From: Elioraea tepida
GTDB lineage: Bacteria > Pseudomonadota > Alphaproteobacteria > Acetobacterales > Acetobacteraceae
Reading direction: 5' to 3'
Length of the DNA: 64,000 bases
Assembly: GCF_019203965.1 (NCBI RefSeq)
Contig: NZ_CP076448.1
Location: forward strand, 310,001-374,000
Shown: positions 1-64,000 of the stretch, in pieces
Position numbering within the stretch: position 1 is the stretch's first letter
Layout of the letters: the number at the start of each line of letters is the position of its first letter
Notes under the pieces: model-generated
Seen by the model: the letters and a program-made list of their open reading frames with translations, nothing else
The model's database searches: none
What the model was told of the DNA's origin: nothing
Position numbers and translations under genes: made by a program

Positions 1-2643
1 GTGCAGCACCTCAAGGAGACGCCGCACGTCCTCGAAATGCAGCCCCGTGGTCGGCTCGTCGAGGATGTAGAGGGTGCGCCCAGTGGCGCGGCGCGAGAGC
101 TCCTTCGCGAGCTTGACGCGCTGCGCCTCGCCACCCGAGAGCGTGGTCGCCGGCTGGCCGAGCGTGACGTAGGAGAGTCCGACCTCGGCAAGGGTGCGCA
201 GCTTGTCGCGGATCGCCGGCACGGCGGAGAAGAAGGCGAGCGCGTCCTCGACCGTCATCTCGAGCACGTCGGCGATCGACTTGCCACGATACTGGATCTC
301 GAGCGTCTCGCGGTTGTAGCGCCTGCCTTTGCAGGCATCGCAGGTGACGTAGACATCGGGCAGGAAGTGCATCTCGATCCGCGTCACCCCATCACCCTGG
401 CACACCTCGCAGCGCCCGCCCTTGACGTTGAAGCTGAAGCGGCCCGGCCGGTAGCCGCGTTGGCGTGCTTCCGGCAGTTCCGCGAACCAGTCGCGGATCG
501 GGGCGAAGGCCCCCGTGTAGGTGGCCGGGTTCGACCGCGGCGTGCGCCCGATCGGCGACTGGTCGATGTCGATCACCTTGTCGAGGTGCTCGAGCCCGTC
601 GATCCGCTCGTGCGGGGCGGGCGCCTCGCGCGTTCCCATCAGCCGGCGCGACACGGCGCGGTAGAGCGTGTCGATCACGAGCGTCGACTTGCCGCCGCCC
701 GAGACGCCGGTCACGCAGGTGAAGGTGCCGAGCGGGAAGCGTGCGGTGACGTTCTTGAGATTGTTGCCGCAGGCGCCGACGACGGTCAGCAGGCGCGAGC
801 GGTCGATCGGCCGGCGGCGCTCGGGCAGCGGAATGCGACGCCGTCCCGTCATGTAGTCGGCGGTGAGACTGTTCCGGTTCTCAAACACCTCCGCCGGCGG
901 CCCCATCGCCACAACCTCGCCGCCATGGGCGCCGGCGCCCGGGCCCATGTCGACGAGCCAGTCGGCGGCACGGATCGCGTCCTCGTCATGCTCGACGACG
1001 ATCACGGTGTTGCCGAGGTCGCGCAGCCGCTTGAGGGTGGCGAGCAGGCGTTCGTTGTCGCGCTGATGGAGGCCGATCGAGGGCTCGTCGAGAACGTAGA
1101 GAACGCCCGTCAGCCCCGAGCCGATCTGGCTTGCGAGCCGGATCCGCTGGCTCTCGCCGCCCGAGAGCGTGGCCGAGCCGCGCGCAAGCGTGAGGTAGTC
1201 GAGGCCGACATCGTTGAGGAAGCCGAGCCGTTCGTCGATCTCGCGCAGGATTCGGCGCGCGATCTCCATCCGCTTCGGGGGGAGGTGGTTCGGCAGGTCC
1301 TTGAACCAGCGGGCCGCCTCGCGGATCGAGAAGGTGCACACCTCGCCGATGTGCAGGCCGCGGATCTTCACCGCGAGCGCCTCCGGCTTGAGGCGATGGC
1401 CGCCGCAGGCGGAGCACGGCACCTCGTTCTGGTAGCGTGCGAGCTCCTCGCGCACCCAGGCGCTGTCAGTCTCGCGGAAGCGCCGCGCGAGGTTGGCGAG
1501 CACGCCCTCGAAAGGCTTGCGCGTCTCGTAGGCGCGAAGCCCGTCCTCGTAGCGCATCGTGACCGGCGTCTCGCCCGTGCCGTGCAGGATCGCGTCACGG
1601 GCCGCCTTGGGCAGGTCCTTCCACGGCGTCTTCATCGACACCTTGAGGTGCCGGCAGAGGCTTTCGAGCGTCTGACGGTAATAGGGTGAGGAGGTGCCCT
1701 CCCAGGGCGCGATCGCGCCTTCGGCGAGGGACAGGCGGTCGTCCGGAACCACGAGCTCTGGGTCGAAGAAGGTGGTCACGCCGAGGCCGTCGCAGGCCGG
1801 GCAGGCGCCGGCCGGAGCGTTGAAGGAAAACAGCCTCGGCTCGATCTCGGGGATGGTGAACCCCGAGACGGGGCAGGCGAAGCGGGCGCTGAAGATCGTC
1901 CGTTCGGGCGGCGAAGCGGGCTTGGCATCAGCGTTTTCGACGATCGCGATCCCGTCGGCAAGCGCAAGCGCGGTCTCGAAACTGTCGGCGAGCCTCGGCG
2001 CGATCGTAGGGCGGACGACCAGGCGATCGACCACGACCTCGATGTCGTGCTTGCGCTTTCGGTCCATCGCCGGAACGGCGTCGATCTCGTAGAGCGTGCC
2101 GTCGATCTTCACCCGCTGGAAGCCGCGCTTCTGCAGCTCCGCGAGCTCCTTGCGGTACTCGCCCTTGCGTCCGCGCACGATCGGCGCGAGCAGGTAGAGC
2201 CGCGTTCCCTCTGGCATGGCGAGCACGCGGTCGACCATCTGGCTCACCGTCTGCGCCTCGATCGGCAGCCCGGTGGCGGGGGAGTGGGGAACGCCGACAC
2301 GCGCCCAGAGGAGCCGCATGTAGTCGTAGATCTCGGTGACGGTGCCGACGGTCGAGCGCGGGTTGCGCGAGGTGGTCTTCTGGTCGATCGAGATCGCGGG
2401 CGAAAGGCCCTCGATGCTGTCGACGTCCGGCTTCTGCATCAGCTCGAGGAACTGCCGCGCATAAGCCGAGAGGCTCTCGACATAGCGCCGCTGCCCCTCG
2501 GCGTAGATGGTGTCGAAGGCGAGCGAGGACTTGCCCGAACCGGAAAGCCCGGTGATCACGGTGAGGCTGTGGCGGGGGATCTCGACATCCACCCCCTTGA
2601 GGTTGTGTTCGCGCGCGCCGCGGACGCGGATGGGCGAGGTCAT
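1..2643 (-). CDS. uvrA: UvrABC excinuclease subunit A (3' end outside window)
   Basis: UvrA is the DNA-damage recognition ATPase of nucleotide excision repair and works as a dimer with UvrB. The reverse strand reads openly for 881 codons from an ATG at 2643 to the window edge. The usual length is about 940-980 residues, so only the C-terminal tail is missing. Two ABC ATPase modules are visible. The first has Walker [11 protein letters not shown] near the N-terminus and signature [12 protein letters not shown]. The second has [10 protein letters not shown] and [12 protein letters not shown]. Cysteine-rich zinc modules CPxC/CSAC and CEVC...CDAC lie between them. It is divergent from ssb, with an SOS box 32 bases upstream of the start codon. 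Identification is firm. Confidence 0.97.
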
Positions 2644-2674
2644 CGCAGGACCACCATGGGGCACCTCGTCGGGG

Positions 2675-2689
2675 GAACAGGCGGCGAAC
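2675..2689. promoter_or_regulatory. Alphaproteobacterial LexA (SOS) box
   Basis: The sequence reads GAAC, seven bases (AGGCGGC), GAAC. This exactly fits the direct-repeat LexA operator GAAC-N7-GAAC known from alphaproteobacteria. It sits 32 bases before the uvrA start and about 140 bases before ssb, so it probably controls uvrA and perhaps both genes. A third GAAC follows at 2691-2694, which could shift or extend the site. Confidence 0.75.
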
Positions 2690-2828
2690 AGAACCGAAAT
2701 GGGGGCAGGCGCGCAAGCCGCCAGAGGGGCGGAGCCGTGCCGCCGGAGGGGAGGGGGCGGTGGCGGCATCGAGGAGCCCGTCCTACACTCGCACCCGGTT
2801 CAAAGACTCGACACCGGGAGGGCCGACC

Positions 2829-3311
2829 ATGGCCGGAAGCGTGAACAAGGTGATCCTCGTCGGCAATCTGGGCCGCGACCCGGAGGTGCGCAGCATGCAA
2901 TCGGGCGGGCGGACCGTGTCGTTCTCTGTCGCGACCTCCGAGACCTGGAACGACCGCACCACCGGCGAGCGGAAGGAGAAGACGCAGTGGCACCGTGTGG
3001 TGATCTTCAACGAGAAGCTCGGCGAGATCGCCGAGAAGTACTTGCGCAAGGGCTCGAAGGTCTATGTCGAGGGGCAGCTCGAAACACGCAAGTACACCGA
3101 CAAGGACGGCAACGAGCGTGACATCACTGAGGTGGTGATCGGCCGCTTCAAGGGTGATCTGACGCTGCTCGACAGCCGTGGCGGCGGAACAGCAGAGTTC
3201 GAGGACGAGGGGCCCGCAGTCCAGCGTGGAAGTGCTGCCCGGACGGCGCCCGCCCGCCAGGGCGGCGGCTGGGACTCGAGGCGCGAGCTTGACGATGACA
3301 TCCCATTCTGA
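2829..3311 (+). CDS. ssb: Single-stranded DNA-binding protein
   Basis: SSB coats single-stranded DNA in replication, recombination and repair. The ATG at 2829 gives 160 residues; in-frame starts further upstream would add sequence unlike SSB. The N-terminal [19 protein letters not shown] and the OB-fold segment [13 protein letters not shown] are typical. The linker is rich in Gly, Arg and Gln, and the C-terminus is the acidic tip DDDIPF that binds partner proteins. It is divergent from uvrA across an SOS box, the common alphaproteobacterial arrangement. Confidence 0.97.
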
Positions 3312-3419
3312 GGAGTGGGTGGCGCGGCGTCGCGCCTTGGCCTCCGCGGCGACGCACGGGGCTCGTCATAGGGGCTGCGCGTGGTGGGCTGGACGTCGAG
3401 CGCGAGCGAGCCGCCGCGG

Positions 3420-3956
3420 ATGAGCGGACCGGCACCGCCTGGCCTTCGCCCCTGGCGGCCTGCGATCACTGCGGCGGTTCTTGTCCTTGCGTTCTCGGGC
3501 TGCCGAAGCGTCGTCGTGTCGCCGGACGGGGAGGCCCTTGGAGGCGGCCCGCCGCTCGGCCAGGCGCCCTGGCTCGCCCTGCCCGGTCCCGGCTGGGTGC
3601 TGGTCGTGCCGGAGTCGGGCAATGCCACGGTGATGCTGTTCGAACCCTCGCTCGCGGCCGAGCGGAGCGCACGCAGCGCCCTCATTCTGATCAACCACAT
3701 CCGGCCGGTGCAGCGCTTCGGCGGCCGGCCGGTGCGCAGCGAGCTCGCGCGGATCGAGGCCGATTGCGACGAGGCGAGCTATCGCCTGGTCGAACGCAGG
3801 CTTCACCAGAACCACGGCGGCACCGGCGAGCCGCTCGGCGCCGTGTTGGCCGATCCCCTCGCTCCCCTGCGCCCGGTCCAGCCCGGAACCCTGGCCGAGG
3901 ACGTGCTCGCCGCCCTCTGCCGGCCGAACACCGAGCCGTCGACCCCCGGGGCCTGA
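3420..3956 (+). CDS. Hypothetical small lipoprotein-like exported protein
   Basis: This 178-residue protein of unknown function is preceded by a 108-base gap after ssb. From the ATG at 3420 the N-terminus has basic residues, then a hydrophobic run ITAAVLVLAFSGC. That run ends in a Cys, which suggests a signal peptide with a weak lipobox (FSGC). Two GTG codons at 3381 and 3384 would lengthen the signal region but look less likely. The mature part has a W-x-x-L start and a conserved-looking CDEASYRL segment, reminiscent of short periplasmic proteins that report on envelope state. No catalytic motif is seen. Confidence 0.6.
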   Translation: MSGPAPPGLRPWRPAITAAVLVLAFSGCRSVVVSPDGEALGGGPPLGQAPWLALPGPGWVLVVPESGNATVMLFEPSLAAERSARSALILINHIRPVQRFGGRPVRSELARIEADCDEASYRLVERRLHQNHGGTGEPLGAVLADPLAPLRPVQPGTLAEDVLAALCRPNTEPSTPGA

Positions 3957-4019
3957 GCGGGGGGCTTCCGGCCGGCGCGGCGCGCGCTACCATCCGGGGT
4001 CGCCGGAGGGGACGCGCAG

Positions 4020-4649
4020 ATGGCCGAGACAATCCACTGCTTCTACACGCTCTCGAGCCCGTGGATGTATCTCGGCGGCCCAGCGCTTGCCGACATCGTC
4101 CGACGACACCGCGCGACCCTTCTCCTCAAGCCGTATGATTTCCTTGCGGTCGTTCCTGACAACGGCGGGGTGCCGCTGCGGACACGGCCGCGCGCGCGTC
4201 AGGACTACCACGCTCTCGAGCTCGACCGCTGGCGACGCTTCCTCGGCCTGCCGCTCAACCTCCGCCCCCGTTTCTATCCGCCCGAGGACCAGCGGCCGGC
4301 AGGGCGGATGGTGATCGCCGCCCAGACGCAGGGCCTCGATGCGATGCGTCTGTCGCACGCGATCCTGCGCGCGCTCTGGGTCGAGGAGCGCGACATCGCC
4401 GACCCTGCCGTTCGCGCCGCGATCGCCGAGGAGAACGGCATGGATGGGGCGGCTCTGGTGGCGGCCGAGGAGGCCCCGCAAACGCTCGCCGCCTGGGAGG
4501 CGAACAACGCCGAGGCGCGCGCCCGCGGCGTGTTCGGCAGCCCGACGATCTTTTGCGGCGAGCTCTGGATCTGGGGCCAGGACAGGCTGTTCTTCCTCGA
4601 CCAGCATCTCGCCCGGAAAGGGGAAAGACCATGCTCTCGGTTGCGGTGA
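4020..4649 (+). CDS. 2-hydroxychromene-2-carboxylate isomerase / DsbA-like kappa-GST family protein
   Basis: 209 residues starting MAETIHCFYTLSSPWMYLGG, which matches the thioredoxin-like fold of the NahD/kappa-class GST family (glutathione-dependent isomerases). The Ser of the SPW segment stands where this family uses the catalytic Ser and DsbA uses Cys. An all-helical insertion follows (about residues 60-165). The conserved GVFGSPTIFCGELWIWGQDR near the C-terminus contains the cis-Pro. Its 3' end overlaps the next gene by 19 bases, suggesting co-transcription. The true substrate is unknown; naphthalene-pathway activity should not be assumed. Confidence 0.85.
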   Translation: MAETIHCFYTLSSPWMYLGGPALADIVRRHRATLLLKPYDFLAVVPDNGGVPLRTRPRARQDYHALELDRWRRFLGLPLNLRPRFYPPEDQRPAGRMVIAAQTQGLDAMRLSHAILRALWVEERDIADPAVRAAIAEENGMDGAALVAAEEAPQTLAAWEANNAEARARGVFGSPTIFCGELWIWGQDRLFFLDQHLARKGERPCSRLR

Positions 4650-5890
4650 TCGGCGCCGGCGCGGTCGGCGCGGCGACCGCTTTGATGCTCGCCCGCGAGG
4701 GCCACCGCGTGACGCTGATCGAGCCCGGGGAGCCCGGGGGAGAGCAGGCCGCGTCCTACGGCAATGCCTGCTGGATCAGCCCCGAGAGCGTGGTGCCGAT
4801 GAGCCTTCCCGGCGTGTGGCGCAAGGTGCCGGGCTGGCTTGCCGATCCGCTCGGGCCCTTGACCATACGCTGGCGGCACCTGCCGGCGCTCGCGCCGTGG
4901 TTGATCCGCTTCCTGCGCGCCGGGGCAAGCCCCGAGCGGGTGGAACGGACGGCGCGGGCGCTGCGCGCGCTTCTCCACGACGCGGTGGAGCGGCACGAGG
5001 CGCTCGCCGCCGCTGCCAGCGTGCCGGAGCTGGTGGTCCGCCGTGGCCATCTCTATGTCTGGCGTGACCGTGACGCCTTCGAGGCGGAGGGGTTCGCCTG
5101 GGCGTTGCGTCGTGACGCGGGCGTGCGCTGGCTCGAGCTTTCGGCCGAGGAGCTCCATCAGCGCGAGCCGGCGCTCTCGCGCGACTTCGGCTTTGCCGTC
5201 CTGGTCGAGGACGGGGCGCATGTCACCGACCCCGGCGCCTATGTCGCGGCGCTCGCCTCCGCTGCCATCGCTCGCGGTGCGATCCATCGCCGCACGCGCG
5301 CGACCGGGTTCGACATCCGGGGCGGCAGGCTCCAGGCGGTGCTCACAGCCGAGGGGAGGATCGCGGCCGACCGGGCAGTGATCGCCGCCGGAGCGCATGC
5401 GCGGCCGCTCGCCGCGGCGGTGGGAGACCGCGTGCCGCTCGAGAGCGAGCGCGGCTATCACATCGTGATCGAGGCGCCCGAGGCCTCGGTGCGCACGCCG
5501 ATCATGGTGGGCGAGGCGAAGGCCCCGCTCACGCCGACCGCCCATGGCCTTCGTGTGGCCGGGCAGGTGGAGCTTGCCTCGCTCGAGGCCGAGCCGGACT
5601 GGCGCCGCGCCGAAGTGCTGCTTTCGCTCGCACGGCGGGTGCTCCCTGACCTACCAGCCGAGATCGACCCGGGCCGGGTTCGCCGCTGGATGGGCCACCG
5701 GCCCTCGATCGCCGACGGGCTTCCGGTGATCGGCCCGGCGAGCGGCTGCGCCGATGTGGTGCATGCCTTCGGCCACGGCCATGTCGGCCTCGCGGCGTCG
5801 GCCAAGACGGCCGCCCTCGTCGCCGACCTCGTGCTCGGCCGCCCGCCGGTGATCGACCCCGCCCCTTACGACGCCGCGCGCTTCCGCTGA
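4631..5890 (+). CDS. FAD-dependent oxidoreductase, D-amino-acid dehydrogenase (DadA) type
   Basis: The 419-residue DAO-family flavoenzyme starts at an ATG at 4631 inside the end of the upstream gene. The dinucleotide-binding motif VAVIGAGAVGAATALMLAREG is at the N-terminus. The segment SYGNACWISP and the C-terminal WMGHRPSIADGLPVIGP followed by HAFGHGHVGL are typical of DadA-like enzymes that oxidise D-amino acids and pass electrons to the respiratory chain. Length fits the family (about 410-430). There is no alanine racemase gene beside it, so the substrate is open. It converges with hsp20 over a 34-base gap with no clear T-run terminator. Confidence 0.88.
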   Translation: MLSVAVIGAGAVGAATALMLAREGHRVTLIEPGEPGGEQAASYGNACWISPESVVPMSLPGVWRKVPGWLADPLGPLTIRWRHLPALAPWLIRFLRAGASPERVERTARALRALLHDAVERHEALAAAASVPELVVRRGHLYVWRDRDAFEAEGFAWALRRDAGVRWLELSAEELHQREPALSRDFGFAVLVEDGAHVTDPGAYVAALASAAIARGAIHRRTRATGFDIRGGRLQAVLTAEGRIAADRAVIAAGAHARPLAAAVGDRVPLESERGYHIVIEAPEASVRTPIMVGEAKAPLTPTAHGLRVAGQVELASLEAEPDWRRAEVLLSLARRVLPDLPAEIDPGRVRRWMGHRPSIADGLPVIGPASGCADVVHAFGHGHVGLAASAKTAALVADLVLGRPPVIDPAPYDAARFR

Positions 5891-5924
5891 GGGCCGGAGC
5901 GGCGCGGCGGCCGGCGTCAGCGCG

Positions 5925-6389
5925 TCAGCCGGACTTGATCTCGATCCGCGAGGACGGCTTCGGCGCTTCGGGCGGGCGCGGCAGGGTGATGGTCAGCACA
6001 CCCTTGGAGAAGGTCGCCTGGACCGCATCCGCCTTCGGCGCGAAGGGAAGCTGCAGCGACCGGGCGAAGCTGCCGTAGCTCCGCTCCTGGATGTGCACGC
6101 CCTTCTCCTCGCGGGTCGTCTCGGCCTTCTTCTCTCCCTTGATCGTCAGCACGTCATCCTCGAGCGAGAGCTCGACGTCCTGTTCCGTGAGCCCGGGCAG
6201 CTCGGCGGTGACGGTGAGCCCCTCCGCCGTCTCCTTGACGTCGATCGCCGGACGCCAGTCGGCCTTGAAGACGGGGGTGGGGAGGCCGGAACCGATCGCC
6301 TGCTCGAACTGCTGCTGCAGTCTGCGGAGGTCGTCGAACATCCGGTCGAGCACGGACTGATTGCCGAACAGGCTTGGCAGGAGCGCCAT
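5925..6389 (-). CDS. Small heat-shock protein, Hsp20/IbpA-type
   Basis: A 154-residue cytosolic holdase chaperone that binds unfolding proteins without ATP. The ATG at 6389 is preceded by a strong ribosome site (GAGGAGGGACATC). The longer in-frame start at 6506 has no support and would overlap the neighbouring methyltransferase. The alpha-crystallin domain spans about residues 45-140 with WRPAIDVKETAEGLTVTAEL and the GVLTITLP strand. The C-terminus has an IxI-type IEI tail used in oligomer assembly. A heat-shock promoter is expected in 6390-6495, but I could not recognise a clean sigma-32 site or RNA thermometer. Confidence 0.93.
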   Translation of the reverse strand: MALLPSLFGNQSVLDRMFDDLRRLQQQFEQAIGSGLPTPVFKADWRPAIDVKETAEGLTVTAELPGLTEQDVELSLEDDVLTIKGEKKAETTREEKGVHIQERSYGSFARSLQLPFAPKADAVQATFSKGVLTITLPRPPEAPKPSSRIEIKSG

Positions 6390-6495
6390 GATGTCCCTCC
6401 TCGTTGTGTGCTTTCTGATCTGTTGCCGGGGCGGGCGTCGTCGCACCGCACGCGAAGGAGGATAGAGAGGCGTGCCGTTGAGGCGATGACGCAGA

Positions 6496-7110
6496 TCAAG
6501 CCCCACGCATTAGATAGTGCCACACCGAGGCGGGGGGAAGGTTGAGCGGCGTCCAGGCGAGGCGCCGTCCCTCGAGGCCGAGGGCGTTGCGGTCGAGCGG
6601 CGAGGTGATGCAATAGGTGTAGTGCAGGAAGCCGCGCCCCGGGGCCGCCACGGCGCCGATGCACTCGATCAGCGCCTGCTGCCGCGGCTTCGGCAGAAGG
6701 ACGAGCGGGATTCCGCACACGACGGCGCCTATCCGGCCGAGCAGGTCGGGGCAGATCAGCTCGGACAGGTTCCAGGCATCGCCGCAGATCACGGTTACGC
6801 CCGGAAAGGTGGCGGCCAGCACTTCTGCCATCTCCGGCACGATCTCGACGACGGTCAACCGCGCCGGGGGGATGCCCGCCTCGAGCAGGGCGCTCGTGAT
6901 CGCGCCTGTTCCGGCACCGAGCTCGACGACCGGCCCGCCGGCGGCGATCCGCCGTGCCGCCGCCGCGACGAGACGCCCGAGCGCCGGAGAGGAGGGAACG
7001 ATCGAGCCCATGGCGAGCGGGTCGGCGGCCCAGCGGCGAAGGAACAGGAGCGTGCGGGAAAGCGGGGAGGAGGAGGGCGAGCTGGAGGTGTGCGCGTCGG
7101 CGTGCAGCAT
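6496..7110 (-). CDS. SAM-dependent phospholipid N-methyltransferase-like protein
   Basis: A class I methyltransferase with motif I VVELGAGTGAITSALL, acidic post-I residues in LTVVEIVPEM, and GVTVICGDAWNL. The pattern, with an N-terminal FLRRWAADPLAMGSIVPSS, resembles PmtA-type phosphatidylethanolamine methyltransferases and the related KsgA fold of alphaproteobacteria. The ATG at 7110 gives 204 residues, close to family size; an in-frame ATG at 7254 is possible but adds a low-complexity, unlike-family leader. It is divergent from pleD. Activity on phospholipid is inferred. Confidence 0.8.
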   Translation of the reverse strand: MLHADAHTSSSPSSSPLSRTLLFLRRWAADPLAMGSIVPSSPALGRLVAAAARRIAAGGPVVELGAGTGAITSALLEAGIPPARLTVVEIVPEMAEVLAATFPGVTVICGDAWNLSELICPDLLGRIGAVVCGIPLVLLPKPRQQALIECIGAVAAPGRGFLHYTYCITSPLDRNALGLEGRRLAWTPLNLPPASVWHYLMRGA

Positions 7111-7287
7111 GGAGGTGACCAGTCCGGGGTCGAAGGGGAAGAAGGGGTAGGCTCTCCCTCGAAGCCTGGAAACGATGACGCGTCCATCTCGGTTCGATGA
7201 CGGTTTCGGGTCCTGGTTGCCGATGGCGCGGGTTTTCGGGTGCGGCATGGGCACGATCCGTTATTCTTCTGCTCGGATCATCCCCTC

Positions 7288-8691
7288 ATGAGTGCCCGAA
7301 TCCTGGTCGTCGACGACGTGGCGGCGAACCTCCTTCTCCTGGAGGCCAAGCTCACCGCCGAATACTACGAGGTGCTGGCTGTGCAGGACGGCCAGCGCGC
7401 GCTCGAGGCTGCCCGCGCGTGGGGCCCCGATGTGATCCTCCTCGACGTCATGATGCCCGGGATCGACGGCTACGAGGTGTGCCGGCGCCTGAAGGCGGAA
7501 CGCGAGACCGAGCACATTCCGGTGGTGATGGTCACGGCGCTTTCGGAGATCGCCGAGCGCGTTCGCGGCCTCGAGGCGGGGGCGGACGACTTCCTGACCA
7601 AGCCGGTCGATGACGAGACGCTGATCGCGCGCGTCCGTTCGCTCGTGCGGCTCAAGCGCTTGCTCGACGAGTGGCGGCTGCGGGCGGAGACGACGCACCA
7701 GCTCGGTGTCGGCTCGGGCGCGCTGCCACCCTCCGTGCGCGGGGCGCGCGGCCTCGTGATCGCCGATGACGACGACCTCGTGGCCCGGATCGCCGAGGCT
7801 CTCGCGGCAGAGGGGATCGAGACGTCGGCGGCACGGGAGGTCTCCGGCGGCTGGGATTGGCTGGTCCGCAGCCCTGCCGATCTCGTGATCGTGAGCCTAC
7901 TCGGCGGCGGCGATGACCCGCTTCGCTTCGCCTCGCGGCTCCGCGCCGACACCGCGACGCGCGAGGTGCCGCTTCTCCTCGTCGCTGAGGAGCAGCATCG
8001 AACCCTTCTTCACCGGGCCTTCGAGCTCGGCGCGAACGACTACATCCTCGCCCCGATCGACCCGAACGAGCTCCGCGTGCGCGCGCGCAACCAGATACGC
8101 CGCAAGCTCTACCAGGACAGGCTGCGCGCCGACCTTGCCTACTCGATCTCGCTCGCCCTGACCGATCCGCTGACCGGCCTGCACAACCAGCGTTATCTGC
8201 GCGGCCACCTCCGCTCGCTGGTCGCCTCCGTGCGCTCGGCGGGCGGCGCGGTCTCGGTACTGATGATCGACCTCGACCACTTCAAGCGGATCAACGACCA
8301 GTTCGGGCATCCGGCGGGCGACGCCGCGCTCAGGCTCGTCGCCGGGTGCATCCGCAGCAATGTGCGGCTGTTCGACACGGTCGCGCGCTACGGCGGCGAG
8401 GAGTTCGTCGTGATCATGCCGGGCGCGAGCCAGGCGGACGCGTTGGTGGCGGCCGAGCGGCTGCGTCGGGCCATCGCCTCGGTGTCCTTCCGCCCAGGAG
8501 CAGACCAGGCGCTCCTGCCGCTCACCGCCTCGATCGGGGTGGCGACGCTCGCGACGCCGACGGATTTCGCCGGGGATGCCCCGGATGAGCACCTGCTTCA
8601 GCTGGCCGATGCCGCCCTCTATGAAGCCAAGCGGGGTGGCAGGAACCGGGTCGTGGCCCTCCCGGGCGAGGGAGAGGCGGCCGAGGCGTGA
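7288..8691 (+). CDS. pleD: Response regulator / diguanylate cyclase PleD
   Basis: A 467-residue protein that makes cyclic di-GMP. Domain order is REC (about 1-125), degenerate REC (about 150-270) and GGDEF (about 295-460). The first receiver has the DD acidic pair, phospho-acceptor Asp in VILLDVMMPG and the Lys in FLTKPVDD. The second lacks an acceptor Asp (VIVSLLGG), as in Caulobacter PleD, where it is a dimerisation adaptor. The active site is GGEEF in ARYGGEEFVVIM, with an RxxD inhibitory site (RLFD) five residues before it. In many alphaproteobacteria pleD neighbours rpmG, as here. divK is absent from the adjacent position. Confidence 0.95.
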   Translation: MSARILVVDDVAANLLLLEAKLTAEYYEVLAVQDGQRALEAARAWGPDVILLDVMMPGIDGYEVCRRLKAERETEHIPVVMVTALSEIAERVRGLEAGADDFLTKPVDDETLIARVRSLVRLKRLLDEWRLRAETTHQLGVGSGALPPSVRGARGLVIADDDDLVARIAEALAAEGIETSAAREVSGGWDWLVRSPADLVIVSLLGGGDDPLRFASRLRADTATREVPLLLVAEEQHRTLLHRAFELGANDYILAPIDPNELRVRARNQIRRKLYQDRLRADLAYSISLALTDPLTGLHNQRYLRGHLRSLVASVRSAGGAVSVLMIDLDHFKRINDQFGHPAGDAALRLVAGCIRSNVRLFDTVARYGGEEFVVIMPGASQADALVAAERLRRAIASVSFRPGADQALLPLTASIGVATLATPTDFAGDAPDEHLLQLADAALYEAKRGGRNRVVALPGEGEAAEA

Positions 8692-9036
8692 GCGCGAGCG
8701 TCGCCTGACCGGCCTCTCGCTCGTGATGGCGAGACGTCGTCGCCTCCCCGAACACCCCCGGCGTCTCCGGCCCGCCCGAAACGACGGGTGTCGCCATGGC
8801 GCTTGGTCAGACCCGCTTTGGGTCGACGAGGGTCGAGCAAAGCCGAACGTCAGGCGGGGCGGGCAAGGCGGCGACTGCAGCGCGAAACTCCTTCTCGCTG
8901 TTCAAGACGCTGCCGCGTCACCCGGCCAAGGGCCGAACGCCGGGCGCACAGCTCATGACGGAGCTCGCTCCGACTGACGACCGGGCGATGGTGCGACTGT
9001 GCGGTGGGCGGCCGGCCCGTCCTCCGCACGCGCTCC
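8692..9036. other. Intergenic stretch between pleD and rpmG
   Basis: No convincing gene is seen in these 345 bases. An open frame at 8796-9044 on the + strand has arginine/serine/proline-rich low-complexity content and overlaps the end of rpmG, so it is not annotated. The space may hold the terminators of the two convergent genes. GC-rich inverted segments exist just after the pleD stop, but none has a T-tract. Confidence 0.5.
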
Positions 9037-9204
9037 TTATTTGATCTTCGCCTCGCGGAAGACGACGTGCTTGCGCGCGACCGGGTCGTATTTCTTGAGT
9101 TCGAGCTTTCCGGTGCTCGAGCGTGCGTTCTTCTTGGTCACGTAATAGTAGCCGGTATCGGCGGTGCTCACGAGCTTGATCAGCACGGTATTCGACTTCG
9201 CCAT
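9037..9204 (-). CDS. rpmG: 50S ribosomal protein L33
   Basis: This 55-residue L33 reads from the ATG at 9204 to a TAA at 9037-9039. The N-terminus [20 protein letters not shown] and the C-terminal [19 protein letters not shown] are characteristic. It is the cysteine-free form of L33, with no CxxC zinc pairs, so it does not depend on zinc. It belongs to the large subunit near the E site. It is the last gene of a leftward run behind the S41 protease. Confidence 0.96.
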
Positions 9205-9311
9205 CGTCAGATCCTTCCGACCCAGTGCGCCGCCGGTGCGCGGGCGTTACGCGTGCCCGACGTCGCGTTCGGCACCTCGCTCCGATCCAGGCCCGGCAAG
9301 GCCGAACAGGA

Positions 9312-10829
9312 TCAGCGCAGGTGGCTGTCGCCGGCCTCCAACGCCGCCGCCGCGCGTGGCCGCAACAGCCACAGAGCGGCATGGATGTCAAGCGCGCTGC
9401 CCACCGCCGGCGGGCAGGACTCGCGATCGCCCAACGCCTCCGCAAGGGCCGAGAAGGGCGCCCTGTCCGGTCCGGTCGCGGCGAGAAGACGTGACGCCGC
9501 CGCGCGCGCGAGCCCGTCGCCGCGGCTCGTGCAGAGGTGGGGCACCACACCGCGATCCTGAAGCGGCTGCCCGTCCCGACGCAACAGCCGCGACCAGCTG
9601 ATGTGGAGTTCGCTGCCATCGGGCAGAGGGTGGACGAGCTGGATCAGCCCCTTGCCCCGCGTCGCGGAACCGACGATCCAGGCCCGACCGAGATCCTGAA
9701 GCGACGCCGCGACAGCCTCGGCCGCCGAGGCGGTGCCGCCATCGACGAGCACGACGACCTGCATCCCTTCCGCGAGATCGGCACCGCCAGCGAGCCAGGT
9801 GCGCGAGGCCTCCGGATGGCGGCCGCGCTGGTGAACCACCTCGCCTCCGGCGAGGAACACATCGGCCACGCCCACCGCCTGCGGCAACAGCCCGCCGCGA
9901 TTGCCCCTCAAATCGAGGATCAGCGCCTGCGGCCTCGGCGTGCGCGCGGCGAGCCCCGACACAAGCCGCGCCACTGCCTGATCGGTGTCGCGGCTGAAGG
10001 CGGTGACGGCGATCACCGGCACCTCCGCCGTCCAGGCGAGCCGCGCCGTCTGGGCGACGGTGGCGGCACGGACGATGACGAGACGCCGCGGCGCCCCGCC
10101 ATGCCGTGACACCGAGAGGACGACCGGCGTTCCCGGTTCGCCCGCCAGCGCTTTTGCCAGCGCCTCCGGATCGAGGCCACGGGTCGTGACGCCGTCGATC
10201 TCGACCACTCGGTCACCGAGGGCGAGTCCGGCACGCCAGGCGGGCCCTTCCGGCTCCAGCCGCGCGACGCGGGCGCCGCCCGCCTCGGGCTGCAGCGTGA
10301 GGCCAAGGCTGCCCGTGCCTATGCGCGCGGCGCGCAAGGCCTCCGCTTCGCGAGCGGGAACGTGGCGGGTATAGGGGTCGAGGCCGGCGGCCAGTTCCGC
10401 GAGCACGAGGCCGCGCCGACGCTCGGGATCGAGAGCGCCGAGCCGCTGCGACGCCGCGGTGGCCGCCGCAACGGCCTGGGCGCCTGCCCGGCCCCAGGAC
10501 GTGGCGTCGGCGTCCGGCGAGAGCGTGAGCGCGAACGGAGCGCCGGACCCGATCCTGACCTCGAGCCGTCCGCGCGAGGCCGTCACCTCGAGCGCTGGGT
10601 CGGCGGAACGCAGTCCACGCAGCCCCGCAACCATGCGCTCGCCCGGGCGCTGAGGCTCGATGTGGCGCGATTGGAGTGCGGCGAGCGCGGCGGCGAACAC
10701 CGCCGCGTCGGTCGCCGCGTTCCCGTTCGCCGCGGCCGGAACCGCCAAGGCCTCGGCGGCCGCGAAGAGCGCGGCGGCGAGACTGGTCGCGAAAGGTGCG
10801 GTGATGGCCACGGCGACTCGCGAAGGCAT
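9312..10829 (-). CDS. S41-family C-terminal processing peptidase with PDZ domain
   Basis: A 505-residue periplasmic serine protease of the CtpA/tail-specific type. The N-terminus has a hydrophobic, Ala-rich leader (about 1-35) that fits a signal peptide. A PDZ domain follows near residues 175-260 (TGSLGLTLQPEAG, LGDRVVEIDG). The S41 catalytic domain contains QALILDLRGNRGG, nucleophile Ser in DGGTASAAEAVAASLQD and catalytic Lys in ATRGKG. The C-terminal 80 residues are Ala/Arg-rich without clear homology. It is downstream of topA with a 90-base gap. Likely roles are trimming of envelope proteins or lipoproteins. Confidence 0.9.
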   Translation of the reverse strand: MPSRVAVAITAPFATSLAAALFAAAEALAVPAAANGNAATDAAVFAAALAALQSRHIEPQRPGERMVAGLRGLRSADPALEVTASRGRLEVRIGSGAPFALTLSPDADATSWGRAGAQAVAAATAASQRLGALDPERRRGLVLAELAAGLDPYTRHVPAREAEALRAARIGTGSLGLTLQPEAGGARVARLEPEGPAWRAGLALGDRVVEIDGVTTRGLDPEALAKALAGEPGTPVVLSVSRHGGAPRRLVIVRAATVAQTARLAWTAEVPVIAVTAFSRDTDQAVARLVSGLAARTPRPQALILDLRGNRGGLLPQAVGVADVFLAGGEVVHQRGRHPEASRTWLAGGADLAEGMQVVVLVDGGTASAAEAVAASLQDLGRAWIVGSATRGKGLIQLVHPLPDGSELHISWSRLLRRDGQPLQDRGVVPHLCTSRGDGLARAAASRLLAATGPDRAPFSALAEALGDRESCPPAVGSALDIHAALWLLRPRAAAALEAGDSHLR

Positions 10830-10919
10830 GTCCTGCCGCTCAGTGTGGTGCAGCGCTCTTGCGGTTTCGAGGCCGGACCGAAGGCGCCGGCGCCCCCGTT
10901 GCGTCCCGGCTGCCGACGT

Positions 10920-13559
10920 TCACCCCGCCGTGGCGCGGCGCGCCGGCCGGCGACCCGCCGGCTTCGCGGCCGCGGGCCTGGCCGACGTCGCCTTGCTGCG
11001 CCCGCCGCCCCCTGCGAGCGGCTTGCCTTTCTCGGCGAGCAGAGACACGGCTTCGTCGAGCCCGACCTCCTCGATCGCCATCCCTTTCGGAAGGTTCGCC
11101 ACCAGCGTCCCGTGTTGGACATAGGGGCCGAAGCGGCCGCGGCGAAGCGTCACCTCGCCGCCCTTCGGATGGGTGCCGAGCAGCTTCACGCTGTCGAGCT
11201 TCTTCGCGAGCAGCACGACCGCGCGATTGAGCCCAATGCTGAGCACGTCATCGTCACGCTCGAGACTGGCGTAGACGGGACCGAGCCTGACATAGGGCCC
11301 GAACTGGCCGATCCCGGCATAGATCGGCTCCTGCCGTTCGGGGTGGATGCCCACGAGCCGCGGCAGGGACAACAGGCCGAGCGCCGTCTCGAGCGTCACC
11401 GAGGCAGGGTCCATCCCCTTCGGCAGCGAGGCGCGCTTCGGCTTCGGCCCACCCTTGCCCTTCGCCCCCTTCTTCGCGCCCCTCCGCCCTTCCGATGCGT
11501 AAGCCTCGGCGGGCGGGGCCTCGCCGAGCTGGACATAGGGGCCGTATGGCCCCGGCCGGAGCGTCACAAGCTCCCCCGTCTCCGGATCGCGGCCGAGCAC
11601 CCGAACATCGTCTGCCCCCGCGGCCGGGTTGCCGCCGACGTTCCGGGTGTAGCGGCACTCGGGATAGTTCGAGCAGCCGATGAACGCCCCGGTCGCGCCG
11701 CCGATCCGCAGCCCGAGACGACCGGTGCCGCAGCGCGGGCAGGCACGCGGGTCGGACCCGTCGGGCCGGTCGGGGAAGAGATGCGGGCCGAGTTCGCGGT
11801 CGAGCGCCTCGGCGACGTCGGAGATCCTGAGCTCCTTGGTGCTCTCGACGGCCTTGACGAAGTCGCGCCAGAACGCGCCGAGGACCTCTCGCCAGGCAGC
11901 GCGGCCGCCAGAGATGTCATCGAGCTGCTCCTCGAGGGCGGCGGTGAAGTCATAGGCCACATAGTGCTCGAAGAAGCCGACGAGGAAGGCGGTGACGAGC
12001 CGTCCGCGATCCTCCGGCACGAAGCGTCGCGCCTCGAGCCGGACATACTGGCGATCCTGCAGCACCTGCAGGATCGACGCGTAGGTGGACGGCCGGCCGA
12101 TTCCGAGCTCCTCGAGCTTCTTCACGAGCGACGCCTCGGTGTAGCGCGGCGGCGGCTGGGTGAAGTGCTGCAGAGGCGTGACCGACTTCAGCTGCGACCG
12201 TTCTCTCTCCGCCATGGGCGGCAAGAGGCGCCCGTCCTCGTCCTCGGACTCGGGCCCCGGCGCTTCGTCACGGTCCTCCCGGTAGAGCTTGAGAAACCCA
12301 TCGAAGACGATGACGGAGCCGGTTGCGCGAAAACCGATCCGACCATCCTCGGAGGCGATGTCCACCGCCGTCTGGTCGAGCTCGGCCGAGGCCATCTGGC
12401 TCGCCACGGCCCGCTTCCAGATCAGCTCATAGAGCCGCCGCTGGTCGTCGGTGAGAGCGTGGGCCACCGCCTCGGGCGTTCGGGTGACGTCGGTCGGGCG
12501 AATGGCCTCATGGGCTTCCTGGGCATTCTTCGCACGGGAGGTATAGAGCCGCGGGGTGTCGGGGAGGTAATCACGGCCCGAGGTAGCGGCGACATGGGCG
12601 CGGATCGCGGCCACCGCTTCAGCCGCCATCTGAACCCCATCGGTTCGCATATATGTAATGAGACCAACGGTTTCTCGCTCGATCTCGACGCCTTCGTAGA
12701 GTTGCTGTGCGGTCCGCATCGTGCGGGTGGCGGAGAAGCCGAGCTTGCGGGCGGCCTCCTGCTGCAGTGTCGAGGTGGTGAAGGGCGGGGGCGGGTTGCG
12801 CCGGACCCGTTTCGTCTCGACCTTGGCGATGCGCCAGCGCGCCGCCTCGACCCGCGACACGATCGCCCGCGCGGCGGCCTCGTCGGGAATGTCGAACTGG
12901 CCGAGCTTCCGACCGTCGAGGGAGGCGAGGCGCGCTGTGAACGGAGCCGCGCGCTCGGTAAGGAAGGCGCCCTCGATCGTCCAGTACTCGCGCGGGCGGA
13001 AGGCCTCGATCTCCGCCTCCCGCTCGCAGATCAGCCTGAGCGCGACCGACTGGACGCGGCCCGCGCTCCGGCTTCCGGGAAGCTTGCGCCAGAGCACCGG
13101 CGAGAGGGTGAAGCCGAAGAGATAGTCGAGCGCCCGGCGGGCGAGGTAGGCGTCGATCAGGTCGGCATCGAGATCGCGCGGATGCTCGAGCGCCGCCTTC
13201 ACCGCCTTGCGCGTGATCTCGTTGAAGGTGATCCGCCGCACCTCGATGCCTTTCAGCGCACGGCGTGCGGCGAGCATCTCGCGCACATGCCAGGAGATCG
13301 CCTCCCCCTCCCGGTCGGGGTCGGTGGCGAGGTAGAGGCGTTTGGCTCCTTTCAACGCGGCTGCGATGGCGCGAAGCTGTTTCTCGCCCCGCTCGTCCGC
13401 CTCCCAGTCCATCGCGAACCCCTCCTCGGGGCGGACCGAGCCGTCCCGTGCGGGGAGGTCGCGGACATGGCCGTAGGAGGCGACAACGGTGAAGTCGCGA
13501 CCAAGATAAGTGTTGATCGTCTTGGCCTTGGCCGGTGATTCGACGACGACGACGTCCAT
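10920..13559 (-). CDS. topA: DNA topoisomerase I
   Basis: This 879-residue type IA topoisomerase relaxes negative supercoils. The ATG at 13559 begins MDVVVVESPAKAKTINTYLG, the Toprim domain. The metal-binding region includes LYLATDPDREGEAISWH. The catalytic Tyr lies in GLITYMRTDGVQM. One four-Cys zinc module (CPRCGTG...CSNYPEC) follows the catalytic core. At least three C-terminal GPYVxLG/GQFGPYVRLG repeats follow, and the protein ends in a basic Ala/Arg/Lys tail that should bind DNA. It lies 50 bases behind dprA in one leftward run. In many alphaproteobacteria an rnr gene follows topA; it is not here. Confidence 0.97.
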   Translation of the reverse strand: MDVVVVESPAKAKTINTYLGRDFTVVASYGHVRDLPARDGSVRPEEGFAMDWEADERGEKQLRAIAAALKGAKRLYLATDPDREGEAISWHVREMLAARRALKGIEVRRITFNEITRKAVKAALEHPRDLDADLIDAYLARRALDYLFGFTLSPVLWRKLPGSRSAGRVQSVALRLICEREAEIEAFRPREYWTIEGAFLTERAAPFTARLASLDGRKLGQFDIPDEAAARAIVSRVEAARWRIAKVETKRVRRNPPPPFTTSTLQQEAARKLGFSATRTMRTAQQLYEGVEIERETVGLITYMRTDGVQMAAEAVAAIRAHVAATSGRDYLPDTPRLYTSRAKNAQEAHEAIRPTDVTRTPEAVAHALTDDQRRLYELIWKRAVASQMASAELDQTAVDIASEDGRIGFRATGSVIVFDGFLKLYREDRDEAPGPESEDEDGRLLPPMAERERSQLKSVTPLQHFTQPPPRYTEASLVKKLEELGIGRPSTYASILQVLQDRQYVRLEARRFVPEDRGRLVTAFLVGFFEHYVAYDFTAALEEQLDDISGGRAAWREVLGAFWRDFVKAVESTKELRISDVAEALDRELGPHLFPDRPDGSDPRACPRCGTGRLGLRIGGATGAFIGCSNYPECRYTRNVGGNPAAGADDVRVLGRDPETGELVTLRPGPYGPYVQLGEAPPAEAYASEGRRGAKKGAKGKGGPKPKRASLPKGMDPASVTLETALGLLSLPRLVGIHPERQEPIYAGIGQFGPYVRLGPVYASLERDDDVLSIGLNRAVVLLAKKLDSVKLLGTHPKGGEVTLRRGRFGPYVQHGTLVANLPKGMAIEEVGLDEAVSLLAEKGKPLAGGGGRSKATSARPAAAKPAGRRPARRATAG

Positions 13560-13609
13560 CCTTCTCACCCTAGCGCCCTGCCGGGGCGGCACGTAGCCGG
13601 GGCGCGAGG

Positions 13610-14746
13610 TCAGGCGCGCTTGAGCGCCACGCGGTTTCCCGGCAGGCGGTCGAGGCGCCCCTCGAGGTCGAGATCGGAGAGGGCGGCATTGACCGCAGCG
13701 GCGCTACATGGGCAGCGGCGGAGCACTTCGTCAACCGAGACGGGAGCGGGAGAGAGCAGGGTGACGAGATGGCGCCGCGCCAGGGCGACCTCGTCATCGG
13801 TCTCCACGTCGAGCTCCTCGGGGTCGATCCCCGCCGGCTCCTGCTCCTCTAGGAAGCCGGGCAAGGGCGCGGCGTGGCGAGAAGGCGGCGGGGCGATCGG
13901 CCCCGAGGGCAGGGCGGCCAGCACGTCCTCCGCCGTCTCGACCAGGGTCGCTCCCTGGCGGAGGAGGTCGTTCGAGCCGCGCGCGCGCGGGTCGAGCGGC
14001 GAGCCGGGAACGGCGAACAGCTCGCGGCCGGCCTCGACCGCAAGCCTCGCGGTGATCAGGCTGCCCGACTTCAGCGCCGCCTCGACGACCACCACACCGC
14101 GGGCGAGGCCGGCGACGATCCGGTTTCGGCGCGGGAACAGCTTGGCCATCGCCGCGGTGCCCAGCGGCGCTTCGGCCACCACCGCACCGGTTTCGGCGAT
14201 CCGCGCCTGGAGCGCGGCGTTCTGCGACGGGTAGGGACGGTCGAGCCCGCCTGCGACAGCGGCGATCGTCACCCCGCCTGCCGCGAGCGCCCCCTCGTGC
14301 GCCGCCGTGTCCACACCGCGCGCGAGGCCGGAGACGATCGCAAGCCCGCTCTCGACAAGCTCACGCGCAAGCCGCTCGGCAATCACCCGCGCCCCGGCGG
14401 AGGCGTTGCGCGCGCCGACGATCGCGACCGACCGGCGCGACAGGAGCGCCGGATCGCCGGCGACGGCAAGAGCAAGCGGCGCGTCGGGAAGGGCGGCAAG
14501 GGTCTCGGGGTAGAGAGGGTCGGTGTCGAGGAGGAACGCAGCGCCGAACCGGGCGAGCGACTCCTCCTCGCGCCGGATCGCCTCCTCGGCCGGCAGGGCG
14601 ACCGGACGGCCGCCGGCAAGGCGGGGCAGGTCGGCGATCGCGGCTTCGGCGCTGCCGGCGCGGGCGATGAGGGCGCGCACCGCCGCCGGCCCGATCCCTT
14701 CCGCCCGGGCGAGACGAAGGCGTGCGAGACGCTCCGCCTCGTTCAT
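13610..14746 (-). CDS. dprA: DNA-processing protein DprA (Smf)
   Basis: DprA binds incoming single-stranded DNA and loads RecA during natural transformation. The ATG at 14746 gives 378 residues. The frame stays open for a further 375 bases upstream, but that overlaps plsY and is unlike the family. An N-terminal SAM-like/HhH segment ([17 protein letters not shown]) comes first. The Rossmann core then shows [29 protein letters not shown] and [13 protein letters not shown]-terminal winged-helix DML1-like domain runs over roughly residues 310-375. Its start codon overlaps the plsY stop (ATGA), implying translational coupling. Confidence 0.95.
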
Positions 14747-15345
14747 GCGTCGCTCCCGCTGCTTCGTCGTCCGATCCTCGGCTCGGTTCCGTCGAGCAGG
14801 CGCCGGATGTTGCCCTGGTGACGCCAGATCACGAGGGCGGAGATCACGAGCAGCGCAAGCGCGGGCGTGGTGCCGCCGAAGCCCCAGGCCAGGGCGGGCG
14901 CAAGCAGGAAGGCGGCGAGAGCCGAGGCCGAGGAGATCCGCGTCACCGCCGCTGTGGCGAGCCAGACCGCGCAGGCGCCAAGGCCGGCCGGAAAGGCGAG
15001 CGCGAGCAGGGTGCCGAGCCCCGTCGCCACCCCCTTGCCTCCCTGGAAGCCCAGCCACGGGGTAAAGAGGTGGCCCAAAACCGCGCCGACCCCGGCTGCT
15101 GCGGCAGCGGCCGGGTTCCACAGCACGCCCGCGAGCAGCACCGCCGCCGCCCCCTTTCCGGCATCGAGCACGAGCGTGGCGGCGGCGAGGTCCTTCCGCC
15201 CGGTGCGCAGGACGTTGGTCGCCCCGATGTTCCCCGAGCCGATCGTGCGGATGTCACCGAGCCCTGCCGCACGGGTGAGGATGAGGCCGAACGGGATCGA
15301 GCCGAGCAGCGCCCCGAGCAGGGCAGCGAGAGCGAGGCTCACCAT
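14743..15345 (-). CDS. plsY: Glycerol-3-phosphate acyltransferase PlsY
   Basis: An inner-membrane enzyme that transfers acyl groups from acyl-phosphate to glycerol-3-phosphate, the first step of phospholipid synthesis. It has 200 residues and about five membrane segments. The three PlsY motifs are visible: [14 protein letters not shown] (about 36-49), a [12 protein letters not shown] segment, and [13 protein letters not shown] (about 100-112). It sits between pyrC and dprA and overlaps dprA by four bases, a common alphaproteobacterial order. Confidence 0.95.
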
Positions 15346-15351
15346 CCCCCC

Positions 15352-16617
15352 TCAGCCGAACACCCGCACGCCCGCCTTCCAGGTGCCGAGCACCCTGCCC
15401 TGCATCGGGCGGCCGTCGAAGGGGGAGTTGCGGGCACCGACGAGCGACTCCTCGCGCACCTGCCAGGCGCGGTCGGGGTCGAACAGGACGAGATCCGCCG
15501 GCGCCCCTGGGCTGAGCCGGCCGACGGGAAGGCCGAGAAGATCGGCGGGGCGGCAGGTGAGAAGCGCGAGCGCCGCGGGCAGAGTCAGTGCGCCCCCGTG
15601 CACCAGCCCAAGCGTGACGGAAAGCAGCGTCTCGAGCCCCGCCCCCCCGGGCTCGGCCTGAGCGAAGGGGAGGCGCTTGGCGTCCGTGTCCTGCGGCTGG
15701 TGGTCGGAGGCGATCGCGTCGATCGTGCCGTCGGCAAGTGCCGCGACGACCGCCTGGCGGTCCTCCTCCGCCCGCAGCGGCGGCGAGAGCTTGGCATAGG
15801 TGCGCCAGCCGCCGACCGCCGTCTCGTTCAGATCGAAATAGGGCGGGGCGGTGTCGCAGCTAACGCGCACGCCGCGCGCCTTCGCCTGCCGGATCAGCCC
15901 GATCGCCTCTGCCGTGGAGACGTGGCCGAAATGAATGTGCCCCCCCGTCAGCTCGGCGAGGCGGAGGTCGCGCGCGACCATCAGCGCCTCCGCCGCGGCA
16001 GGGATGCCGGGAAGGCCAAGGCGGGTCGCGAGCTCTCCCTCGTTCATCGCACCCCCCGAGGCGAGCGAGGGCTCCTCCGGGTGCTGGACGATCATCGCCC
16101 CGAAGCCGCGGGCATAGGCAAGCGCGAGCCGCATGGTCCGCGCCTCGGCGATCGCGCGGCGCCCATCCCCGAAGGCGACCGCTCCCGCCTCCTTGAGCAG
16201 CCCCATCTCGGCGAGCTCGCGCCCCGCGCAGCCCTTGGTTGCGGCGGCGCAGGGCAGGACCGTGACCGAGCCGAAGGCGGCGGCGCGCCGGGCGACGAAC
16301 TGCACGAGAGCGGGTTCGTCGAGCGGCGGGTCAGTGTCGGGGAGGGCCATCAGCGTGGTGACGCCGCCGGCAGCGGCCGAGGCGGCGAGGCCGGCGAGGC
16401 TCTCCTTGTGCTCCTCGCCTGGTTCGCGCAAGCCCACGCGGATGTCGACAAGGCCAGGGGCAAGCACCGCACCATCGCACGCGATTCGCTCGGCCCCGGA
16501 GGGGACATCGGATCGTATGCCCTCGATCACCCCGTCGCGGACGACGAGAACGCCCGGCCCGTCATGACCTGAGGCGGGGTCGACGATCCGGGCGCCGGTG
16601 AAGGCGAGGGTGGTCAT
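15352..16617 (-). CDS. pyrC: Dihydroorotase-like protein paired with PyrB (metal-binding HxH lost)
   Basis: A 421-residue amidohydrolase of the class I dihydroorotase family, ten bases downstream of pyrB. Most family landmarks are present: LAPGLVDIRVGLREPGEEH, a later QHPEEPSLASGGAMNEGE, HIHFGHVSTAEA and ASDHQPQDT. However, the segment that normally reads DxHxHLREPG here reads DIRVGLREPG, so both zinc-ligand histidines are replaced (Arg and Gly). Such non-catalytic homologues (PyrC'/PyrX) scaffold aspartate carbamoyltransferase in other proteobacteria. By analogy this protein is more likely structural than catalytic, and a true dihydroorotase should lie elsewhere in the genome. Confidence 0.88.
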   Translation of the reverse strand: MTTLAFTGARIVDPASGHDGPGVLVVRDGVIEGIRSDVPSGAERIACDGAVLAPGLVDIRVGLREPGEEHKESLAGLAASAAAGGVTTLMALPDTDPPLDEPALVQFVARRAAAFGSVTVLPCAAATKGCAGRELAEMGLLKEAGAVAFGDGRRAIAEARTMRLALAYARGFGAMIVQHPEEPSLASGGAMNEGELATRLGLPGIPAAAEALMVARDLRLAELTGGHIHFGHVSTAEAIGLIRQAKARGVRVSCDTAPPYFDLNETAVGGWRTYAKLSPPLRAEEDRQAVVAALADGTIDAIASDHQPQDTDAKRLPFAQAEPGGAGLETLLSVTLGLVHGGALTLPAALALLTCRPADLLGLPVGRLSPGAPADLVLFDPDRAWQVREESLVGARNSPFDGRPMQGRVLGTWKAGVRVFG

Positions 16618-16627
16618 GCGCCGCCCG

Positions 16628-17560
16628 TCACGCGTTTCCTCTCGCCTCGCGCGTGAGAAGGTCGAGCACCGCCATGCGCACCGCCACCCCCATCTCCACC
16701 TGCTCCTGGATCACGCTGTGCTGGAGGTCGTCGGCCACGGCCGAGGCGATCTCGACGCCGCGGTTCATCGGCCCCGGGTGCATCACGAGCGCATCCGGCT
16801 TGGCGCGCGCGAGCTTCGCCGCATCGAGCCCGTAGAAGCGGAAATACTCCCGCGCCGAGGGCACGAAGGCGCGCCCCATGCGCTCCTTCTGCAACCTGAG
16901 CATCATCACGATGTCCGCCCCCTCGAGGCCGGCATCCATGTCGGTGAACACCTCCACGCCCAGCGCCGCCACGCCAGCAGGGATCAGGGTGGGGGGGGCG
17001 ATGATCCGAACGCGCGAGCCCATGGTGGTGAGCAGGAGGATGTTGGAGCGTGCGACTCGCGAGTGCAGCACGTCGCCGCAGATCGCCACGGTGAGGTTCT
17101 CGAGCGTTCCCTTGTGGCGCCGGATCGTGACGGCATCGAGCAGAGCCTGGGTCGGGTGCTCGTGGGTGCCGTCTCCGGCATTGATCACCGCCGCGTCGAG
17201 CTTCTGCGCGAGAAGCGCCGCCGCCCCCGACTGGTCATGACGCACCACGAGAACGTCGATGTGCATCGCATTCAGCGTCATCGCCGTATCGAGCAGCGTC
17301 TCCCCCTTCGCGACCGAGGAGCCTGAGGTGGACATGTTGACGATGTCCGCCCCGAGCCGCTTGCCGGCGAGTTCGAAGCTCGTGCGCGTGCGCGTGGAGT
17401 TCTCGAAGAACAGGTTGACGAGGGTTCTGCCGCGCAGGACGTCGCGCGGGCCCCCCTTGCGGTTGAGAGAGATGTAGGTCTCAGCGAGGTCGAGAGCGGC
17501 GCGTATCTGGGCGGGGTCGAGCCCAGCGATGCCGAGGAGGTGTCGCCGCCTGCCGGCCAT
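16628..17560 (-). CDS. pyrB: Aspartate carbamoyltransferase catalytic subunit
   Basis: It joins carbamoyl phosphate and aspartate in the first committed step of pyrimidine synthesis. The ATG at 17560 gives 310 residues; a TTG at 17578 would add six more. The carbamoyl-phosphate loop [15 protein letters not shown], the [16 protein letters not shown] loop, [17 protein letters not shown] and the late [13 protein letters not shown] are all present. No pyrI regulatory gene is seen. The neighbouring HxH-less dihydroorotase homologue probably forms a holoenzyme with it. The 166-base upstream space before ruvX shows no obvious attenuator. Confidence 0.97.
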
Positions 17561-17726
17561 CTGCCCGAATCCGTTCAAGGCGCCCTCCCTGAGCTCCGCA
17601 GCGGGTGAGGAGGGAACGCGCGCGCGTCAGCTCCGTCAAGCGCTCCGGAGCCGCGCCAACCGCGCTGCCGATCTCGCCTCCTCCCGCCTGCCGCTGCGCG
17701 AGCCGGTGAGGTGCTCACGGGCCGGC

Positions 17727-18191
17727 TCATCTCCGCGTCGCGTCGAGCGCCGCCTGGAGCATCCAGGCCGCCGCCGCCTTGTGCACGACGCGGGCGCGGC
17801 GGGCGCGCGTGAGGTCCGCCTCGCCGATCAGCATCCGGTTCACCGCCGCCGTGGAGAGCCGCTCGTCCCAGAGAGCGACCGGCAGCCCCGTCGCGCGCGC
17901 GAGCGCCATCGCCCAGTCGCGCGTCCCTTGGGCGGCAGGTCCTGCCACGCCGTCCATCGACAGCGGATGGCCGACGACGACCCCGCCCGCTCCCTCCTTC
18001 GCCGCGATCGCCGCCACTTCGGCCGCATTCCGCGCGAGCTTGTCGCGCCTCAACGTGCCGTAGGGGCTTGCCACCATCAGAGACACGTCGGACAGCGCAA
18101 CCCCGATCGTGCGCGCGCCGAGGTCGAGCCCGATCAGCCGGCTTCCCCGCGGCAGGGACGCGCGCAAGGCGGCCAGATTGGCAAGCGTCAT
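17727..18191 (-). CDS. ruvX: Putative pre-16S rRNA nuclease / Holliday junction resolvase YqgF
   Basis: A 154-residue RNase H-like protein of the YqgF/RuvX family. In E. coli it helps mature the 16S rRNA 5' end. The first catalytic Asp lies in [17 protein letters not shown], the glutamate strand in [10 protein letters not shown], and the last acidic residue in [16 protein letters not shown]. Length matches the family (about 140-160). It is divergent from gatC over 63 bases and upstream of pyrB in the same direction. Confidence 0.93.
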
Positions 18192-18254
18192 CGGCCGATG
18201 CTACCACCCTCGCACCCGCGCGCACCCCCGAAGCCACCGAGGAGTTCCCGGCGC

Positions 18255-18551
18255 ATGTCGCTCGACGCCGACACGATCCGACGCATCGCAAGCCTCGCCC
18301 GGATACGCCTCTCCGATGAGGAGGCGGCGACGCTTGAGGGAGAGCTCAACGGCATCCTCGCCTGGATCGATCAGCTCAACGAGGTCGACACCGAGGGTGT
18401 GGCCCCGCTCTCGGGTGTGGGGCGGATGACGCTCCGGATGCGCGAGGACGTGGTCGACGACGGCAATATCCGCGAAAAGATCCTCGCCAATGCGCCAGAG
18501 CGCATCGGCCCCGATGGAGCGTTCTTCGCCGTGCCGAAGGTGGTCGAGTGA
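18255..18551 (+). CDS. gatC: Asp-tRNA(Asn)/Glu-tRNA(Gln) amidotransferase subunit C
   Basis: A 98-residue small subunit that holds GatA and GatB together. The N-terminal [17 protein letters not shown] and the central [19 protein letters not shown] match GatC, and the conserved MREDVV is present. It is first gene of gatCAB; its TGA stop overlaps the ATG of gatA by one base (TGATG). It is divergent from ruvX, so the 63-base gap must hold the operon promoter. Confidence 0.96.
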
Positions 18552-20029
18552 TGGCCTCGCTGACCGACCTCACGCTCGCCGAGGCCGCGGAGGCGCTCGC
18601 GGCGCGGAAGATCTCCGCCACCGAACTTGCGCGGGCGCATCTCGAGGCGATCGAGCGCCTAGCCTCTCTCAACGCCTTCATCCTCACGACGCCCGAGCGC
18701 GCCTTGGCGGATGCGAGGCGTTCGGACGAGCGCCTGGCGCGTGGGGAGGCACGCCCGCTCGAGGGCATTCCGGTCGCGATCAAGGATCTCTTCTGTACCG
18801 CAGGCATCCAAACCACGGCGGCGAGCCGAATTCTCGGCCGCTTCGTTCCGCCCTACGAGAGCACCGTGACGGCCAATCTCTGGCGCGATGGGGCGGTCTG
18901 CCTCGGCAAGACCAATCTCGACGAATTCGCGATGGGCTCGTCCAACACCACCTCGGCCTATGGGCATGTGATCAACCCCTGGAGGCGGCGCGGCGATAAC
19001 CGCGATCTCGTGCCGGGCGGCTCCTCGGGCGGATCGGCGGCGGCGGTGGCAGCGCGGCTCTGCCTTGGCGCTACCGCGACGGACACGGGAGGCTCGATAC
19101 GCCAGCCGGCGGCTTTCACGGGAACGGTCGGCATCAAGCCGACCTATGGGCGCTGCTCGCGCTGGGGGATCGTCGCCTTCGCCTCCTCGCTTGACCAGGC
19201 GGGGCCGATGGCGCGAACGGTGAAGGACTGCGCGATCCTTCTGCGCTCGATGGCGGGGTTCGACCCGAAGGACAGCACCTCGGCCGACGTTCCGGTGCCC
19301 GACTTCGCCGCCGCGGTGGGCCAAAGCGTGAGGGGGCTCAGGATCGGCGTGCCGAAGGAGTATCGCCTCGATGGCCTCGCCCCAGAGATCATCGCGCTCT
19401 GGGACCAGGGCATCGCTTGGCTCAGGGAGGCAGGCTGTTCGATCCACGAGCTCTCCCTGCCGCACACGAAATACGCTCTTCCGGCCTATTACATCATCGC
19501 GCCTGCGGAGGCGTCGTCGAACCTCGCGCGGTATGACGGGGTGCGGTTCGGGCTGCGCGTGCCTGCCGATAGCCTCGACGAGCTCTACGAGGCGACGCGC
19601 GGCGCGGGCTTCGGCGCCGAGGTGCGGCGGCGGATCATGATCGGCACCTACGTGCTCTCCGCCGGATACTACGACGCCTACTACCTCAAGGCGCAGAAGG
19701 TGAGGGCGCTGATCGCGCGCGACTTCGACGCGGCGTGGCAGGAGGTGGATGCGATCCTGACACCGGCCACCCCGACCTCCGCCTTCGCGATCGGCGAGAA
19801 GCAGGACGACCCGGTGACGATGTATCTTAACGACGTGTTCACCGTGACCGCGAATCTCGCCGGGCTTCCCGCGATCTCGGTGCCGGCGGGGCTCGATTCG
19901 GAGGGGCTGCCCTTGGGGCTTCAGGTGATCGGGCGGGCGTTCGACGAGGAGACGGTGTTCCGTGTGGCCGCCGCTCTCGAGGACGCCGCCGGGTTCGATG
20001 CGGTGCCGCCGATCAGGGCGGGGGCGTGA
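18551..20029 (+). CDS. gatA: Asp-tRNA(Asn)/Glu-tRNA(Gln) amidotransferase subunit A
   Basis: The 492-residue amidase subunit hydrolyses glutamine and channels ammonia to GatB. The Ser-cisSer-Lys triad is visible: Lys in IPVAIKDLF, cis-Ser in [12 protein letters not shown] and nucleophile Ser in [11 protein letters not shown]. The ATG at 18551 fits the overlapped junction with gatC; a GTG three bases upstream is less likely. The gene ends four bases into gatB. Organisms with GatCAB usually make Gln-tRNA(Gln) and/or Asn-tRNA(Asn) indirectly. Confidence 0.97.
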
Positions 20030-21483
20030 GCATGGGGTACACCATCCAGGGGGCGACGGGCGCGTGGGAGGTCGTGGTCGGCCTCGAAGTGCACGCGCAG
20101 GTGATCTCGAAGGCGAAACTGTTCTCGGGGGCGGCCACCGCCTTCGGCGCCGAGCCGAACTCGCAGGTGAGCTTCGTTGACGCTGCTTTCCCGGGCATGC
20201 TCCCGGTTCTCAACCGCGAATGCGTCGCCCAGGCCGTGCGCACGGGCCTCGGCCTCAATGCGACGATCAATCTCGAGAGCCGGTTCGACCGGAAGAACTA
20301 TTTCTACGCCGACCTTCCCGCAGGCTACCAGATCAGCCAGTACGAAAAGCCGATCGTCGGCCGAGGCACGATCATGATCGACCTCCCCGACGGCAGCACG
20401 AAGCCGATCGGCATCACCCGGCTTCATCTCGAACAGGACGCCGGCAAGTCGCTGCACGACCAGCACCCGACGAAGAGCTGGATCGACCTCAACCGCGCTG
20501 GCGTGGCGCTGATGGAGATCGTCTCGGAGCCGGACATACGCTCGCCTGAAGAAGCCGGCGCCTATCTCACGAAGCTGCGCCAGATCCTCCGCTACTTGGG
20601 CACCTGCGACGGCAACATGGAGGAGGGCTCGCTCCGGGCGGACGTGAACGTCTCCGTCCGGCGCCCGGGCGAAGGCTTCCGCACGCGCTGCGAGGTCAAG
20701 AACGTCAACTCGATCCGCTTCGTGATGCAGGCGGTCGAGGCGGAGGCGCGACGCCAGATCGCCATCTGGGAGGAGGGGGGAACGGTCGAGCAGGAGACGC
20801 GCCTCTTCGACAGCGCCCGCGGCGTCACCCGGCCGATGCGGTCGAAGGAGCATGCGCACGACTACCGCTACTTCCCCGACCCCGACCTGCTGCCGCTCGT
20901 TCTCGACCCGGGCTGGGTGGAGAGCCTCAAGGCGAGCCTGCCCGAACTCCCTGACGCGAAGGCGGCGCGGTTCATCAGGGAGTACGGCCTTTCCGCCTAC
21001 GAGGCGCGTGTGCTCGTCGCCGAACGGGCCACGGCCGACTACTACGAGGCGGTCGCCAAGGGGCGGGACGGCAAGCTCGCCGCCAACTGGGTGATGGGGG
21101 ACCTCTTCGCCGCGCTGAACCGAACCGGCTGCACGATCGAGACGAGCCCCGTCTCCGCCGAGGCGCTGGGGCGTCTCCTCGATCTGATCGCCGATTCGAC
21201 GATCAACGGCCGGATCGCCAAGGAAGTGTTCGAGGCGATGGTCGAGACGGGAGAGGACCCGGTCGCCATCGTCGACGCGAGGGGGCTCAGGCAGGTGACC
21301 GACCCTGGCGCGATCGAGGCTGCGGTGGCGGAGGTGCTCGCGCGCAACCAGGACAAGGTGGCCGAGTATCGCGCAGGGAAAGAGAAGCTGTTCGGCTATT
21401 TCGTCGGCCAGGTGATGAAGGTGATGCAGGGCAAGGGCAATCCCGCCCTGGTCAACGAGGTGCTCAAGAAGAGTCTCGGCTAG
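20026..21483 (+). CDS. gatB: Asp-tRNA(Asn)/Glu-tRNA(Gln) amidotransferase subunit B
   Basis: A 485-residue kinase/amidotransferase subunit that activates and amidates misacylated tRNA. The start is a GTG overlapping the gatA stop (GTGA); an ATG at 20032 is the alternative. Diagnostic segments are [50 protein letters not shown] and [15 protein letters not shown]-terminal helical YqeY-like tail that contacts the tRNA ends in [14 protein letters not shown]. The stop is TAG. Confidence 0.97.
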
Positions 21484-21512
21484 GCGGCCGAAGTATTCGC
21501 GAATGACAAGAT

Positions 21513-21561
21513 GCCATCTCACGATGGCGTGAGGTGGGTCGTACGTCGCCCAAGTTTGGGC
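21513..21561. promoter_or_regulatory. Two perfect inverted repeats in front of otsB
   Basis: The first repeat is GCCATC-TCAC-GATGGC (21513-21528), a six-pair hairpin 30 bases after the gatB stop. The second is GCCCAA-GT-TTGGGC (21548-21561), ending 12 bases before the otsB ATG. Neither has a T-tract, so simple terminator function is doubtful. The second looks like an operator or a structure that could mask the otsB ribosome site. Function is inferred from position only. Confidence 0.4.
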
Positions 21562-21573
21562 TAGACCTCGCGC

Positions 21574-22317
21574 ATGTCGGGTGTCGTTCCGGTTCCGCCA
21601 CGCGGGATTGCGCGGCGGATCGCCGTGTTTCTCGATTTCGACGGCACACTTGTCGAGATCGCGCCTCGCCCTGACGCGATCGTCGTGCCGCTTGGGCTGT
21701 CGCGACTGCTCGGCGATCTCGCGCAGGCGACAGGCGGGGCGACGGCGCTCCTCTCGGGGCGGCCGATCTCTGATCTCGATCGCTGGCTCGCGCCGCTTCG
21801 CCTGGCCGCTGCCGGCTGCCACGGAGCCGAACTCCGCCGCCGGCCCGATGGCCCGGCCGAGCCCGCCGCCGCTCCGTGCTGCCCCGACCGCTGGCTCGAG
21901 CTGGCGACGAGGCTCGCCGCGCGCCATCCGGGCGCTCTGGTCGAGCGCAAGCCCTTCGGCTTCGCCCTGCACGCCCGCGCCTGCCCGGGCGCCCTGCCAG
22001 AGTTGCGCGACGCCCTCGCCGCCCTTGTGGCCGAGGACCGGCGCTTCCGCCTTCTGCACGCGCACATGGCGGTCGAGGTCCTTCCCCGAGGGGTGCACAA
22101 GGGGGCGGCGCTCGCGGCGCTGCTTGACCAACCGCCCTTCGCCGGGCGCGTCCCGATCGCGATCGGCGACGATGTGACGGACGAGGACGCGCTGGCGGAA
22201 GCGCGCGCCCGCGGCGGCCATGGCTACCGGGTCGGCGAGAGCTTCCGTGATCCCGGCGCCGTGCGTGCCTGGCTTGCTGCCGTGGCGAGGGAGGCGGGCC
22301 ATGCCCCAGCCGCTTGA
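21574..22317 (+). CDS. otsB: Trehalose-6-phosphate phosphatase
   Basis: A 247-residue HAD-family phosphatase making trehalose from trehalose-6-phosphate. The catalytic DxD motif is in AVFLDFDGTLVEIAPRPDAI, followed by LLSGRPISDLDRW, a cap domain with ERKPFGFALHAR, and the metal-binding Asp residues in IAIGDDVTDEDAL. It overlaps the next gene by 17 bases. Trehalose here is probably an osmotic or desiccation protectant. Confidence 0.94.
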   Translation: MSGVVPVPPRGIARRIAVFLDFDGTLVEIAPRPDAIVVPLGLSRLLGDLAQATGGATALLSGRPISDLDRWLAPLRLAAAGCHGAELRRRPDGPAEPAAAPCCPDRWLELATRLAARHPGALVERKPFGFALHARACPGALPELRDALAALVAEDRRFRLLHAHMAVEVLPRGVHKGAALAALLDQPPFAGRVPIAIGDDVTDEDALAEARARGGHGYRVGESFRDPGAVRAWLAAVAREAGHAPAA

Positions 22318-24097
22318 TCTCGCGGTCGCCGGCAATGGCACGGTCGCCGCTCTGATCGAGCCTACGGGCCGGGTCGTCTGGATGTGCTGGCCACGGCTCG
22401 ATGCTGACCCGATCTTCTGCGCCCTCCTCGACGGCACGAACCCCGAGGCCGGGCTCATGGAGGTGGCGCTCGAGGGGCGCGTCACGGCGCATCAGCGGTA
22501 CCGGCGCAACACCGCCGTGGTCGAGACCGAGCTCGCCGACGGGGCAGGCAACGCGCTCAGGATTACCGACACGGTGCCGCGCTTTCCCCGCTTCGGCCGG
22601 ATGTTCCGCCCGCAGATGCTCGTGCGCCGGATCGAGCCGATCGCCGGCCGGCCGCGCATCCGGCTGCGCATACGCCCGCGCTTTGCCTGGGGAGCCGAGG
22701 CACCGACGCTGCGCACCGGCTCGAACCATCTGCGCTGGCTCGGTCCGGGGGAAGCGCTGCGCTGCACCACCGATGCGCCGGTCGGCTTCATCGCCCACGA
22801 AACCGCCTTCGCGCTCGACCGCCCCCTCGCGCTCATCCTCGGCGCCGACGAGCCCGAGCCCGAGCCGCCGGCGCGGATCGCGCGTCAGTTCGAGGAGGAG
22901 ACGACGGCCTACTGGCAGGAGTGGGTCAGGCTGCTCTCGGTGCCGTTCGACTGGCAGGAGGCGGTGATCCGCGCCGCGATCACGCTGAAGATGTGCGCCC
23001 ATGACGACACGGGCGGCATCGTCGCGGCCCTGACCACCTCGATCCCCGAAGCCCCGGGCACGGCACGCACCTGGGACTATCGCTTCTGCTGGCTGCGCGA
23101 TGCCTGGTTCACCGTCCAGGCGCTCAACCGCCTCGGCGCGACGCGCACCATGGAGCAGTTCATCCGCTATCTCACCGTCGCGGTGATGGACGAGACGCCT
23201 GAGCGGCTTCGCCCCGTCTATCCGCTCGTGCCGAACGTGCCGATGACGGAGGAGGAGGCGCCGGCACTCGCCGGGTTCCTGCACCACCGGCCGGTCCGGA
23301 TCGGCAACGCCGCGGCCGACCAGCGCCAGAACGATGCCTGGGGAAGCGTTGTGCTCGCCGCGGCGCAGATGTTCTTCGATGAGCGCCTGCCCAATCCGGG
23401 GGACGCTGGGTTGTTCCGCCAGCTCCTGCCGCTTGCCGACGTCGCGGCGCGCGAGGCGCTGACGCCGGATGCGGGGATCTGGGAGTATCGGGGCCGGGTG
23501 AGGGTGCACACCTTCTCCGCGGCGATGTGCTGGGCGGCCGTCTATCGCCTCGCGCGAGTCGCTCAGCGCCTCGGCGAGCACCGCGAGGCGGACCGGCTGC
23601 GCGGTCTCGCCGCACCGATCCGCGATGCGATCCTCGCACGTGCCTGGAGCGAGAGCCGCAAGAGCTTCGTCGAGAGCCTCGACGGTGACGGTCTCGACGC
23701 TGCCCTGCTGCTGTTGCCGGAGCTCGGCCTTCTGCCGCCGACCGACCCGCGCTTCGTCGCCACCGTCGAGGCGATCGAACGCGAGCTTGCGCGGGACGGG
23801 CTCCTGCTCCGCTACGCCGCTCCGGATGATTTCGGCGTGCCCGAGACCGCCTTCCTCGCCTGCAGCTTCTGGCTCATCGATGCGCTCGCCGCGATCGGCC
23901 GCAGCGAGCAGGCGAGGGCGCTGTTCGAGCGGATCCTCGCCTTGCGCAACCATGTCGGCCTTCTGTCGGAGGACGTCGATCCGCGGACCGGGCGGCTCTG
24001 GGGCAACTTCCCGCAGACCTACAGCCAGGTCGGGCTGATCCTGTCTGCGATGCGTCTGTCGCGGAGCTGGGAGGAGGGATTTTGGCGCGCCTGGTGA
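22301..24097 (+). CDS. Glycoside hydrolase family 15 protein, probable trehalase
   Basis: 598 residues with a GH15 (alpha/alpha)6 barrel after an N-terminal beta-sandwich that starts MPQPLDLAVAGNGTVAALI. The ATG at 22301 overlaps the end of otsB. The catalytic region includes TWDYRFCWLRDAWFT and the late LLSEDVDPRTGRLWGNFPQTYSQ with its general-base Glu. GH15 covers glucoamylases, glucodextranases and bacterial trehalases. The position between otsB and otsA argues for a trehalase that would balance synthesis, but this is inference. It overlaps otsA by 16 bases. Confidence 0.9.
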   Translation: MPQPLDLAVAGNGTVAALIEPTGRVVWMCWPRLDADPIFCALLDGTNPEAGLMEVALEGRVTAHQRYRRNTAVVETELADGAGNALRITDTVPRFPRFGRMFRPQMLVRRIEPIAGRPRIRLRIRPRFAWGAEAPTLRTGSNHLRWLGPGEALRCTTDAPVGFIAHETAFALDRPLALILGADEPEPEPPARIARQFEEETTAYWQEWVRLLSVPFDWQEAVIRAAITLKMCAHDDTGGIVAALTTSIPEAPGTARTWDYRFCWLRDAWFTVQALNRLGATRTMEQFIRYLTVAVMDETPERLRPVYPLVPNVPMTEEEAPALAGFLHHRPVRIGNAAADQRQNDAWGSVVLAAAQMFFDERLPNPGDAGLFRQLLPLADVAAREALTPDAGIWEYRGRVRVHTFSAAMCWAAVYRLARVAQRLGEHREADRLRGLAAPIRDAILARAWSESRKSFVESLDGDGLDAALLLLPELGLLPPTDPRFVATVEAIERELARDGLLLRYAAPDDFGVPETAFLACSFWLIDALAAIGRSEQARALFERILALRNHVGLLSEDVDPRTGRLWGNFPQTYSQVGLILSAMRLSRSWEEGFWRAW

Positions 24098-25431
24098 TCG
24101 TGTCGAACCGCGTGCCCCTGCCGCGGCCACGCGGCGGGACGCAGCCGGGCGGCCTCGCGGTGGCGCTCGCCGAGGCGTTGCCTGGGCAGGAGGTGTTATG
24201 GTTCGGCTGGTCCGGCGAGACGGCGCCCGAGCCCTCGCCGCCCTCCTTCGTCACCCACGGCAGCACGAGCTACGCCACCGTGCACCTGACGGAGGCCGAG
24301 AGGCGCGGCTATTATGCCAGTTTCGCCAACGCAACGCTCTGGCCGCTGTTGCACTGGCGCATGGGGCTTGCCGAGTTCCGCCGTGACGACCACGAGACCT
24401 GGCGCGCCGTCAACGCGCGCTTCGCCTCCCTGCTCGCGCCGCTGTTGCGGCCCGACGATCGCGTCTGGGTGCACGATTTCCACCTCTTCCCCTTCGCCGC
24501 TGCGCTGCGGGCCGCCGGCTGCCGCCAGCGGATCGGCTTCTTCCTGCACGTGCCGTTCCCGCCGCCCTCGCTGTTCGAGGCGCTGCCGCAGGCCGGGCGT
24601 CTGCTCGCCGACCTCGGCGCCTACGATCTCATCGGCACGCAGACCCGGGCGGATGCCGAACATCTCGCCGCGTCTCTCGCTGGCATCGGCGCGTCGGTTC
24701 CGGTCGCCGCCTTCCCCGTCGGCGTGGATGCGGCGTCCTTCGCGCGCGAGGCGGCCCGGGCCGTCGGCTCGCCCGAGGCGCGCCGGCTTGCCGCGAGCCT
24801 CGGCGGGCGGGCGCTGATCCTCGGGGTGGACCGCCTCGACTACTCCAAAGGCCTGCCGCAGCGCTTCCGCGGCTACGCGGCGCTGTTGCGGCGCTTTCCG
24901 GAGCATCGACGCCGCGTGACCTTCCTCCAGGTGGCGCCGGTGAGCCGGAACGAGGTGGCGCTGTACCGCGCCCTGCGGCGGGAGCTCGACGAGCTTGCTG
25001 GCCGGATCAACGGCGAATGGGGCGAGATCGACTGGATCCCGATCCGCTGGATGACGCGCGCGGTGCCGCGCGCCACGCTCGCAGGCTTCCACCGGCTCGC
25101 CCGCGTCGGCCTCGTCACGCCGCTGCGCGACGGCATGAACCTCGTCGCCAAGGAATATGTCGCAGCGCAGAACCCGGAGGACCCGGGCGTGCTCGTGCTG
25201 TCGCGCTTCGCCGGAGCAGCCGAGGAGCTTCGGGGCGCGATCCAGGTCAATCCGCACGACCCGGACGAGATCGCCGAGGGGCTCGATGCCGCTCTGCGGA
25301 TGGATCTTCCGGAGCGTCGCGCCCGCTGGGCCGCCGACCATGCCGTGATCGCGACCAACAGCGCCGCCGACTGGGCGCGGCGCTTCCTCGCCGCTCTCGA
25401 GGCCCTCGCACCGGCCGAGCGGGCGGCCTGA
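24082..25431 (+). CDS. otsA: Alpha,alpha-trehalose-phosphate synthase (UDP-forming)
   Basis: A 449-residue GT20 glycosyltransferase that joins UDP-glucose and glucose-6-phosphate. The start is a TTG at 24082 with a GGAGGAGGGA ribosome site inside the end of the GH15 gene. Key segments are LVIVSNRVPLPRP, VWVHDFHLFPFA, IGFFLHVPFPPPSLFEALP, GVDRLDYSKGLPQRF and PLRDGMNLVAKEYVAAQ. The glycine-rich nucleotide loop GGTQPGGLAVAL is near the N-terminus. It is the last gene of the otsB-GH15-otsA operon. Confidence 0.95.
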   Translation: MARLVIVSNRVPLPRPRGGTQPGGLAVALAEALPGQEVLWFGWSGETAPEPSPPSFVTHGSTSYATVHLTEAERRGYYASFANATLWPLLHWRMGLAEFRRDDHETWRAVNARFASLLAPLLRPDDRVWVHDFHLFPFAAALRAAGCRQRIGFFLHVPFPPPSLFEALPQAGRLLADLGAYDLIGTQTRADAEHLAASLAGIGASVPVAAFPVGVDAASFAREAARAVGSPEARRLAASLGGRALILGVDRLDYSKGLPQRFRGYAALLRRFPEHRRRVTFLQVAPVSRNEVALYRALRRELDELAGRINGEWGEIDWIPIRWMTRAVPRATLAGFHRLARVGLVTPLRDGMNLVAKEYVAAQNPEDPGVLVLSRFAGAAEELRGAIQVNPHDPDEIAEGLDAALRMDLPERRARWAADHAVIATNSAADWARRFLAALEALAPAERAA

Positions 25432-25492
25432 GGCGGTTTCCCCGCCGCGTGCGTTCCTCTAGCGTCCGCCCTGCAGCCATGCGGCGAGAACC

Positions 25493-26137
25493 ATGATCGA
25501 CCTCTACAGCTTCGACACGCCGAACGGGCGCGAGATCAGCGTCGCGCTCGAGGAGATGGGCCTGCCCTACCGCGTGCACGTGGTGGACATCACGAAGGGC
25601 GAACAGTTCCATCCCAACTTCCTGAAGATCAGCCCGAACAACAAGATCCCGGCGATCGTCGACCCCGAGGGCCCGAACGGGCGGCCCGTCAGCGTGTTCG
25701 AGAGCGGCGCGATCCTGCTCTACCTCGCCGAGAAGACCGGGCGCTTCCTGCCGCGCGATCTTGAGGCGCGTATCCCCGTCTGGGAATGGCTGATGTGGCA
25801 GGTAGGCGGCTTCGGCCCGATTCCGGGCCAGGTGCATGCCTATCTCCTTGTCCAGGACGAGGCGGCGCGCGCCCACCCGCTCGAGCGTTTCCAGAAGGAG
25901 ACGAACCGGCTCTACGGCGTGCTCGACCGGCGCCTTGAGGGGCGCGAGTTCGTCGCCACCGAAGGCGAGCCCTCGATCGCCGACTTCGCGATCCTCGGCT
26001 GGGCCTGGCGGCATGAGCGGCATCGGGTCGATCTTGCAACGGTGCCGAACGTCAAGGCGTGGTACGAGAGGATGATGGCGCGGCCTACCGTGACGCGCGG
26101 CTTCGCCGTGCCGATGCGCCACCCCGTTGCGGCCTGA
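25493..26137 (+). CDS. Glutathione S-transferase family protein (YfcG/YghU type)
   Basis: A 214-residue cytosolic GST. The thioredoxin-like N-terminal domain starts MIDLYSFDTPNGREISVALEEM; the TPNG motif is typical of the Nu-class YfcG/YghU proteins that reduce disulfides with bound glutathione. NNKIPAIVDPEG holds the cis-Pro, and VFESGAILLYLAEKTG binds the gamma-glutamyl group. The helical C-terminal domain includes PSIADFAILGWAWRH. It stands alone behind otsA with a 61-base gap. Confidence 0.92.
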   Translation: MIDLYSFDTPNGREISVALEEMGLPYRVHVVDITKGEQFHPNFLKISPNNKIPAIVDPEGPNGRPVSVFESGAILLYLAEKTGRFLPRDLEARIPVWEWLMWQVGGFGPIPGQVHAYLLVQDEAARAHPLERFQKETNRLYGVLDRRLEGREFVATEGEPSIADFAILGWAWRHERHRVDLATVPNVKAWYERMMARPTVTRGFAVPMRHPVAA

Positions 26138-26176
26138 GCGCGCGAGCCGGGCAAGGCGCCGAGGAGCGGGGCGTCG

Positions 26177-27271
26177 ATGCGCGCACGCTCGGCGCTGAGG
26201 GGGCGTCGCCGTCGCCCTGATCGGCGCGCTTGCCGTTGCCTGCGCGCTGATCCTCGAGCCGTTCATCACCCCGATCCTGCTTGCCGGCGTGCTCGTGCGC
26301 GCGACGTGGTTCGGCCAGGCGTGGCTCGCCCCTCGGCTCGGCCGCGCCTGGGCCGCGGCGGCGATGGTGACCCTTGCGGCGCTCGTCCTCGTCTCGTCCT
26401 CGTGGTGCCGCTCGCGCTCGTGGTGCACGGGCTTGCCGCCAACCTCGCAGCGGCAGGCGATGTCGGGCGACGGATCGCCGCCTCTCTCCCTGCCGAGCCG
26501 CCTGAGTGGCTCGCGGGCCTGCCGTTCGTCGGCGGCGTGATCGACGGGATCTGGGCGGAGGTCGCGCCGGCTGTGGCGGAAGGAGGGGAGGCGCTGCGTG
26601 CGCTCATCGAGCCTTACGCCTGAACGCTCGGGCGGCTCGCGCTCGCCTTCGCCGTCTCGGTCGGCGAGGGGTTGTTGCAGCTCCTGTTCGCGCTGCTCGT
26701 TGCGTTCTTCCTCTATCGTGACGGCGAGGCGCTGATCGAACGCCTGAGGCGCGTGGCGGAGCGTGTCGGCAGCGACCGTGCCCTCGAGCTTCTCGACCTC
26801 ACCGGCGATACGGTGCGGGGCGTGGTGTGGGGGCTGATCGGCACCGGGATCCTGCAGGGCGTGCTCGCCTGGAGAGGGTTCATGATCGCGGGGGTTCCGG
26901 GCGCCGCGGTGCCCGGGTTCATGACCGTCCTGCTCTCGATCGTTCAGATCGGTGCGCCGATCCTCTGGGCCTCGGCCGCTGCCTGGCTGTTCGCGGAAGG
27001 CGAGCCGGGCTGGGGCCTGCTCATGCTGATCTGGGGCGGTGTCGCGGTGAGCTCGACCGACAATGTGGTCCGCCCGTGGTTGATCAGCCGCGGCGCGAAG
27101 CTGCCGTTCCTGCTGATCGTTCTCGGCGTGATCGGCGGTCTTCTCGCGTTCGGGTTCCTTGGGCTGTTCCTCGGCCCTGTGCTTCTTGCGGTCGCGTGGC
27201 GGCTCGTCGAGCGATGGACGCAGCGCACCGCGGCCGGCGAAGGCGTCGCGGGTGGGGGTTCGTTGACGTGA
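26177..27271 (+). pseudogene. AI-2E family transporter, disrupted by two frameshifts and a stop
   Basis: Taken together the three frames encode about 364 residues of an AI-2E-type membrane permease. Segments appear in order: ALRG, then after a frame change near 26203 VALIGALAVACALILEPFI, then after a second change near 26400 LVLVVPLALVVHGLAA. That frame runs to an in-frame TGA at 26621-26623, after which LLQLLFALLVAFFLYRDGEAL and the rest of the permease continue in the same frame to 27271. The conserved C-terminal ISRGAKLPFLLIVLGVIGGL is intact. Several independent lesions argue for real decay, though sequencing error at any single site is possible. Confidence 0.8.
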
Positions 27272-27327
27272 GGGGGGTGGGCGGCTAGAAGCGCCCTCGC
27301 ATATGCCGTGTATGCACCGCTCTGGGC

Positions 27328-27420
27328 GGAGGGGTGGCCGAGCGGCTTAAGGCGGCAGTTTGCTAAACTGTTGTACGGGGTTAACCCGTACCGTGGGTTC
27401 GAATCCCATCCCCTCCGCCA
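27328..27420 (+). tRNA. tRNA-Ser(GCT), CCA encoded
   Basis: A 93-base tRNA. The acceptor GGAGGGG pairs with CCCCTCC. The anticodon stem CAGTT/AACTG encloses loop TTGCTAA with anticodon GCT. A long variable arm typical of tRNA-Ser (GTACGGGGTTAACCCGTAC) and the T-loop GGTTCGAATCC follow, with CCA at 27418-27420. A tyrosine integrase gene begins about 115 bases downstream, so the 3' end is the probable integration site. Confidence 0.95.
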
Positions 27421-27534
27421 AGTCTTAACAAGGACTTAGCAGATCCAGGGCCTCCGGGCCGCCGATCCAGCGGCGGGCGGGAATGGCGCACCTGAGTGCG
27501 ACACCTCGCCCCCGCCAAGCGCGAGGGCGCGGGC

Positions 27535-29433
27535 ATGGGCGGCCGGGTTCATCTATTGGCAAGGCTGGGGCGGTTCTATTGGCGGGCGCGCCTGCCGCTG
27601 GCGCTAGCGAGCCGGATCGGTCGCAGCCACTTCGGGATCGCCCTGAGGACGAGCGACCGGGCGCTCGCGCGGCGCCTTGCGACGCGCGCGACCGCCGCCA
27701 TGGAGAGCCTTGCCGAGGCCGTTGCGATGACCGCCCAGGAGCCACAGCAGCCCACAGACGCCGAACTGATGGAGATCCTGCGCGAGATGTTCGTCGGGAT
27801 CATCGCGAGGAGCGAGCGCGCGCACCTGCACCGCGCCGAGGACTTCGACCCCGACGCCATCCGCGACGACGACACCGACGAGGAGGCGCAGGCGAAGGCC
27901 GAGGCCGACCCGATGGAGAAGGCGACCTACTGGCGCGGCGCCATCACGCGCAACGCGCTGGAAGAGATCCGGCCCTTCACCCAGGCAGCTCTGCGACGCC
28001 GCAACCGCGCCGCACCTGAGCCGGAGGAGCGGCACCGCGCGTTCCTCCGGATGGCGCTGGGCGTCGCCGCCGAGGCGCACGAAATCGGCGGCGCGCGGCG
28101 CGTCGGGCATACGCGGCCCGCCGTCTTCCCCTTCGAGGGCTGGCCCGGCCCCAGCGCGATCGCAGACGCCGAGCATGCAGGCCCAGCGCGCCCGAGCGTC
28201 TCGGCGCTGTTCGCGGATCACGCCGAGCGGAAGCGGTGGAGCCCGGCGAACCGGCAGAAGGCCGCCGTAGCGGTGCGGCTGTTCTCAGGCCTCGTTGGAG
28301 ACCGAGCCGTTTCGGTCATTCGCAAGACCGACGCCGCCGACTTCAAGCGACAGTTGGAGAAGATGCCCGCCGCCTGGGCGCAGGCGGCGATCTACCGCGA
28401 CGCCGCCGCAGCGGGCGATCTCCGCGCCGTGATGGAGACCGTCAAGAAGCTGCGCGACACTCTGGCGGCGACGAAGGATCCCACGATCACGCTGCCCGAT
28501 GGCTCGACCGTGCCGCGCGAGCGCGCCGAGGTCTTGGCGGCGCCCATGCATCCCAAGACCATCAACATCCACCTGGAGTTCTTCTTCTCCGCGTTCCGCC
28601 GCTTCATCGCCGAGGGCGAGTTCGTCGGCGAGAATCCCTTCGCCGCGCTGCGCTTCGACAAGCGCGAGCTGCGCCACAGCGCCGACGACGACAACGGGCG
28701 CGACGCCTGGCCGCGTGCGCAGCTACAGACGCTCTTCGATTCGCCGCTCTGGACCGGCTGCAAGGGCGCCACGCGCCGCAAGGAGGCGGGCCCGGTGGTG
28801 ATTGAGGACGGATGGTTCTGGGCGCCGCTCATTGCCCTCTATGCCGGCCTCCGGATGGAGGAGGTGCTCCAGCTCCGCACCGCCGACATCGCGAGCATGG
28901 ACGGCCTGCCCGTGATCCGCGTCGCGTGGTCGAACGAGCAGCGCAAGAAGTCGCGCTCCGCGCGGCGCGTCGTGCCGATCCATTCTCACCTCATCCGCGT
29001 TGGCCTGCTCGACTTCGCCGAGGAGGCACGCACGCGCGGCGTGCGCCTGCTGTTCCCCGAGCTGCCGAAGACGCAGCCGCGCAATACGCTACAGGCCTAT
29101 TTCTCGCGGCGCTTCGTGGTGCTGCGACGCGAGCTCGGCATCCCCGACCGGCACGACTTCCACGCGCTGCGAACGACCTTCGACACGGCCCTCGAACGGC
29201 AGCCGACGACCAACACGACGCTGGTTCGAATGGCGATGGGCCACAGCCTCGGGCGCGATATGGCGAGCCACTACGCCAAGATCACGCCGCCCGACTTCGC
29301 GCCGCTGATCCAGTCCCTCGACTTCGGCCTCGACCTCACGGCGCTGATCGCCTCACGCGGGCGCCGCCAGCGCCCCTTCGAGATCCACCCGACCCGCGAG
29401 GAGGACCAGGCGAAGCCCGACGCCGACCAGTAG
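27535..29433 (+). CDS. Tyrosine recombinase / integrase
   Basis: A site-specific integrase of about 632 residues from the ATG at 27535; a GTG at 27496 would add 13. The N-terminal part (LARLGRFYWRARLPLALA, then SDRALARRLATRAT) matches the DUF6538-like head common in alphaproteobacterial integrases. An unusually long acidic middle section (about 60-230) precedes a core-binding domain. The catalytic domain has Arg in GLRMEEVLQLR (near 439), HxxR in HDFHALRTT (near 542), His in MGHSLG and the Tyr nucleophile in ASHYAKI (near 579), so it looks active. Its position right after tRNA-Ser suggests integration at the tRNA 3' end. Confidence 0.92.
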   Translation: MGGRVHLLARLGRFYWRARLPLALASRIGRSHFGIALRTSDRALARRLATRATAAMESLAEAVAMTAQEPQQPTDAELMEILREMFVGIIARSERAHLHRAEDFDPDAIRDDDTDEEAQAKAEADPMEKATYWRGAITRNALEEIRPFTQAALRRRNRAAPEPEERHRAFLRMALGVAAEAHEIGGARRVGHTRPAVFPFEGWPGPSAIADAEHAGPARPSVSALFADHAERKRWSPANRQKAAVAVRLFSGLVGDRAVSVIRKTDAADFKRQLEKMPAAWAQAAIYRDAAAAGDLRAVMETVKKLRDTLAATKDPTITLPDGSTVPRERAEVLAAPMHPKTINIHLEFFFSAFRRFIAEGEFVGENPFAALRFDKRELRHSADDDNGRDAWPRAQLQTLFDSPLWTGCKGATRRKEAGPVVIEDGWFWAPLIALYAGLRMEEVLQLRTADIASMDGLPVIRVAWSNEQRKKSRSARRVVPIHSHLIRVGLLDFAEEARTRGVRLLFPELPKTQPRNTLQAYFSRRFVVLRRELGIPDRHDFHALRTTFDTALERQPTTNTTLVRMAMGHSLGRDMASHYAKITPPDFAPLIQSLDFGLDLTALIASRGRRQRPFEIHPTREEDQAKPDADQ

Positions 29434-29846
29434 CGGCCCCCGCCCGGCGGTCCCGTCCGGGGTCCCATCGCGGCACGCCGCGATGAGTGCCCCGGAAGGC
29501 CAAGCCGCCTCCGGCGGGGCACCCGTGCGGGCACCGCCTTAACCGGCCCGGCGAGAGGCGGCGAGGGCCCGGGGTGCGCGCCGCGCAGCGGCACGCCCGA
29601 GGCGGGCCACCTCACACGGTTCGCCTTGCGCGACCGCTCATCGGCCCGGTACCGTATTTCAACCGTTGGGGCCGAGTCGTGATCGCCGGGATCCTGCTGA
29701 CCAAGTTCTCCGCGAGGGGCTGCGCGAGACGCCGGAATGGCAGGCGCTGGACCCCGCCAACCCCTGCACATTCTTGCTCTCTTTTCAATGTCCTGTTATT
29801 ATAATCTACGTAACGACACCATGACAAACATACGGATAATGCAGAG
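29434..29846. other. Intergenic region with strong hairpins and a GC-to-AT transition
   Basis: No gene is seen in these 413 bases. Just after the integrase lies a perfect ATCGCGGC-AC-GCCGCGAT inverted repeat (29467-29484). A longer hairpin follows whose arms are GTGCCCCG and CGGGGCAC, about 29488-29523. They could end transcription or act as recombination structures. From about 29760 the base composition drops sharply to AT-rich, and a TATAAT box at 29800-29805 with a possible TTGCTC about 20 bases upstream may drive the next gene. Confidence 0.5.
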
Positions 29847-30275
29847 ATGAACTTACCAGCCAAAATGATGGGAGCTTTTGTCGGCTTCTTTGCTGGATCA
29901 TTAGTACTACTCCTGCTTTTTTACTTTATTCAGTTTACAATGGAGCTTTTTGAAATTAGAAGAGCTAGAATTGCGGTTCCAGTCAAGCTTTTTGTCCTCC
30001 CATTGATAACAGCTTTTGTCGGCTTTAAGGTCGGACCCACTTTGTCTGTTGTCGTCCAGGACTATCTTGGGGACTCAGGTCCATTGACGCGTTTTTTGTT
30101 TGCAGCGCCGATTTTTTGGGCAGTTGTAGTTTTAGGTTATGTTCAAGTTTTTGAGCCGTTTGGCCGCTGGATATCAGAAGACGAGTGGATTTTAGTGGCA
30201 AAAATCATTTTGTTTCCGATTGGCGTCTTATGGGCTGGGGCGCTCTTCTTTATGAAGTTCGTTTTTCGTGAGTAA
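29847..30275 (+). CDS. AT-rich small integral membrane protein, unknown function
   Basis: 142 residues with about four hydrophobic membrane segments: near 8-32 (AFVGFFAGSLVLLLLFYFI), 48-66, 83-103 and 115-135. Charged loops RRARIAVPV and EPFGRWISEDEW lie between them. Codon use is strikingly AT-rich against the GC-rich surroundings, so the gene is recently acquired from a different source. No family is recognised. It stands alone between an integrase and a broken primase, a typical place for cargo genes. A defence or toxin role is possible but unsupported. Confidence 0.7.
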   Translation: MNLPAKMMGAFVGFFAGSLVLLLLFYFIQFTMELFEIRRARIAVPVKLFVLPLITAFVGFKVGPTLSVVVQDYLGDSGPLTRFLFAAPIFWAVVVLGYVQVFEPFGRWISEDEWILVAKIILFPIGVLWAGALFFMKFVFRE

Positions 30276-30442
30276 GACCTTGTTTCTTGTGTTCTGAGTA
30301 GCGGTGGTAGAGCAGTATTGGTGACAGGCGACGCCGAGAGCCGGATCGCGGCGTAGGATCCATACTCCTGTCCGCGCGGCGCGCGCGCAACACCTCGGAC
30401 GCCCGCGCCAACGCCTTGCCGCGCAAGCGTTCCGCGCCGTGT

Positions 30443-30456
30443 GCGCAATGTTGCGC
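30443..30456. promoter_or_regulatory. Perfect inverted repeat GCGCAA-TG-TTGCGC
   Basis: A 14-base inverted repeat lies 66 bases before an ATG with a good ribosome site at 30523. It resembles a dimeric repressor operator. The gene it would control is truncated (see 30523), so it may be a relic. Confidence 0.35.
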
Positions 30457-30522
30457 GACAGATTCGCCGTGGCGGATTTCGCGCCCTATGTGACGTCCAG
30501 ACGCTACACAGGGAGAGCGACC

Positions 30523-30690
30523 ATGCAGAAGTCCGCCACCGCCAAGAACACCAGACAGAAGCCCGCGCGCAAGCCGACGCCGAAGCAGCGTGCACAGCCG
30601 CGCGCCCCGCTGACGCCCGACCAGCTGGCCGCGCTCGACGTCCTGTTCGACGCCGCCACAGAAGGCGGCCCGCCCCGTGCTGATCTTGAT
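30523..30690 (+). pseudogene. 5' fragment of an unknown gene, cut at a recombination junction
   Basis: An ATG at 30523 follows a clear ribosome site (AGGGAGAGCGACC) and begins MQKSATAKNTRQKPARKP, then TPDQLAALDVLFDAATEG. This basic-then-helical N-terminus looks like a genuine small plasmid or phage protein. Around 30685-30700 the sequence becomes the antisense of the primase gene, so the downstream reading is meaningless. The 3' boundary is approximate. The two incomplete genes meet tail to tail here. Confidence 0.4.
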
Positions 30691-31903
30691 CTTGTGCGCC
30701 GCCTCGCGGTTCAGGCGATGGATAAGGTTCCGCGCGAAGGTGAAGGCCTGGCCGCGCGGCGCCGCCTGCCAGCAAGCGCCGGTCCATCGCAACCACTGCC
30801 CGGTGTCCTCGACGTGGCGCAACGTGTCGGCGTGCTGCGCCTCGAACATTCTGGCGACGCCATCCTCGGAAAGCTCAAGGTCGAGCGGCGCGGACGGCGC
30901 GGCGGAAAGTGTCTGCGGCGCGGACACTTTCGCGGCACGGCGCTGGATGGCTGGCTTCCACCCGTTCTGTCGCGCCTCCCAGAACAGCGTGCCGACCGTC
31001 ACCTCCGGCGGCGAGGTCCGGAAGCTCTCCCACTTGCGTCGCGTCTCCGCCGGATCGTGCTTCGGCGACTGCGCGGACCAGGCGTAGAACAGCTCGGCGC
31101 CGTCGTCGCCCAGCGCATCCCAGATGGCCGCGCCGATACGGAACCAGCCGTGCCAGTCATGCGTGTTCGGGACGTGGCGAAGCGCGTCTTCTACCGCAGC
31201 CCGCGTGGGAGGCGGCCAGCCGCCCGGCGGCGGGGCGCTGGGACGTGGCGGCGGCGTCGCGGGTGCCGAGGATGCGGCCGAGCCCGTGGCGGCCTGTGCG
31301 GGCTTCCCACGGCCGCCCGTGAGGCGCCCGGCGGCGGCCAGTATCGCCTCGGCCGATGCCAGGAATTCGACCAGCGCCGCGGGCGCGGCGAGCGGCAAGT
31401 CGGCAAGCGGCACCACGTCGAGCCCGCCGCCATGCCATTCGTAGTCGCGGCCGGCGTCCGGATGCACGCCGTAGGCTACGAACTGTTGCCCGGAGCCGAG
31501 GATTTCCACTTGCGCCTTGCTGCCATCGGCGAGTGTGTATTCGCCGGTCAGCAGCTTCTTACCGGCCTCGGCGGCGCGGTAGGGGATCAGCAGCTTCGGC
31601 GGCCTGCCGATGCGGCGCAGCGGGTTGGCGCCGATGACCCGCTCGGCCTCGGCGGCCAGGTGCTCGGCGAGCGCGGCGTCGAGCACGTCGATATCAACGG
31701 CCCGCACCTCGTCGGTCCTGACGCCGGTGTTGTCGGCATCGCGGAGACGCTGCCAGGCGGCGATGCGCTCCGCCGTGACGGGAAGAGATTGCCACCCGTC
31801 GAGAACCGGGCGCTTGCCGCGGACCGGAATCGGGCAGTAACCGTTGTTGAAGAGGACCAGTCGCAGCGCGGTGACGGCGGCGTGGTGCGGGGTGCCGGAG
31901 GCG

Positions 31904-32191
31904 TCAGGCATGGTCCGCCTCCCCGGCGAGACGGGCGCGAACAAGGCGATGGAGCCGGAACAGCTGCGCCGCCTGCTGCCAGGTGATCCGCTCGTATCCC
32001 CGGCACGCCATATGTTGAAGCCAATGCCAGCGGGCTTCGTCGTTGATGGTGTTGGAGTGCTCGGCGGCGAGGTCGCAGGCGCACTCCCAGGCGCGCCGCT
32101 GGATCGTCTGCGGCGGCGGGATCAGGGCGGTGAGCGGTGCCGAAACTTGCCGTTCCGGCTCATACTCTGGTAGAACGCGATCAGCACGCAT
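31904..32191 (-). CDS. Small hypothetical protein upstream of the primase
   Basis: 95 residues, overlapping the primase start by eight bases, which suggests translational coupling. The central part has many Trp, His and Arg residues (RRAWECACDLAAEHSNTIN, ARWHWLQHMACRGYERITW), reminiscent of the short DUF6074-like proteins seen in alphaproteobacterial prophages and plasmids. No catalytic or metal motif is obvious. It belongs with the primase as the front of a former replication module. Confidence 0.55.
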   Translation of the reverse strand: MRADRVLPEYEPERQVSAPLTALIPPPQTIQRRAWECACDLAAEHSNTINDEARWHWLQHMACRGYERITWQQAAQLFRLHRLVRARLAGEADHA

Positions 32192-32271
32192 CGTCTGCGT
32201 TTCCTTGCTGACCGCGTGCTAGGTTTTGCGTGAGCGCGCCGCCCTATGCTGCTGGAAAGGCTTGGCTTCTA

Positions 32272-32321
32272 CAGCCTTGCCAAGGTTGGGGTCGAGGGTT
32301 CGAATCCCTTCGCCGGCTCCA
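32272..32321 (+). repeat. 3' half of tRNA-Gly(GCC), probable relic attachment site
   Basis: The anticodon arm CAGCC-TTGCCAA-GGTTG (anticodon GCC), variable region GGGTC, T-arm GAGGG-TTCGAAT-CCCTT, acceptor strand CGCCGGC and TCCA are all intact. These are exactly the features of the 3' half of bacterial tRNA-Gly(GCC). The preceding bases (GCTGGAAAGGCTTGGCTTCT) do not form a D-arm or acceptor 5' strand, so no full tRNA exists. Such 3' fragments are left as att repeats when an element integrates in a tRNA gene. Confidence 0.75.
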
Positions 32322-32616
32322 ATTGCCGCGTATCCAACCCTTCTCCCGACCGGTGACCGGCGCCGAAAGCCGCAGGTTTCCCGCGCCGTTGCGCGCGGAC
32401 CTTGAGACTGCGCAGGCGGAACGAGGGCCGTTTTCGCTCTCCGGACGGCGGATTCTCTCAGAACCTTGATACTGGGCCGATTTAGTCTACAAGCTTAACG
32501 CTTTGATCTGACAATGTATTCCGTTGGGGTTACGACACCGAAGTTCGCATTTCGACCGCCCGAGCGGTCGCAGCGCGGTGCCGAAAGGTGGGCGACTCGC
32601 CCCCGAGCTCATCGCC

Positions 32617-35600
32617 CTATCCCGCTTCCGCGTGGCCCCTGGACCCTCCGCTCGTGCGCAGCGCTTCCCACAGCGCGCCGGGACCAAGCAGCATCGAGAT
32701 CAAGCCCGCCTGAATCGCCTCCGAGTTCAGCGCCTGGCGGCTCATGCTGCCGTGTGCCTCCATCGTGGCGATGATCGCGTTCAGCAGCTCCTCCCGCAGA
32801 TTCGGCGAGTTGCCGAACTGCTCGCGCGTGTTCGCCGCAGCCTGGGCACGCAGCGTGGCGCCCTCCATCATCTTGGACCGCAAGCTCTCAGCGAAGGCGA
32901 CCCGGTCGCCATCCGTCAACTCCCCCTCGAAGAGGTCGTTCAGCGCGCGGATGATCTCGCCAAGCCGCTGCTTCTGCCGATCCTGCACCTGGCCCGAGCC
33001 GACCTCGGTCGGCGGCTTCAGCCCCTCGGCGGGCTCGCCGCCGGCAAGCTTTAGCCGCTGCTGGCCGAGGTCGCGCATGCGGTGATGCGTCAGCCGCAGC
33101 GCCGAAAGATCCACCCCCTCCCGCTCCCGCCCATAGTCCAACAACGGCAGCAGCATCTTGCTGAACAGGTAGAGCTTCTCGAAGTCGGTGTTCCCGTAGT
33201 CGAACATCTGCCCGAGGAACTCGTACAGCCGCACATAGCTGCCGAGGTCGCGCTTGAAGAGCAGCAGCACCTCCATCTCGGCCTTGGCCGCCTCGCGCGC
33301 TTTCGTCCCGTCCGCCCCGGCCCTCGAGGCCTGCTGTGCCTGCCGGAAGCGGGTCAGCAGCCGGTTGCTCACCGGCCCGATGGCGGCGTCCAGATCCGCC
33401 GGCGTCGCCTTCGGCTTCACCGCCACCTTGGCCACGCGCTCGACCTCGAAGCGGTCGTAGAGGCCCATCGCATCGAGCTTCTTGCGGAGATCCAGCACCA
33501 CATTGGGGTCGCTGACATCGGCGAGCTCGGCAGTGCCATGGTACTGCCTGAAGGCGGCCAGGATCTCCTCGGGCTCGTTGACGAAGTCGACGATGTAGGT
33601 GGTGTCCTTCCCCGGATGGGCGCGGTTGAGGCGCGAGAGCGTCTGCACTGCCTGGATGCCGGCAAGGCGCTTGTCGACATACATGGCGCAGAGCAGCGGC
33701 TGGTCGAAGCCGGTCTGGAACTTATTTGCCACGAGCAGCAGGCTGAACTCCGGCGTAGCGAAGGCCTCGCGGATGTCGCGCCCGCGCAAGCCAGGGTTCA
33801 TGTTGGCCTCGGTGAAGGACTCGGAGCCCATTTCCGGGTCACTGACCTCGCCGGAGAAGGCGACTAGCACTCCGATCGGGTAGCGCCGCTCGCGGATATA
33901 GGCCTCCATCGCCGTCTTCCAGCGCACGGCCTCCTTGCGGCTCGCCGTGACCACCATCGCCTTCGCCCGGCCGCCGAGCAGATGCGCGACATTCTGTCGG
34001 AAGTGCTCGACGACGATCCGCACCCTTGCCGCGATGTTGTAGGGATGCAGCCGCACCCAGCCCAGGATGCCCTTCTTCGCTTCGCTCGCATCCACCTCCC
34101 GCTCGTCGAGCTCGCGCCCCTCATGCGTCAGGCGGAAGGCCATGCGGTAGGAGGTGTAGTTGCGCAGCACATCGAGGATGAACCCCTCCTCGATCGCCTG
34201 GCGCATGGAATAGACGTGGAAGGGCGCGGGCAGGTTCTCCCTGCCCGCGGGGCGCGAGGGGTCGGGGCGGCGGCCGAACAGCTCGAGCGTCTTCGCCTTC
34301 GGGGTCGCGGTGAAGGCGACATAGCTGATGCCGGCATCCTGCGCCGCGCGGGCCTTCATCTCCGCCGCCAGCAGGTCTTCCATATCCACCTCGCCGCCAT
34401 CCTCAAGCGCGGCGATCTCCTCGGCCGAAAGCGTCGCCTTGAGCTTCGCCGCCGCCTGGCCTGTCTGGGAGGAATGCGCCTCATCCGCGATCACCGCGAA
34501 GCGCTTGCCCTGGGTGGCCGCGAGCCGCCGCACCTCAGCCAGCGCGAAGGGGAAGGTCTGGATGGTGCAGACGACGATCTTCTTGCCCTTGGCCAGCGCC
34601 TCAGCGAGTTCGCGGCTCTTGGAGGCACCCTCGCCGGTGATGGTCGCGACCACGCCTTGCGTGCGCTCGAAACCTTCCACCGCCTCCCGCAACTGCCGAT
34701 CCAAAACGTTGCGATCGGAGACCACGAGCACCGTGTCGAACAGCTTGCGGTCCGCCGAATCGTGCAGGTCGGCGAGGAAATGCGCCGTCCAGGCGATGGA
34801 GTTGGTCTTGCCCGACCCTGCCGAGTGCTGGATCAGGTAGCGCCCGCCTGGGCCTTCCTGCAGCACCGCCGCGAGCAGCTTCCGGGTGGCATCCAGCTGG
34901 TGGAAGCGCGGGAAGATCCAGCCCTGAAGGCGCTTCTTCTCGTCCTTCACCGGCACGAGATAGCGGCCGAGGATGTCGAGCCAGGAATGGCGCTCCCACA
35001 CCTCCTCCCACAGATAGGCGGTGGGGGCGCCGTTGGGGTTCGGCGGGTTGCCCGCACCCCCCTCATGGCCGCGGTTGAAGGGGAGGAAGCGGCTGTCCGC
35101 GCCTTCAAGGCACGTGCACATCCGCACCTCGCTGTTGGAGACGGCGAAATGCACCAGCGCGCCGCCGGGAAAGGCGAGGATCGGCTCCGGCGTGTTCCGC
35201 CCCGGCAGCCTCGGCAGGCGGTCGAAGCGGTACTGATCCACCGCATCCTCGACGCGTTGGGTGTAGTCCGACTTGAGCTCGGCGGTGGCGACGGGGATAC
35301 CGTTGAGGAACAGCACGAGGTCGAGGCTGTTCTCGTGATGCGGCGAGTAGCGAAGCTGGCGCACCACGCGCAGGCGGTTGGCGGCGTAGCGGGCGGCCAG
35401 CGCCTCGTTCATCGCCAGCGCCGGGCGGAACTGGGCGAGCTGGATCGGCCGGCGCAGCCCCACGACATCCAGGCCGTGGCGCAGCACCTCCAGCGTGCCC
35501 TGCTTGTCGAGTGCCGCACGCAGCCGGTCAGCGAGCATGGTCGCCGCCGCCGGGCCGTGCGTCTTGGTGAGCGCCTGCCAAGCCTCGGGCTGGGTTTCCT

Positions 35601-35745
35601 GCACCCAGGCGGTCAGGTCCTCCGTGAACAGGCCGCGGGCGCGGTCGTGGCAGGCGGCGGCGCCGGGGTCATACAGCCAGCCATGGGCAGAGAGGTGGGC
35701 GCAGATTGCCTCTTCCAGCCGGGCTTCGCGGTGGAGGTCGGTCAT
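32617..35745 (-). CDS. hsdR: Type I restriction enzyme HsdR
   Basis: A 1042-residue translocase/endonuclease of a type I RM system. The ATG at 35745 overlaps the stop of the upstream nuclease gene (ATGA). The N-terminal PD-(D/E)XK nuclease is seen in NSLDLVLFLNGIPVATAELKS (about 180-200). Superfamily 2 motor motifs follow: QHSAGSGKTNSIAW (Walker A), VIADEAHSSQTG (Walker B) and SYVAFTATPKAKTLELFG, with FQTGFDQPLLCAMYVDKR and QTLSRLNRAHPGKD further on. A helical C-terminal domain contacts the methylase. The frame is intact. The 295 bases between its stop and the tRNA-Gly fragment show no gene. Confidence 0.95.
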   Translation of the reverse strand: MTDLHREARLEEAICAHLSAHGWLYDPGAAACHDRARGLFTEDLTAWVQETQPEAWQALTKTHGPAAATMLADRLRAALDKQGTLEVLRHGLDVVGLRRPIQLAQFRPALAMNEALAARYAANRLRVVRQLRYSPHHENSLDLVLFLNGIPVATAELKSDYTQRVEDAVDQYRFDRLPRLPGRNTPEPILAFPGGALVHFAVSNSEVRMCTCLEGADSRFLPFNRGHEGGAGNPPNPNGAPTAYLWEEVWERHSWLDILGRYLVPVKDEKKRLQGWIFPRFHQLDATRKLLAAVLQEGPGGRYLIQHSAGSGKTNSIAWTAHFLADLHDSADRKLFDTVLVVSDRNVLDRQLREAVEGFERTQGVVATITGEGASKSRELAEALAKGKKIVVCTIQTFPFALAEVRRLAATQGKRFAVIADEAHSSQTGQAAAKLKATLSAEEIAALEDGGEVDMEDLLAAEMKARAAQDAGISYVAFTATPKAKTLELFGRRPDPSRPAGRENLPAPFHVYSMRQAIEEGFILDVLRNYTSYRMAFRLTHEGRELDEREVDASEAKKGILGWVRLHPYNIAARVRIVVEHFRQNVAHLLGGRAKAMVVTASRKEAVRWKTAMEAYIRERRYPIGVLVAFSGEVSDPEMGSESFTEANMNPGLRGRDIREAFATPEFSLLLVANKFQTGFDQPLLCAMYVDKRLAGIQAVQTLSRLNRAHPGKDTTYIVDFVNEPEEILAAFRQYHGTAELADVSDPNVVLDLRKKLDAMGLYDRFEVERVAKVAVKPKATPADLDAAIGPVSNRLLTRFRQAQQASRAGADGTKAREAAKAEMEVLLLFKRDLGSYVRLYEFLGQMFDYGNTDFEKLYLFSKMLLPLLDYGREREGVDLSALRLTHHRMRDLGQQRLKLAGGEPAEGLKPPTEVGSGQVQDRQKQRLGEIIRALNDLFEGELTDGDRVAFAESLRSKMMEGATLRAQAAANTREQFGNSPNLREELLNAIIATMEAHGSMSRQALNSEAIQAGLISMLLGPGALWEALRTSGGSRGHAEAG

Positions 35746-36836
35746 GGCAGGGCCGCGATGCGCTGGCGAAGCGCGGCATCGAGGCGGATCATGGCGTCGA
35801 CCAGGCGTTGATGGATGGCCGGCCACTCCGCCTCGGGCGAGCGATAGCCGCCTTCGATCTCCTGGTAGATCCGGCATTGGCGGACGCCTTCCTTCTCTTC
35901 CCAGACGAGAGGGGCACCGAACTCGGCCTCGATCGCGGCGCGATCCTGCGACAGCTGGCGAAGCAAGTCCTTGCCATCGTCACGCTGGAACAGAACTTCA
36001 ACCCGGGACTGAAGCCGCCCGACCACATAATTGATGCTCGCCCCGGCCTTGCCGATGGCACGAGAGAGCACGCCAAGAGCGACATACGGAGTGCGCTCGG
36101 CATGAAGCGGCGTGCGTGTTCGCGCGCTATCCATGAGCCCGGCGAAGAAGCGCTCCAGCAGCCGGCTGCGTTCGCCGCGCTCCTTCCTCTCCGCCGCCTG
36201 CTTGGCGCCGATCTGCGTCTGGAACTCCGCTGCTTCCGGCAGCGGGATCAGGGGCTGGATGTCGAGCAACAGCCGCCCATCGGGCATGCGGTGCGGCCTC
36301 AAGCGGATGCAGCGGATGTCGAGGCCGTAGCCCTCGCGCAGCCAGAGGACGGTGGTGGTGATCTCCTTCCCGAAATCCACGGCGGCGAGGATGATGCGCG
36401 TCTCCTGCGCGAAGGCTTCCTCGTCCGGTTCCGTCCAGCCGAGATGGGCGAGGATGGCGGCCTTGGCTGCGGCGGGATCGGGAGCGGCCGGGTTGCGGTA
36501 ACGGGCAAGGGCCTGCGCCGCTTGCTCGAAGGTCATGGCCGAGACCATGGCGGCGTAGCGCAGCGCCTGCAGTTCCATGTGGCCGCCGCTCTCGTCGCGC
36601 TTGAGTTCGACGACGACGAGATTGGCGCTGCTGTCGAGGCAGAGGAGGTCGATGCGCCGGGAGCTGTCGGCCCAGTCGCCGAACTCCTCGGCGAGGACGA
36701 GCAGGCCGTCTTCCAGCGCCTCGATGTGGTGGGCGAGGAGGCGCTGCAGGTCGGCCCTCTCCTTCATCCCGAGGGTGGCGAAGCTGGTGGCGGGGATCGG
36801 CGTCAGCGTGCCGGCGGAGGCGTCATAGATCGGCAT
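35742..36836 (-). CDS. DUF4268-type protein with PD-(D/E)XK nuclease-like domain inside the RM operon
   Basis: 364 residues encoded between hsdS and hsdR. The N-terminal half carries a nuclease-like core RRIDLLCLDSSANLVVVELK, with Asp followed by a strand and ExK, as in NucS-like and related PD-(D/E)XK folds. The C-terminal part (about 215-350) is the DUF4268 module (INYVVGRLQSRVEVLFQ, IEAEFGAPLVWEEKEGVRQC). It begins 36 bases after hsdS and overlaps hsdR by four bases, so it is made with the RM enzymes. An accessory or replacement cleavage role is inferred; the natural partner is unknown. Confidence 0.8.
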   Translation of the reverse strand: MPIYDASAGTLTPIPATSFATLGMKERADLQRLLAHHIEALEDGLLVLAEEFGDWADSSRRIDLLCLDSSANLVVVELKRDESGGHMELQALRYAAMVSAMTFEQAAQALARYRNPAAPDPAAAKAAILAHLGWTEPDEEAFAQETRIILAAVDFGKEITTTVLWLREGYGLDIRCIRLRPHRMPDGRLLLDIQPLIPLPEAAEFQTQIGAKQAAERKERGERSRLLERFFAGLMDSARTRTPLHAERTPYVALGVLSRAIGKAGASINYVVGRLQSRVEVLFQRDDGKDLLRQLSQDRAAIEAEFGAPLVWEEKEGVRQCRIYQEIEGGYRSPEAEWPAIHQRLVDAMIRLDAALRQRIAALP

Positions 36837-36872
36837 GGCGGGAGCTTGGCGTGCGACGGGGTGGGCGGGGGG

Positions 36873-38182
36873 TCATGCAGCGGCGGCCTCCTCGGCGGGG
36901 ACGAGGCCGCGGACGTCGATCTTGCCGGTGACAGCGGCGGAGATCAGCGCGGCGCGGCGTTCCTTGAGCAGGGCGATGGCGCGTTCGGATTCAGAGATGA
37001 GGGTATCGATCTTAGCGCATTCGCGGTCGAGGAAGGCGGCGATGGCGCGCTGTTCGGCGGGGGGTGGGAGGGGGATCGGGAGGTTGCGGATGAACTCCCA
37101 GCTCGCGCGCGGCATCTTCACGCCATAGGTCGAGCCGTCGATGAGCAAGATCACCTCGGAGGACAACAAAAGGCGCTGAAAGAACTCGGGCCGATTTGGT
37201 GCCGGGACCCGGATCACATGGAAGTCGCCGACCGCCTCGCCGGGCCGGTCGGCAAGCCACGCCTTCGCCAGATAGGGGCGCAGCTTGCCGAACAGGATGT
37301 CACCCGCGCGGAACGAAATGCCCTCCCCTTCGAAGTCGGCCTCAGTCTCGATGAGTCTGCCCGACCAACTTTCCACGTGTTCCAAGCCAACCGCAAACGA
37401 CCGATCCGCGGCGCGTTCCGTGACGAGCCGTGCAACCCGCTTGAACGGCAGCACTGCCCACCCCGCCGGCACCTGGCCGATCCAGGCCACGCCGGAGTCC
37501 TTCATCGGCGCGGAGGGGTCGAGGCCCTTGGTGACGGCGTGGGAGATGACGGCCTGGCGCTTCTCCTTCAGCAGCGCGATCAGCCGCTCCTGCTCGGCCA
37601 CCAGCGCATCGATCTTGCCGCATTCGCGGTCGAGGAAGGCCGCGATGGCGCGCTGCTCGGCGGGGGGTGGGACCGCCACGACGAAATTGCGCACGAACTC
37701 ATCGGGCACGCGCTTCTGGCCGCCCGCGCCATACATCGCGGCCGTCCCCGCGTTGCGGAAGTCGGGTCCCACGAACAGCCACTGCAGATACGCTGCGACC
37801 GCTCGGCCGGGCAGCGGGCGCACCACGATCAACTCCGTCGTGCCGAAGCCGATGCCGCCAAGCAGCCCCGCCGCTAGCGCGCCCTTTCCGTTCTCGAAGC
37901 AGGGCGTAATCTTCGCGATCAGCAGGTCGCCATCGCGGAAATAGGTGTAGCCTTGCTCCACCGCGCTCAGCGGGCGCGTTGCATCGAGCCGCAGTGATCC
38001 GTCGTCCCCGATGGCGTCCATCGGCAGGAAGCTGACCTCGGTCTCCGGCGGCAGGCTTCCGATCTCAGACTTGGAAGGGTTAAAGTGCGCTATGAAGCGA
38101 AGTCGTGTCAGGTTCCAATGCGCCGGCACGCGCCCGAGCCACGGCACGCCGCTCTCCCGATAGGCCGGATAGGCAGGCAGGC

Positions 38183-38186
<4 letters not shown>
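36873..38186 (-). CDS. hsdS: Type I restriction specificity subunit HsdS
   Basis: 437 residues with two target-recognition domains and two conserved spacers. Each half ends with a near-identical helix region: [20 protein letters not shown] (about 175-195) and [20 protein letters not shown] (about 385-405), the coiled-coil regions that set the spacing of the two half-sites. TRD1 starts with [17 protein letters not shown] and TRD2 with [16 protein letters not shown]. Its start overlaps hsdM by four bases. The recognition sequence cannot be deduced from sequence alone. Confidence 0.94.
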
Positions 38187-40018
<1,832 letters not shown>

Positions 40019-40108
40019 GCAGCGGGCTCGATGTGGATCCTGGGGGCGCGCTGGCGGACGCAGGGGCGATTCAGCGAGCCGTGACTGTGCCCGGACATCT
40101 CGGGCCTG

Positions 40109-40540
40109 TCATCCGCGATGCGCGGGCGGGCGGAGAGTCGGCGCGTGGTCGCGAGACCCAGCCAGCACGGCCCGCTGCACCACCCACGCCACCGCAAACG
40201 GCTCCATGAGCCTCGGCAGCGTCATCCCCTCCGTCTTTTTCCCCTCGACGATCGCCTCGACGAGATCCGGCGCGAGCAGGGTGAGTTGCAGCAGCCGTCC
40301 GAGGTAGCCGCGGTCGAGCCTCTCCCCGGCCGCCATCTCGCTGATCGAGGCGTAGCGCCCCTCGTCGAGCATGCGCTGGTAGCGGAAGGCGCGGGCGAGC
40401 GCCTTGAGCAGCGCCGGATCGGCGCGCGTCGTGGTGTGCGTTGGCAGCCCGTAGACCACCGGCGTGACGACCGTCCTGCGCCCCGGCCGCCGACGGATCC
40501 TGAGCGGCACGCGGACGGTGATGTGCGTGGGCGCGGTCAC
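40109..40540 (-). CDS. Small HTH protein (ParB/KorB-like) of the serine-recombinase module
   Basis: 143 residues from a GTG at 40540 that overlaps the recombinase stop (GTGA). A basic N-terminus (RVPLRIRRRPGRR) precedes a segment ISEMAAGERLDRGYLGRLL followed by LLAPDLVEAIVEGK. This matches the helix-turn-helix and following helix of ParB/KorB-type DNA-binding domains. It likely controls or assists the recombinase. It regularly follows such recombinases in alphaproteobacteria, but its role is not established. Confidence 0.7.
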   Translation of the reverse strand: MTAPTHITVRVPLRIRRRPGRRTVVTPVVYGLPTHTTTRADPALLKALARAFRYQRMLDEGRYASISEMAAGERLDRGYLGRLLQLTLLAPDLVEAIVEGKKTEGMTLPRLMEPFAVAWVVQRAVLAGSRDHAPTLRPPAHRG

Positions 40541-41871
40541 GCCGCGACTCTCTCTGTACCGACCAGCCCGAGGTCGCGCACCAGGCTGGCGAGCCCCTCG
40601 ACGCGGAGGCGGATCTCGGCGCCATCCAGCCCGACCGTGACGCGCTCGACCAGCGAGCGGACGATGCGCTGCTGCTCTGCGGGGAACAGCTCGTCCCACA
40701 GCGGCTCGAGCCGATCGAGCGCCTCGCGCACGTCAGCTTCTGTCAGGTCCGGATCCTCCGCCTTCGCCGCCACCCACGTCCCGACCACGACCTCCGGCTG
40801 CCGCAGCAGGGCGCGCAGCTGCGTCATCACCGCCGCCTTGATCTCCCCGGCGGAGACGCGCCGGACGATGCCGTCGTCGGCCTCACCCTTCAGCGCCCGC
40901 TGGGCCACGTAGTAGCGGTAGAGCCGCCCGCGCTTCCGGCTGTGCGTCGGCGAGAGCGCGCGTCCGTCGGTGCCGAAGATCAGCCCCTTCAGCAGCGCCG
41001 GGCTCTGCGGCCGATTTGCCTTCGCGCGTGCGCGCGGACTCACCTGCTGGAGCGCGTGCACGCGCTCCCACAGCGCGCGCGATACGATCGCCGCGTGCTC
41101 GCCGGGGTAGACGTGGCCCCGGTGCGCGACCTCGCCGACATAGGTGCGCAGGTTGAGGATCTTGTACACGTCGCCCTTGTCGATCGGGCGCCCTCTCCGA
41201 GTGGTGATCCCCTCCGCGCGACACCGGCGCACGGTCTCAACGCCGGAGCCGGTCTCGGCGAACACCTCGAACACCCGGCGCATCCGCGCGGCCTCGCGCT
41301 GATCGACGATCAGCTTTCGGTTCTCGACCCGATACCCGAGCGGCACCTTGCCGCCCATCCACATCCCCCTGGCCTTCGAGGCGGCGACCTTGTCGCGGAT
41401 GCGCTCGCCGATCACCTCGCGCTCGAACTGGGCGAAGGACAGCAGGATGTTTAGCGTCAGCCGGCCCATGCTGGTGGTCGTGTTGAACGACTGTGTCACT
41501 GAGACGAAGGTGACCTCGTGGGCGTCGAACACCTCGACCAGCTTGGCGAAGTCCATCAGCGAGCGGGAGAGGCGGTCGATCTTGTAGACCACCACCACGT
41601 CGACGAGATCGCGCTCGATATCGGCGAGCAGGCGCCTGAGCGCGGGGCGGTCCAGGCTCCCTCCCGAGAAGCCGCCGTCGTCGTAGCGGTCGGCGACCAG
41701 GGTCCAGCCCTCGGCGCGCTGGGAGGCGACGTACGCCTCGCAGGCTTCGCGCTGGGCGTCGAGGGTGTTGAACTCGCGGTCGAGGCCTTCCTCGGTGCTC
41801 TTTCGGGTGTAGACCGCGCAGCGCTTGCGGATGACGGAAGCCGGCAGGTCGGGGAGCTTGCGCCGGCTCAC
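40537..41871 (-). CDS. Large serine recombinase
   Basis: A 444-residue resolvase/invertase-family recombinase. The catalytic Ser lies in CAVYTRKSTEEGLDREFNTL (about 18-37). Further conserved parts are DGGFSGGSLDRPALRRLL, VYKIDRLSRSLMDFAKL, the recombinase domain (about 175-290; LGYRVENRKLIVDQ) and a zinc-ribbon-like region with RYYVAQRALKG that lacks the usual cysteines. It is coupled on both sides by four-base overlaps: DUF2924 gene before it and ParB-like gene after it. It may be the integrase of the RM-carrying segment or an independent element. Confidence 0.92.
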   Translation of the reverse strand: MSRRKLPDLPASVIRKRCAVYTRKSTEEGLDREFNTLDAQREACEAYVASQRAEGWTLVADRYDDGGFSGGSLDRPALRRLLADIERDLVDVVVVYKIDRLSRSLMDFAKLVEVFDAHEVTFVSVTQSFNTTTSMGRLTLNILLSFAQFEREVIGERIRDKVAASKARGMWMGGKVPLGYRVENRKLIVDQREAARMRRVFEVFAETGSGVETVRRCRAEGITTRRGRPIDKGDVYKILNLRTYVGEVAHRGHVYPGEHAAIVSRALWERVHALQQVSPRARAKANRPQSPALLKGLIFGTDGRALSPTHSRKRGRLYRYYVAQRALKGEADDGIVRRVSAGEIKAAVMTQLRALLRQPEVVVGTWVAAKAEDPDLTEADVREALDRLEPLWDELFPAEQQRIVRSLVERVTVGLDGAEIRLRVEGLASLVRDLGLVGTERVAA

Positions 41872-42302
41872 GGTGCACCCCGTGGATTGCGAATGCCAAA
41901 AAATTGCCAGCCGTTCCAGCGCGTGCCGGTGATGTGGCGGGCGATTGCGGACAGGGAACGGTATGGCCGGCCTTCGTACTCGAAGTCATCCGGCCGCACG
42001 GTCACCACATGCTCGACGCCCCGCCACTCGCGCAGCAGCCGCGTACCGGGGAGTGGTCGGCTGTCCGCACGGATGCGGCGCAACACCACGTTGCCGCCGT
42101 CGAGCTGCTCGCCCAGCGCCTCGAGCCGAGCCCGCGTCTCCGGCTTCAGCCCGCCATAGGCGAGTTTCTGGATCCGGTAGGCGAGCCGGCCGACCAGATA
42201 GGGTCGGTTAAAGGGCGGCGGCTCCTTGCCGAACAGTGCGCGCCACTGCTGCTTCAGCTCCGCCGTGGTCGCGGTCTGCAAGGCCGCGAGCCGCGGCAGC
42301 AC
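41868..42302 (-). CDS. DUF2924 domain protein
   Basis: 144 residues from a GTG at 42302. Conserved features are LAALQTATTAELKQQWRALF, NRPYLVGRLAYRIQKLAYGG and the C-terminal YEGRPYRSLSAIARHITGT with NGWQFFGI. The family is common beside serine recombinases in alphaproteobacteria, and its end overlaps the recombinase start by four bases. The basic, Trp-containing C-terminus suggests nucleic-acid binding. Function unknown. Confidence 0.8.
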   Translation of the reverse strand: MLPRLAALQTATTAELKQQWRALFGKEPPPFNRPYLVGRLAYRIQKLAYGGLKPETRARLEALGEQLDGGNVVLRRIRADSRPLPGTRLLREWRGVEHVVTVRPDDFEYEGRPYRSLSAIARHITGTRWNGWQFFGIRNPRGAP

Positions 42303-42374
42303 CTGCGCCGGCGGGATGGTGGGGAACGTGGGCGCCGGCTGCGGTGGGCAGGTGGGGGTGTGGAGTTGCCCCTA

Positions 42375-43333
42375 TCAAACCGGACAGCCGGCATGGGTTG
42401 GTGACTGTTGTGAGACGAAATCAGGTGGCGAGCGCATTTGCAAGCCGCTGTGAGGATGGATGGTGTTGTAGTCCTCGAACCATTTGGGCAGGCGCTGGAG
42501 GACGGACATGGCGTCTGGCCTTGGGTTCACGCGGACGTAGTCGCGCTTGAAGGTCTTCACGAAGGCCTCGCAGACGCCGTTGCTCTCGGGGCTGCGGACG
42601 GGCGTGAAGCACGGGATGAGGTTCAGGGCGGTGGCGAAGTCGATGGTTTCGCCGGCGGTGTAAGGGGAGCCGTTATCGGCGAGCCACTGGACAGGTTGCG
42701 GGGCGCGCAGGGCATTGAAGCGCCGTTCGACGCAGTCGAGCATCATGTCACGGATCATCTCGCCGCTGATGCCGCCGGCGGAGGTGCCGGCCCAGGCCAT
42801 GACCTCGCGGTCGTGGGTATCGAGGGCGAAGGGTGAGGCCAGAGCGCCACCGGTCCGAGCGAACGGCCGAACCGGACGACCTCGCCGTTCCAGCAGGGGA
42901 TTTCGAAGCCGTCGGAGGCCCAGCGATGGTTGGAGGCGGGTGCGACGACAGTGCCCTCGTGGGCGCGGATGGCGCGCCGGCCAGTTTGTGGCTGCAGGAG
43001 CAGGGAAGAGAGGAGCATGAGGCGAAAGACGCGCTTGTGGTTGAGTGGTAGCTTGCCCGAGCTGCGCCGCGCGCGGTTGAGCAGCGCCGTGACGCGGCGG
43101 TAGCCGTAGGTTGGGCGTGCGTCGGTGATGGCGCGGATCTCGGCCAGGATGGTTTCGTCTTCGGTGCGGTAGGGGCCGCGCCGGGGCCGGTCTGGCTGAC
43201 TGGTGGCGGGGAAGGCAGGGTGGGAGGCGAGTTGCTCGACCAGGTTGGACCTGGCGACGCCGAGGGTGTCGGCCACGGTCTTCACCGGGAACCTGCCGGT
43301 GGCGGCGAGGGCAAGTGCAAGGCGGGTTTTTTT
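42375..43333 (-). pseudogene. IS3-family transposase OrfB, frameshifted
   Basis: After the slippery site the frame encodes FPVKTVADTLGVARSNLVEQ, then PTYGYRRVTALLNRAR and the first catalytic Asp region NHRWASDGFEIPCWNGEVVRF. Near 42845 the reading must change frame again to continue as SPFALDTHDREVMAWAG, then WLADNGSPYTAGE (second Asp) and RSPESNGVCEAFVKTF (Glu), completing the DDE triad. The second frame change is not at a known programmed site, so the transposase is probably inactive. The stop lies inside the left terminal repeat. Confidence 0.75.
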
Positions 43334-43671
43334 GGGCGTGCCTGCGCGAGGGCCTCGCGCAGGATCTCGGTTTCCATGGTCTTGCGGCCGAGCAGGCGCT
43401 CGAGTTCGCGGACGCGGTTTTCGAGTTCCCGCACGCGGCTGATGGGGACGACCTCTTCGTCGGCCCTGATTGCCTCCTGGCCACCCTCTGTCATGCGCCG
43501 CCTCCACTGGAACAGCAGGCTGGGCGAGACACCGTGCAGCCGGGCGACGGCGGAGACCGTCATGCCGGGCTGCATGGTCTGCTCGACCAGCCGGACCTTT
43601 TCCTGGGCAGTGTAGCGTCTCCGGCGCTCGCGGCCGCTGATGATTTCGACGCGTTCGATGGGCTTCGACAT
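43282..43671 (-). CDS. IS3-family transposase OrfA with programmed frameshift site
   Basis: 129 residues with a helix-turn-helix head (RRRYTAQEKVRLVEQTM, AVARLHGVSPSLLFQWRRR) and a leucine-zipper-like helix (RELENRVRELERLLGRKTME). A run of seven A on the coding strand (complement of 43327-43333) near its end is the usual slippery heptamer for -1 frameshifting into OrfB. The start ATG at 43671 touches a palindrome that could restrict translation. Confidence 0.85.
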   Translation of the reverse strand: MSKPIERVEIISGRERRRRYTAQEKVRLVEQTMQPGMTVSAVARLHGVSPSLLFQWRRRMTEGGQEAIRADEEVVPISRVRELENRVRELERLLGRKTMETEILREALAQARPKKPALHLPSPPPAGSR

Positions 43672-43698
43672 AGGCGTACGCCTAGGCTTGCGCCTAGG
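43671..43698. promoter_or_regulatory. Nested palindromes overlapping the OrfA start
   Basis: TAGGCGTACGCCTA (43671-43684) is a perfect palindrome touching the orfA start codon. Next to it CCTAGGC-TTGC-GCCTAGG (43681-43698) forms a second inverted repeat sharing four bases. On the mRNA they would enclose the ribosome-binding region. They may repress OrfA translation or bind OrfA protein. Confidence 0.45.
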
Positions 43699-43957
43699 CC
43701 CTCTGGGCTACGCCGAGTGTCCGGTCGAATTGGGGGCCAATCCAGGGTGGAACGACTCGTCATGCGTCCTCCGTGTCTCGAGGGTTCGCATGACGGCGCT
43801 GGTGGGGAGTCGAGTGTAGCGAACTCTCTCCGCACTCCCGAGCTTCCGGGTCGATCGCGGTGAGCTGGCCCTTTTTTCCTTGGACATCCATTTGTCGAAG
43901 GACGCCCGAGGATGGCTGCTTCCGAGATGCCGAGACGAGAGACCCCGGAGCGGGGTG

Positions 43958-44293
43958 ATGGGGCTGAGCGGCGCGCCGGCGGCGGGGCCGCTCGCTCCGG
44001 GGCAGCGCTGGAGCGTGGCGCGCAAGCGCGCGGTGGTGCTGCGCCTGATCGCGGGCGAGCCGGTGGAGCTTGTGTCGCGCGAGATCGGCGTGCCGGTGTT
44101 CAAGCTCGAGCGCTGGCGCGAGCGAGCCGAGGCCGCGCTGGAAGGGGCGCTCAAGGAGCGCGAGGCCGACGGCGAGGGCCCCGAGCTGGCCGCCGCGCTG
44201 CGTCGGATCGGCGAGCTCAGCATGGAGGTCGACCTCCTGCGCGCGAAGATGGGCCAGTCCCCCGGCCCTTTGGCCCGGAAGCGGTGGCGGTGA
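43958..44293 (+). CDS. Transposase OrfA of IS element B
   Basis: 111 residues from the ATG at 43958, preceded by a GGAG ribosome site; a TTG at 43880 would extend it. The HTH head reads RWSVARKRAVVLRLIAGEPV then VSREIGVPVFKLERWRERAE, followed by a coiled-coil tail. Its TGA overlaps the ATG of orfB (ATGA-type junction at 44293). Confidence 0.7.
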   Translation: MGLSGAPAAGPLAPGQRWSVARKRAVVLRLIAGEPVELVSREIGVPVFKLERWRERAEAALEGALKEREADGEGPELAAALRRIGELSMEVDLLRAKMGQSPGPLARKRWR

Positions 44294-45201
44294 TGGCCGG
44301 GTCGGTCTCTCCTGCCACCGGCCGCGCCTACGGCGTGGCGCGGGTGTGCGCGGTCTGGGGCGTGCCGCGATCATCGTTCTACCTGGCCCGGCAGGCGGCG
44401 CAGGGCTTGGCCCCCGCGCGGCCGACCGGCCGCCGCGGGCCGAAGCCCGCGGTTCCGGACACCGCCCTGCGGGCGGCGATCCGGGCCGACCTCGCCCGCT
44501 CGCCCTGGTCGGGCGAGGGCCATCGCAAGGTCTGGGCGCGGCTGCGCGTCCGGGATGGGCTTGCGCATCGCGCGCAAGCGGGTGCTGCGGCTGATGCGCG
44601 AGAACGCCCTCCTGTCGCCACACCGCGCCCGCCCACGCCCCGCCGACGACCATGACCGGAAGATCATCACCGACGCGCCGAACGTGATGTGGGCCATCGA
44701 CGGCACGCAGGTCGCCACGGTGCGCAACAGCAAGGTCTGGCTCTTCGCCACGGTGGAACACTGGAACGCGGAGGCGCTCGGCTGGCACGTCAGCAAGCGC
44801 GGCACGCGCCGCGAGGCGCTGCAGGCCATGGGCATGGCCGTGCGCCAGCAGTTCGGCCATCTCGGCCGCGACGCCGCCCGCGGCGTCCAGCTGCGCCATG
44901 ATCACGGCAGCTGCTTCATGGCCGAGGACTTCCAGAACCAGACACGAGCCTAGGGCATGACCCCGAGCTTTGCCTTCGTAGGCAGCCCCAGACCAACGGC
45001 GTCGTCGAGCGGTTCTTCCGCACACTCAAGGAGCAGGTCGTCCACGGCCGCGTCTTCGAGACCCTCGAAGACCTCCGCGACGCCGTCCGAGCCTTCATCG
45101 CCCGCTACAACGCCCAATGGCTGATCGAGAAAAACGGCCACCTCAGCCCACACGCACGACGCCGCCAACACGAGCTTGCGGCCATGCCCATGGCCGCGTA
45201 A
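44293..45201 (+). pseudogene. Transposase OrfB of IS element B, multiply disrupted
   Basis: An IS3 OrfB/rve integrase in pieces. The first frame encodes SPATGRAYGVARVCAVWGVP to WSGEGHRKVWARLRV. Near 44556 a frameshift leads to LRIARKRVLRLMRENALLSP, VMWAIDGTQVATV (first Asp) and LRHDHGSCFMAEDFQNQ (second Asp). A TAG at 44951-44953 follows, then in the same frame TPSFAFVG, and near 44988 a second shift gives QTNGVVERFFRTLKEQ with the Glu. The DDE triad is conserved but the gene is dead. Confidence 0.75.
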
Positions 45202-45405
45202 CCCAACCGAGTGTCCAAGGAACCGGGTCCGGTTCAACCGCTGCTCCGGGTCGATTACTCGTGCCGGCGGATAATCACGCCGTGAGGGTCAACACGACCA
45301 CTTCGGATTCGGAGCGACCTGTTGTGAACCGCTGACGCTGCGAGGGCTGCAGGGACGGTTCGTCTCTGCTCGGGGATCCGCTCATGCCAGCTTGCTTGGC
45401 AGGAC

Positions 45406-46068
45406 TTACTCAAAAAAAATGAATTCGTAGTCCCCCGTGTAGCCGGCTTTGGAGAAGATCCACTCCCACTCGTCCGGAGTATGGAAGGCGCGGCAAGTGA
45501 GCTGCCAGTACATGAGGTTTACCTTTTCGCGCTCGGTACGATACGCCTCGACGACCACAAACTTTTCCGCCTTCGAGACCCGCTCGATCTCGGCAAGGGC
45601 AGCAAAAAGATCGTAGATGTATAGGTTGTGCAACGTATTAATCGAGACAACCAAGTCGAAATGGTTGTCTGGCCAGTCGAGCTTTGCTGCCGTGCCGTGG
45701 CGGATCTTCCCCTTAACGCTCTCCATCGCATGCTCGATCGCGTAGGAGGAGATGTCGATCCCCTCTACTTCCAGGCCGGGCACGCTCTCGGCGAGGTCGT
45801 GCATCAGGAAGCCCTTGCCGGCACCGACATCGAGCACGCGCATGCCCGGCCTGAGCCCATAGGTGTCACGCATCGCGTCCGCAACCTTGCGCCAGCGCCC
45901 GTCATATCGGTAGCCGCCATATCCCGTATCTCGGCTGCCGTCCCAGTAATCGTAGCCGTATTGGACGGCGAGTTCCGCTGCCTTCGCCTTGTCGCACCGC
46001 GTGACGCGTGCGAGGTAATCGCGCTTGGTCGATTTGTGGATCAGGCTGACGAATTCGCGGTATGCCAT
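45406..46068 (-). CDS. Class I SAM-dependent methyltransferase, last gene of the sugar operon
   Basis: 220 residues from the ATG at 46068, with a GGAG ribosome site eight bases upstream. Motif I is MRVLDVGAGKGFLMHDLA, post-I acid lies in VEGIDISSYAI, and a later FDLVVSINTLHNLYIYDL is motif II. The C-terminus WEWIFSKAGYTGDYEFIFFE is unlike ubiquinone-type methyltransferases. An N-terminal region rich in Tyr, Trp and Arg (YDYWDGSRDTGYGGYRYDG) may bind the sugar acceptor. It is 14 bases behind the phosphotransferase, so it probably methylates the product of this pathway. Confidence 0.8.
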   Translation of the reverse strand: MAYREFVSLIHKSTKRDYLARVTRCDKAKAAELAVQYGYDYWDGSRDTGYGGYRYDGRWRKVADAMRDTYGLRPGMRVLDVGAGKGFLMHDLAESVPGLEVEGIDISSYAIEHAMESVKGKIRHGTAAKLDWPDNHFDLVVSINTLHNLYIYDLFAALAEIERVSKAEKFVVVEAYRTEREKVNLMYWQLTCRAFHTPDEWEWIFSKAGYTGDYEFIFFE

Positions 46069-46082
46069 CCTGGACACTCCTT

Positions 46083-47087
46083 TCAGGTGGTTTGAAGGCG
46101 GTCGAGCGCGGCGGCCGCCTTGGCAAGCTGGGCGGCACAGCGCGACGCGCGGTCTGCTCCTTCTGCGAAATGGCGTCGGGCTGCGTCGGCCACAATGAAC
46201 TCATTCAACATGATGCACACCCACTTGATGCCATAAGCCGGCAAGAGGGCATCGCAGCGGGCGCTATGTGTAATGGTACCAAGCCCAAGGGCTCCCAGAA
46301 CCGCGTCTCTGAAGGCAGGATAAAGCGAAGGTGGGGCAGGGAGGTCGGGCTGGCAGAAGAAGTCGCAGATCAATTTCGCCGGATCGTCGCGACCGGCGTA
46401 TTCGAAGTCGAGGAAAGTCAGGCGTCCGTCCGCTTCGAGCGCATTGTGGAAGCCGAAATCCGATGGCGAGATGCACCATGGCAGCGGCGTCGAGTCGGGG
46501 GTGAGGTTGCGCACAAAACGCCGCCAGGCCGGCACGAGGCGGCTGCGGACCAGTGCTGCGGCGGTCTCGAAATAGGGGGCAGAGGGATCAAGCCGTGCCT
46601 CCAGTCGTGCGACGCGCCGGGCAATCGCCTCGAGGTGGGCTGCAAGCGAGAAGCAGGCCTCTGAGGCAGGTGGCAGCGCCTCGGCTGCGCTCCGTGCCAC
46701 CCTGGTGTTCAGCGCAGCGATGAACCGCGCTGCCGCCTCCACATGTCGCGGTTCGACGGCGGCAATCCGCGCGCCCGGGACGAAGGCGTAGAGCGCCGTG
46801 TGGCTCGCTGGATCGGCCGCAAGCGGCGCGGGCACCGTTCGCAGGCCGCATGTGTGCCAAGCGTAGTGTAGGAATGCCCACTCCGCTCCGAGCCGATCGC
46901 GCGGATCGCGCGGATCGTGGTGGTAGCACTTGATGACAAGGGGAGGGCCGTCGCGCTCGATCCGAAACACCCGATTGTTGCGCCCCCCTGGAAGACGCGT
47001 CAGCGCATGTGGCGAATCCGTTAGCCCGGCTTTGCGCATCAACCGCGACGCGGCCTCGATCGGCGTGACCTCGGCGATCACGCTCAC
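46083..47087 (-). CDS. Aminoglycoside/choline-kinase-like phosphotransferase
   Basis: 334 residues from a GTG at 47087 overlapping the HAD stop (GTGA). The kinase N-lobe has GGRNNRVFRIERDGPPLVIK with the ATP-binding Lys; the glycine loop is short. The catalytic loop normally HxDxxxxN reads WCISPSDFGFHNALE here, with Asp and Asn present but His replaced by Ser, followed by FLDFEYAGRDDPAKL (DxD metal motif region). This resembles choline kinase and APH-like enzymes that phosphorylate small hydroxyl compounds. Phosphorylation of a sugar or a substituent precursor is inferred from context. Confidence 0.78.
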   Translation of the reverse strand: MSVIAEVTPIEAASRLMRKAGLTDSPHALTRLPGGRNNRVFRIERDGPPLVIKCYHHDPRDPRDRLGAEWAFLHYAWHTCGLRTVPAPLAADPASHTALYAFVPGARIAAVEPRHVEAAARFIAALNTRVARSAAEALPPASEACFSLAAHLEAIARRVARLEARLDPSAPYFETAAALVRSRLVPAWRRFVRNLTPDSTPLPWCISPSDFGFHNALEADGRLTFLDFEYAGRDDPAKLICDFFCQPDLPAPPSLYPAFRDAVLGALGLGTITHSARCDALLPAYGIKWVCIMLNEFIVADAARRHFAEGADRASRCAAQLAKAAAALDRLQTT

Positions 47088-47713
47088 GCCGCGGTGCGGC
47101 CGAACAGCGCGGCCGTGATGCTGTCCCAGGCGCCGTAACGTTCGAACCTTCGTCCCTGCCAAGTGCCTTCGGGATAGTTCGCCTCAGGATCGAACAGGAT
47201 CGCGCGGCAGCAAGCGGGAAACGCGGCCTCTGCAAGCACCTCCGGCAGGTCGTCGACGAAGGCGTCGAGCCCGAGAGCGGCGATGCGCGCGAGCTTAGCG
47301 GCGATCGTCACCTCGAAAAGGACGCGCTCGGGGGGAATGCCACCATGCGCGGGATCGGTAAGACGGTGTGCGGCCAGGAACGCGCGCGCAGCCTCGTGCA
47401 GGTCGTAAGGGGGCCCGCGATAGGGCACCCGCGTCCGGTGGCTGACGATGAACACGTCGTGACCGGCGTGTTGAGCGGCGGCGATGAAGGTGGCCACACC
47501 CGGATAGGGTCGGACCAAATCCATCCGCGCGCCATAGACATAGCCCTGGAGCTCGGTCCAGTCGTTCTCTCGTCCGATCGCGCGCAGGTGGTTGCGCACG
47601 CTCGTTTTGTCCCTCGGCAGATCGGTTGGAATAAGGCCCCGCTCCACCGCTGCCGCATGAAACACGCCTTCATAGCATGCGATGGTATTGTCGAAGTCGA
47701 TGCCGATTCGCAT
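47084..47713 (-). CDS. HAD-superfamily phosphatase-like protein
   Basis: 209 residues starting MRIGIDFDNTIACYEGVFHA, the DxDNT nucleophile motif. Motif II is the Ser in HDVFIVSHRTRVP. A cap region lies between (LQGYVYGARMDLVRPYPG). Motif IV is FVDDLPEVLAEAA. It sits four bases after the dehydrogenase gene and overlaps the phosphotransferase. In a heptose-type pathway a HAD enzyme usually removes a phosphate from a sugar bisphosphate, but the actual substrate is not clear here. Confidence 0.8.
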   Translation of the reverse strand: MRIGIDFDNTIACYEGVFHAAAVERGLIPTDLPRDKTSVRNHLRAIGRENDWTELQGYVYGARMDLVRPYPGVATFIAAAQHAGHDVFIVSHRTRVPYRGPPYDLHEAARAFLAAHRLTDPAHGGIPPERVLFEVTIAAKLARIAALGLDAFVDDLPEVLAEAAFPACCRAILFDPEANYPEGTWQGRRFERYGAWDSITAALFGRTAA

Positions 47714-47717
47714 CGGT

Positions 47718-48758
47718 CTAGGCGAGCCGCATGTCGATCAGCGGCCGGCCAACCCTTCCCTCCGCGAGGTCGTCGAGTGCTTGGTTCGTCTCATCGAGGC
47801 GGTAGGGTTTGGAAAGCAGTCGTCGCACATCGAAGCGCGCCGCACCGAGGAGACGCGCGAAGCGCGGATGGTCACGGTCAGGGACCACGTCGCCGCCCCA
47901 CGTGCCGAGCAGGCTCTTGCCCTGGTTGAACAGGCCGGGATCGAGCGTAAGCGTCGCGCCATGGCGCGCATTGCCAATCACCACGGCTCGGCCGCCCTGA
48001 GGACGCACAGCCTTCAGCGCCTGTTCCATCACCGCGGGCTGGCCGCTCGCCTCGACCGCTGCGTCCACGCCGTGCGGCACGAGGGCGCGGATGACCGCGA
48101 CCGGATCGTCGACGCCGGGGTCGATCGTGTGTGTCGCACCGTACGACTCGGCAAGCGCGCGCCGATGCGGGTTGGGATCGACACCGATCACCGGCACCGC
48201 ACCGGCGAGTGCCGCCGCCATGCAGGCGTTCAGGCCGATGCCGCCGGTGCCGAACACCGCGACGCTCTCGCCAGGCAGCACGCGCAGAACGTTCACCACA
48301 CTGCCGATGCCGGTGGGCGCGGCGCAGCCGAGCAGCACGGCGACGTCCATCGGAAGGCCGGCGGGAAGCAGCGTGAGGCGGTTCTCGCTGACCACGGCGT
48401 GGCGTTGGAATGTGGTGACGCCGCCTGCATTCACCCGGCGCCCGTTCCAGTCGTAGATCGTACCGCCGGCCTCGATCCCGCTGCCGCGGATCCAGGACAG
48501 CACGACTTGGTCCCCCGGCTTGACCTTGGAAACTCCCGCACCCGTCTCGAGCACCGTGCCGCTTCCTTCGTGGCCGAGACAGTGCGGCACCCATTTATCG
48601 TGGCCCTTGAGGCCGCGCTGTTCCATCACCTGCGTGCCGCAGGCCCCGGAATAGGCGATCTCCACCAGCACCTGGCCGGGCTTGAGCGCCGGGATCGCGA
48701 TTTCCGCCATCTCCAGCGGCCGGCCCGTCTGGACCAGCAGCATCGCTTCCGTCTTCAT
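47718..48758 (-). CDS. Zinc-type medium-chain alcohol dehydrogenase family protein
   Basis: 346 residues with the N-terminal MDR fold: ALKPGQVLVEIAYSGACGTQ (catalytic-zinc Cys), then HCLGHEGSGTVLETGAGV with the GHE motif, and GDQVVLSW. The four-cysteine structural-zinc lobe is absent. The Rossmann motif is VAVFGTGGIGLNACMAAALA and the cofactor acidic residue lies in VIGVDPNPHRRALA. Four-base overlap with the transketolase gene before it. Probably reduces a carbonyl created by the transketolase or the dehydratases. Confidence 0.85.
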   Translation of the reverse strand: MKTEAMLLVQTGRPLEMAEIAIPALKPGQVLVEIAYSGACGTQVMEQRGLKGHDKWVPHCLGHEGSGTVLETGAGVSKVKPGDQVVLSWIRGSGIEAGGTIYDWNGRRVNAGGVTTFQRHAVVSENRLTLLPAGLPMDVAVLLGCAAPTGIGSVVNVLRVLPGESVAVFGTGGIGLNACMAAALAGAVPVIGVDPNPHRRALAESYGATHTIDPGVDDPVAVIRALVPHGVDAAVEASGQPAVMEQALKAVRPQGGRAVVIGNARHGATLTLDPGLFNQGKSLLGTWGGDVVPDRDHPRFARLLGAARFDVRRLLSKPYRLDETNQALDDLAEGRVGRPLIDMRLA

Positions 48759-49699
48759 CCCGCGGCCTTCCCGTGCAGCGCCACCTCCACGCGCTCGGCG
48801 ATCTGATGGCCGGCGAGGCCGAGCTGCTCGCGCGCGAAGTCCTGCTCGCCCGACTGGCGGAAGAAGGCGTCGCCGGTATGGAAGCGGAGAAACCCGCCGC
48901 GCGGCACGGGCGTGCCGGAGTCCGCCATCCACTCCGCGACGGCCGCACCCATCCCGCCGATCGGCGAATGCTCCTCTGCCGTCGCCACCACGCGGCAGGT
49001 CCGGAACGCATCGGCGAGGGCCAGGGTATCCAGCGGCTTCACCGTGTGCATCGAGAGCACGCGCACGGAATGGCCATGCCTCGCGAGTTCGTCCGCGGCG
49101 TGCAGGACCTCCGGAAGGATGTTGCCTGTAGAGATCAGACAGACTTCGTCGCCCTCGCGCATCGTGATGGCGCGGCCGAAGGCGAATGCCGCGGGGATGC
49201 CGGGATGGATGATCGGCTCGCCCTTCTTGCCCATTCGGATGTAGACGGGACGGTCCTGCTGCAGCGCCGCCCGAAGTGCGGCGCGCACTTCCCAGGCATC
49301 GCCTGGGCAACACACCACCATGCCCGGGAGGGACCGCAGGAAGGCGATATCCTCGCAGGCATGATGCGTTGGCCCAAGGGCAGCATAGGCCAGACCGGCG
49401 CCTACTGCGACGATGATGACCGGTGCCTCGTGATAGCAGACATCGACGCGGATCTGCTCCAGGCAACGCGTGGTGACAAAGGGCGTGATCGTATAGGCGA
49501 CCGGCCGCAGACCGCTGAGGGCCATTCCAGCCGCGACGCCCATCATGTTCTGCTCCGCCACGCCGCAATTGAAGAACCGCGACGGATGCCTCGCGCGGAA
49601 GGTGTCGAACAGGCGATTGCCGATATCGCCCGACAGCATCACGAGCCGCGGGTCCGTGTCCGCAAGCCTGGTCAGCTCATCCGCGAATTCATTCCTCAT
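48755..49699 (-). CDS. Transketolase, C-terminal (pyrimidine-binding plus C-domain) subunit
   Basis: 314 residues. The pyrimidine-binding half starts FADELTRLADTDPRLVMLSGD and shows FFNCGVAEQNMMGVAAGMAL with the invariant Glu that activates thiamine diphosphate. The C-terminal domain follows (CLISTGNILPEVLHAADEL to VVATAEEHSPIGGMGAAVAE). It is made with the separate N-terminal subunit upstream (four-base overlap); the two form the split transketolase found in many secondary sugar pathways. The gene would be redundant with a housekeeping transketolase. Confidence 0.9.
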   Translation of the reverse strand: MRNEFADELTRLADTDPRLVMLSGDIGNRLFDTFRARHPSRFFNCGVAEQNMMGVAAGMALSGLRPVAYTITPFVTTRCLEQIRVDVCYHEAPVIIVAVGAGLAYAALGPTHHACEDIAFLRSLPGMVVCCPGDAWEVRAALRAALQQDRPVYIRMGKKGEPIIHPGIPAAFAFGRAITMREGDEVCLISTGNILPEVLHAADELARHGHSVRVLSMHTVKPLDTLALADAFRTCRVVATAEEHSPIGGMGAAVAEWMADSGTPVPRGGFLRFHTGDAFFRQSGEQDFAREQLGLAGHQIAERVEVALHGKAAG

Positions 49700-50544
49700 G
49701 CGAGGCCGAGCTCTTCATGCGCCTTACGGACCTCGTCGGCCGTCGGGGCGCGATAGTGCCAGTTGTTGTCGTCCTCCATGAAGGACACGCCCTTGCCCTT
49801 CACGGTGTGCGCGATCAGGGCGACGGGTCGGCCCTCGCCGCATGCGGGAATCGCGGCGAGGCTCTGCGCGAGTGCGCCGACGTCATGGCCATCGATCTCG
49901 TGCGCGTTCCAGCCGAAGGCGGCCCACTTGTCCCGCAACGGCGCGAGCGCGAGTGTCTCGTTCGAGCGCGCGGTCGCCTGCCACTTGTTGTAGTCGACCA
50001 CCACGCAGAGATTGGCGAGGCGCTGCGCCGCGGCGAACATCGCCGCCTCCCAGACAGAGCCTTCGTTGCACTCGCCGTCCGACAGCACTGCGAAGACGCG
50101 GTAGGCTTGGGAGTTGATGCGCGCGGCGAGCGCCATCCCGGCGCCCATCGGCAAGCCATGGCCGAGCGAGCCGGTCGCCGCCTCGACGCCGGGCAGGCCG
50201 TGAGCGGGTGGGTGCTCGGCGAGCCTGCCGCCGTTCCGGCAGTAGGTGTCGAGCTCCGCCGGGTCGAAGAAGCCGCGGAACGCGAGGGCGGCATAGAGCG
50301 CGGTCGCGGCATGGCCCTTTGAGAGAATGAAGCGGTCGCGCAGCGGATCGTCGGGCCGCTTGGGATCGATCCTGAGCGCGTACCAATAGGCCGCCGCGAG
50401 AATGTCGCAGCAGGAGAGGGCGGAGGCGAGGTGCGCGGCCTGGGCGGCATGGGCCATCTCGATCACGCGCCCGCGCAGCTTCGCGGCGATCGTGCGGAGC
50501 GCAGCCTCGTCCGGGGCGCGGCTAGAGGTCGTGAGAACCGTCAC
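49696..50544 (-). CDS. Transketolase, N-terminal (diphosphate-binding) subunit
   Basis: 282 residues from a GTG at 50544 overlapping the upstream stop (GTGA). The thiamine diphosphate signature is SDGECNEGSVWEAAMFAAA then VVVDYNKWQA (GDG...N metal motif with Ser at the first Gly). Conserved histidine-containing segments are LSKGHAATALYAALAF and ATGSLGHGLPMGAGMAL, and the tail shows HTVKGKGVSFMEDDNNWHYR. Together with 48755-49699 it should transfer two-carbon ketol units between sugar phosphates. Confidence 0.9.
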   Translation of the reverse strand: MTVLTTSSRAPDEAALRTIAAKLRGRVIEMAHAAQAAHLASALSCCDILAAAYWYALRIDPKRPDDPLRDRFILSKGHAATALYAALAFRGFFDPAELDTYCRNGGRLAEHPPAHGLPGVEAATGSLGHGLPMGAGMALAARINSQAYRVFAVLSDGECNEGSVWEAAMFAAAQRLANLCVVVDYNKWQATARSNETLALAPLRDKWAAFGWNAHEIDGHDVGALAQSLAAIPACGEGRPVALIAHTVKGKGVSFMEDDNNWHYRAPTADEVRKAHEELGLA

Positions 50545-51527
50545 GGCTTGTGCTCGTAATCCCAGCTCTTCATAGAGAGAAGATGGTCGCGGAACCGTTC
50601 CGCCCAGGCAATGCACTCGGCGATCCCATCCTCGAGGCAGACCATGTCGCGCCAGCCGAGTTCGGTCCTGAGCTTCGTCGAGTCCAGCATGTAGGCTTGG
50701 TCCTTGCCGGGCCGTTCCGGCACGATCGCCACGCAGTCGTCGAAATCCTTGCCGAGCCGCTCCAGGATCATCGCCACGAGTTCGCGGATCGACAGCGTCC
50801 GCAGGGTCGAGATGTGGTAAGTATGCCCTACCTGCCCGGCGAGGGCGATCCGCAGCGTCGCCTCGCTGACGTCGCGCATGTGGATGAAGGAACGGATCGA
50901 CCGGCCGCCGCCGTGCAGTTCAAGCTTGCGCCCCGCGAGCGCCGAGAGGATCGTGCGCGGAATGATGCGATAGGTCTGTTGGCCCGGCCCGTACACGTTC
51001 GCCGCCCGGGTCGACACCGCGGGAAAACCGTACTGCGCCACCACGACGCGGAGCTGCATATCGCCCGCGGCGCGCGAGACGGCATAGGGCGTCGTCGGGT
51101 TGAACGGCGCATCCTCGCGCACCCATCCCTCGGTGCTGCCATACACCTCGGGCGTGGTGACATGGACGTAGCGCTCGAGCCAATCGAGCCGTCGCAGGCG
51201 CTCGAACAGCAGGGTCGTGGCGACCACGTTTGTCATCATCCAGTGCTCTGGGTGACGCCACGACTCCCCTACCATACTCTGCGCAGCGAAGTTCACCACA
51301 TGGCTCGGCCGCTCGGCGCGCAGGAGCGCATCGAGCGCGTCAAGATCGCGGTTTATGTCGAGTTGCACGAAGCGCACGCGGTTGCCGCGCCAGCGATAGG
51401 GCACGAAGGCCTCGTGCGGCTCGGGCGAGCGCGAGGCCGCGATCACTTCGTACCCGGCCGAGACGAGGTGGTCACAGAAGGTCGCGCCCGAGAAGGAGTT
51501 CGAGCCGAGAACGAGGAAACGCGTCAT
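50541..51527 (-). CDS. NAD-dependent sugar epimerase/dehydratase (Lys of YxxxK is Arg)
   Basis: 328 residues of the extended SDR family, GDP-mannose 4,6-dehydratase-like. The nucleotide loop is FLVLGSNSFSGATFCDHLVS, atypical for GxxGxxG. The Thr of VHVTTPEVYG and the Tyr of PYAVSRAAGDMQLRV are in place, but the catalytic YxxxK reads YAVSR with Arg (codon CGC). Further landmarks are TRAANVYGPGQQTYRIIPR and SIRSFIHMRDVSEA. Downstream overlap with the transketolase gene is four bases. It probably acts on the activated sugar; activity needs testing because of the Arg. Confidence 0.85.
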   Translation of the reverse strand: MTRFLVLGSNSFSGATFCDHLVSAGYEVIAASRSPEPHEAFVPYRWRGNRVRFVQLDINRDLDALDALLRAERPSHVVNFAAQSMVGESWRHPEHWMMTNVVATTLLFERLRRLDWLERYVHVTTPEVYGSTEGWVREDAPFNPTTPYAVSRAAGDMQLRVVVAQYGFPAVSTRAANVYGPGQQTYRIIPRTILSALAGRKLELHGGGRSIRSFIHMRDVSEATLRIALAGQVGHTYHISTLRTLSIRELVAMILERLGKDFDDCVAIVPERPGKDQAYMLDSTKLRTELGWRDMVCLEDGIAECIAWAERFRDHLLSMKSWDYEHKP

Positions 51528-52159
51528 TCCGACGCTGCCTGCACCGAGTCGCGCTGGGTGTGCAACCACTGCATGATCATGTGCCCGATCGCCATTTGCA
51601 GATCCTCGGCCACTTGCATGTCGTCGATCGCGACATGGATCGGCACGTCTGCCAGCGCCTTGGCCTTGCCGCCCGAGTAGCCGAGCACCGCGAACGAGGT
51701 CATGCCGATGCGTCTCGCTTCCTCGAGCGCGCGCAGGATGTTGGGCGAGTTGCCGCTGCCGGAGAAGGCGATCAGCACATCGCCCGGCCGCGCCATCACC
51801 GCGAGCTGGATCGCGTAGATCCACTCGTAGCCTTCGTCATTGGCGAGGCAGGTGACGACGGACGGGTTGGCGGAAAGCCCATGCGCGCGAATGCCCGAAC
51901 CGGGCCGCTTCGAGAGCGCGTAGATGTAGTCATTGGCGAGATGCATCGCATTGCCAGCGCTGCCGCCGTTGCCGATCAGGAACACCTGCCGTCCAGTCGT
52001 CCAGCAGCTCTTCAGCGCTTGCGCGAGGGTTTCCACCGCATCCAGGTCGAGCAGCTTCAAGGCACCCGCCAGCCGATCGACATAGGCCGCGAACATCGTC
52101 TTCGGGTCGGCCGCGCTGCTGACAATCCCACTCACGACAAAACCTTCGCTTTCATCCAT
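51524..52159 (-). CDS. SIS-domain sugar isomerase, phosphoheptose isomerase (GmhA) like
   Basis: 211 residues. FLIGNGGSAGNAMHLANDY and IAFSGSGNSPNILRALEEA are the sugar-phosphate-binding loops of GmhA, which turns sedoheptulose-7-phosphate into D-glycero-D-manno-heptose-7-phosphate. The Glu that follows the GNGGSA loop in GmhA aligns with an Asp here (HLANDY), and a C-terminal His is kept (AIGHMIMQWLH). So it is a GmhA relative whose exact substrate may differ. Its start overlaps the epimerase gene by 28 bases and its end the SDR gene by four. Confidence 0.85.
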   Translation of the reverse strand: MDESEGFVVSGIVSSAADPKTMFAAYVDRLAGALKLLDLDAVETLAQALKSCWTTGRQVFLIGNGGSAGNAMHLANDYIYALSKRPGSGIRAHGLSANPSVVTCLANDEGYEWIYAIQLAVMARPGDVLIAFSGSGNSPNILRALEEARRIGMTSFAVLGYSGGKAKALADVPIHVAIDDMQVAEDLQMAIGHMIMQWLHTQRDSVQAASE

Positions 52160-53070
52160 TTCAGATTGTACCAGCGATCCTCATCTTGGAGAGCGCCCTG
52201 GCGGTACATCCCGACGAGCTCCTTGATCGCATCCTCGACCGTGTGCATCGGTCGAAACCCTGTGGCGAGCAGCTTGTCGGAGTTGACGCGGTAGGAGCGT
52301 GGATCGTTCGAGGGCGAGACCACCACCTCTGACGGCACGTGCTGCTGGACCATCCGCGCGATCTCGAGGATCGAGAGATTCTCGAACCCGGCATTGTAGA
52401 TCCCCGCGTGCTGGGGATTGTCGAGGAGAAACAGGTAGAGGTCAGTGATGTCCTGAATATGGATGTTGGGCCGGGTCTGGTTGCCGCCGAACACGGTGAT
52501 GCGCCCCTTGGTGAGCGCCTGCATGGTCAGCATGTTGACCGACACGTCGAGGCGCATGCGCGGCGAGAAGCCGCACACGGTCGCGGGGCGGACGATCTGC
52601 ACCACCATGTCGTCCGCGTAAGAGAGCAGGATGCGCTCGGCGCACATCTTTGTTTTATTGTATTCCGAGATCGGCACGAGCTCGAGATCCTCGGTTACCT
52701 GCTCCTCCTCCTTCACGCCATAGACGCTGCCGGAGGACGCATAGAGGAAACGCCTGATTCCGCGCCGCGCGCAGGCGTCCGCAAGCTGCATCGTGGCAAG
52801 GCAGGACACCTCCCATGTCAGCTTCGGGTCGAGATCGCCACAGGGGTCGTTCGCGATCGAGGCGAGGTGGATCACCGCATCCACGCCGTCGAGATCGATT
52901 TGCCTGGGGTCGCGCACGTCGCCCTTGACGACGGTCAACGCCGGATGCGGCCGGAGGCAGTTGCCGAACCACTGGATGTCGAACGCCACCACTTCGTGGG
53001 CCTTCGCCAGCAGCTTGGGCACCAGCACGCTGCCCTTGTAGCCGCAAGCGCCTGTCACCAAGACCCTCAT
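52132..53070 (-). CDS. NAD-dependent sugar epimerase/dehydratase
   Basis: 312 residues of the extended SDR family. MRVLVTGACGYKGSVLVPKL is the nucleotide loop (GxxGYKG), VIHLASIANDP follows, the Ser region is YASSGSVYGV, and YNKTKMCAE gives an intact YxxxK. The late GGNQTRPNIHIQDITDLYLF and RSYRVNSDKLLATGF are typical of UDP-glucose-epimerase-like or NDP-heptose-epimerase-like enzymes. It begins 18 bases after the nucleotidyltransferase. The substrate is likely the nucleotide sugar made by the preceding enzymes. Confidence 0.87.
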   Translation of the reverse strand: MRVLVTGACGYKGSVLVPKLLAKAHEVVAFDIQWFGNCLRPHPALTVVKGDVRDPRQIDLDGVDAVIHLASIANDPCGDLDPKLTWEVSCLATMQLADACARRGIRRFLYASSGSVYGVKEEEQVTEDLELVPISEYNKTKMCAERILLSYADDMVVQIVRPATVCGFSPRMRLDVSVNMLTMQALTKGRITVFGGNQTRPNIHIQDITDLYLFLLDNPQHAGIYNAGFENLSILEIARMVQQHVPSEVVVSPSNDPRSYRVNSDKLLATGFRPMHTVEDAIKELVGMYRQGALQDEDRWYNLKWMKAKVLS

Positions 53071-53088
53071 CCGCGATCTGTCCTCGTG

Positions 53089-53829
53089 TCAGTGGATCCT
53101 GTCCGCATCACGCCGCGCGCCCTCATTCGGGTGCCACTCGGCCTCCGCCAGGGCGAGCGCCTCGGGCGAGCCGATATCACGATGGTAGCCCTGCGTCTCC
53201 ACGGCCAGGATGCGGCCGGTAAAGCGCGGGATCACCTCGGTCGAGAGATCGACCACGGACCTGCCGAGCGATGCGGCCAAGTCGATCACCTCTGGTTCGA
53301 ACAGATAGACGGCGGCATTGGCGAGGTCACCCGGCGGGTTCTCCACCTTCTCGTGGAACGCCTGAACGATGCCGCGGGCGTCGATCTCTAGGATGCCGCA
53401 GCTCTGCGGCGAATCGGTGCGGAAGGCGAGCATGGTGATCGCGCAGCCGGCGGGGCGCTCGCGATGCGCTGCGATCAACCGGCTGACGTCGAGATCGGTC
53501 AGGTTGTCCGCATGCGCGACCAGCACCGTCCTGTTGCCTATCCAGGCGCGGTTCGCGAGCAGTGTGCCGCCTGTGCCGAGCAGTTCCGGCTCGTGCGCAA
53601 GATCGACGCGCGCCGCCCAGGGCGACGCAGTGACGAAGCGTTCCACCTGGCCGGGAAGCCAGTGCGTGTTGACGAGCGCCCGCTCGATCGCGCCCGACCG
53701 GAACAAGAGGTCGAACCAGATGCCGAGCAGCGGCCGCCCGTGTACCGGGACGAGGCATTTCGGCACGCGTTCGGTCAGCGGCCGAAGCCGCGTGCCGAGC
53801 CCCGCCGCCAGCAGCACCGCCCGAATCAC
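53089..53829 (-). CDS. Sugar-1-phosphate nucleotidyltransferase
   Basis: 246 residues from a GTG at 53829 overlapping the fusion-gene stop (GTGA). MIRAVLLAAGLGTRLRPLTE with VPKCLVPVHGRPL is the nucleotide-binding loop of pyrophosphorylases (GxGTRLxPLT...PK). VAHADNLTDLDVSRL and AFHEKVENPPGDLANAAVYL are the metal and sugar-binding parts. The short size resembles HddC, the heptose-1-phosphate guanylyltransferase, rather than glucose-1-phosphate thymidylyltransferase. Which nucleotide is used cannot be told from sequence. Confidence 0.88.
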   Translation of the reverse strand: MIRAVLLAAGLGTRLRPLTERVPKCLVPVHGRPLLGIWFDLLFRSGAIERALVNTHWLPGQVERFVTASPWAARVDLAHEPELLGTGGTLLANRAWIGNRTVLVAHADNLTDLDVSRLIAAHRERPAGCAITMLAFRTDSPQSCGILEIDARGIVQAFHEKVENPPGDLANAAVYLFEPEVIDLAASLGRSVVDLSTEVIPRFTGRILAVETQGYHRDIGSPEALALAEAEWHPNEGARRDADRIH

Positions 53830-55334
53830 GCCGTGTCCGCGTCGATCTCGGCCTCGATGTCGGCAGCCGTGACCGGCAGGTTGCCGACGCGGCCGACCTG
53901 GCAGGCGGCGGCGAGCGCGCCGATATAGGAGGCGCGCCAGATATCCGCGCCCGCAGCGAGCGCCAGGGCGGTCGCGGTGAACAGGCTGTCGCCGGCGCCG
54001 GCGGGGTCTTTGGGGGCGGTATTGAACGCGGGCAGCCGATCGTCCATCAGCGCGCCGTCTGATCCGTTTGGCGCATGCACCAGCATCCCATCGGCGCCGA
54101 GCGTCACCACCACGTTGCGGGCCCCGCACGCTGCGCGCAGCCGGTTGGCCAGCACCGTTAGCCCGCTCTCGAAGTCACGCAGCGCGAGCCGTGCCTCGCG
54201 CTCGGTCGGGGTGATCAGCGTCATGCCTCGGAAGCGCGAGATGTCCGAGAGCTGCGAGGAGGCTTGGCTGTCGGCAGCCATCATGATGCCGCGCTCGGAC
54301 GCCAGCTCCACCACGGCATCGACCAGCGGTTGCGGCAAGCACCCGTAGTTGAAGTCCGAGAACAGCAGCAGGTCAGTGTGTGGCAGGGCCTGCTCGATCC
54401 GGTCAAGCACCTGCGACCTGATGTCTGCGTCGATCGCGTGTTGACGCAGGTGGTTCACGCGCAGGAGCGTCTTGCCCGCGGCACGGTAGCGCTGCTTGTG
54501 TGTGGTCGGGCGGGTCTCGTCAACCAGAAACTCAGTCGCCACGCCATGCCGGGCGAGAGCTGAGCGTGCGAAGCCGGCCTGATCATCCCGTCCCGCCACC
54601 GTGATGTAACGCACCTCGGCGCCAAGCCCGCGTGCGTGTGCCGCCACGATCGCTGCGCCGCCAACGAAGGTCTTGTGGTCGATGGGCGTGACGACGATCG
54701 TCGGATCCTCCTGTGACATGCCGAGCGCGTCGCAGTCGATGTAGGTATCAACGATGAGGTCGCCGACGACCAGCACGCGGATCCCGCGCATGTGGGGAAG
54801 CACGGCCTTCAGACCCTCGATTGTGAAGCCGTGGCGGCGTGGGAAATCCTTCGGCTTGATCAACGTCCAGAACGGCCCGCTTGTATACTCGCGCTGGAGG
54901 AGGTCGAGCGAGGCGAAGCGCACCTCGCCCGAACTGAACAGCAGCCGACCGCCGTAGGCCTCAACTGCGGCGAGCTCCGGATTGTGGCGCTCGGCATGCT
55001 CGCGCCCTTTCACGACGATGTCGGGCTTGAGCTCGGCGATGAAGCACTCCGGCGGCTCCCTCAGCGCGAAGGCGTAATCGACGATGCCGAGCGACTGGAT
55101 GCCTTCAAGACGCAGCGCCAGCGGCACCGCGACTCCGGGTGTGGAGTCCGGGTTGACGCCGACAACCAGGAACTCGCCGGCCTCAGCCGCGAATTTCAGA
55201 AGCCGGAGATGGCCAGGGTGAACGACATTGAAATTGCCAGACACGAACGCCACGCGTCTGCCCGCCGCCAACCGCCGAATCTCGGCAGCCACGCATTCTG
55301 ATCGGGCCACCGGATCGGCGCTCGATGCCCTCAT
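53826..55334 (-). CDS. Cytidylyltransferase-like/PfkB kinase fusion, HldE-like with inverted domain order
   Basis: 502 residues. The N-terminal domain (about 25-150) is a nucleotidyltransferase with FVSGNFNVVHPGHLRLLKF, where HPGH is the HxGH motif, and VVKGREHAERHNPELAAVEA. The C-terminal domain (about 180-495) is a PfkB kinase with VVGDLIVDTYIDCDALGMSQ, GGAAIVAAHARGLGAEV, TPTEREARLAL and the catalytic DPAGAGDSLFTATALAL. HldE has the same two activities, heptose-7-phosphate 1-kinase and heptose-1-phosphate adenylyltransferase, but in the opposite order. It is the first gene of the leftward operon. Confidence 0.85.
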   Translation of the reverse strand: MRASSADPVARSECVAAEIRRLAAGRRVAFVSGNFNVVHPGHLRLLKFAAEAGEFLVVGVNPDSTPGVAVPLALRLEGIQSLGIVDYAFALREPPECFIAELKPDIVVKGREHAERHNPELAAVEAYGGRLLFSSGEVRFASLDLLQREYTSGPFWTLIKPKDFPRRHGFTIEGLKAVLPHMRGIRVLVVGDLIVDTYIDCDALGMSQEDPTIVVTPIDHKTFVGGAAIVAAHARGLGAEVRYITVAGRDDQAGFARSALARHGVATEFLVDETRPTTHKQRYRAAGKTLLRVNHLRQHAIDADIRSQVLDRIEQALPHTDLLLFSDFNYGCLPQPLVDAVVELASERGIMMAADSQASSQLSDISRFRGMTLITPTEREARLALRDFESGLTVLANRLRAACGARNVVVTLGADGMLVHAPNGSDGALMDDRLPAFNTAPKDPAGAGDSLFTATALALAAGADIWRASYIGALAAACQVGRVGNLPVTAADIEAEIDADTA

Positions 55335-55517
55335 CAGGGCCCCCTTTTCCGCGAACGCGCCTTCTGAACAACCCGCCCGTGAGCGTACTCTCTCCCAGAT
55401 GTTTACGGCCTATAGGCGGGATCGACTTCCGGCGCAACACGATCGCGCAGCCGCTCTGGCGGGTGGGACCGGCCGCTCCTGCCCAGCAGGTGGCGCCGAC
55501 GCAGCACCGCCTGCTGT

Positions 55518-55545
55518 TTGTCTCACCTCGGGCCTCTGCTAAAAT
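55518..55545 (+). promoter_or_regulatory. Predicted sigma-70-like promoter of the rightward operon
   Basis: TTGTCT at 55518-55523 and TAAAAT at 55540-55545 are separated by 16 bases, in the 268-base space between the two divergent operons. Transcription would start near 55552, leaving an untranslated leader before the methyltransferase ATG at 55603. This favours that start over the ATG at 55552. No equally clear promoter is seen for the leftward operon. Confidence 0.4.
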
Positions 55546-55602
55546 AATGGGATGCAGTGTTTTGTTGCGGGATCGAGAGAAATCGAGGATCGAGCGCGGT
55601 TC

Positions 55603-56286
55603 ATGGACAAGCCGGAAACCAAAGAAAAGCAATACGATTTACTCTTCGAGGTTAAGGAGAAGCACGGGATCGCGCGCTTCGGGCTGATGGCGAATGAGTC
55701 CTGGAACCAGGATCCGCGGCGTACCGTCTTCACCCTCGCGCGGTATAAATTTGTGTCGAAAATGCTGGCGGGGCGCAAGAAGGTGCTGGAGATCGGCTGC
55801 GCCGACGCCTTCGGCACGCGCATCGTGCAGCAGAGCGTCGGCCACGTAACGGCGGTGGATTTCGACCCCGTCTTTGTCGCCGACGCGCTGGAGCGGATGA
55901 ATCCGCACTGGCCGTTCGAGGTCTTCGTGCATGACCTCCTTGCCGGTCCCGTGCCCGGCCGCTACGATGCCCTGTATGCGCTCGACGTGCTGGAGCACAT
56001 CGCTCCTGATCGCGAAGATCTATTCCTCCGCAACGCCGTTGCCGCGCTCGAGCCGACGGGGGTCGCGATCTTCGGCATGCCGTCGCTCGAGTCCCAGGCG
56101 TATGCCTCCCCGCAAAGCAAGGCCGGCCACGTCAACTGCAAGACCGGCGAGGCGCTGAAGGAGACGCTGGAAAAGTATTTCCACACCGTCTTCGTCTTCT
56201 CGATGAATGACGAGGTCGTTCACACTGGCTACTTCCGGATGGCGCATTACCTCATTGGCGTGTGCAGCCATCTCAGATCGGCGTGA
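55603..56286 (+). CDS. Class I SAM-dependent methyltransferase, first gene of the rightward operon
   Basis: 227 residues from the ATG at 55603; an ATG at 55552 would add 17. MDKPETKEKQYDLLFEVKEK, then FGLMANESW, precedes motif I KVLEIGCADAFGTRIVQQS and VTAVDFDPVFV. ALYALDVLEHIAPDREDLFL is the motif II region. This family is frequent in lipopolysaccharide and S-layer sugar clusters. It overlaps the RmlD-like gene by four bases (GTGA). Confidence 0.82.
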   Translation: MDKPETKEKQYDLLFEVKEKHGIARFGLMANESWNQDPRRTVFTLARYKFVSKMLAGRKKVLEIGCADAFGTRIVQQSVGHVTAVDFDPVFVADALERMNPHWPFEVFVHDLLAGPVPGRYDALYALDVLEHIAPDREDLFLRNAVAALEPTGVAIFGMPSLESQAYASPQSKAGHVNCKTGEALKETLEKYFHTVFVFSMNDEVVHTGYFRMAHYLIGVCSHLRSA

Positions 56287-57176
56287 CGAAGGCTCTCGTC
56301 CTCGGCGGGTCTGGATTCGTCGGACGCGCGCTGTTGACCGCTCTTGGGTCCGACGCCGTCGGCGCGCATCACTCGCGTCCCTGGCCCGGCTCGATCCCTT
56401 TTGACGCCACGCGCGATGACCTGGCCGCGCTGCTCGACCGCGCCGGCGAGGGCATCAGCCGGCTTTACCTGTTGCATGGCGCAGCCAACCCAGAGATCTG
56501 CGCCCAGGATCCGGTCGGCACCGCCGCCATAAACGTCGTCAGCGTCAAGCGTATGGTTGCCGATGCTGTGGCCCGCGGTATCTTGCCAATATTCGTCTCA
56601 AGCGACTATGTCCATGACGGGACGCGCGGCGGCCGCACGGAAGTTGAGCCACTCACACCGATTACCGAATACGGGCGGCAGAAGGCCGAGGTCGAAGAAT
56701 GGATGGCAAGCCTCGACCGGCCCTGGCTCGTCGCCCGGCTGTCGAAGGTCGTGAGCGAGGCGGAGTGTGCGCACAGCGTGCTCGGACAGCTCGTCCCGCA
56801 GATCCGCGGCGGTGCCACGCTGCGTATGGCGACCGACCAGATCTTCTCCCCCGCTCATGTCGACGACGTGGCCCGCGCGCTGGCGGAACTGCCGCTGCGC
56901 GGTGCGCGCGGCGTGGTGAACGTGGCTGGCCCCGTGGCCTGGAGCCGGTACGACCTCACCGCCTGCCTGCTCGCCGCGATCCGCCGCCGCGATCCGACCG
57001 TGACGGCGACCCTTGTGCCCTGCAGCCTACGTGACATTCCCTTCCGCGAGCAGCGGCCGCTCAACACCTCGCTCGATACCACGAAGCTGCATTCGCTGCT
57101 GCCCTGGCGCTTCCGGCCGATGGAGGAGGTGTGCGAGCGCATCGCCGAAGCCGCCTTCGGTCCGACCCGCGAGTAG
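56283..57176 (+). CDS. RmlD-like NAD(P)-dependent sugar reductase
   Basis: 297 residues from a GTG at 56283. KALVLGGSGFVGRALLTALG is the nucleotide loop, LYLLHGAANPEICAQDP follows, and the catalytic YGRQKAEVEEW holds an intact YxxxK. FVSSDYVHDGTRGGRTEVEP and MATDQIFSPAHVDDVARAL resemble RmlD, the dTDP-4-dehydrorhamnose reductase, and its relatives. It is likely to finish a deoxysugar or set its stereochemistry. The stop is TAG; the next gene starts eight bases later. Confidence 0.85.
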   Translation: MTKALVLGGSGFVGRALLTALGSDAVGAHHSRPWPGSIPFDATRDDLAALLDRAGEGISRLYLLHGAANPEICAQDPVGTAAINVVSVKRMVADAVARGILPIFVSSDYVHDGTRGGRTEVEPLTPITEYGRQKAEVEEWMASLDRPWLVARLSKVVSEAECAHSVLGQLVPQIRGGATLRMATDQIFSPAHVDDVARALAELPLRGARGVVNVAGPVAWSRYDLTACLLAAIRRRDPTVTATLVPCSLRDIPFREQRPLNTSLDTTKLHSLLPWRFRPMEEVCERIAEAAFGPTRE

Positions 57177-57184
57177 CAGCGACG

Positions 57185-58201
57185 ATGGCGACCGTCGGTG
57201 TGGTCCTGCCGAATTACAACCACGCGGCCCTGTTGCCGGAAGCGATCGCCGCGCTCCAAGCGCAAACGAGGCCCTTCGACGAGTTCGTCGTTGTGGATGA
57301 CGGCTCCACCGACGACAGCGTCGCCGTCATCGAACGGCTGGCAGCGGCCGATCCGCGCATCCGGCTGATCCGGCACGAACGCAATCGGGGCGCGGTCGCC
57401 GCCATGAACACCGGCGTCGCGGCCGCGACGGCCGATTACGTGCATTTCGCGGCCGCCGATGACCGCTTTTCGCGCGAGCTTGTGGCGACGCTGCTGCCCC
57501 GTCTCGAGGCGCACCCTGGGGCGGCCTTCGCCTGCGCCGAGGTGACGCTGACCGATCGCACCACCGGCCGCCCGATCGGGCTGCGCCCGGCGGTCCGCCC
57601 CGCCCATCGCGCACGGTACTTCACGCCGGCAGAGAGTGCCGCGCTGCTTACGCGGATGGACAATTTCGTCGTCACGCCGGCCGCGCTGTTCCGGCGCGCG
57701 CTGATTGCCACGATGGGCGGCTTCGATGCGCGGCTCGGGCCGTTCACTGATGGACATCTGGTCCGCCGCCTCGCGCTGCATCACGGGTTCTGCTTCGCGC
57801 CGCGCGTGCTCGTAGAATGGCGCGTGGACGATCGCGGCTATTCCCGCGCTGTCGCGCGCGATCCCGGCCGCGCACTCGATCTCTTGCGTCGAGTCCTCGA
57901 GGCCTTCGCCGAGGACCCGGTGTTTCCATCCTGGTATCCGCCGCTGTTCGAGCGCCGCTACCGGTTCGCCGTCGCGCGGCTTGCCGTGCAGGCGGAGCCC
58001 GTCGATTTCCCGACCCTGGAGAGGATCCTGGAGCCGGGCGGTGTCTGGCTTGGGCCGGTGCGGCGCCTGCCCGCGCCGCTCCTGCGCCCCGCGTTGCTCA
58101 CCGCGCTGACGCTGCTCTTCCGCCCCACCTCGCTCCGCGGCCTGCTGGGCACCGCTCTCGCGCGCCGCTTCGGCCATCCCGCCACGGAGCCCGCTGGATG
58201 A
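57185..58201 (+). CDS. Family 2 glycosyltransferase
   Basis: 338 residues. The GT-A fold starts MATVGVVLPNYNHAALLPEA and FVVVDDGSTDDSVAVIERL, and the metal site lies in YVHFAAADDRFSRELV (DD in place of DxD). GGFDARLGPFTDGHLVRRLA is the acceptor-side motif. The C-terminal part is hydrophobic and Arg/Leu-rich (about 270-338), possibly membrane-associated. It probably adds one sugar residue to the surface polymer. Its stop overlaps the next start (ATGA). Confidence 0.88.
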   Translation: MATVGVVLPNYNHAALLPEAIAALQAQTRPFDEFVVVDDGSTDDSVAVIERLAAADPRIRLIRHERNRGAVAAMNTGVAAATADYVHFAAADDRFSRELVATLLPRLEAHPGAAFACAEVTLTDRTTGRPIGLRPAVRPAHRARYFTPAESAALLTRMDNFVVTPAALFRRALIATMGGFDARLGPFTDGHLVRRLALHHGFCFAPRVLVEWRVDDRGYSRAVARDPGRALDLLRRVLEAFAEDPVFPSWYPPLFERRYRFAVARLAVQAEPVDFPTLERILEPGGVWLGPVRRLPAPLLRPALLTALTLLFRPTSLRGLLGTALARRFGHPATEPAG

Positions 58202-59343
58202 CCCCGATGACCTGCCATGTCTGCGGCGCTGCGCGCCTCGCACCGCTGCCCACCTATGCGTCGATGCCGCGGGTCAGTTCGGATTGCCGGCTCCTCCCCC
58301 CGGGTGGCGCGCTGCACGCCTGCACGGCCTGCGGCACTGCGCAGAAGCTCGCGACCCCCGAGTTCCTGGCCGATCTCAGCGCGATCTATGCCGCCTACGA
58401 CGTGTACTACCAGGGCGGCGGCGCGGAGCAGATCGTGTTCGACGCGGCGGCCGGCGAGAGCGTGCGTCGCTCCATGCTGCTCAGCGGGCGCATCCTTGCC
58501 ACTGGTTTGCTGCCCCCACGCGGCAGCGTCATAGATATCGGCTGCGGCAACGGGGCCTTCCTCCGGGCGTTCGGCCAGCGCCTGCCGGAATGGGATCTCT
58601 ACGGGCTCGAGCTCGACGACCGGAACCTCTCGGTGATGCGTGACATCCCTCGCTTCGCCGGCCTCAAGATCGGCGACGCAACGAAGCTCGAAGGACACTA
58701 CACGCTGATCACGATGATCCACGCCCTCGAACACTTCACCGACCCCTTTTCCGCTCTCGTCGCGTTGCGCGGCAATCTCAGCGCAGATGGCATCGTCTTC
58801 ATCGAGGTGCCGAACCTCGCCGAGAACCCTTTCGACCTCACGATCGCTGACCACGCCACGCATTTCACCCCGGCGACGCTGGAAGCCCTGCTGATTCGCG
58901 CGGGGCTGGAGCCGCTGCACTTCGAGACCGGCTGGGTGAAGAAGGAGATGTCGGTCCTTGCGCGTGCCGCGCGCGGCCCTGTCGCCACACGGCAGAAGGC
59001 CGATCCGCCGGGCCTCGTCGCCACGCAGCTCGCCTGGCTCGACGCCACACTCGCAGCGACGCGGGAAGCCGCCTCGCGCGGCGCGAGCTTTGGGATCTTC
59101 GGCACCTCGATCGCCGCCACCTGGCTCGCCGGCGCGCTCGGCGATCGAATTGCCTTCCATGTGGACGAGGATGCGAACCGCCAGGGCCGCACCTTCTTCG
59201 GCAAGCCGGTGCTTGCGCCCGAGGCAGTGCCTGCCGGGGCCGTGGTCTTCCTCGCCGTCGCGCCCGTGGTCGCCGAGGCGATCGCGCCGCGGCTGCGCCG
59301 TCTCGGGCTCGATCCCGTGCTGCCGCCGCCTCTCGCCACCTGA
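58198..59343 (+). CDS. Sugar C-methyltransferase-type protein with zinc-ribbon head
   Basis: 381 residues. The N-terminal zinc module has CHVCG and CTACGTAQK (about 6-45), as in the C-methyltransferases of deoxysugars. The methyltransferase core includes GSVIDIGCGNGAFLRAFG, and IHALEHFTDPFSALVAL is motif II. The C-terminal domain (about 270-381, FGIFGTSIAATWLAGALG, then FHVDEDANRQGRTFFG) is the second Rossmann-like part of this family. It would methylate carbon or oxygen of a keto-sugar intermediate. Confidence 0.87.
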   Translation: MTPMTCHVCGAARLAPLPTYASMPRVSSDCRLLPPGGALHACTACGTAQKLATPEFLADLSAIYAAYDVYYQGGGAEQIVFDAAAGESVRRSMLLSGRILATGLLPPRGSVIDIGCGNGAFLRAFGQRLPEWDLYGLELDDRNLSVMRDIPRFAGLKIGDATKLEGHYTLITMIHALEHFTDPFSALVALRGNLSADGIVFIEVPNLAENPFDLTIADHATHFTPATLEALLIRAGLEPLHFETGWVKKEMSVLARAARGPVATRQKADPPGLVATQLAWLDATLAATREAASRGASFGIFGTSIAATWLAGALGDRIAFHVDEDANRQGRTFFGKPVLAPEAVPAGAVVFLAVAPVVAEAIAPRLRRLGLDPVLPPPLAT

Positions 59344-59358
59344 ACCCCGGAGGTTGCC

Positions 59359-60249
59359 ATGCTCGGCCTGCTGAAGAAGAAGCTGCGTGAGGCGGTGGAC
59401 CGCCGCGTTATGCATCTCATGACTCAGCATGTGGACCGTCTGGTGGGCCGTCTGGTGCGGCAGCAGATGGCAGACGAGCTGGAAAGCCTTCGCGGTGGCC
59501 TCGCGGTCGATGATCCGCGCTATGTCGGCTCGCAGGGCTGGACGGGGTACGGCGACCCCTTCGCCTTTCATACTGCCGCCGCCGCCTCCGCCCTCGCGGA
59601 GGGAGTCGCCGCCTGCTACGGCTTCGACGTGGATGGCCACATCGCCGAATTCGGCACGATGACGGGTGCGACTGCCCGCGGCCTCGCCCGCGCGATGGCC
59701 TCCTGCGACACGCACCTCGCCCATGCCGTGCAGGTCTATGGCAGCCCGCGACGGGAGCTGCACCTGTTCGACAGTTTCGAGGGCTTGCCCGCCGCCGACA
59801 ATCCCGTGGATGCCGCGAGCCCGCATGTCCAAGACGGCATCTGGCCGCCCGGCTCCTGCCGCGGCCTCACGCCCGAGCAGCTTTTCGCCGTCGTGACCGA
59901 GTATCTCGCCGAGGACCGCGTGCGCATCTTCCCGGGCTGGTTCGCCGACACGGTTCCCGCTCTGCCGGCGGAGACCCGATACGCGCTGATCCACGTCGAT
60001 GCCGATCTGTACGTCTCGGCCATGGATGTTCTGGGCAATCTGTTTGCGCGGGGCATGGTCACCAAAGGTGCCTACATCTATTTCGACGACTGGTCCTGCA
60101 ATCGCGCCGACCCTGCGTTCGGTGAGCGCCGGGCCTGGCGAGAGTGTGTGGAACGATTCAGGATCGAGTATTCCGACCAGGGACCCTACGCCCTGTTCTG
60201 CCGCCGCTTTACCGTGCACGACTACCAACCGGAGACTGCGACGGGATGA
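59359..60249 (+). CDS. TylF/MycF-type macrocin O-methyltransferase-like protein
   Basis: 296 residues. The SAM region IAEFGTMTGATARGLARAM and LHLFDSFEGLPAADNP match TylF/MycF sugar O-methyltransferases, and the metal-binding acids lie in ALIHVDADLYVSAMDVL and IYFDDWSCNR. The N-terminus is helical and Arg-rich (LREAVDRRVMHLMTQHVDRL). It likely methylates a sugar hydroxyl on the glycan. The stop overlaps the next gene's ATG (ATGA at 60246). Confidence 0.87.
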   Translation: MLGLLKKKLREAVDRRVMHLMTQHVDRLVGRLVRQQMADELESLRGGLAVDDPRYVGSQGWTGYGDPFAFHTAAAASALAEGVAACYGFDVDGHIAEFGTMTGATARGLARAMASCDTHLAHAVQVYGSPRRELHLFDSFEGLPAADNPVDAASPHVQDGIWPPGSCRGLTPEQLFAVVTEYLAEDRVRIFPGWFADTVPALPAETRYALIHVDADLYVSAMDVLGNLFARGMVTKGAYIYFDDWSCNRADPAFGERRAWRECVERFRIEYSDQGPYALFCRRFTVHDYQPETATG

Positions 60250-61823
60250 TCTGGAACCCCAGGAAACGCTGGCGCGCGGAGCTGGGGCGCCTCCGGGCAG
60301 AGGCGGCACGCCTCCAGGCCGAGCGCGATGGCTTCGAGCGCGCCTACCTCGCCGTCTCCGCCGAGCGCGATGCGGCGCGCGCCTAGGCGGCGACCCTGCG
60401 CGCCGAGAGGGATCAGGCACTGGCAGCGGGCCAGCAGGTGCCCGCCCCTCTGCCAGACATGCGTGGCGCGACGATCCTTTACGGCCACGCGTCGCATTTG
60501 GAGGAGATCTCGGCTCTGGCCCGCGCTTCCGGCCATCGCCTCATCTACGCATCGGCCCCGCACCACTCGGACCGGCCCCCAGCCGCCATGCCGGTTATGC
60601 CGCTGGAGAGGGTGGCGTGGGGCGCGGCCGCGACGGTGATCGCGCTCGACGCTCCGGAACGAGGTGAGGATGGCGGCTTTGTGGCGAATCTCGCGCGGCT
60701 CGCTCCGCTCGTGCCGGAACGCGTTCCGATCCTGCATCCGGCAGCGCTCGCCTTCGCTCCGGGAACCTTGGCACGGGACCATTGGGCCCTTACTGGTTTT
60801 CCCGGTTCTCGCAACATCCTCGTCCAGGCCGTGCTGCGCGCCTTGCACGGCGATGATGATGAGCCGGCGGGTCTTGCCAGGCATCTCGGCGACGCGCAGG
60901 CGCTTTCGTTGCGCCGAGTGGTGGAGAGGACCTTCGGTGCGCTGCCGGGCTTCTCCTACCACATATGGCCAGGCTTGGCGGCGCCGCATCGCGCCTGGGT
61001 CGTAGTGTTCTCGGATCATGGCTGGTTCGTGCTCGACGGTCTGCCCTATGCGGGATTTCTGGAGAGGGCGGAGGGCACGCATGCAGATTGGACACCGGCC
61101 AACCAAGCGTTTCTGGAAGCGCTCGGCTATCGCTGCTTCTGCGTGGTGCGCCATCCGCTCAATGCCATTCGGTTAGTGCTTGCAAAGCTCGGCCGCAGCG
61201 GGCAGGCCGGGCTGGCCGGCGGGCAGATATTGGAGCGCGCCGCCTCGCGCCACCGCTCCGCGATTGAGGCGGCGCTGCGGCCCGATGCGGGGCTCGAGCT
61301 GATCCGCTTCGAGACGGCGCTCGCCGATCCTGTCGCGGAGATTGTCCGGCTTGGTGCGCTTCTCGGCCAGAGGGTGTCGTCCGGGCGGGCCGCGGTGCTG
61401 CGCGACGCCCTGCAGTTCCGCGACCTAGTCGGGGGGCCGGCGCCGCATCTGCGCGATCCGCTCCTCGACATGGGGCGCGGGTTTAGCGATGCCGCCCTTG
61501 CCGTGCTGGAACGCTGCGGCACGCGCGCGCTCCCGGACCGGCTTGGCTATGCGTGGCCGGCAGGTGCCGCAGCGCCGGCGCTCGATTTGCCAGAGTTGCA
61601 CGGCGCGGCGCTGCTACATGCGCCGCTCGACCTTCTGGCGGAGGCCGTACGGCAGCCGCCGGAACTGCCCGGCGTCACAGTGTTTGCCGCTACGAAAGCT
61701 ATGCTCGATATGGGGCTTGCGATCGCCGCCGTCTCACTGCTGCCGCGGTTCTGTCGCTCGCTAGGACCCGTGCGGGGGCCGGATGGCGCTCCCGTCAGCG
61801 GAAGCGCGCCAGCGCTCGGCTGA
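60246..61823 (+). pseudogene. Coiled-coil plus sulfotransferase-like protein, interrupted by an in-frame amber codon
   Basis: From the ATG at 60246 the frame gives WNPRKRWRAELGRLRAEAAR, a heptad-rich coiled coil. It stops at a TAG at 60384-60386 (codon 47). The same frame continues without a break as AATLRAERDQALAAGQQ, keeping the coiled-coil pattern, then about 460 residues to 61823. This second part has CFCVVRHPLNAIRLVLAKL and LELIRFETALADPVAEIVRL, like the 3'-phosphate-binding and C-terminal parts of sulfotransferases; an N-terminal PAPS loop is not visible. Either a nonsense mutation or a real second start (GTG at 60438) is possible. Confidence 0.65.
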
Positions 61824-63750
61824 CCATCCGTGTCGCGCGGTTGCGCAGCGACAGCTTCAGCCGCGCGATGCTCCGCTTCGACCCGCGCAGTAGCTGCCGC
61901 CGGTCAATCGCGTCGCGCAGCAAGGCCGAGGCCGGCAGGTCCTGATAGCTCGCGCGCGGCAGATACCGCCGTGTGTTCACATAGTCCAGGAACTGGGCGA
62001 TGACGTGGTTCACCCGCGCTTCGGCAGCTGCGATCAGCGCCTCCGGCGTCGCTTGGTCCGACAGCAGCCGCACAGGATGGGCGAGCTGCGCCAAGTGATA
62101 CTCCAGCGCCCAGCGGTTGTTCACCCAGTCCTTGAGGTTGGAGAGATGACGCGCGACGCCGCTGCCGCGCCGATACGGCTCGCCTTGGTGGTAGCTGAGC
62201 GGCGTGGTGCTCACCGTGAGACCATCGTCGATGCTGTCCAGAACCGCGACGTCGGCCCAGCCAGCGATGTGCAGCGCGCCGTAGTTCCAATCCACGGTGT
62301 TGGCGATCCTTGCCAACGGATTGGCGATGCGGATGGCGAGCGGGTGCATCACTGTCCAGCGACCGACATAGCCTCCCGGCACGCGCGCCAGCACTTGAGC
62401 GGGCTGCGGGTGGGTCCTGTTGCTGTCGTTGTCGATGCAGAAGGCTTCGGTCAGCGGATGCTCATGCCGCAGCGCCAACTGCAGCAACTTGCGCCCCGAA
62501 AGCTTCCAGTCCTGCCTCATCATCAGCTCCGCTTGGAAGCTCTCCTCGACCACGCGCAGGGACGGCACGAGAACGACGCGCTGCGTCTTGAGCCGCTCCA
62601 GGCAGCAGGCGAAGACCTCGCAGGAGAAGAAGCAGTCTGACGTCAGGAAGAAGTAGATGTCTTCCGGCACCGCATCAGCAAGCGCCAAATTATAGTTTCG
62701 GGTTAGCAAGTGATATGAATTCGTGTGCGGCGGCGTGGGGGCTACCAGCACCCGCACCGGCAGGATCGCCGAGAGTTTCTTTTTCATCGCTGAGGCGTTC
62801 GACCGCTCGGCCCCGTCGGGATCCGTCACGATCACGAACTCGGAGCTATCTCGCGGCGCGGTGTCCAGCACGCCACTCTCGATCAACCCGCGCAGGCCGA
62901 AGGTCAGGAAGGCATCCATGAAGTTCTTGCCCCAGACAGGCAGGATGAAGCGGACCCGCGGCTCGCGCCTCTCTTCAGACGTCAACGGATTCAACGTCGG
63001 GCCGGCGGAGAGCGGAAAGCGGTTCTCCTCAACGCGCGCGTGGCTGCCGAAATCGGTTCGCGGCACGAAGGCGCCGTCGCGTTCCTCCATGTAGTAGCGA
63101 CCGTCAAAGGGAATGATGAATGGCCGGTCCACCGTCTTGCGCAGCACCGCGAAGATGGCCAAAAAGTCTGTGGCCATGATGCCGCGCTCGGCCAGCACAG
63201 AGTCAGTGTAGGGAATCAGCTCTTCGCCAAGATTGTAATGCAGGCCAAGCACGTCGTAATCGTTAGCTCTGGCGAGATCGAGGAAGAAGGACGGGTGGTA
63301 GTTGAAGAACGCATGATTGTGGTAACCCTGGGAGGGTAGGGCGTGCAACATGAGACCGCCCGTCCGCGTCAGCTTGTGGATGTTCTCGAAGCAGTGGAAC
63401 TGGTCGAAGGCGTGCTCGGTGGTGCCGTGGTTCGTGACGAGGTCGAACGTTTCCCGGAACTGGTAGGTCTCATCGAGCGGCAAGTTCAGGTTGTAGCGAA
63501 GCGCGCCGTCATGTCCGTCGAGGTCAATCGAGACATATTTGGTCATCCCGAGCGCGCGGTAGAAATCGCGCGGCGTCGAGATCGAATCGGACGGGATCTC
63601 GGGGAAGAGTTCGCGGATAGCCTCGCGCGCACGGTGCGTATCGGGCGCGAAGGTCTGGCTGCCGAGCTCGAGAACCGACTTCCGGCCGGCGAGAAAACCC
63701 TGTAGCTGCATCTGTCGCATCAGACGCAGAGCCTGGACCCCAATGCCCAT
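61795..63750 (-). CDS. Two-domain methyltransferase and glycosyltransferase-like protein
   Basis: 651 residues from the ATG at 63750. The N-terminal methyltransferase-like domain (about 25-250) has KSVLELGSQTFAPDT, YVSIDLDGHDGALRYNLNLP and FDLVTNHGTTEHAFDQFHCF. The second domain (about 265-500) begins VRFILPVWGKNFMDAFLTFG and has IYFFLTSDCFFSCEVFACCL with Glu/Asp acids, resembling nucleotide-diphospho-sugar transferases. A basic helical C-terminus follows. It is convergent with the rightward operon, overlapping its last gene by 29 bases. It probably modifies the same polymer. Confidence 0.7.
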   Translation of the reverse strand: MGIGVQALRLMRQMQLQGFLAGRKSVLELGSQTFAPDTHRAREAIRELFPEIPSDSISTPRDFYRALGMTKYVSIDLDGHDGALRYNLNLPLDETYQFRETFDLVTNHGTTEHAFDQFHCFENIHKLTRTGGLMLHALPSQGYHNHAFFNYHPSFFLDLARANDYDVLGLHYNLGEELIPYTDSVLAERGIMATDFLAIFAVLRKTVDRPFIIPFDGRYYMEERDGAFVPRTDFGSHARVEENRFPLSAGPTLNPLTSEERREPRVRFILPVWGKNFMDAFLTFGLRGLIESGVLDTAPRDSSEFVIVTDPDGAERSNASAMKKKLSAILPVRVLVAPTPPHTNSYHLLTRNYNLALADAVPEDIYFFLTSDCFFSCEVFACCLERLKTQRVVLVPSLRVVEESFQAELMMRQDWKLSGRKLLQLALRHEHPLTEAFCIDNDSNRTHPQPAQVLARVPGGYVGRWTVMHPLAIRIANPLARIANTVDWNYGALHIAGWADVAVLDSIDDGLTVSTTPLSYHQGEPYRRGSGVARHLSNLKDWVNNRWALEYHLAQLAHPVRLLSDQATPEALIAAAEARVNHVIAQFLDYVNTRRYLPRASYQDLPASALLRDAIDRRQLLRGSKRSIARLKLSLRNRATRMVSRALARFR

Positions 63751-63951
63751 CGAGGTGACCACCACTGCCGCTGCGCGTGCCGTCGGGTGACGCACGCTTC
63801 TGGCGGACCGTAGAGCCGGAGCGCGTGGCCAGGCAATCCCGCTTGCCCGCTCGAAACCATCCTTGCCGCGGACTCGAACGCACGGGTCATGCTCAACGGC
63901 CCCGGCCCACGCCAAGTGGCCGTGCGCCCAGGGGCGCGATATAGAAGCGCC

Positions 63952-64000
63952 ATGCTGGCTCGGACCGCACCGTCATCGGCGTTCTACCATTGCGATTCCG
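63952..64000 (+). CDS. Possible start of a further gene (partial)
   Basis: An ATG at 63952 opens a frame that stays clear of stops to the window edge, encoding MLARTAPSSAFYHCDS. Only 16 codons are visible and no ribosome site is obvious, so this is a weak call made only because the divergent gene at 63750 leaves a promoter-sized gap. Confidence 0.25.
   Translation, partial: MLARTAPSSAFYHCDS

Follow-up and report, generated by a model that had tools for sequence, protein, structure and literature searches.

The eleven-gene operon on the minus strand of the window (the whole 64,000-nucleotide stretch of DNA that was analysed) is almost certainly homologous to the cluster to which bradyrhizose synthesis has been ascribed in photosynthetic Bradyrhizobium. 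We propose that the operon was acquired horizontally, that it corresponds to the Bradyrhizobium cluster for bradyrhizose, an O-antigen precursor, and that its product, in the form of a nucleotide sugar, would be either bradyrhizose itself or a higher sugar very close to it, with a branch at C4 and a fused inositol ring. Taken as a whole (acquired bradyrhizose-type cluster, product and route), this is our best explanation of the sequence comparisons, and we give it a slightly better than even chance of being right.

Gene order and the match to the Bradyrhizobium cluster

All eleven open reading frames of the operon are intact. They run leftward from 55334 to 45406 in the order HldE-NTP-SDR1-SIS-SDR2-TKN-TKC-ADH-HAD-APH-MT (Table 1), as the sequence-only reading had described. 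Its statement that most junctions are four-base overlaps also holds. Such overlaps are possible at 7 of the 10 junctions (HldE/NTP, SDR1/SIS, SIS/SDR2, SDR2/TKN, TKN/TKC, TKC/ADH and HAD/APH); at SDR1/SIS a GTG at 52135 overlaps the TGA, and at SDR2/TKN this is true of a GTG at 50544. No convincing sigma-70 match was found on the minus strand within 55335..55551, and consensus promoters and terminators occurred in no excess over chance. Divergent glycosyltransferase and methyltransferase genes adjoin the operon, and inspection of the sequence placed ABC export genes shortly past the window edge. This neighbourhood suggests that the operon product is used in a surface polysaccharide.

Table 1. 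Coordinates of the operon genes and of the upstream intergenic region (percentages are amino-acid identities to Bradyrhizobium sp. STM 3809)
Feature	Coordinates	Strand	Supporting data
HldE-like fusion	53826..55334	-	PF01467 31-113, PF00294 186-484; 59% to STM 3809
NTP, sugar-1-phosphate nucleotidyltransferase	53089..53829	-	PF00483 7e-29; 66% to STM 3809
SDR1, Cj1427-related	52132..53070	-	PDB 6vo6 E 3e-37, 290 residues; 80% to STM 3809
SIS-domain GmhA-like isomerase	51524..52159 (alternative GTG start 52135)	-	PF13580; PDB 5ltz E 2.6e-27
SDR2, homologue of Bradyrhizobium gdh	50541..51527	-	PF16363/PF01370; published gdh primer sites
TKN, split transketolase ThDP-binding chain	49696..50544 (longest ORF from 50616)	-	PF00456; PDB 6yak N chain E 1e-63; 73% to STM 3809
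TKC, split transketolase pyrimidine-binding/C-terminal chain	48755..49699	-	PF02779/PF02780; PDB 6yaj C chain E 2e-55
ADH, Zn-type alcohol dehydrogenase	47718..48758	-	PF08240/PF00107; 75% to STM 3809
HAD-fold phosphatase (predicted fold)	47084..47713	-	motifs DFDNT, SH-T, K140, DDLPE; model pLDDT 96.9
APH/choline-kinase-fold small-molecule kinase (predicted fold)	46083..47087	-	motifs SPSDFGFHN, DFEY; model pLDDT 94.7
MT, SAM methyltransferase, final operon gene	45406..46077	-	PF13847/PF08241; 73% to STM 3809
Intergenic region, divergent + strand methyltransferase beyond	55335..55551		probable operon promoter region

The genome search for this gene set in conserved order, proposed in the sequence-only reading, retrieved it from Bradyrhizobium. 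Each of the eleven genes has one counterpart in the photosynthetic Bradyrhizobium sp. STM 3809, in the same order and at 51-80% amino-acid identity, with APH and SDR1 at the two extremes. The complete order is also present in STM 3843, SRS-191, SSBR45G, B. aeschynomenes and others. This eleven-gene synteny ruled out a chance association of the genes. When genome contigs were scanned for the HAD family, the best 80 of 441 confirmed candidates were fetched as loci, most of which contain the HAD/APH/TKN/TKC core. Alphaproteobacteria, several Bradyrhizobium included, top the HAD matches listed.

The single genetic study of bradyrhizose that we found in the literature offers one operon by mutant phenotype (PMC4743980). 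Its gdh gene lies within an eleven-gene cluster, the synteny of which is conserved in six photosynthetic strains including STM3809. Insertions in gdh abolish the bradyrhizose O-antigen, and Busset et al. ascribe the operon to bradyrhizose synthesis, the genes for which they state to be unknown; according to the authors, polar effects of the gdh mutations cannot be excluded (PMC4743980). No enzymological work on bradyrhizose synthesis came up in our literature searches. In each of three genomes the published gdh primers match at one place only, with sites 381 bp apart that lie within the homologue of SDR2; gdh is therefore the SDR2 homologue. The homology of the two operons follows from this placement together with the synteny. 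The cluster of the window differs from that of Bradyrhizobium in that it lies in a different genome and has IS elements, rather than rfaL, at its flanks.

From this match the product is predicted to be, with good probability, bradyrhizose or a close relative, and the earlier view that sequence does not reveal the end product was too pessimistic. It is unlikely that the same chemistry runs as far as the C4 branch and ends in some other C4-branched sugar, such as an uncyclised nonose or decose. The identities to the Bradyrhizobium proteins fall short of near-identity, and the cassette occurs in several phyla, where identical products are not to be expected. Against this, the window retains the full set of eleven genes in the original order, and the transketolase tree groups the window with Phreatobacter/Rhizobiales and sets it beside the Bradyrhizobium group.

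Sugar-activating and sugar-modifying enzymes

Ten operon proteins, the methyltransferase being left out, were scanned against NCBIfam, and none of the ten reached an equivalog cut-off. The HldE-like fusion consists of a cytidylyltransferase-like N half with an HPGH motif and a PfkB kinase C half with a GAGD motif, which is the reverse of the kinase-nucleotidyltransferase order of HldE. It scored far below the cut-offs of TIGR02198 (191 vs. 345 bits) and TIGR02199 (60 vs. 181 bits), and the SIS protein reached 109 bits with TIGR00441, for which the cut-off is 209. A plain ADP- or GDP-heptose pathway was rejected because of such scores. The gene families named from the sequence were correct at the level of the superfamily. 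In 39 of 43 SIS proteins, Gln occupies the position of the GmhA active-site His. The SIS step on the way to an NDP-heptose is uncertain, since most members of the family are without the canonical GmhA His.

The nearest PDB structure to SDR1 is that of Cj1427 (6vo6), with homology over the whole length, and the Tyr-x3-Lys motif (Tyr137 and Lys141) is kept in 58 of 58 sequences. On these grounds SDR1 is predicted to be a C4-dehydrogenase of the Cj1427 type that would oxidise C4 of an NDP-heptose. Cj1427 itself oxidises GDP-heptose to GDP-4-keto-heptose (PMC10680097). The GDP-heptose pathways of Campylobacter jejuni (Cj1424-Cj1427) share with the operon the logic of isomerase, kinase, nucleotidyltransferase and C4-dehydrogenase, but there the 4-ketone is epimerised and reduced, with no transketolase mentioned (PMC10680097), and the domains of the HldE-like fusion of the window are reversed.

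In SDR2, the TDE motif is changed to TPE in 68 of 70 sequences, so that Pro replaces the dehydratase Asp, and the Lys of Tyr-x3-Lys is Arg in 52 of 70. Because of both changes it is unlikely that SDR2 is a true 4,6-dehydratase, and we regard it as a candidate for an unusual step. The Bradyrhizobium gdh is annotated as 'dTDP-glucose 4,6-dehydratase', an enzyme whose motif SDR2 does not carry.

Neither HAD nor APH had a Pfam match, and both were placed by their motifs and by the predicted fold (AlphaFold models, Foldseek). The best PDB fold match of the HAD model was a deoxyribonucleotidase-like protein, and the APH model matched choline, homoserine and methylthioribose kinases. The models would place HAD among the HAD phosphatases and APH among the choline/aminoglycoside-type kinases, and the catalytic motifs of both are invariant across the alignments. 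These two folds, which suggest action on phosphorylated small molecules, together with an SDR2 in which the SDR fold and the Tyr are kept and the dehydratase Asp is gone, fit another way of reaching C8-C9 from the transketolase. A phosphorylated aldose, for example, would be extended before activation, and SDR2 would build the carbocycle in the manner of inositol synthase. We consider this highly improbable, as it does not account for the tertiary alcohol at C4, for a C4 oxidase of the Cj1427 type or for the exchange with E1-type enzymes described below.

The split transketolase

The nearest solved structure to TKN and TKC is the split transketolase of Carboxydothermus hydrogenoformans (PDB 6yak/6yaj). 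Motifs were counted in 72 cassettes. The catalytic Glu (GVAEQN) of TKC is kept in 72 of 72; in TKN, the ThDP-site His of SKGH is present in 70 (the other two are gapped) and that of WHYR in all 72. The substrate site of TKC is altered. The stretch that ordinarily reads THDSIGxGEDG is VGAGLAYAALG in the operon (motif YAALGPTHH), and the signature GxYxxLG is found again in related cassettes. The substrate His of a pentose-phosphate transketolase is replaced by Gly in 72 of 72 cassettes and the substrate Asp by Leu in 71. In ordinary transketolases, this His and Asp make contact with the phosphate of the substrate and with hydroxyls of the acceptor. The C. hydrogenoformans enzyme, unlike the operon TKC, keeps the ordinary substrate motif THAG...GEDG. 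The only match to the HldE-like protein in a plasmid collection was a distant one on Solidesulfovibrio pDCAR1, and the TKC linked to it has the ordinary transketolase motif.

The host genome encodes a separate single-chain transketolase with both substrate residues (motif THDSIGLGEDGPTH). Its presence ruled out the operon enzyme as the cell's sole transketolase and makes the latter dispensable for the pentose phosphate pathway. Among 38 HldE-type loci, the transketolase pair was present in 19 and an E1-alpha protein in 12, and none of these 31 had both (Fisher p 4e-5, indicative only, as the loci are related and the value is inflated). An E1-type ThDP enzyme that replaces the transketolase pair could not yield sedoheptulose-7-phosphate.

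These results bear on the route first read from the sequence, in which the operon transketolase supplies sedoheptulose-7-phosphate (or an octulose phosphate), GmhA/HldE-type enzymes convert it to a linear NDP-heptose or NDP-octose, and the SDRs and the methyltransferase decorate the product. Relatives of GmhA, HldE and Cj1427 are indeed present, and some sister clusters have a transaldolase of their own along with a GmhB-like phosphatase, so a dedicated supply of ketose phosphate does occur in the group. We nevertheless hold this route to be quite unlikely, given the ordinary transketolase elsewhere in the genome, the family-wide change of the substrate residues, the E1-type enzymes that stand in for the transketolase in sister clusters, and a syntenic cluster implicated in a bicyclic sugar. 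What survives of the heptose route is a self-contained sugar-activation operon with heptose-type enzymes and an unusual higher-carbon sugar as its product; the transketolase as a source of sedoheptulose-7-phosphate finds no support.

The preferred reading is that the split transketolase adds its two-carbon unit to a C4 ketone, for which we put the chances at about even or marginally above. The addition of hydroxyacetyl to keto sugars is an activity proposed for split-gene transketolases; no transketolase has been demonstrated in vitro to act on a ketone in this way, and a 2025 review counts just 13 transketolase-to-ketone candidates, all from Streptomycetes (PMC12247030). Those of miharamycin and amipurimycin belong to Streptomyces (PMC12247030), whereas the type in the window belongs to surface-polysaccharide clusters of Gram-negative bacteria. 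E1-type enzymes have been shown to add acetyl, and YerE-type ThDP enzymes add acyl units to keto sugars. YerE-type decarboxylases and E1-type alpha-KADH2 (yersiniose, aldgamycin, kibdelomycin) resemble the proposed system in that a ThDP enzyme turns C3/C4 of a keto sugar into a tertiary alcohol; their donors are acetyl or acyl units from 2-oxo acids, whereas a ketol is the proposed donor in the window.

Proposed route, distribution and significance

Bradyrhizose has ten carbons and a bicyclic skeleton, and ring closure from its C1 can involve OH-4, OH-5 or OH-9 (PMC9912281). Therefore C4 bears an OH as well as the bond to C9, that is, it is a tertiary alcohol. We infer a route of five steps, given here in falling confidence, of which those after the C4 oxidation are inference. 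First, SIS and the HldE-like fusion, together with HAD as phosphatase and NTP as nucleotidyltransferase, would produce an NDP-heptose. Second, the Cj1427-like SDR1 would oxidise C4. Third, the split transketolase would move a two-carbon hydroxyacetyl unit onto the C4 ketone to give the tertiary alcohol and the C4-C9 bond, with C4(OH)-C9(=O)-C8 as the product; in the proposed route, the C4 tertiary alcohol is thus explained by the addition of a ThDP enzyme to a ketone. Fourth, ADH and/or SDR2 might bring about an oxidised C7, to which C8 would be joined in an aldol-type closure to form a six-membered carbocycle on C4-C5; we put this closure forward tentatively, with chances of about one in three. 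Fifth, the methyltransferase may provide the tenth carbon (7+2+1 = 10). Within the route, confidence is lowest for the closure and for where C10 comes from.

We counted against the best explanation the possible polarity of the gdh mutants and the loss of the SIS His and of the SDR2 Asp. The arrangement in Gemmataceae also counts against it: a HAD-APH-ADH-SDR2 block is found there without heptose genes nearby, and the split transketolase lies elsewhere in the genome.

Of 385 genomes sampled across the class, 23 contained the HAD marker; in the window's own family it was present in 1 of 150, and it was absent from both congeners sampled (n = 2). The G+C content of the operon is 66.1%, compared with 69.7% at window positions 1-42000, and transposase and recombinase genes border the operon. 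Horizontal acquisition is probable in view of the rarity of the marker in the family, the lower G+C and the bordering genes. Among the HAD matches listed, related cassettes also occur in Verrucomicrobia, Planctomycetes, Chlamydiae and other Proteobacteria. Some MAG titles among these matches (e.g., Bordetella, Akkermansia) are probably unreliable names.

When the Bradyrhizobium operon is read in the light of the window and its relatives, a concrete and testable route to bradyrhizose emerges. Besides the pair in the window, we count 71 split pairs in sugar clusters of non-Streptomycete bacteria. The HAD marker is encoded in more than 400 candidate stretches, and such systems are easy to find and assay by their common sequence signature. 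It is possible, though we put the chances somewhat short of even, that divergent split-gene transketolases add hydroxyacetyl to the C4 ketone of an NDP-heptose, that an aldol-type closure then builds the inositol ring, that this is the bradyrhizose route, and that inositol-fused sugars are widespread in Proteobacteria, Verrucomicrobia, Planctomycetes and Chlamydiae, beyond photosynthetic Bradyrhizobium. If this is true, bradyrhizose-like sugars, which have been described as non-immunogenic to plants, would occur far outside legume symbionts.

Genes flanking the operon

The features surrounding the operon are collected in the table. On the left side, the tRNA-Ser with its integrase-like ORF and the region from the restriction genes to the recombinase look like a genomic island boundary. 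The IS3-like pair and the second transposase-like stretch adjoin the operon immediately on its downstream side. The polysaccharide-export genes lie shortly past the right edge of the window. The divergent methyltransferase is similar to a gene (12369-13040) adjoining the related cassette in a Verrucomicrobia locus (L104), and it may therefore be part of the wider pathway.

Features around the operon (window positions; last row, host contig)
Position	Strand	Feature	Basis
27328-29433		tRNA-Ser, then integrase-like ORF	
within 32617-41871		genes resembling a type I restriction system	
36873-38186		HsdS	Pfam match
40537-41871		putative serine recombinase	
42375-43671	minus	IS3-like transposase ORF pair	sequence inspection
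43880-44953	plus	second transposase-like stretch	sequence inspection
55552-56286		methyltransferase, divergent from and adjoining the operon	
G000:C1:374114-375529 (L172)		ABC transporter permease and ATPase, polysaccharide-export type	

Heptose-type enzymes and sister clusters

The operon's SIS protein (G000:C1:361566-362006) is the sole GmhA-family match in the host genome, although a canonical HldE is separately encoded there (1491365-1492726). In some sister clusters sharing the operon's HldE-like enzyme, the transketolase is replaced by an E1-alpha ThDP enzyme (L042-L044, L046, L047, L049, L058, L062, L063, L067, L068 and L076), often accompanied by E1-beta. Several other sister clusters (group A) encode a transaldolase of their own, together with a GmhB-like phosphatase.

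Related cassettes in other genomes

The ADH-HAD-APH-SDR2 block was found in Gemmataceae (L144, L145, L132, L135 and L124), where transketolase and heptose genes are absent near it. The Gemmataceae genomes checked (L144, L145 and L132) encode a split transketolase elsewhere, and it carries the altered substrate motif. The cassette of L081 and L045, both from one 2.6 Mb alphaproteobacterium (G416), sits among genes for flagellin and TPR proteins, which suggests that a related sugar is used there for flagellin glycosylation.
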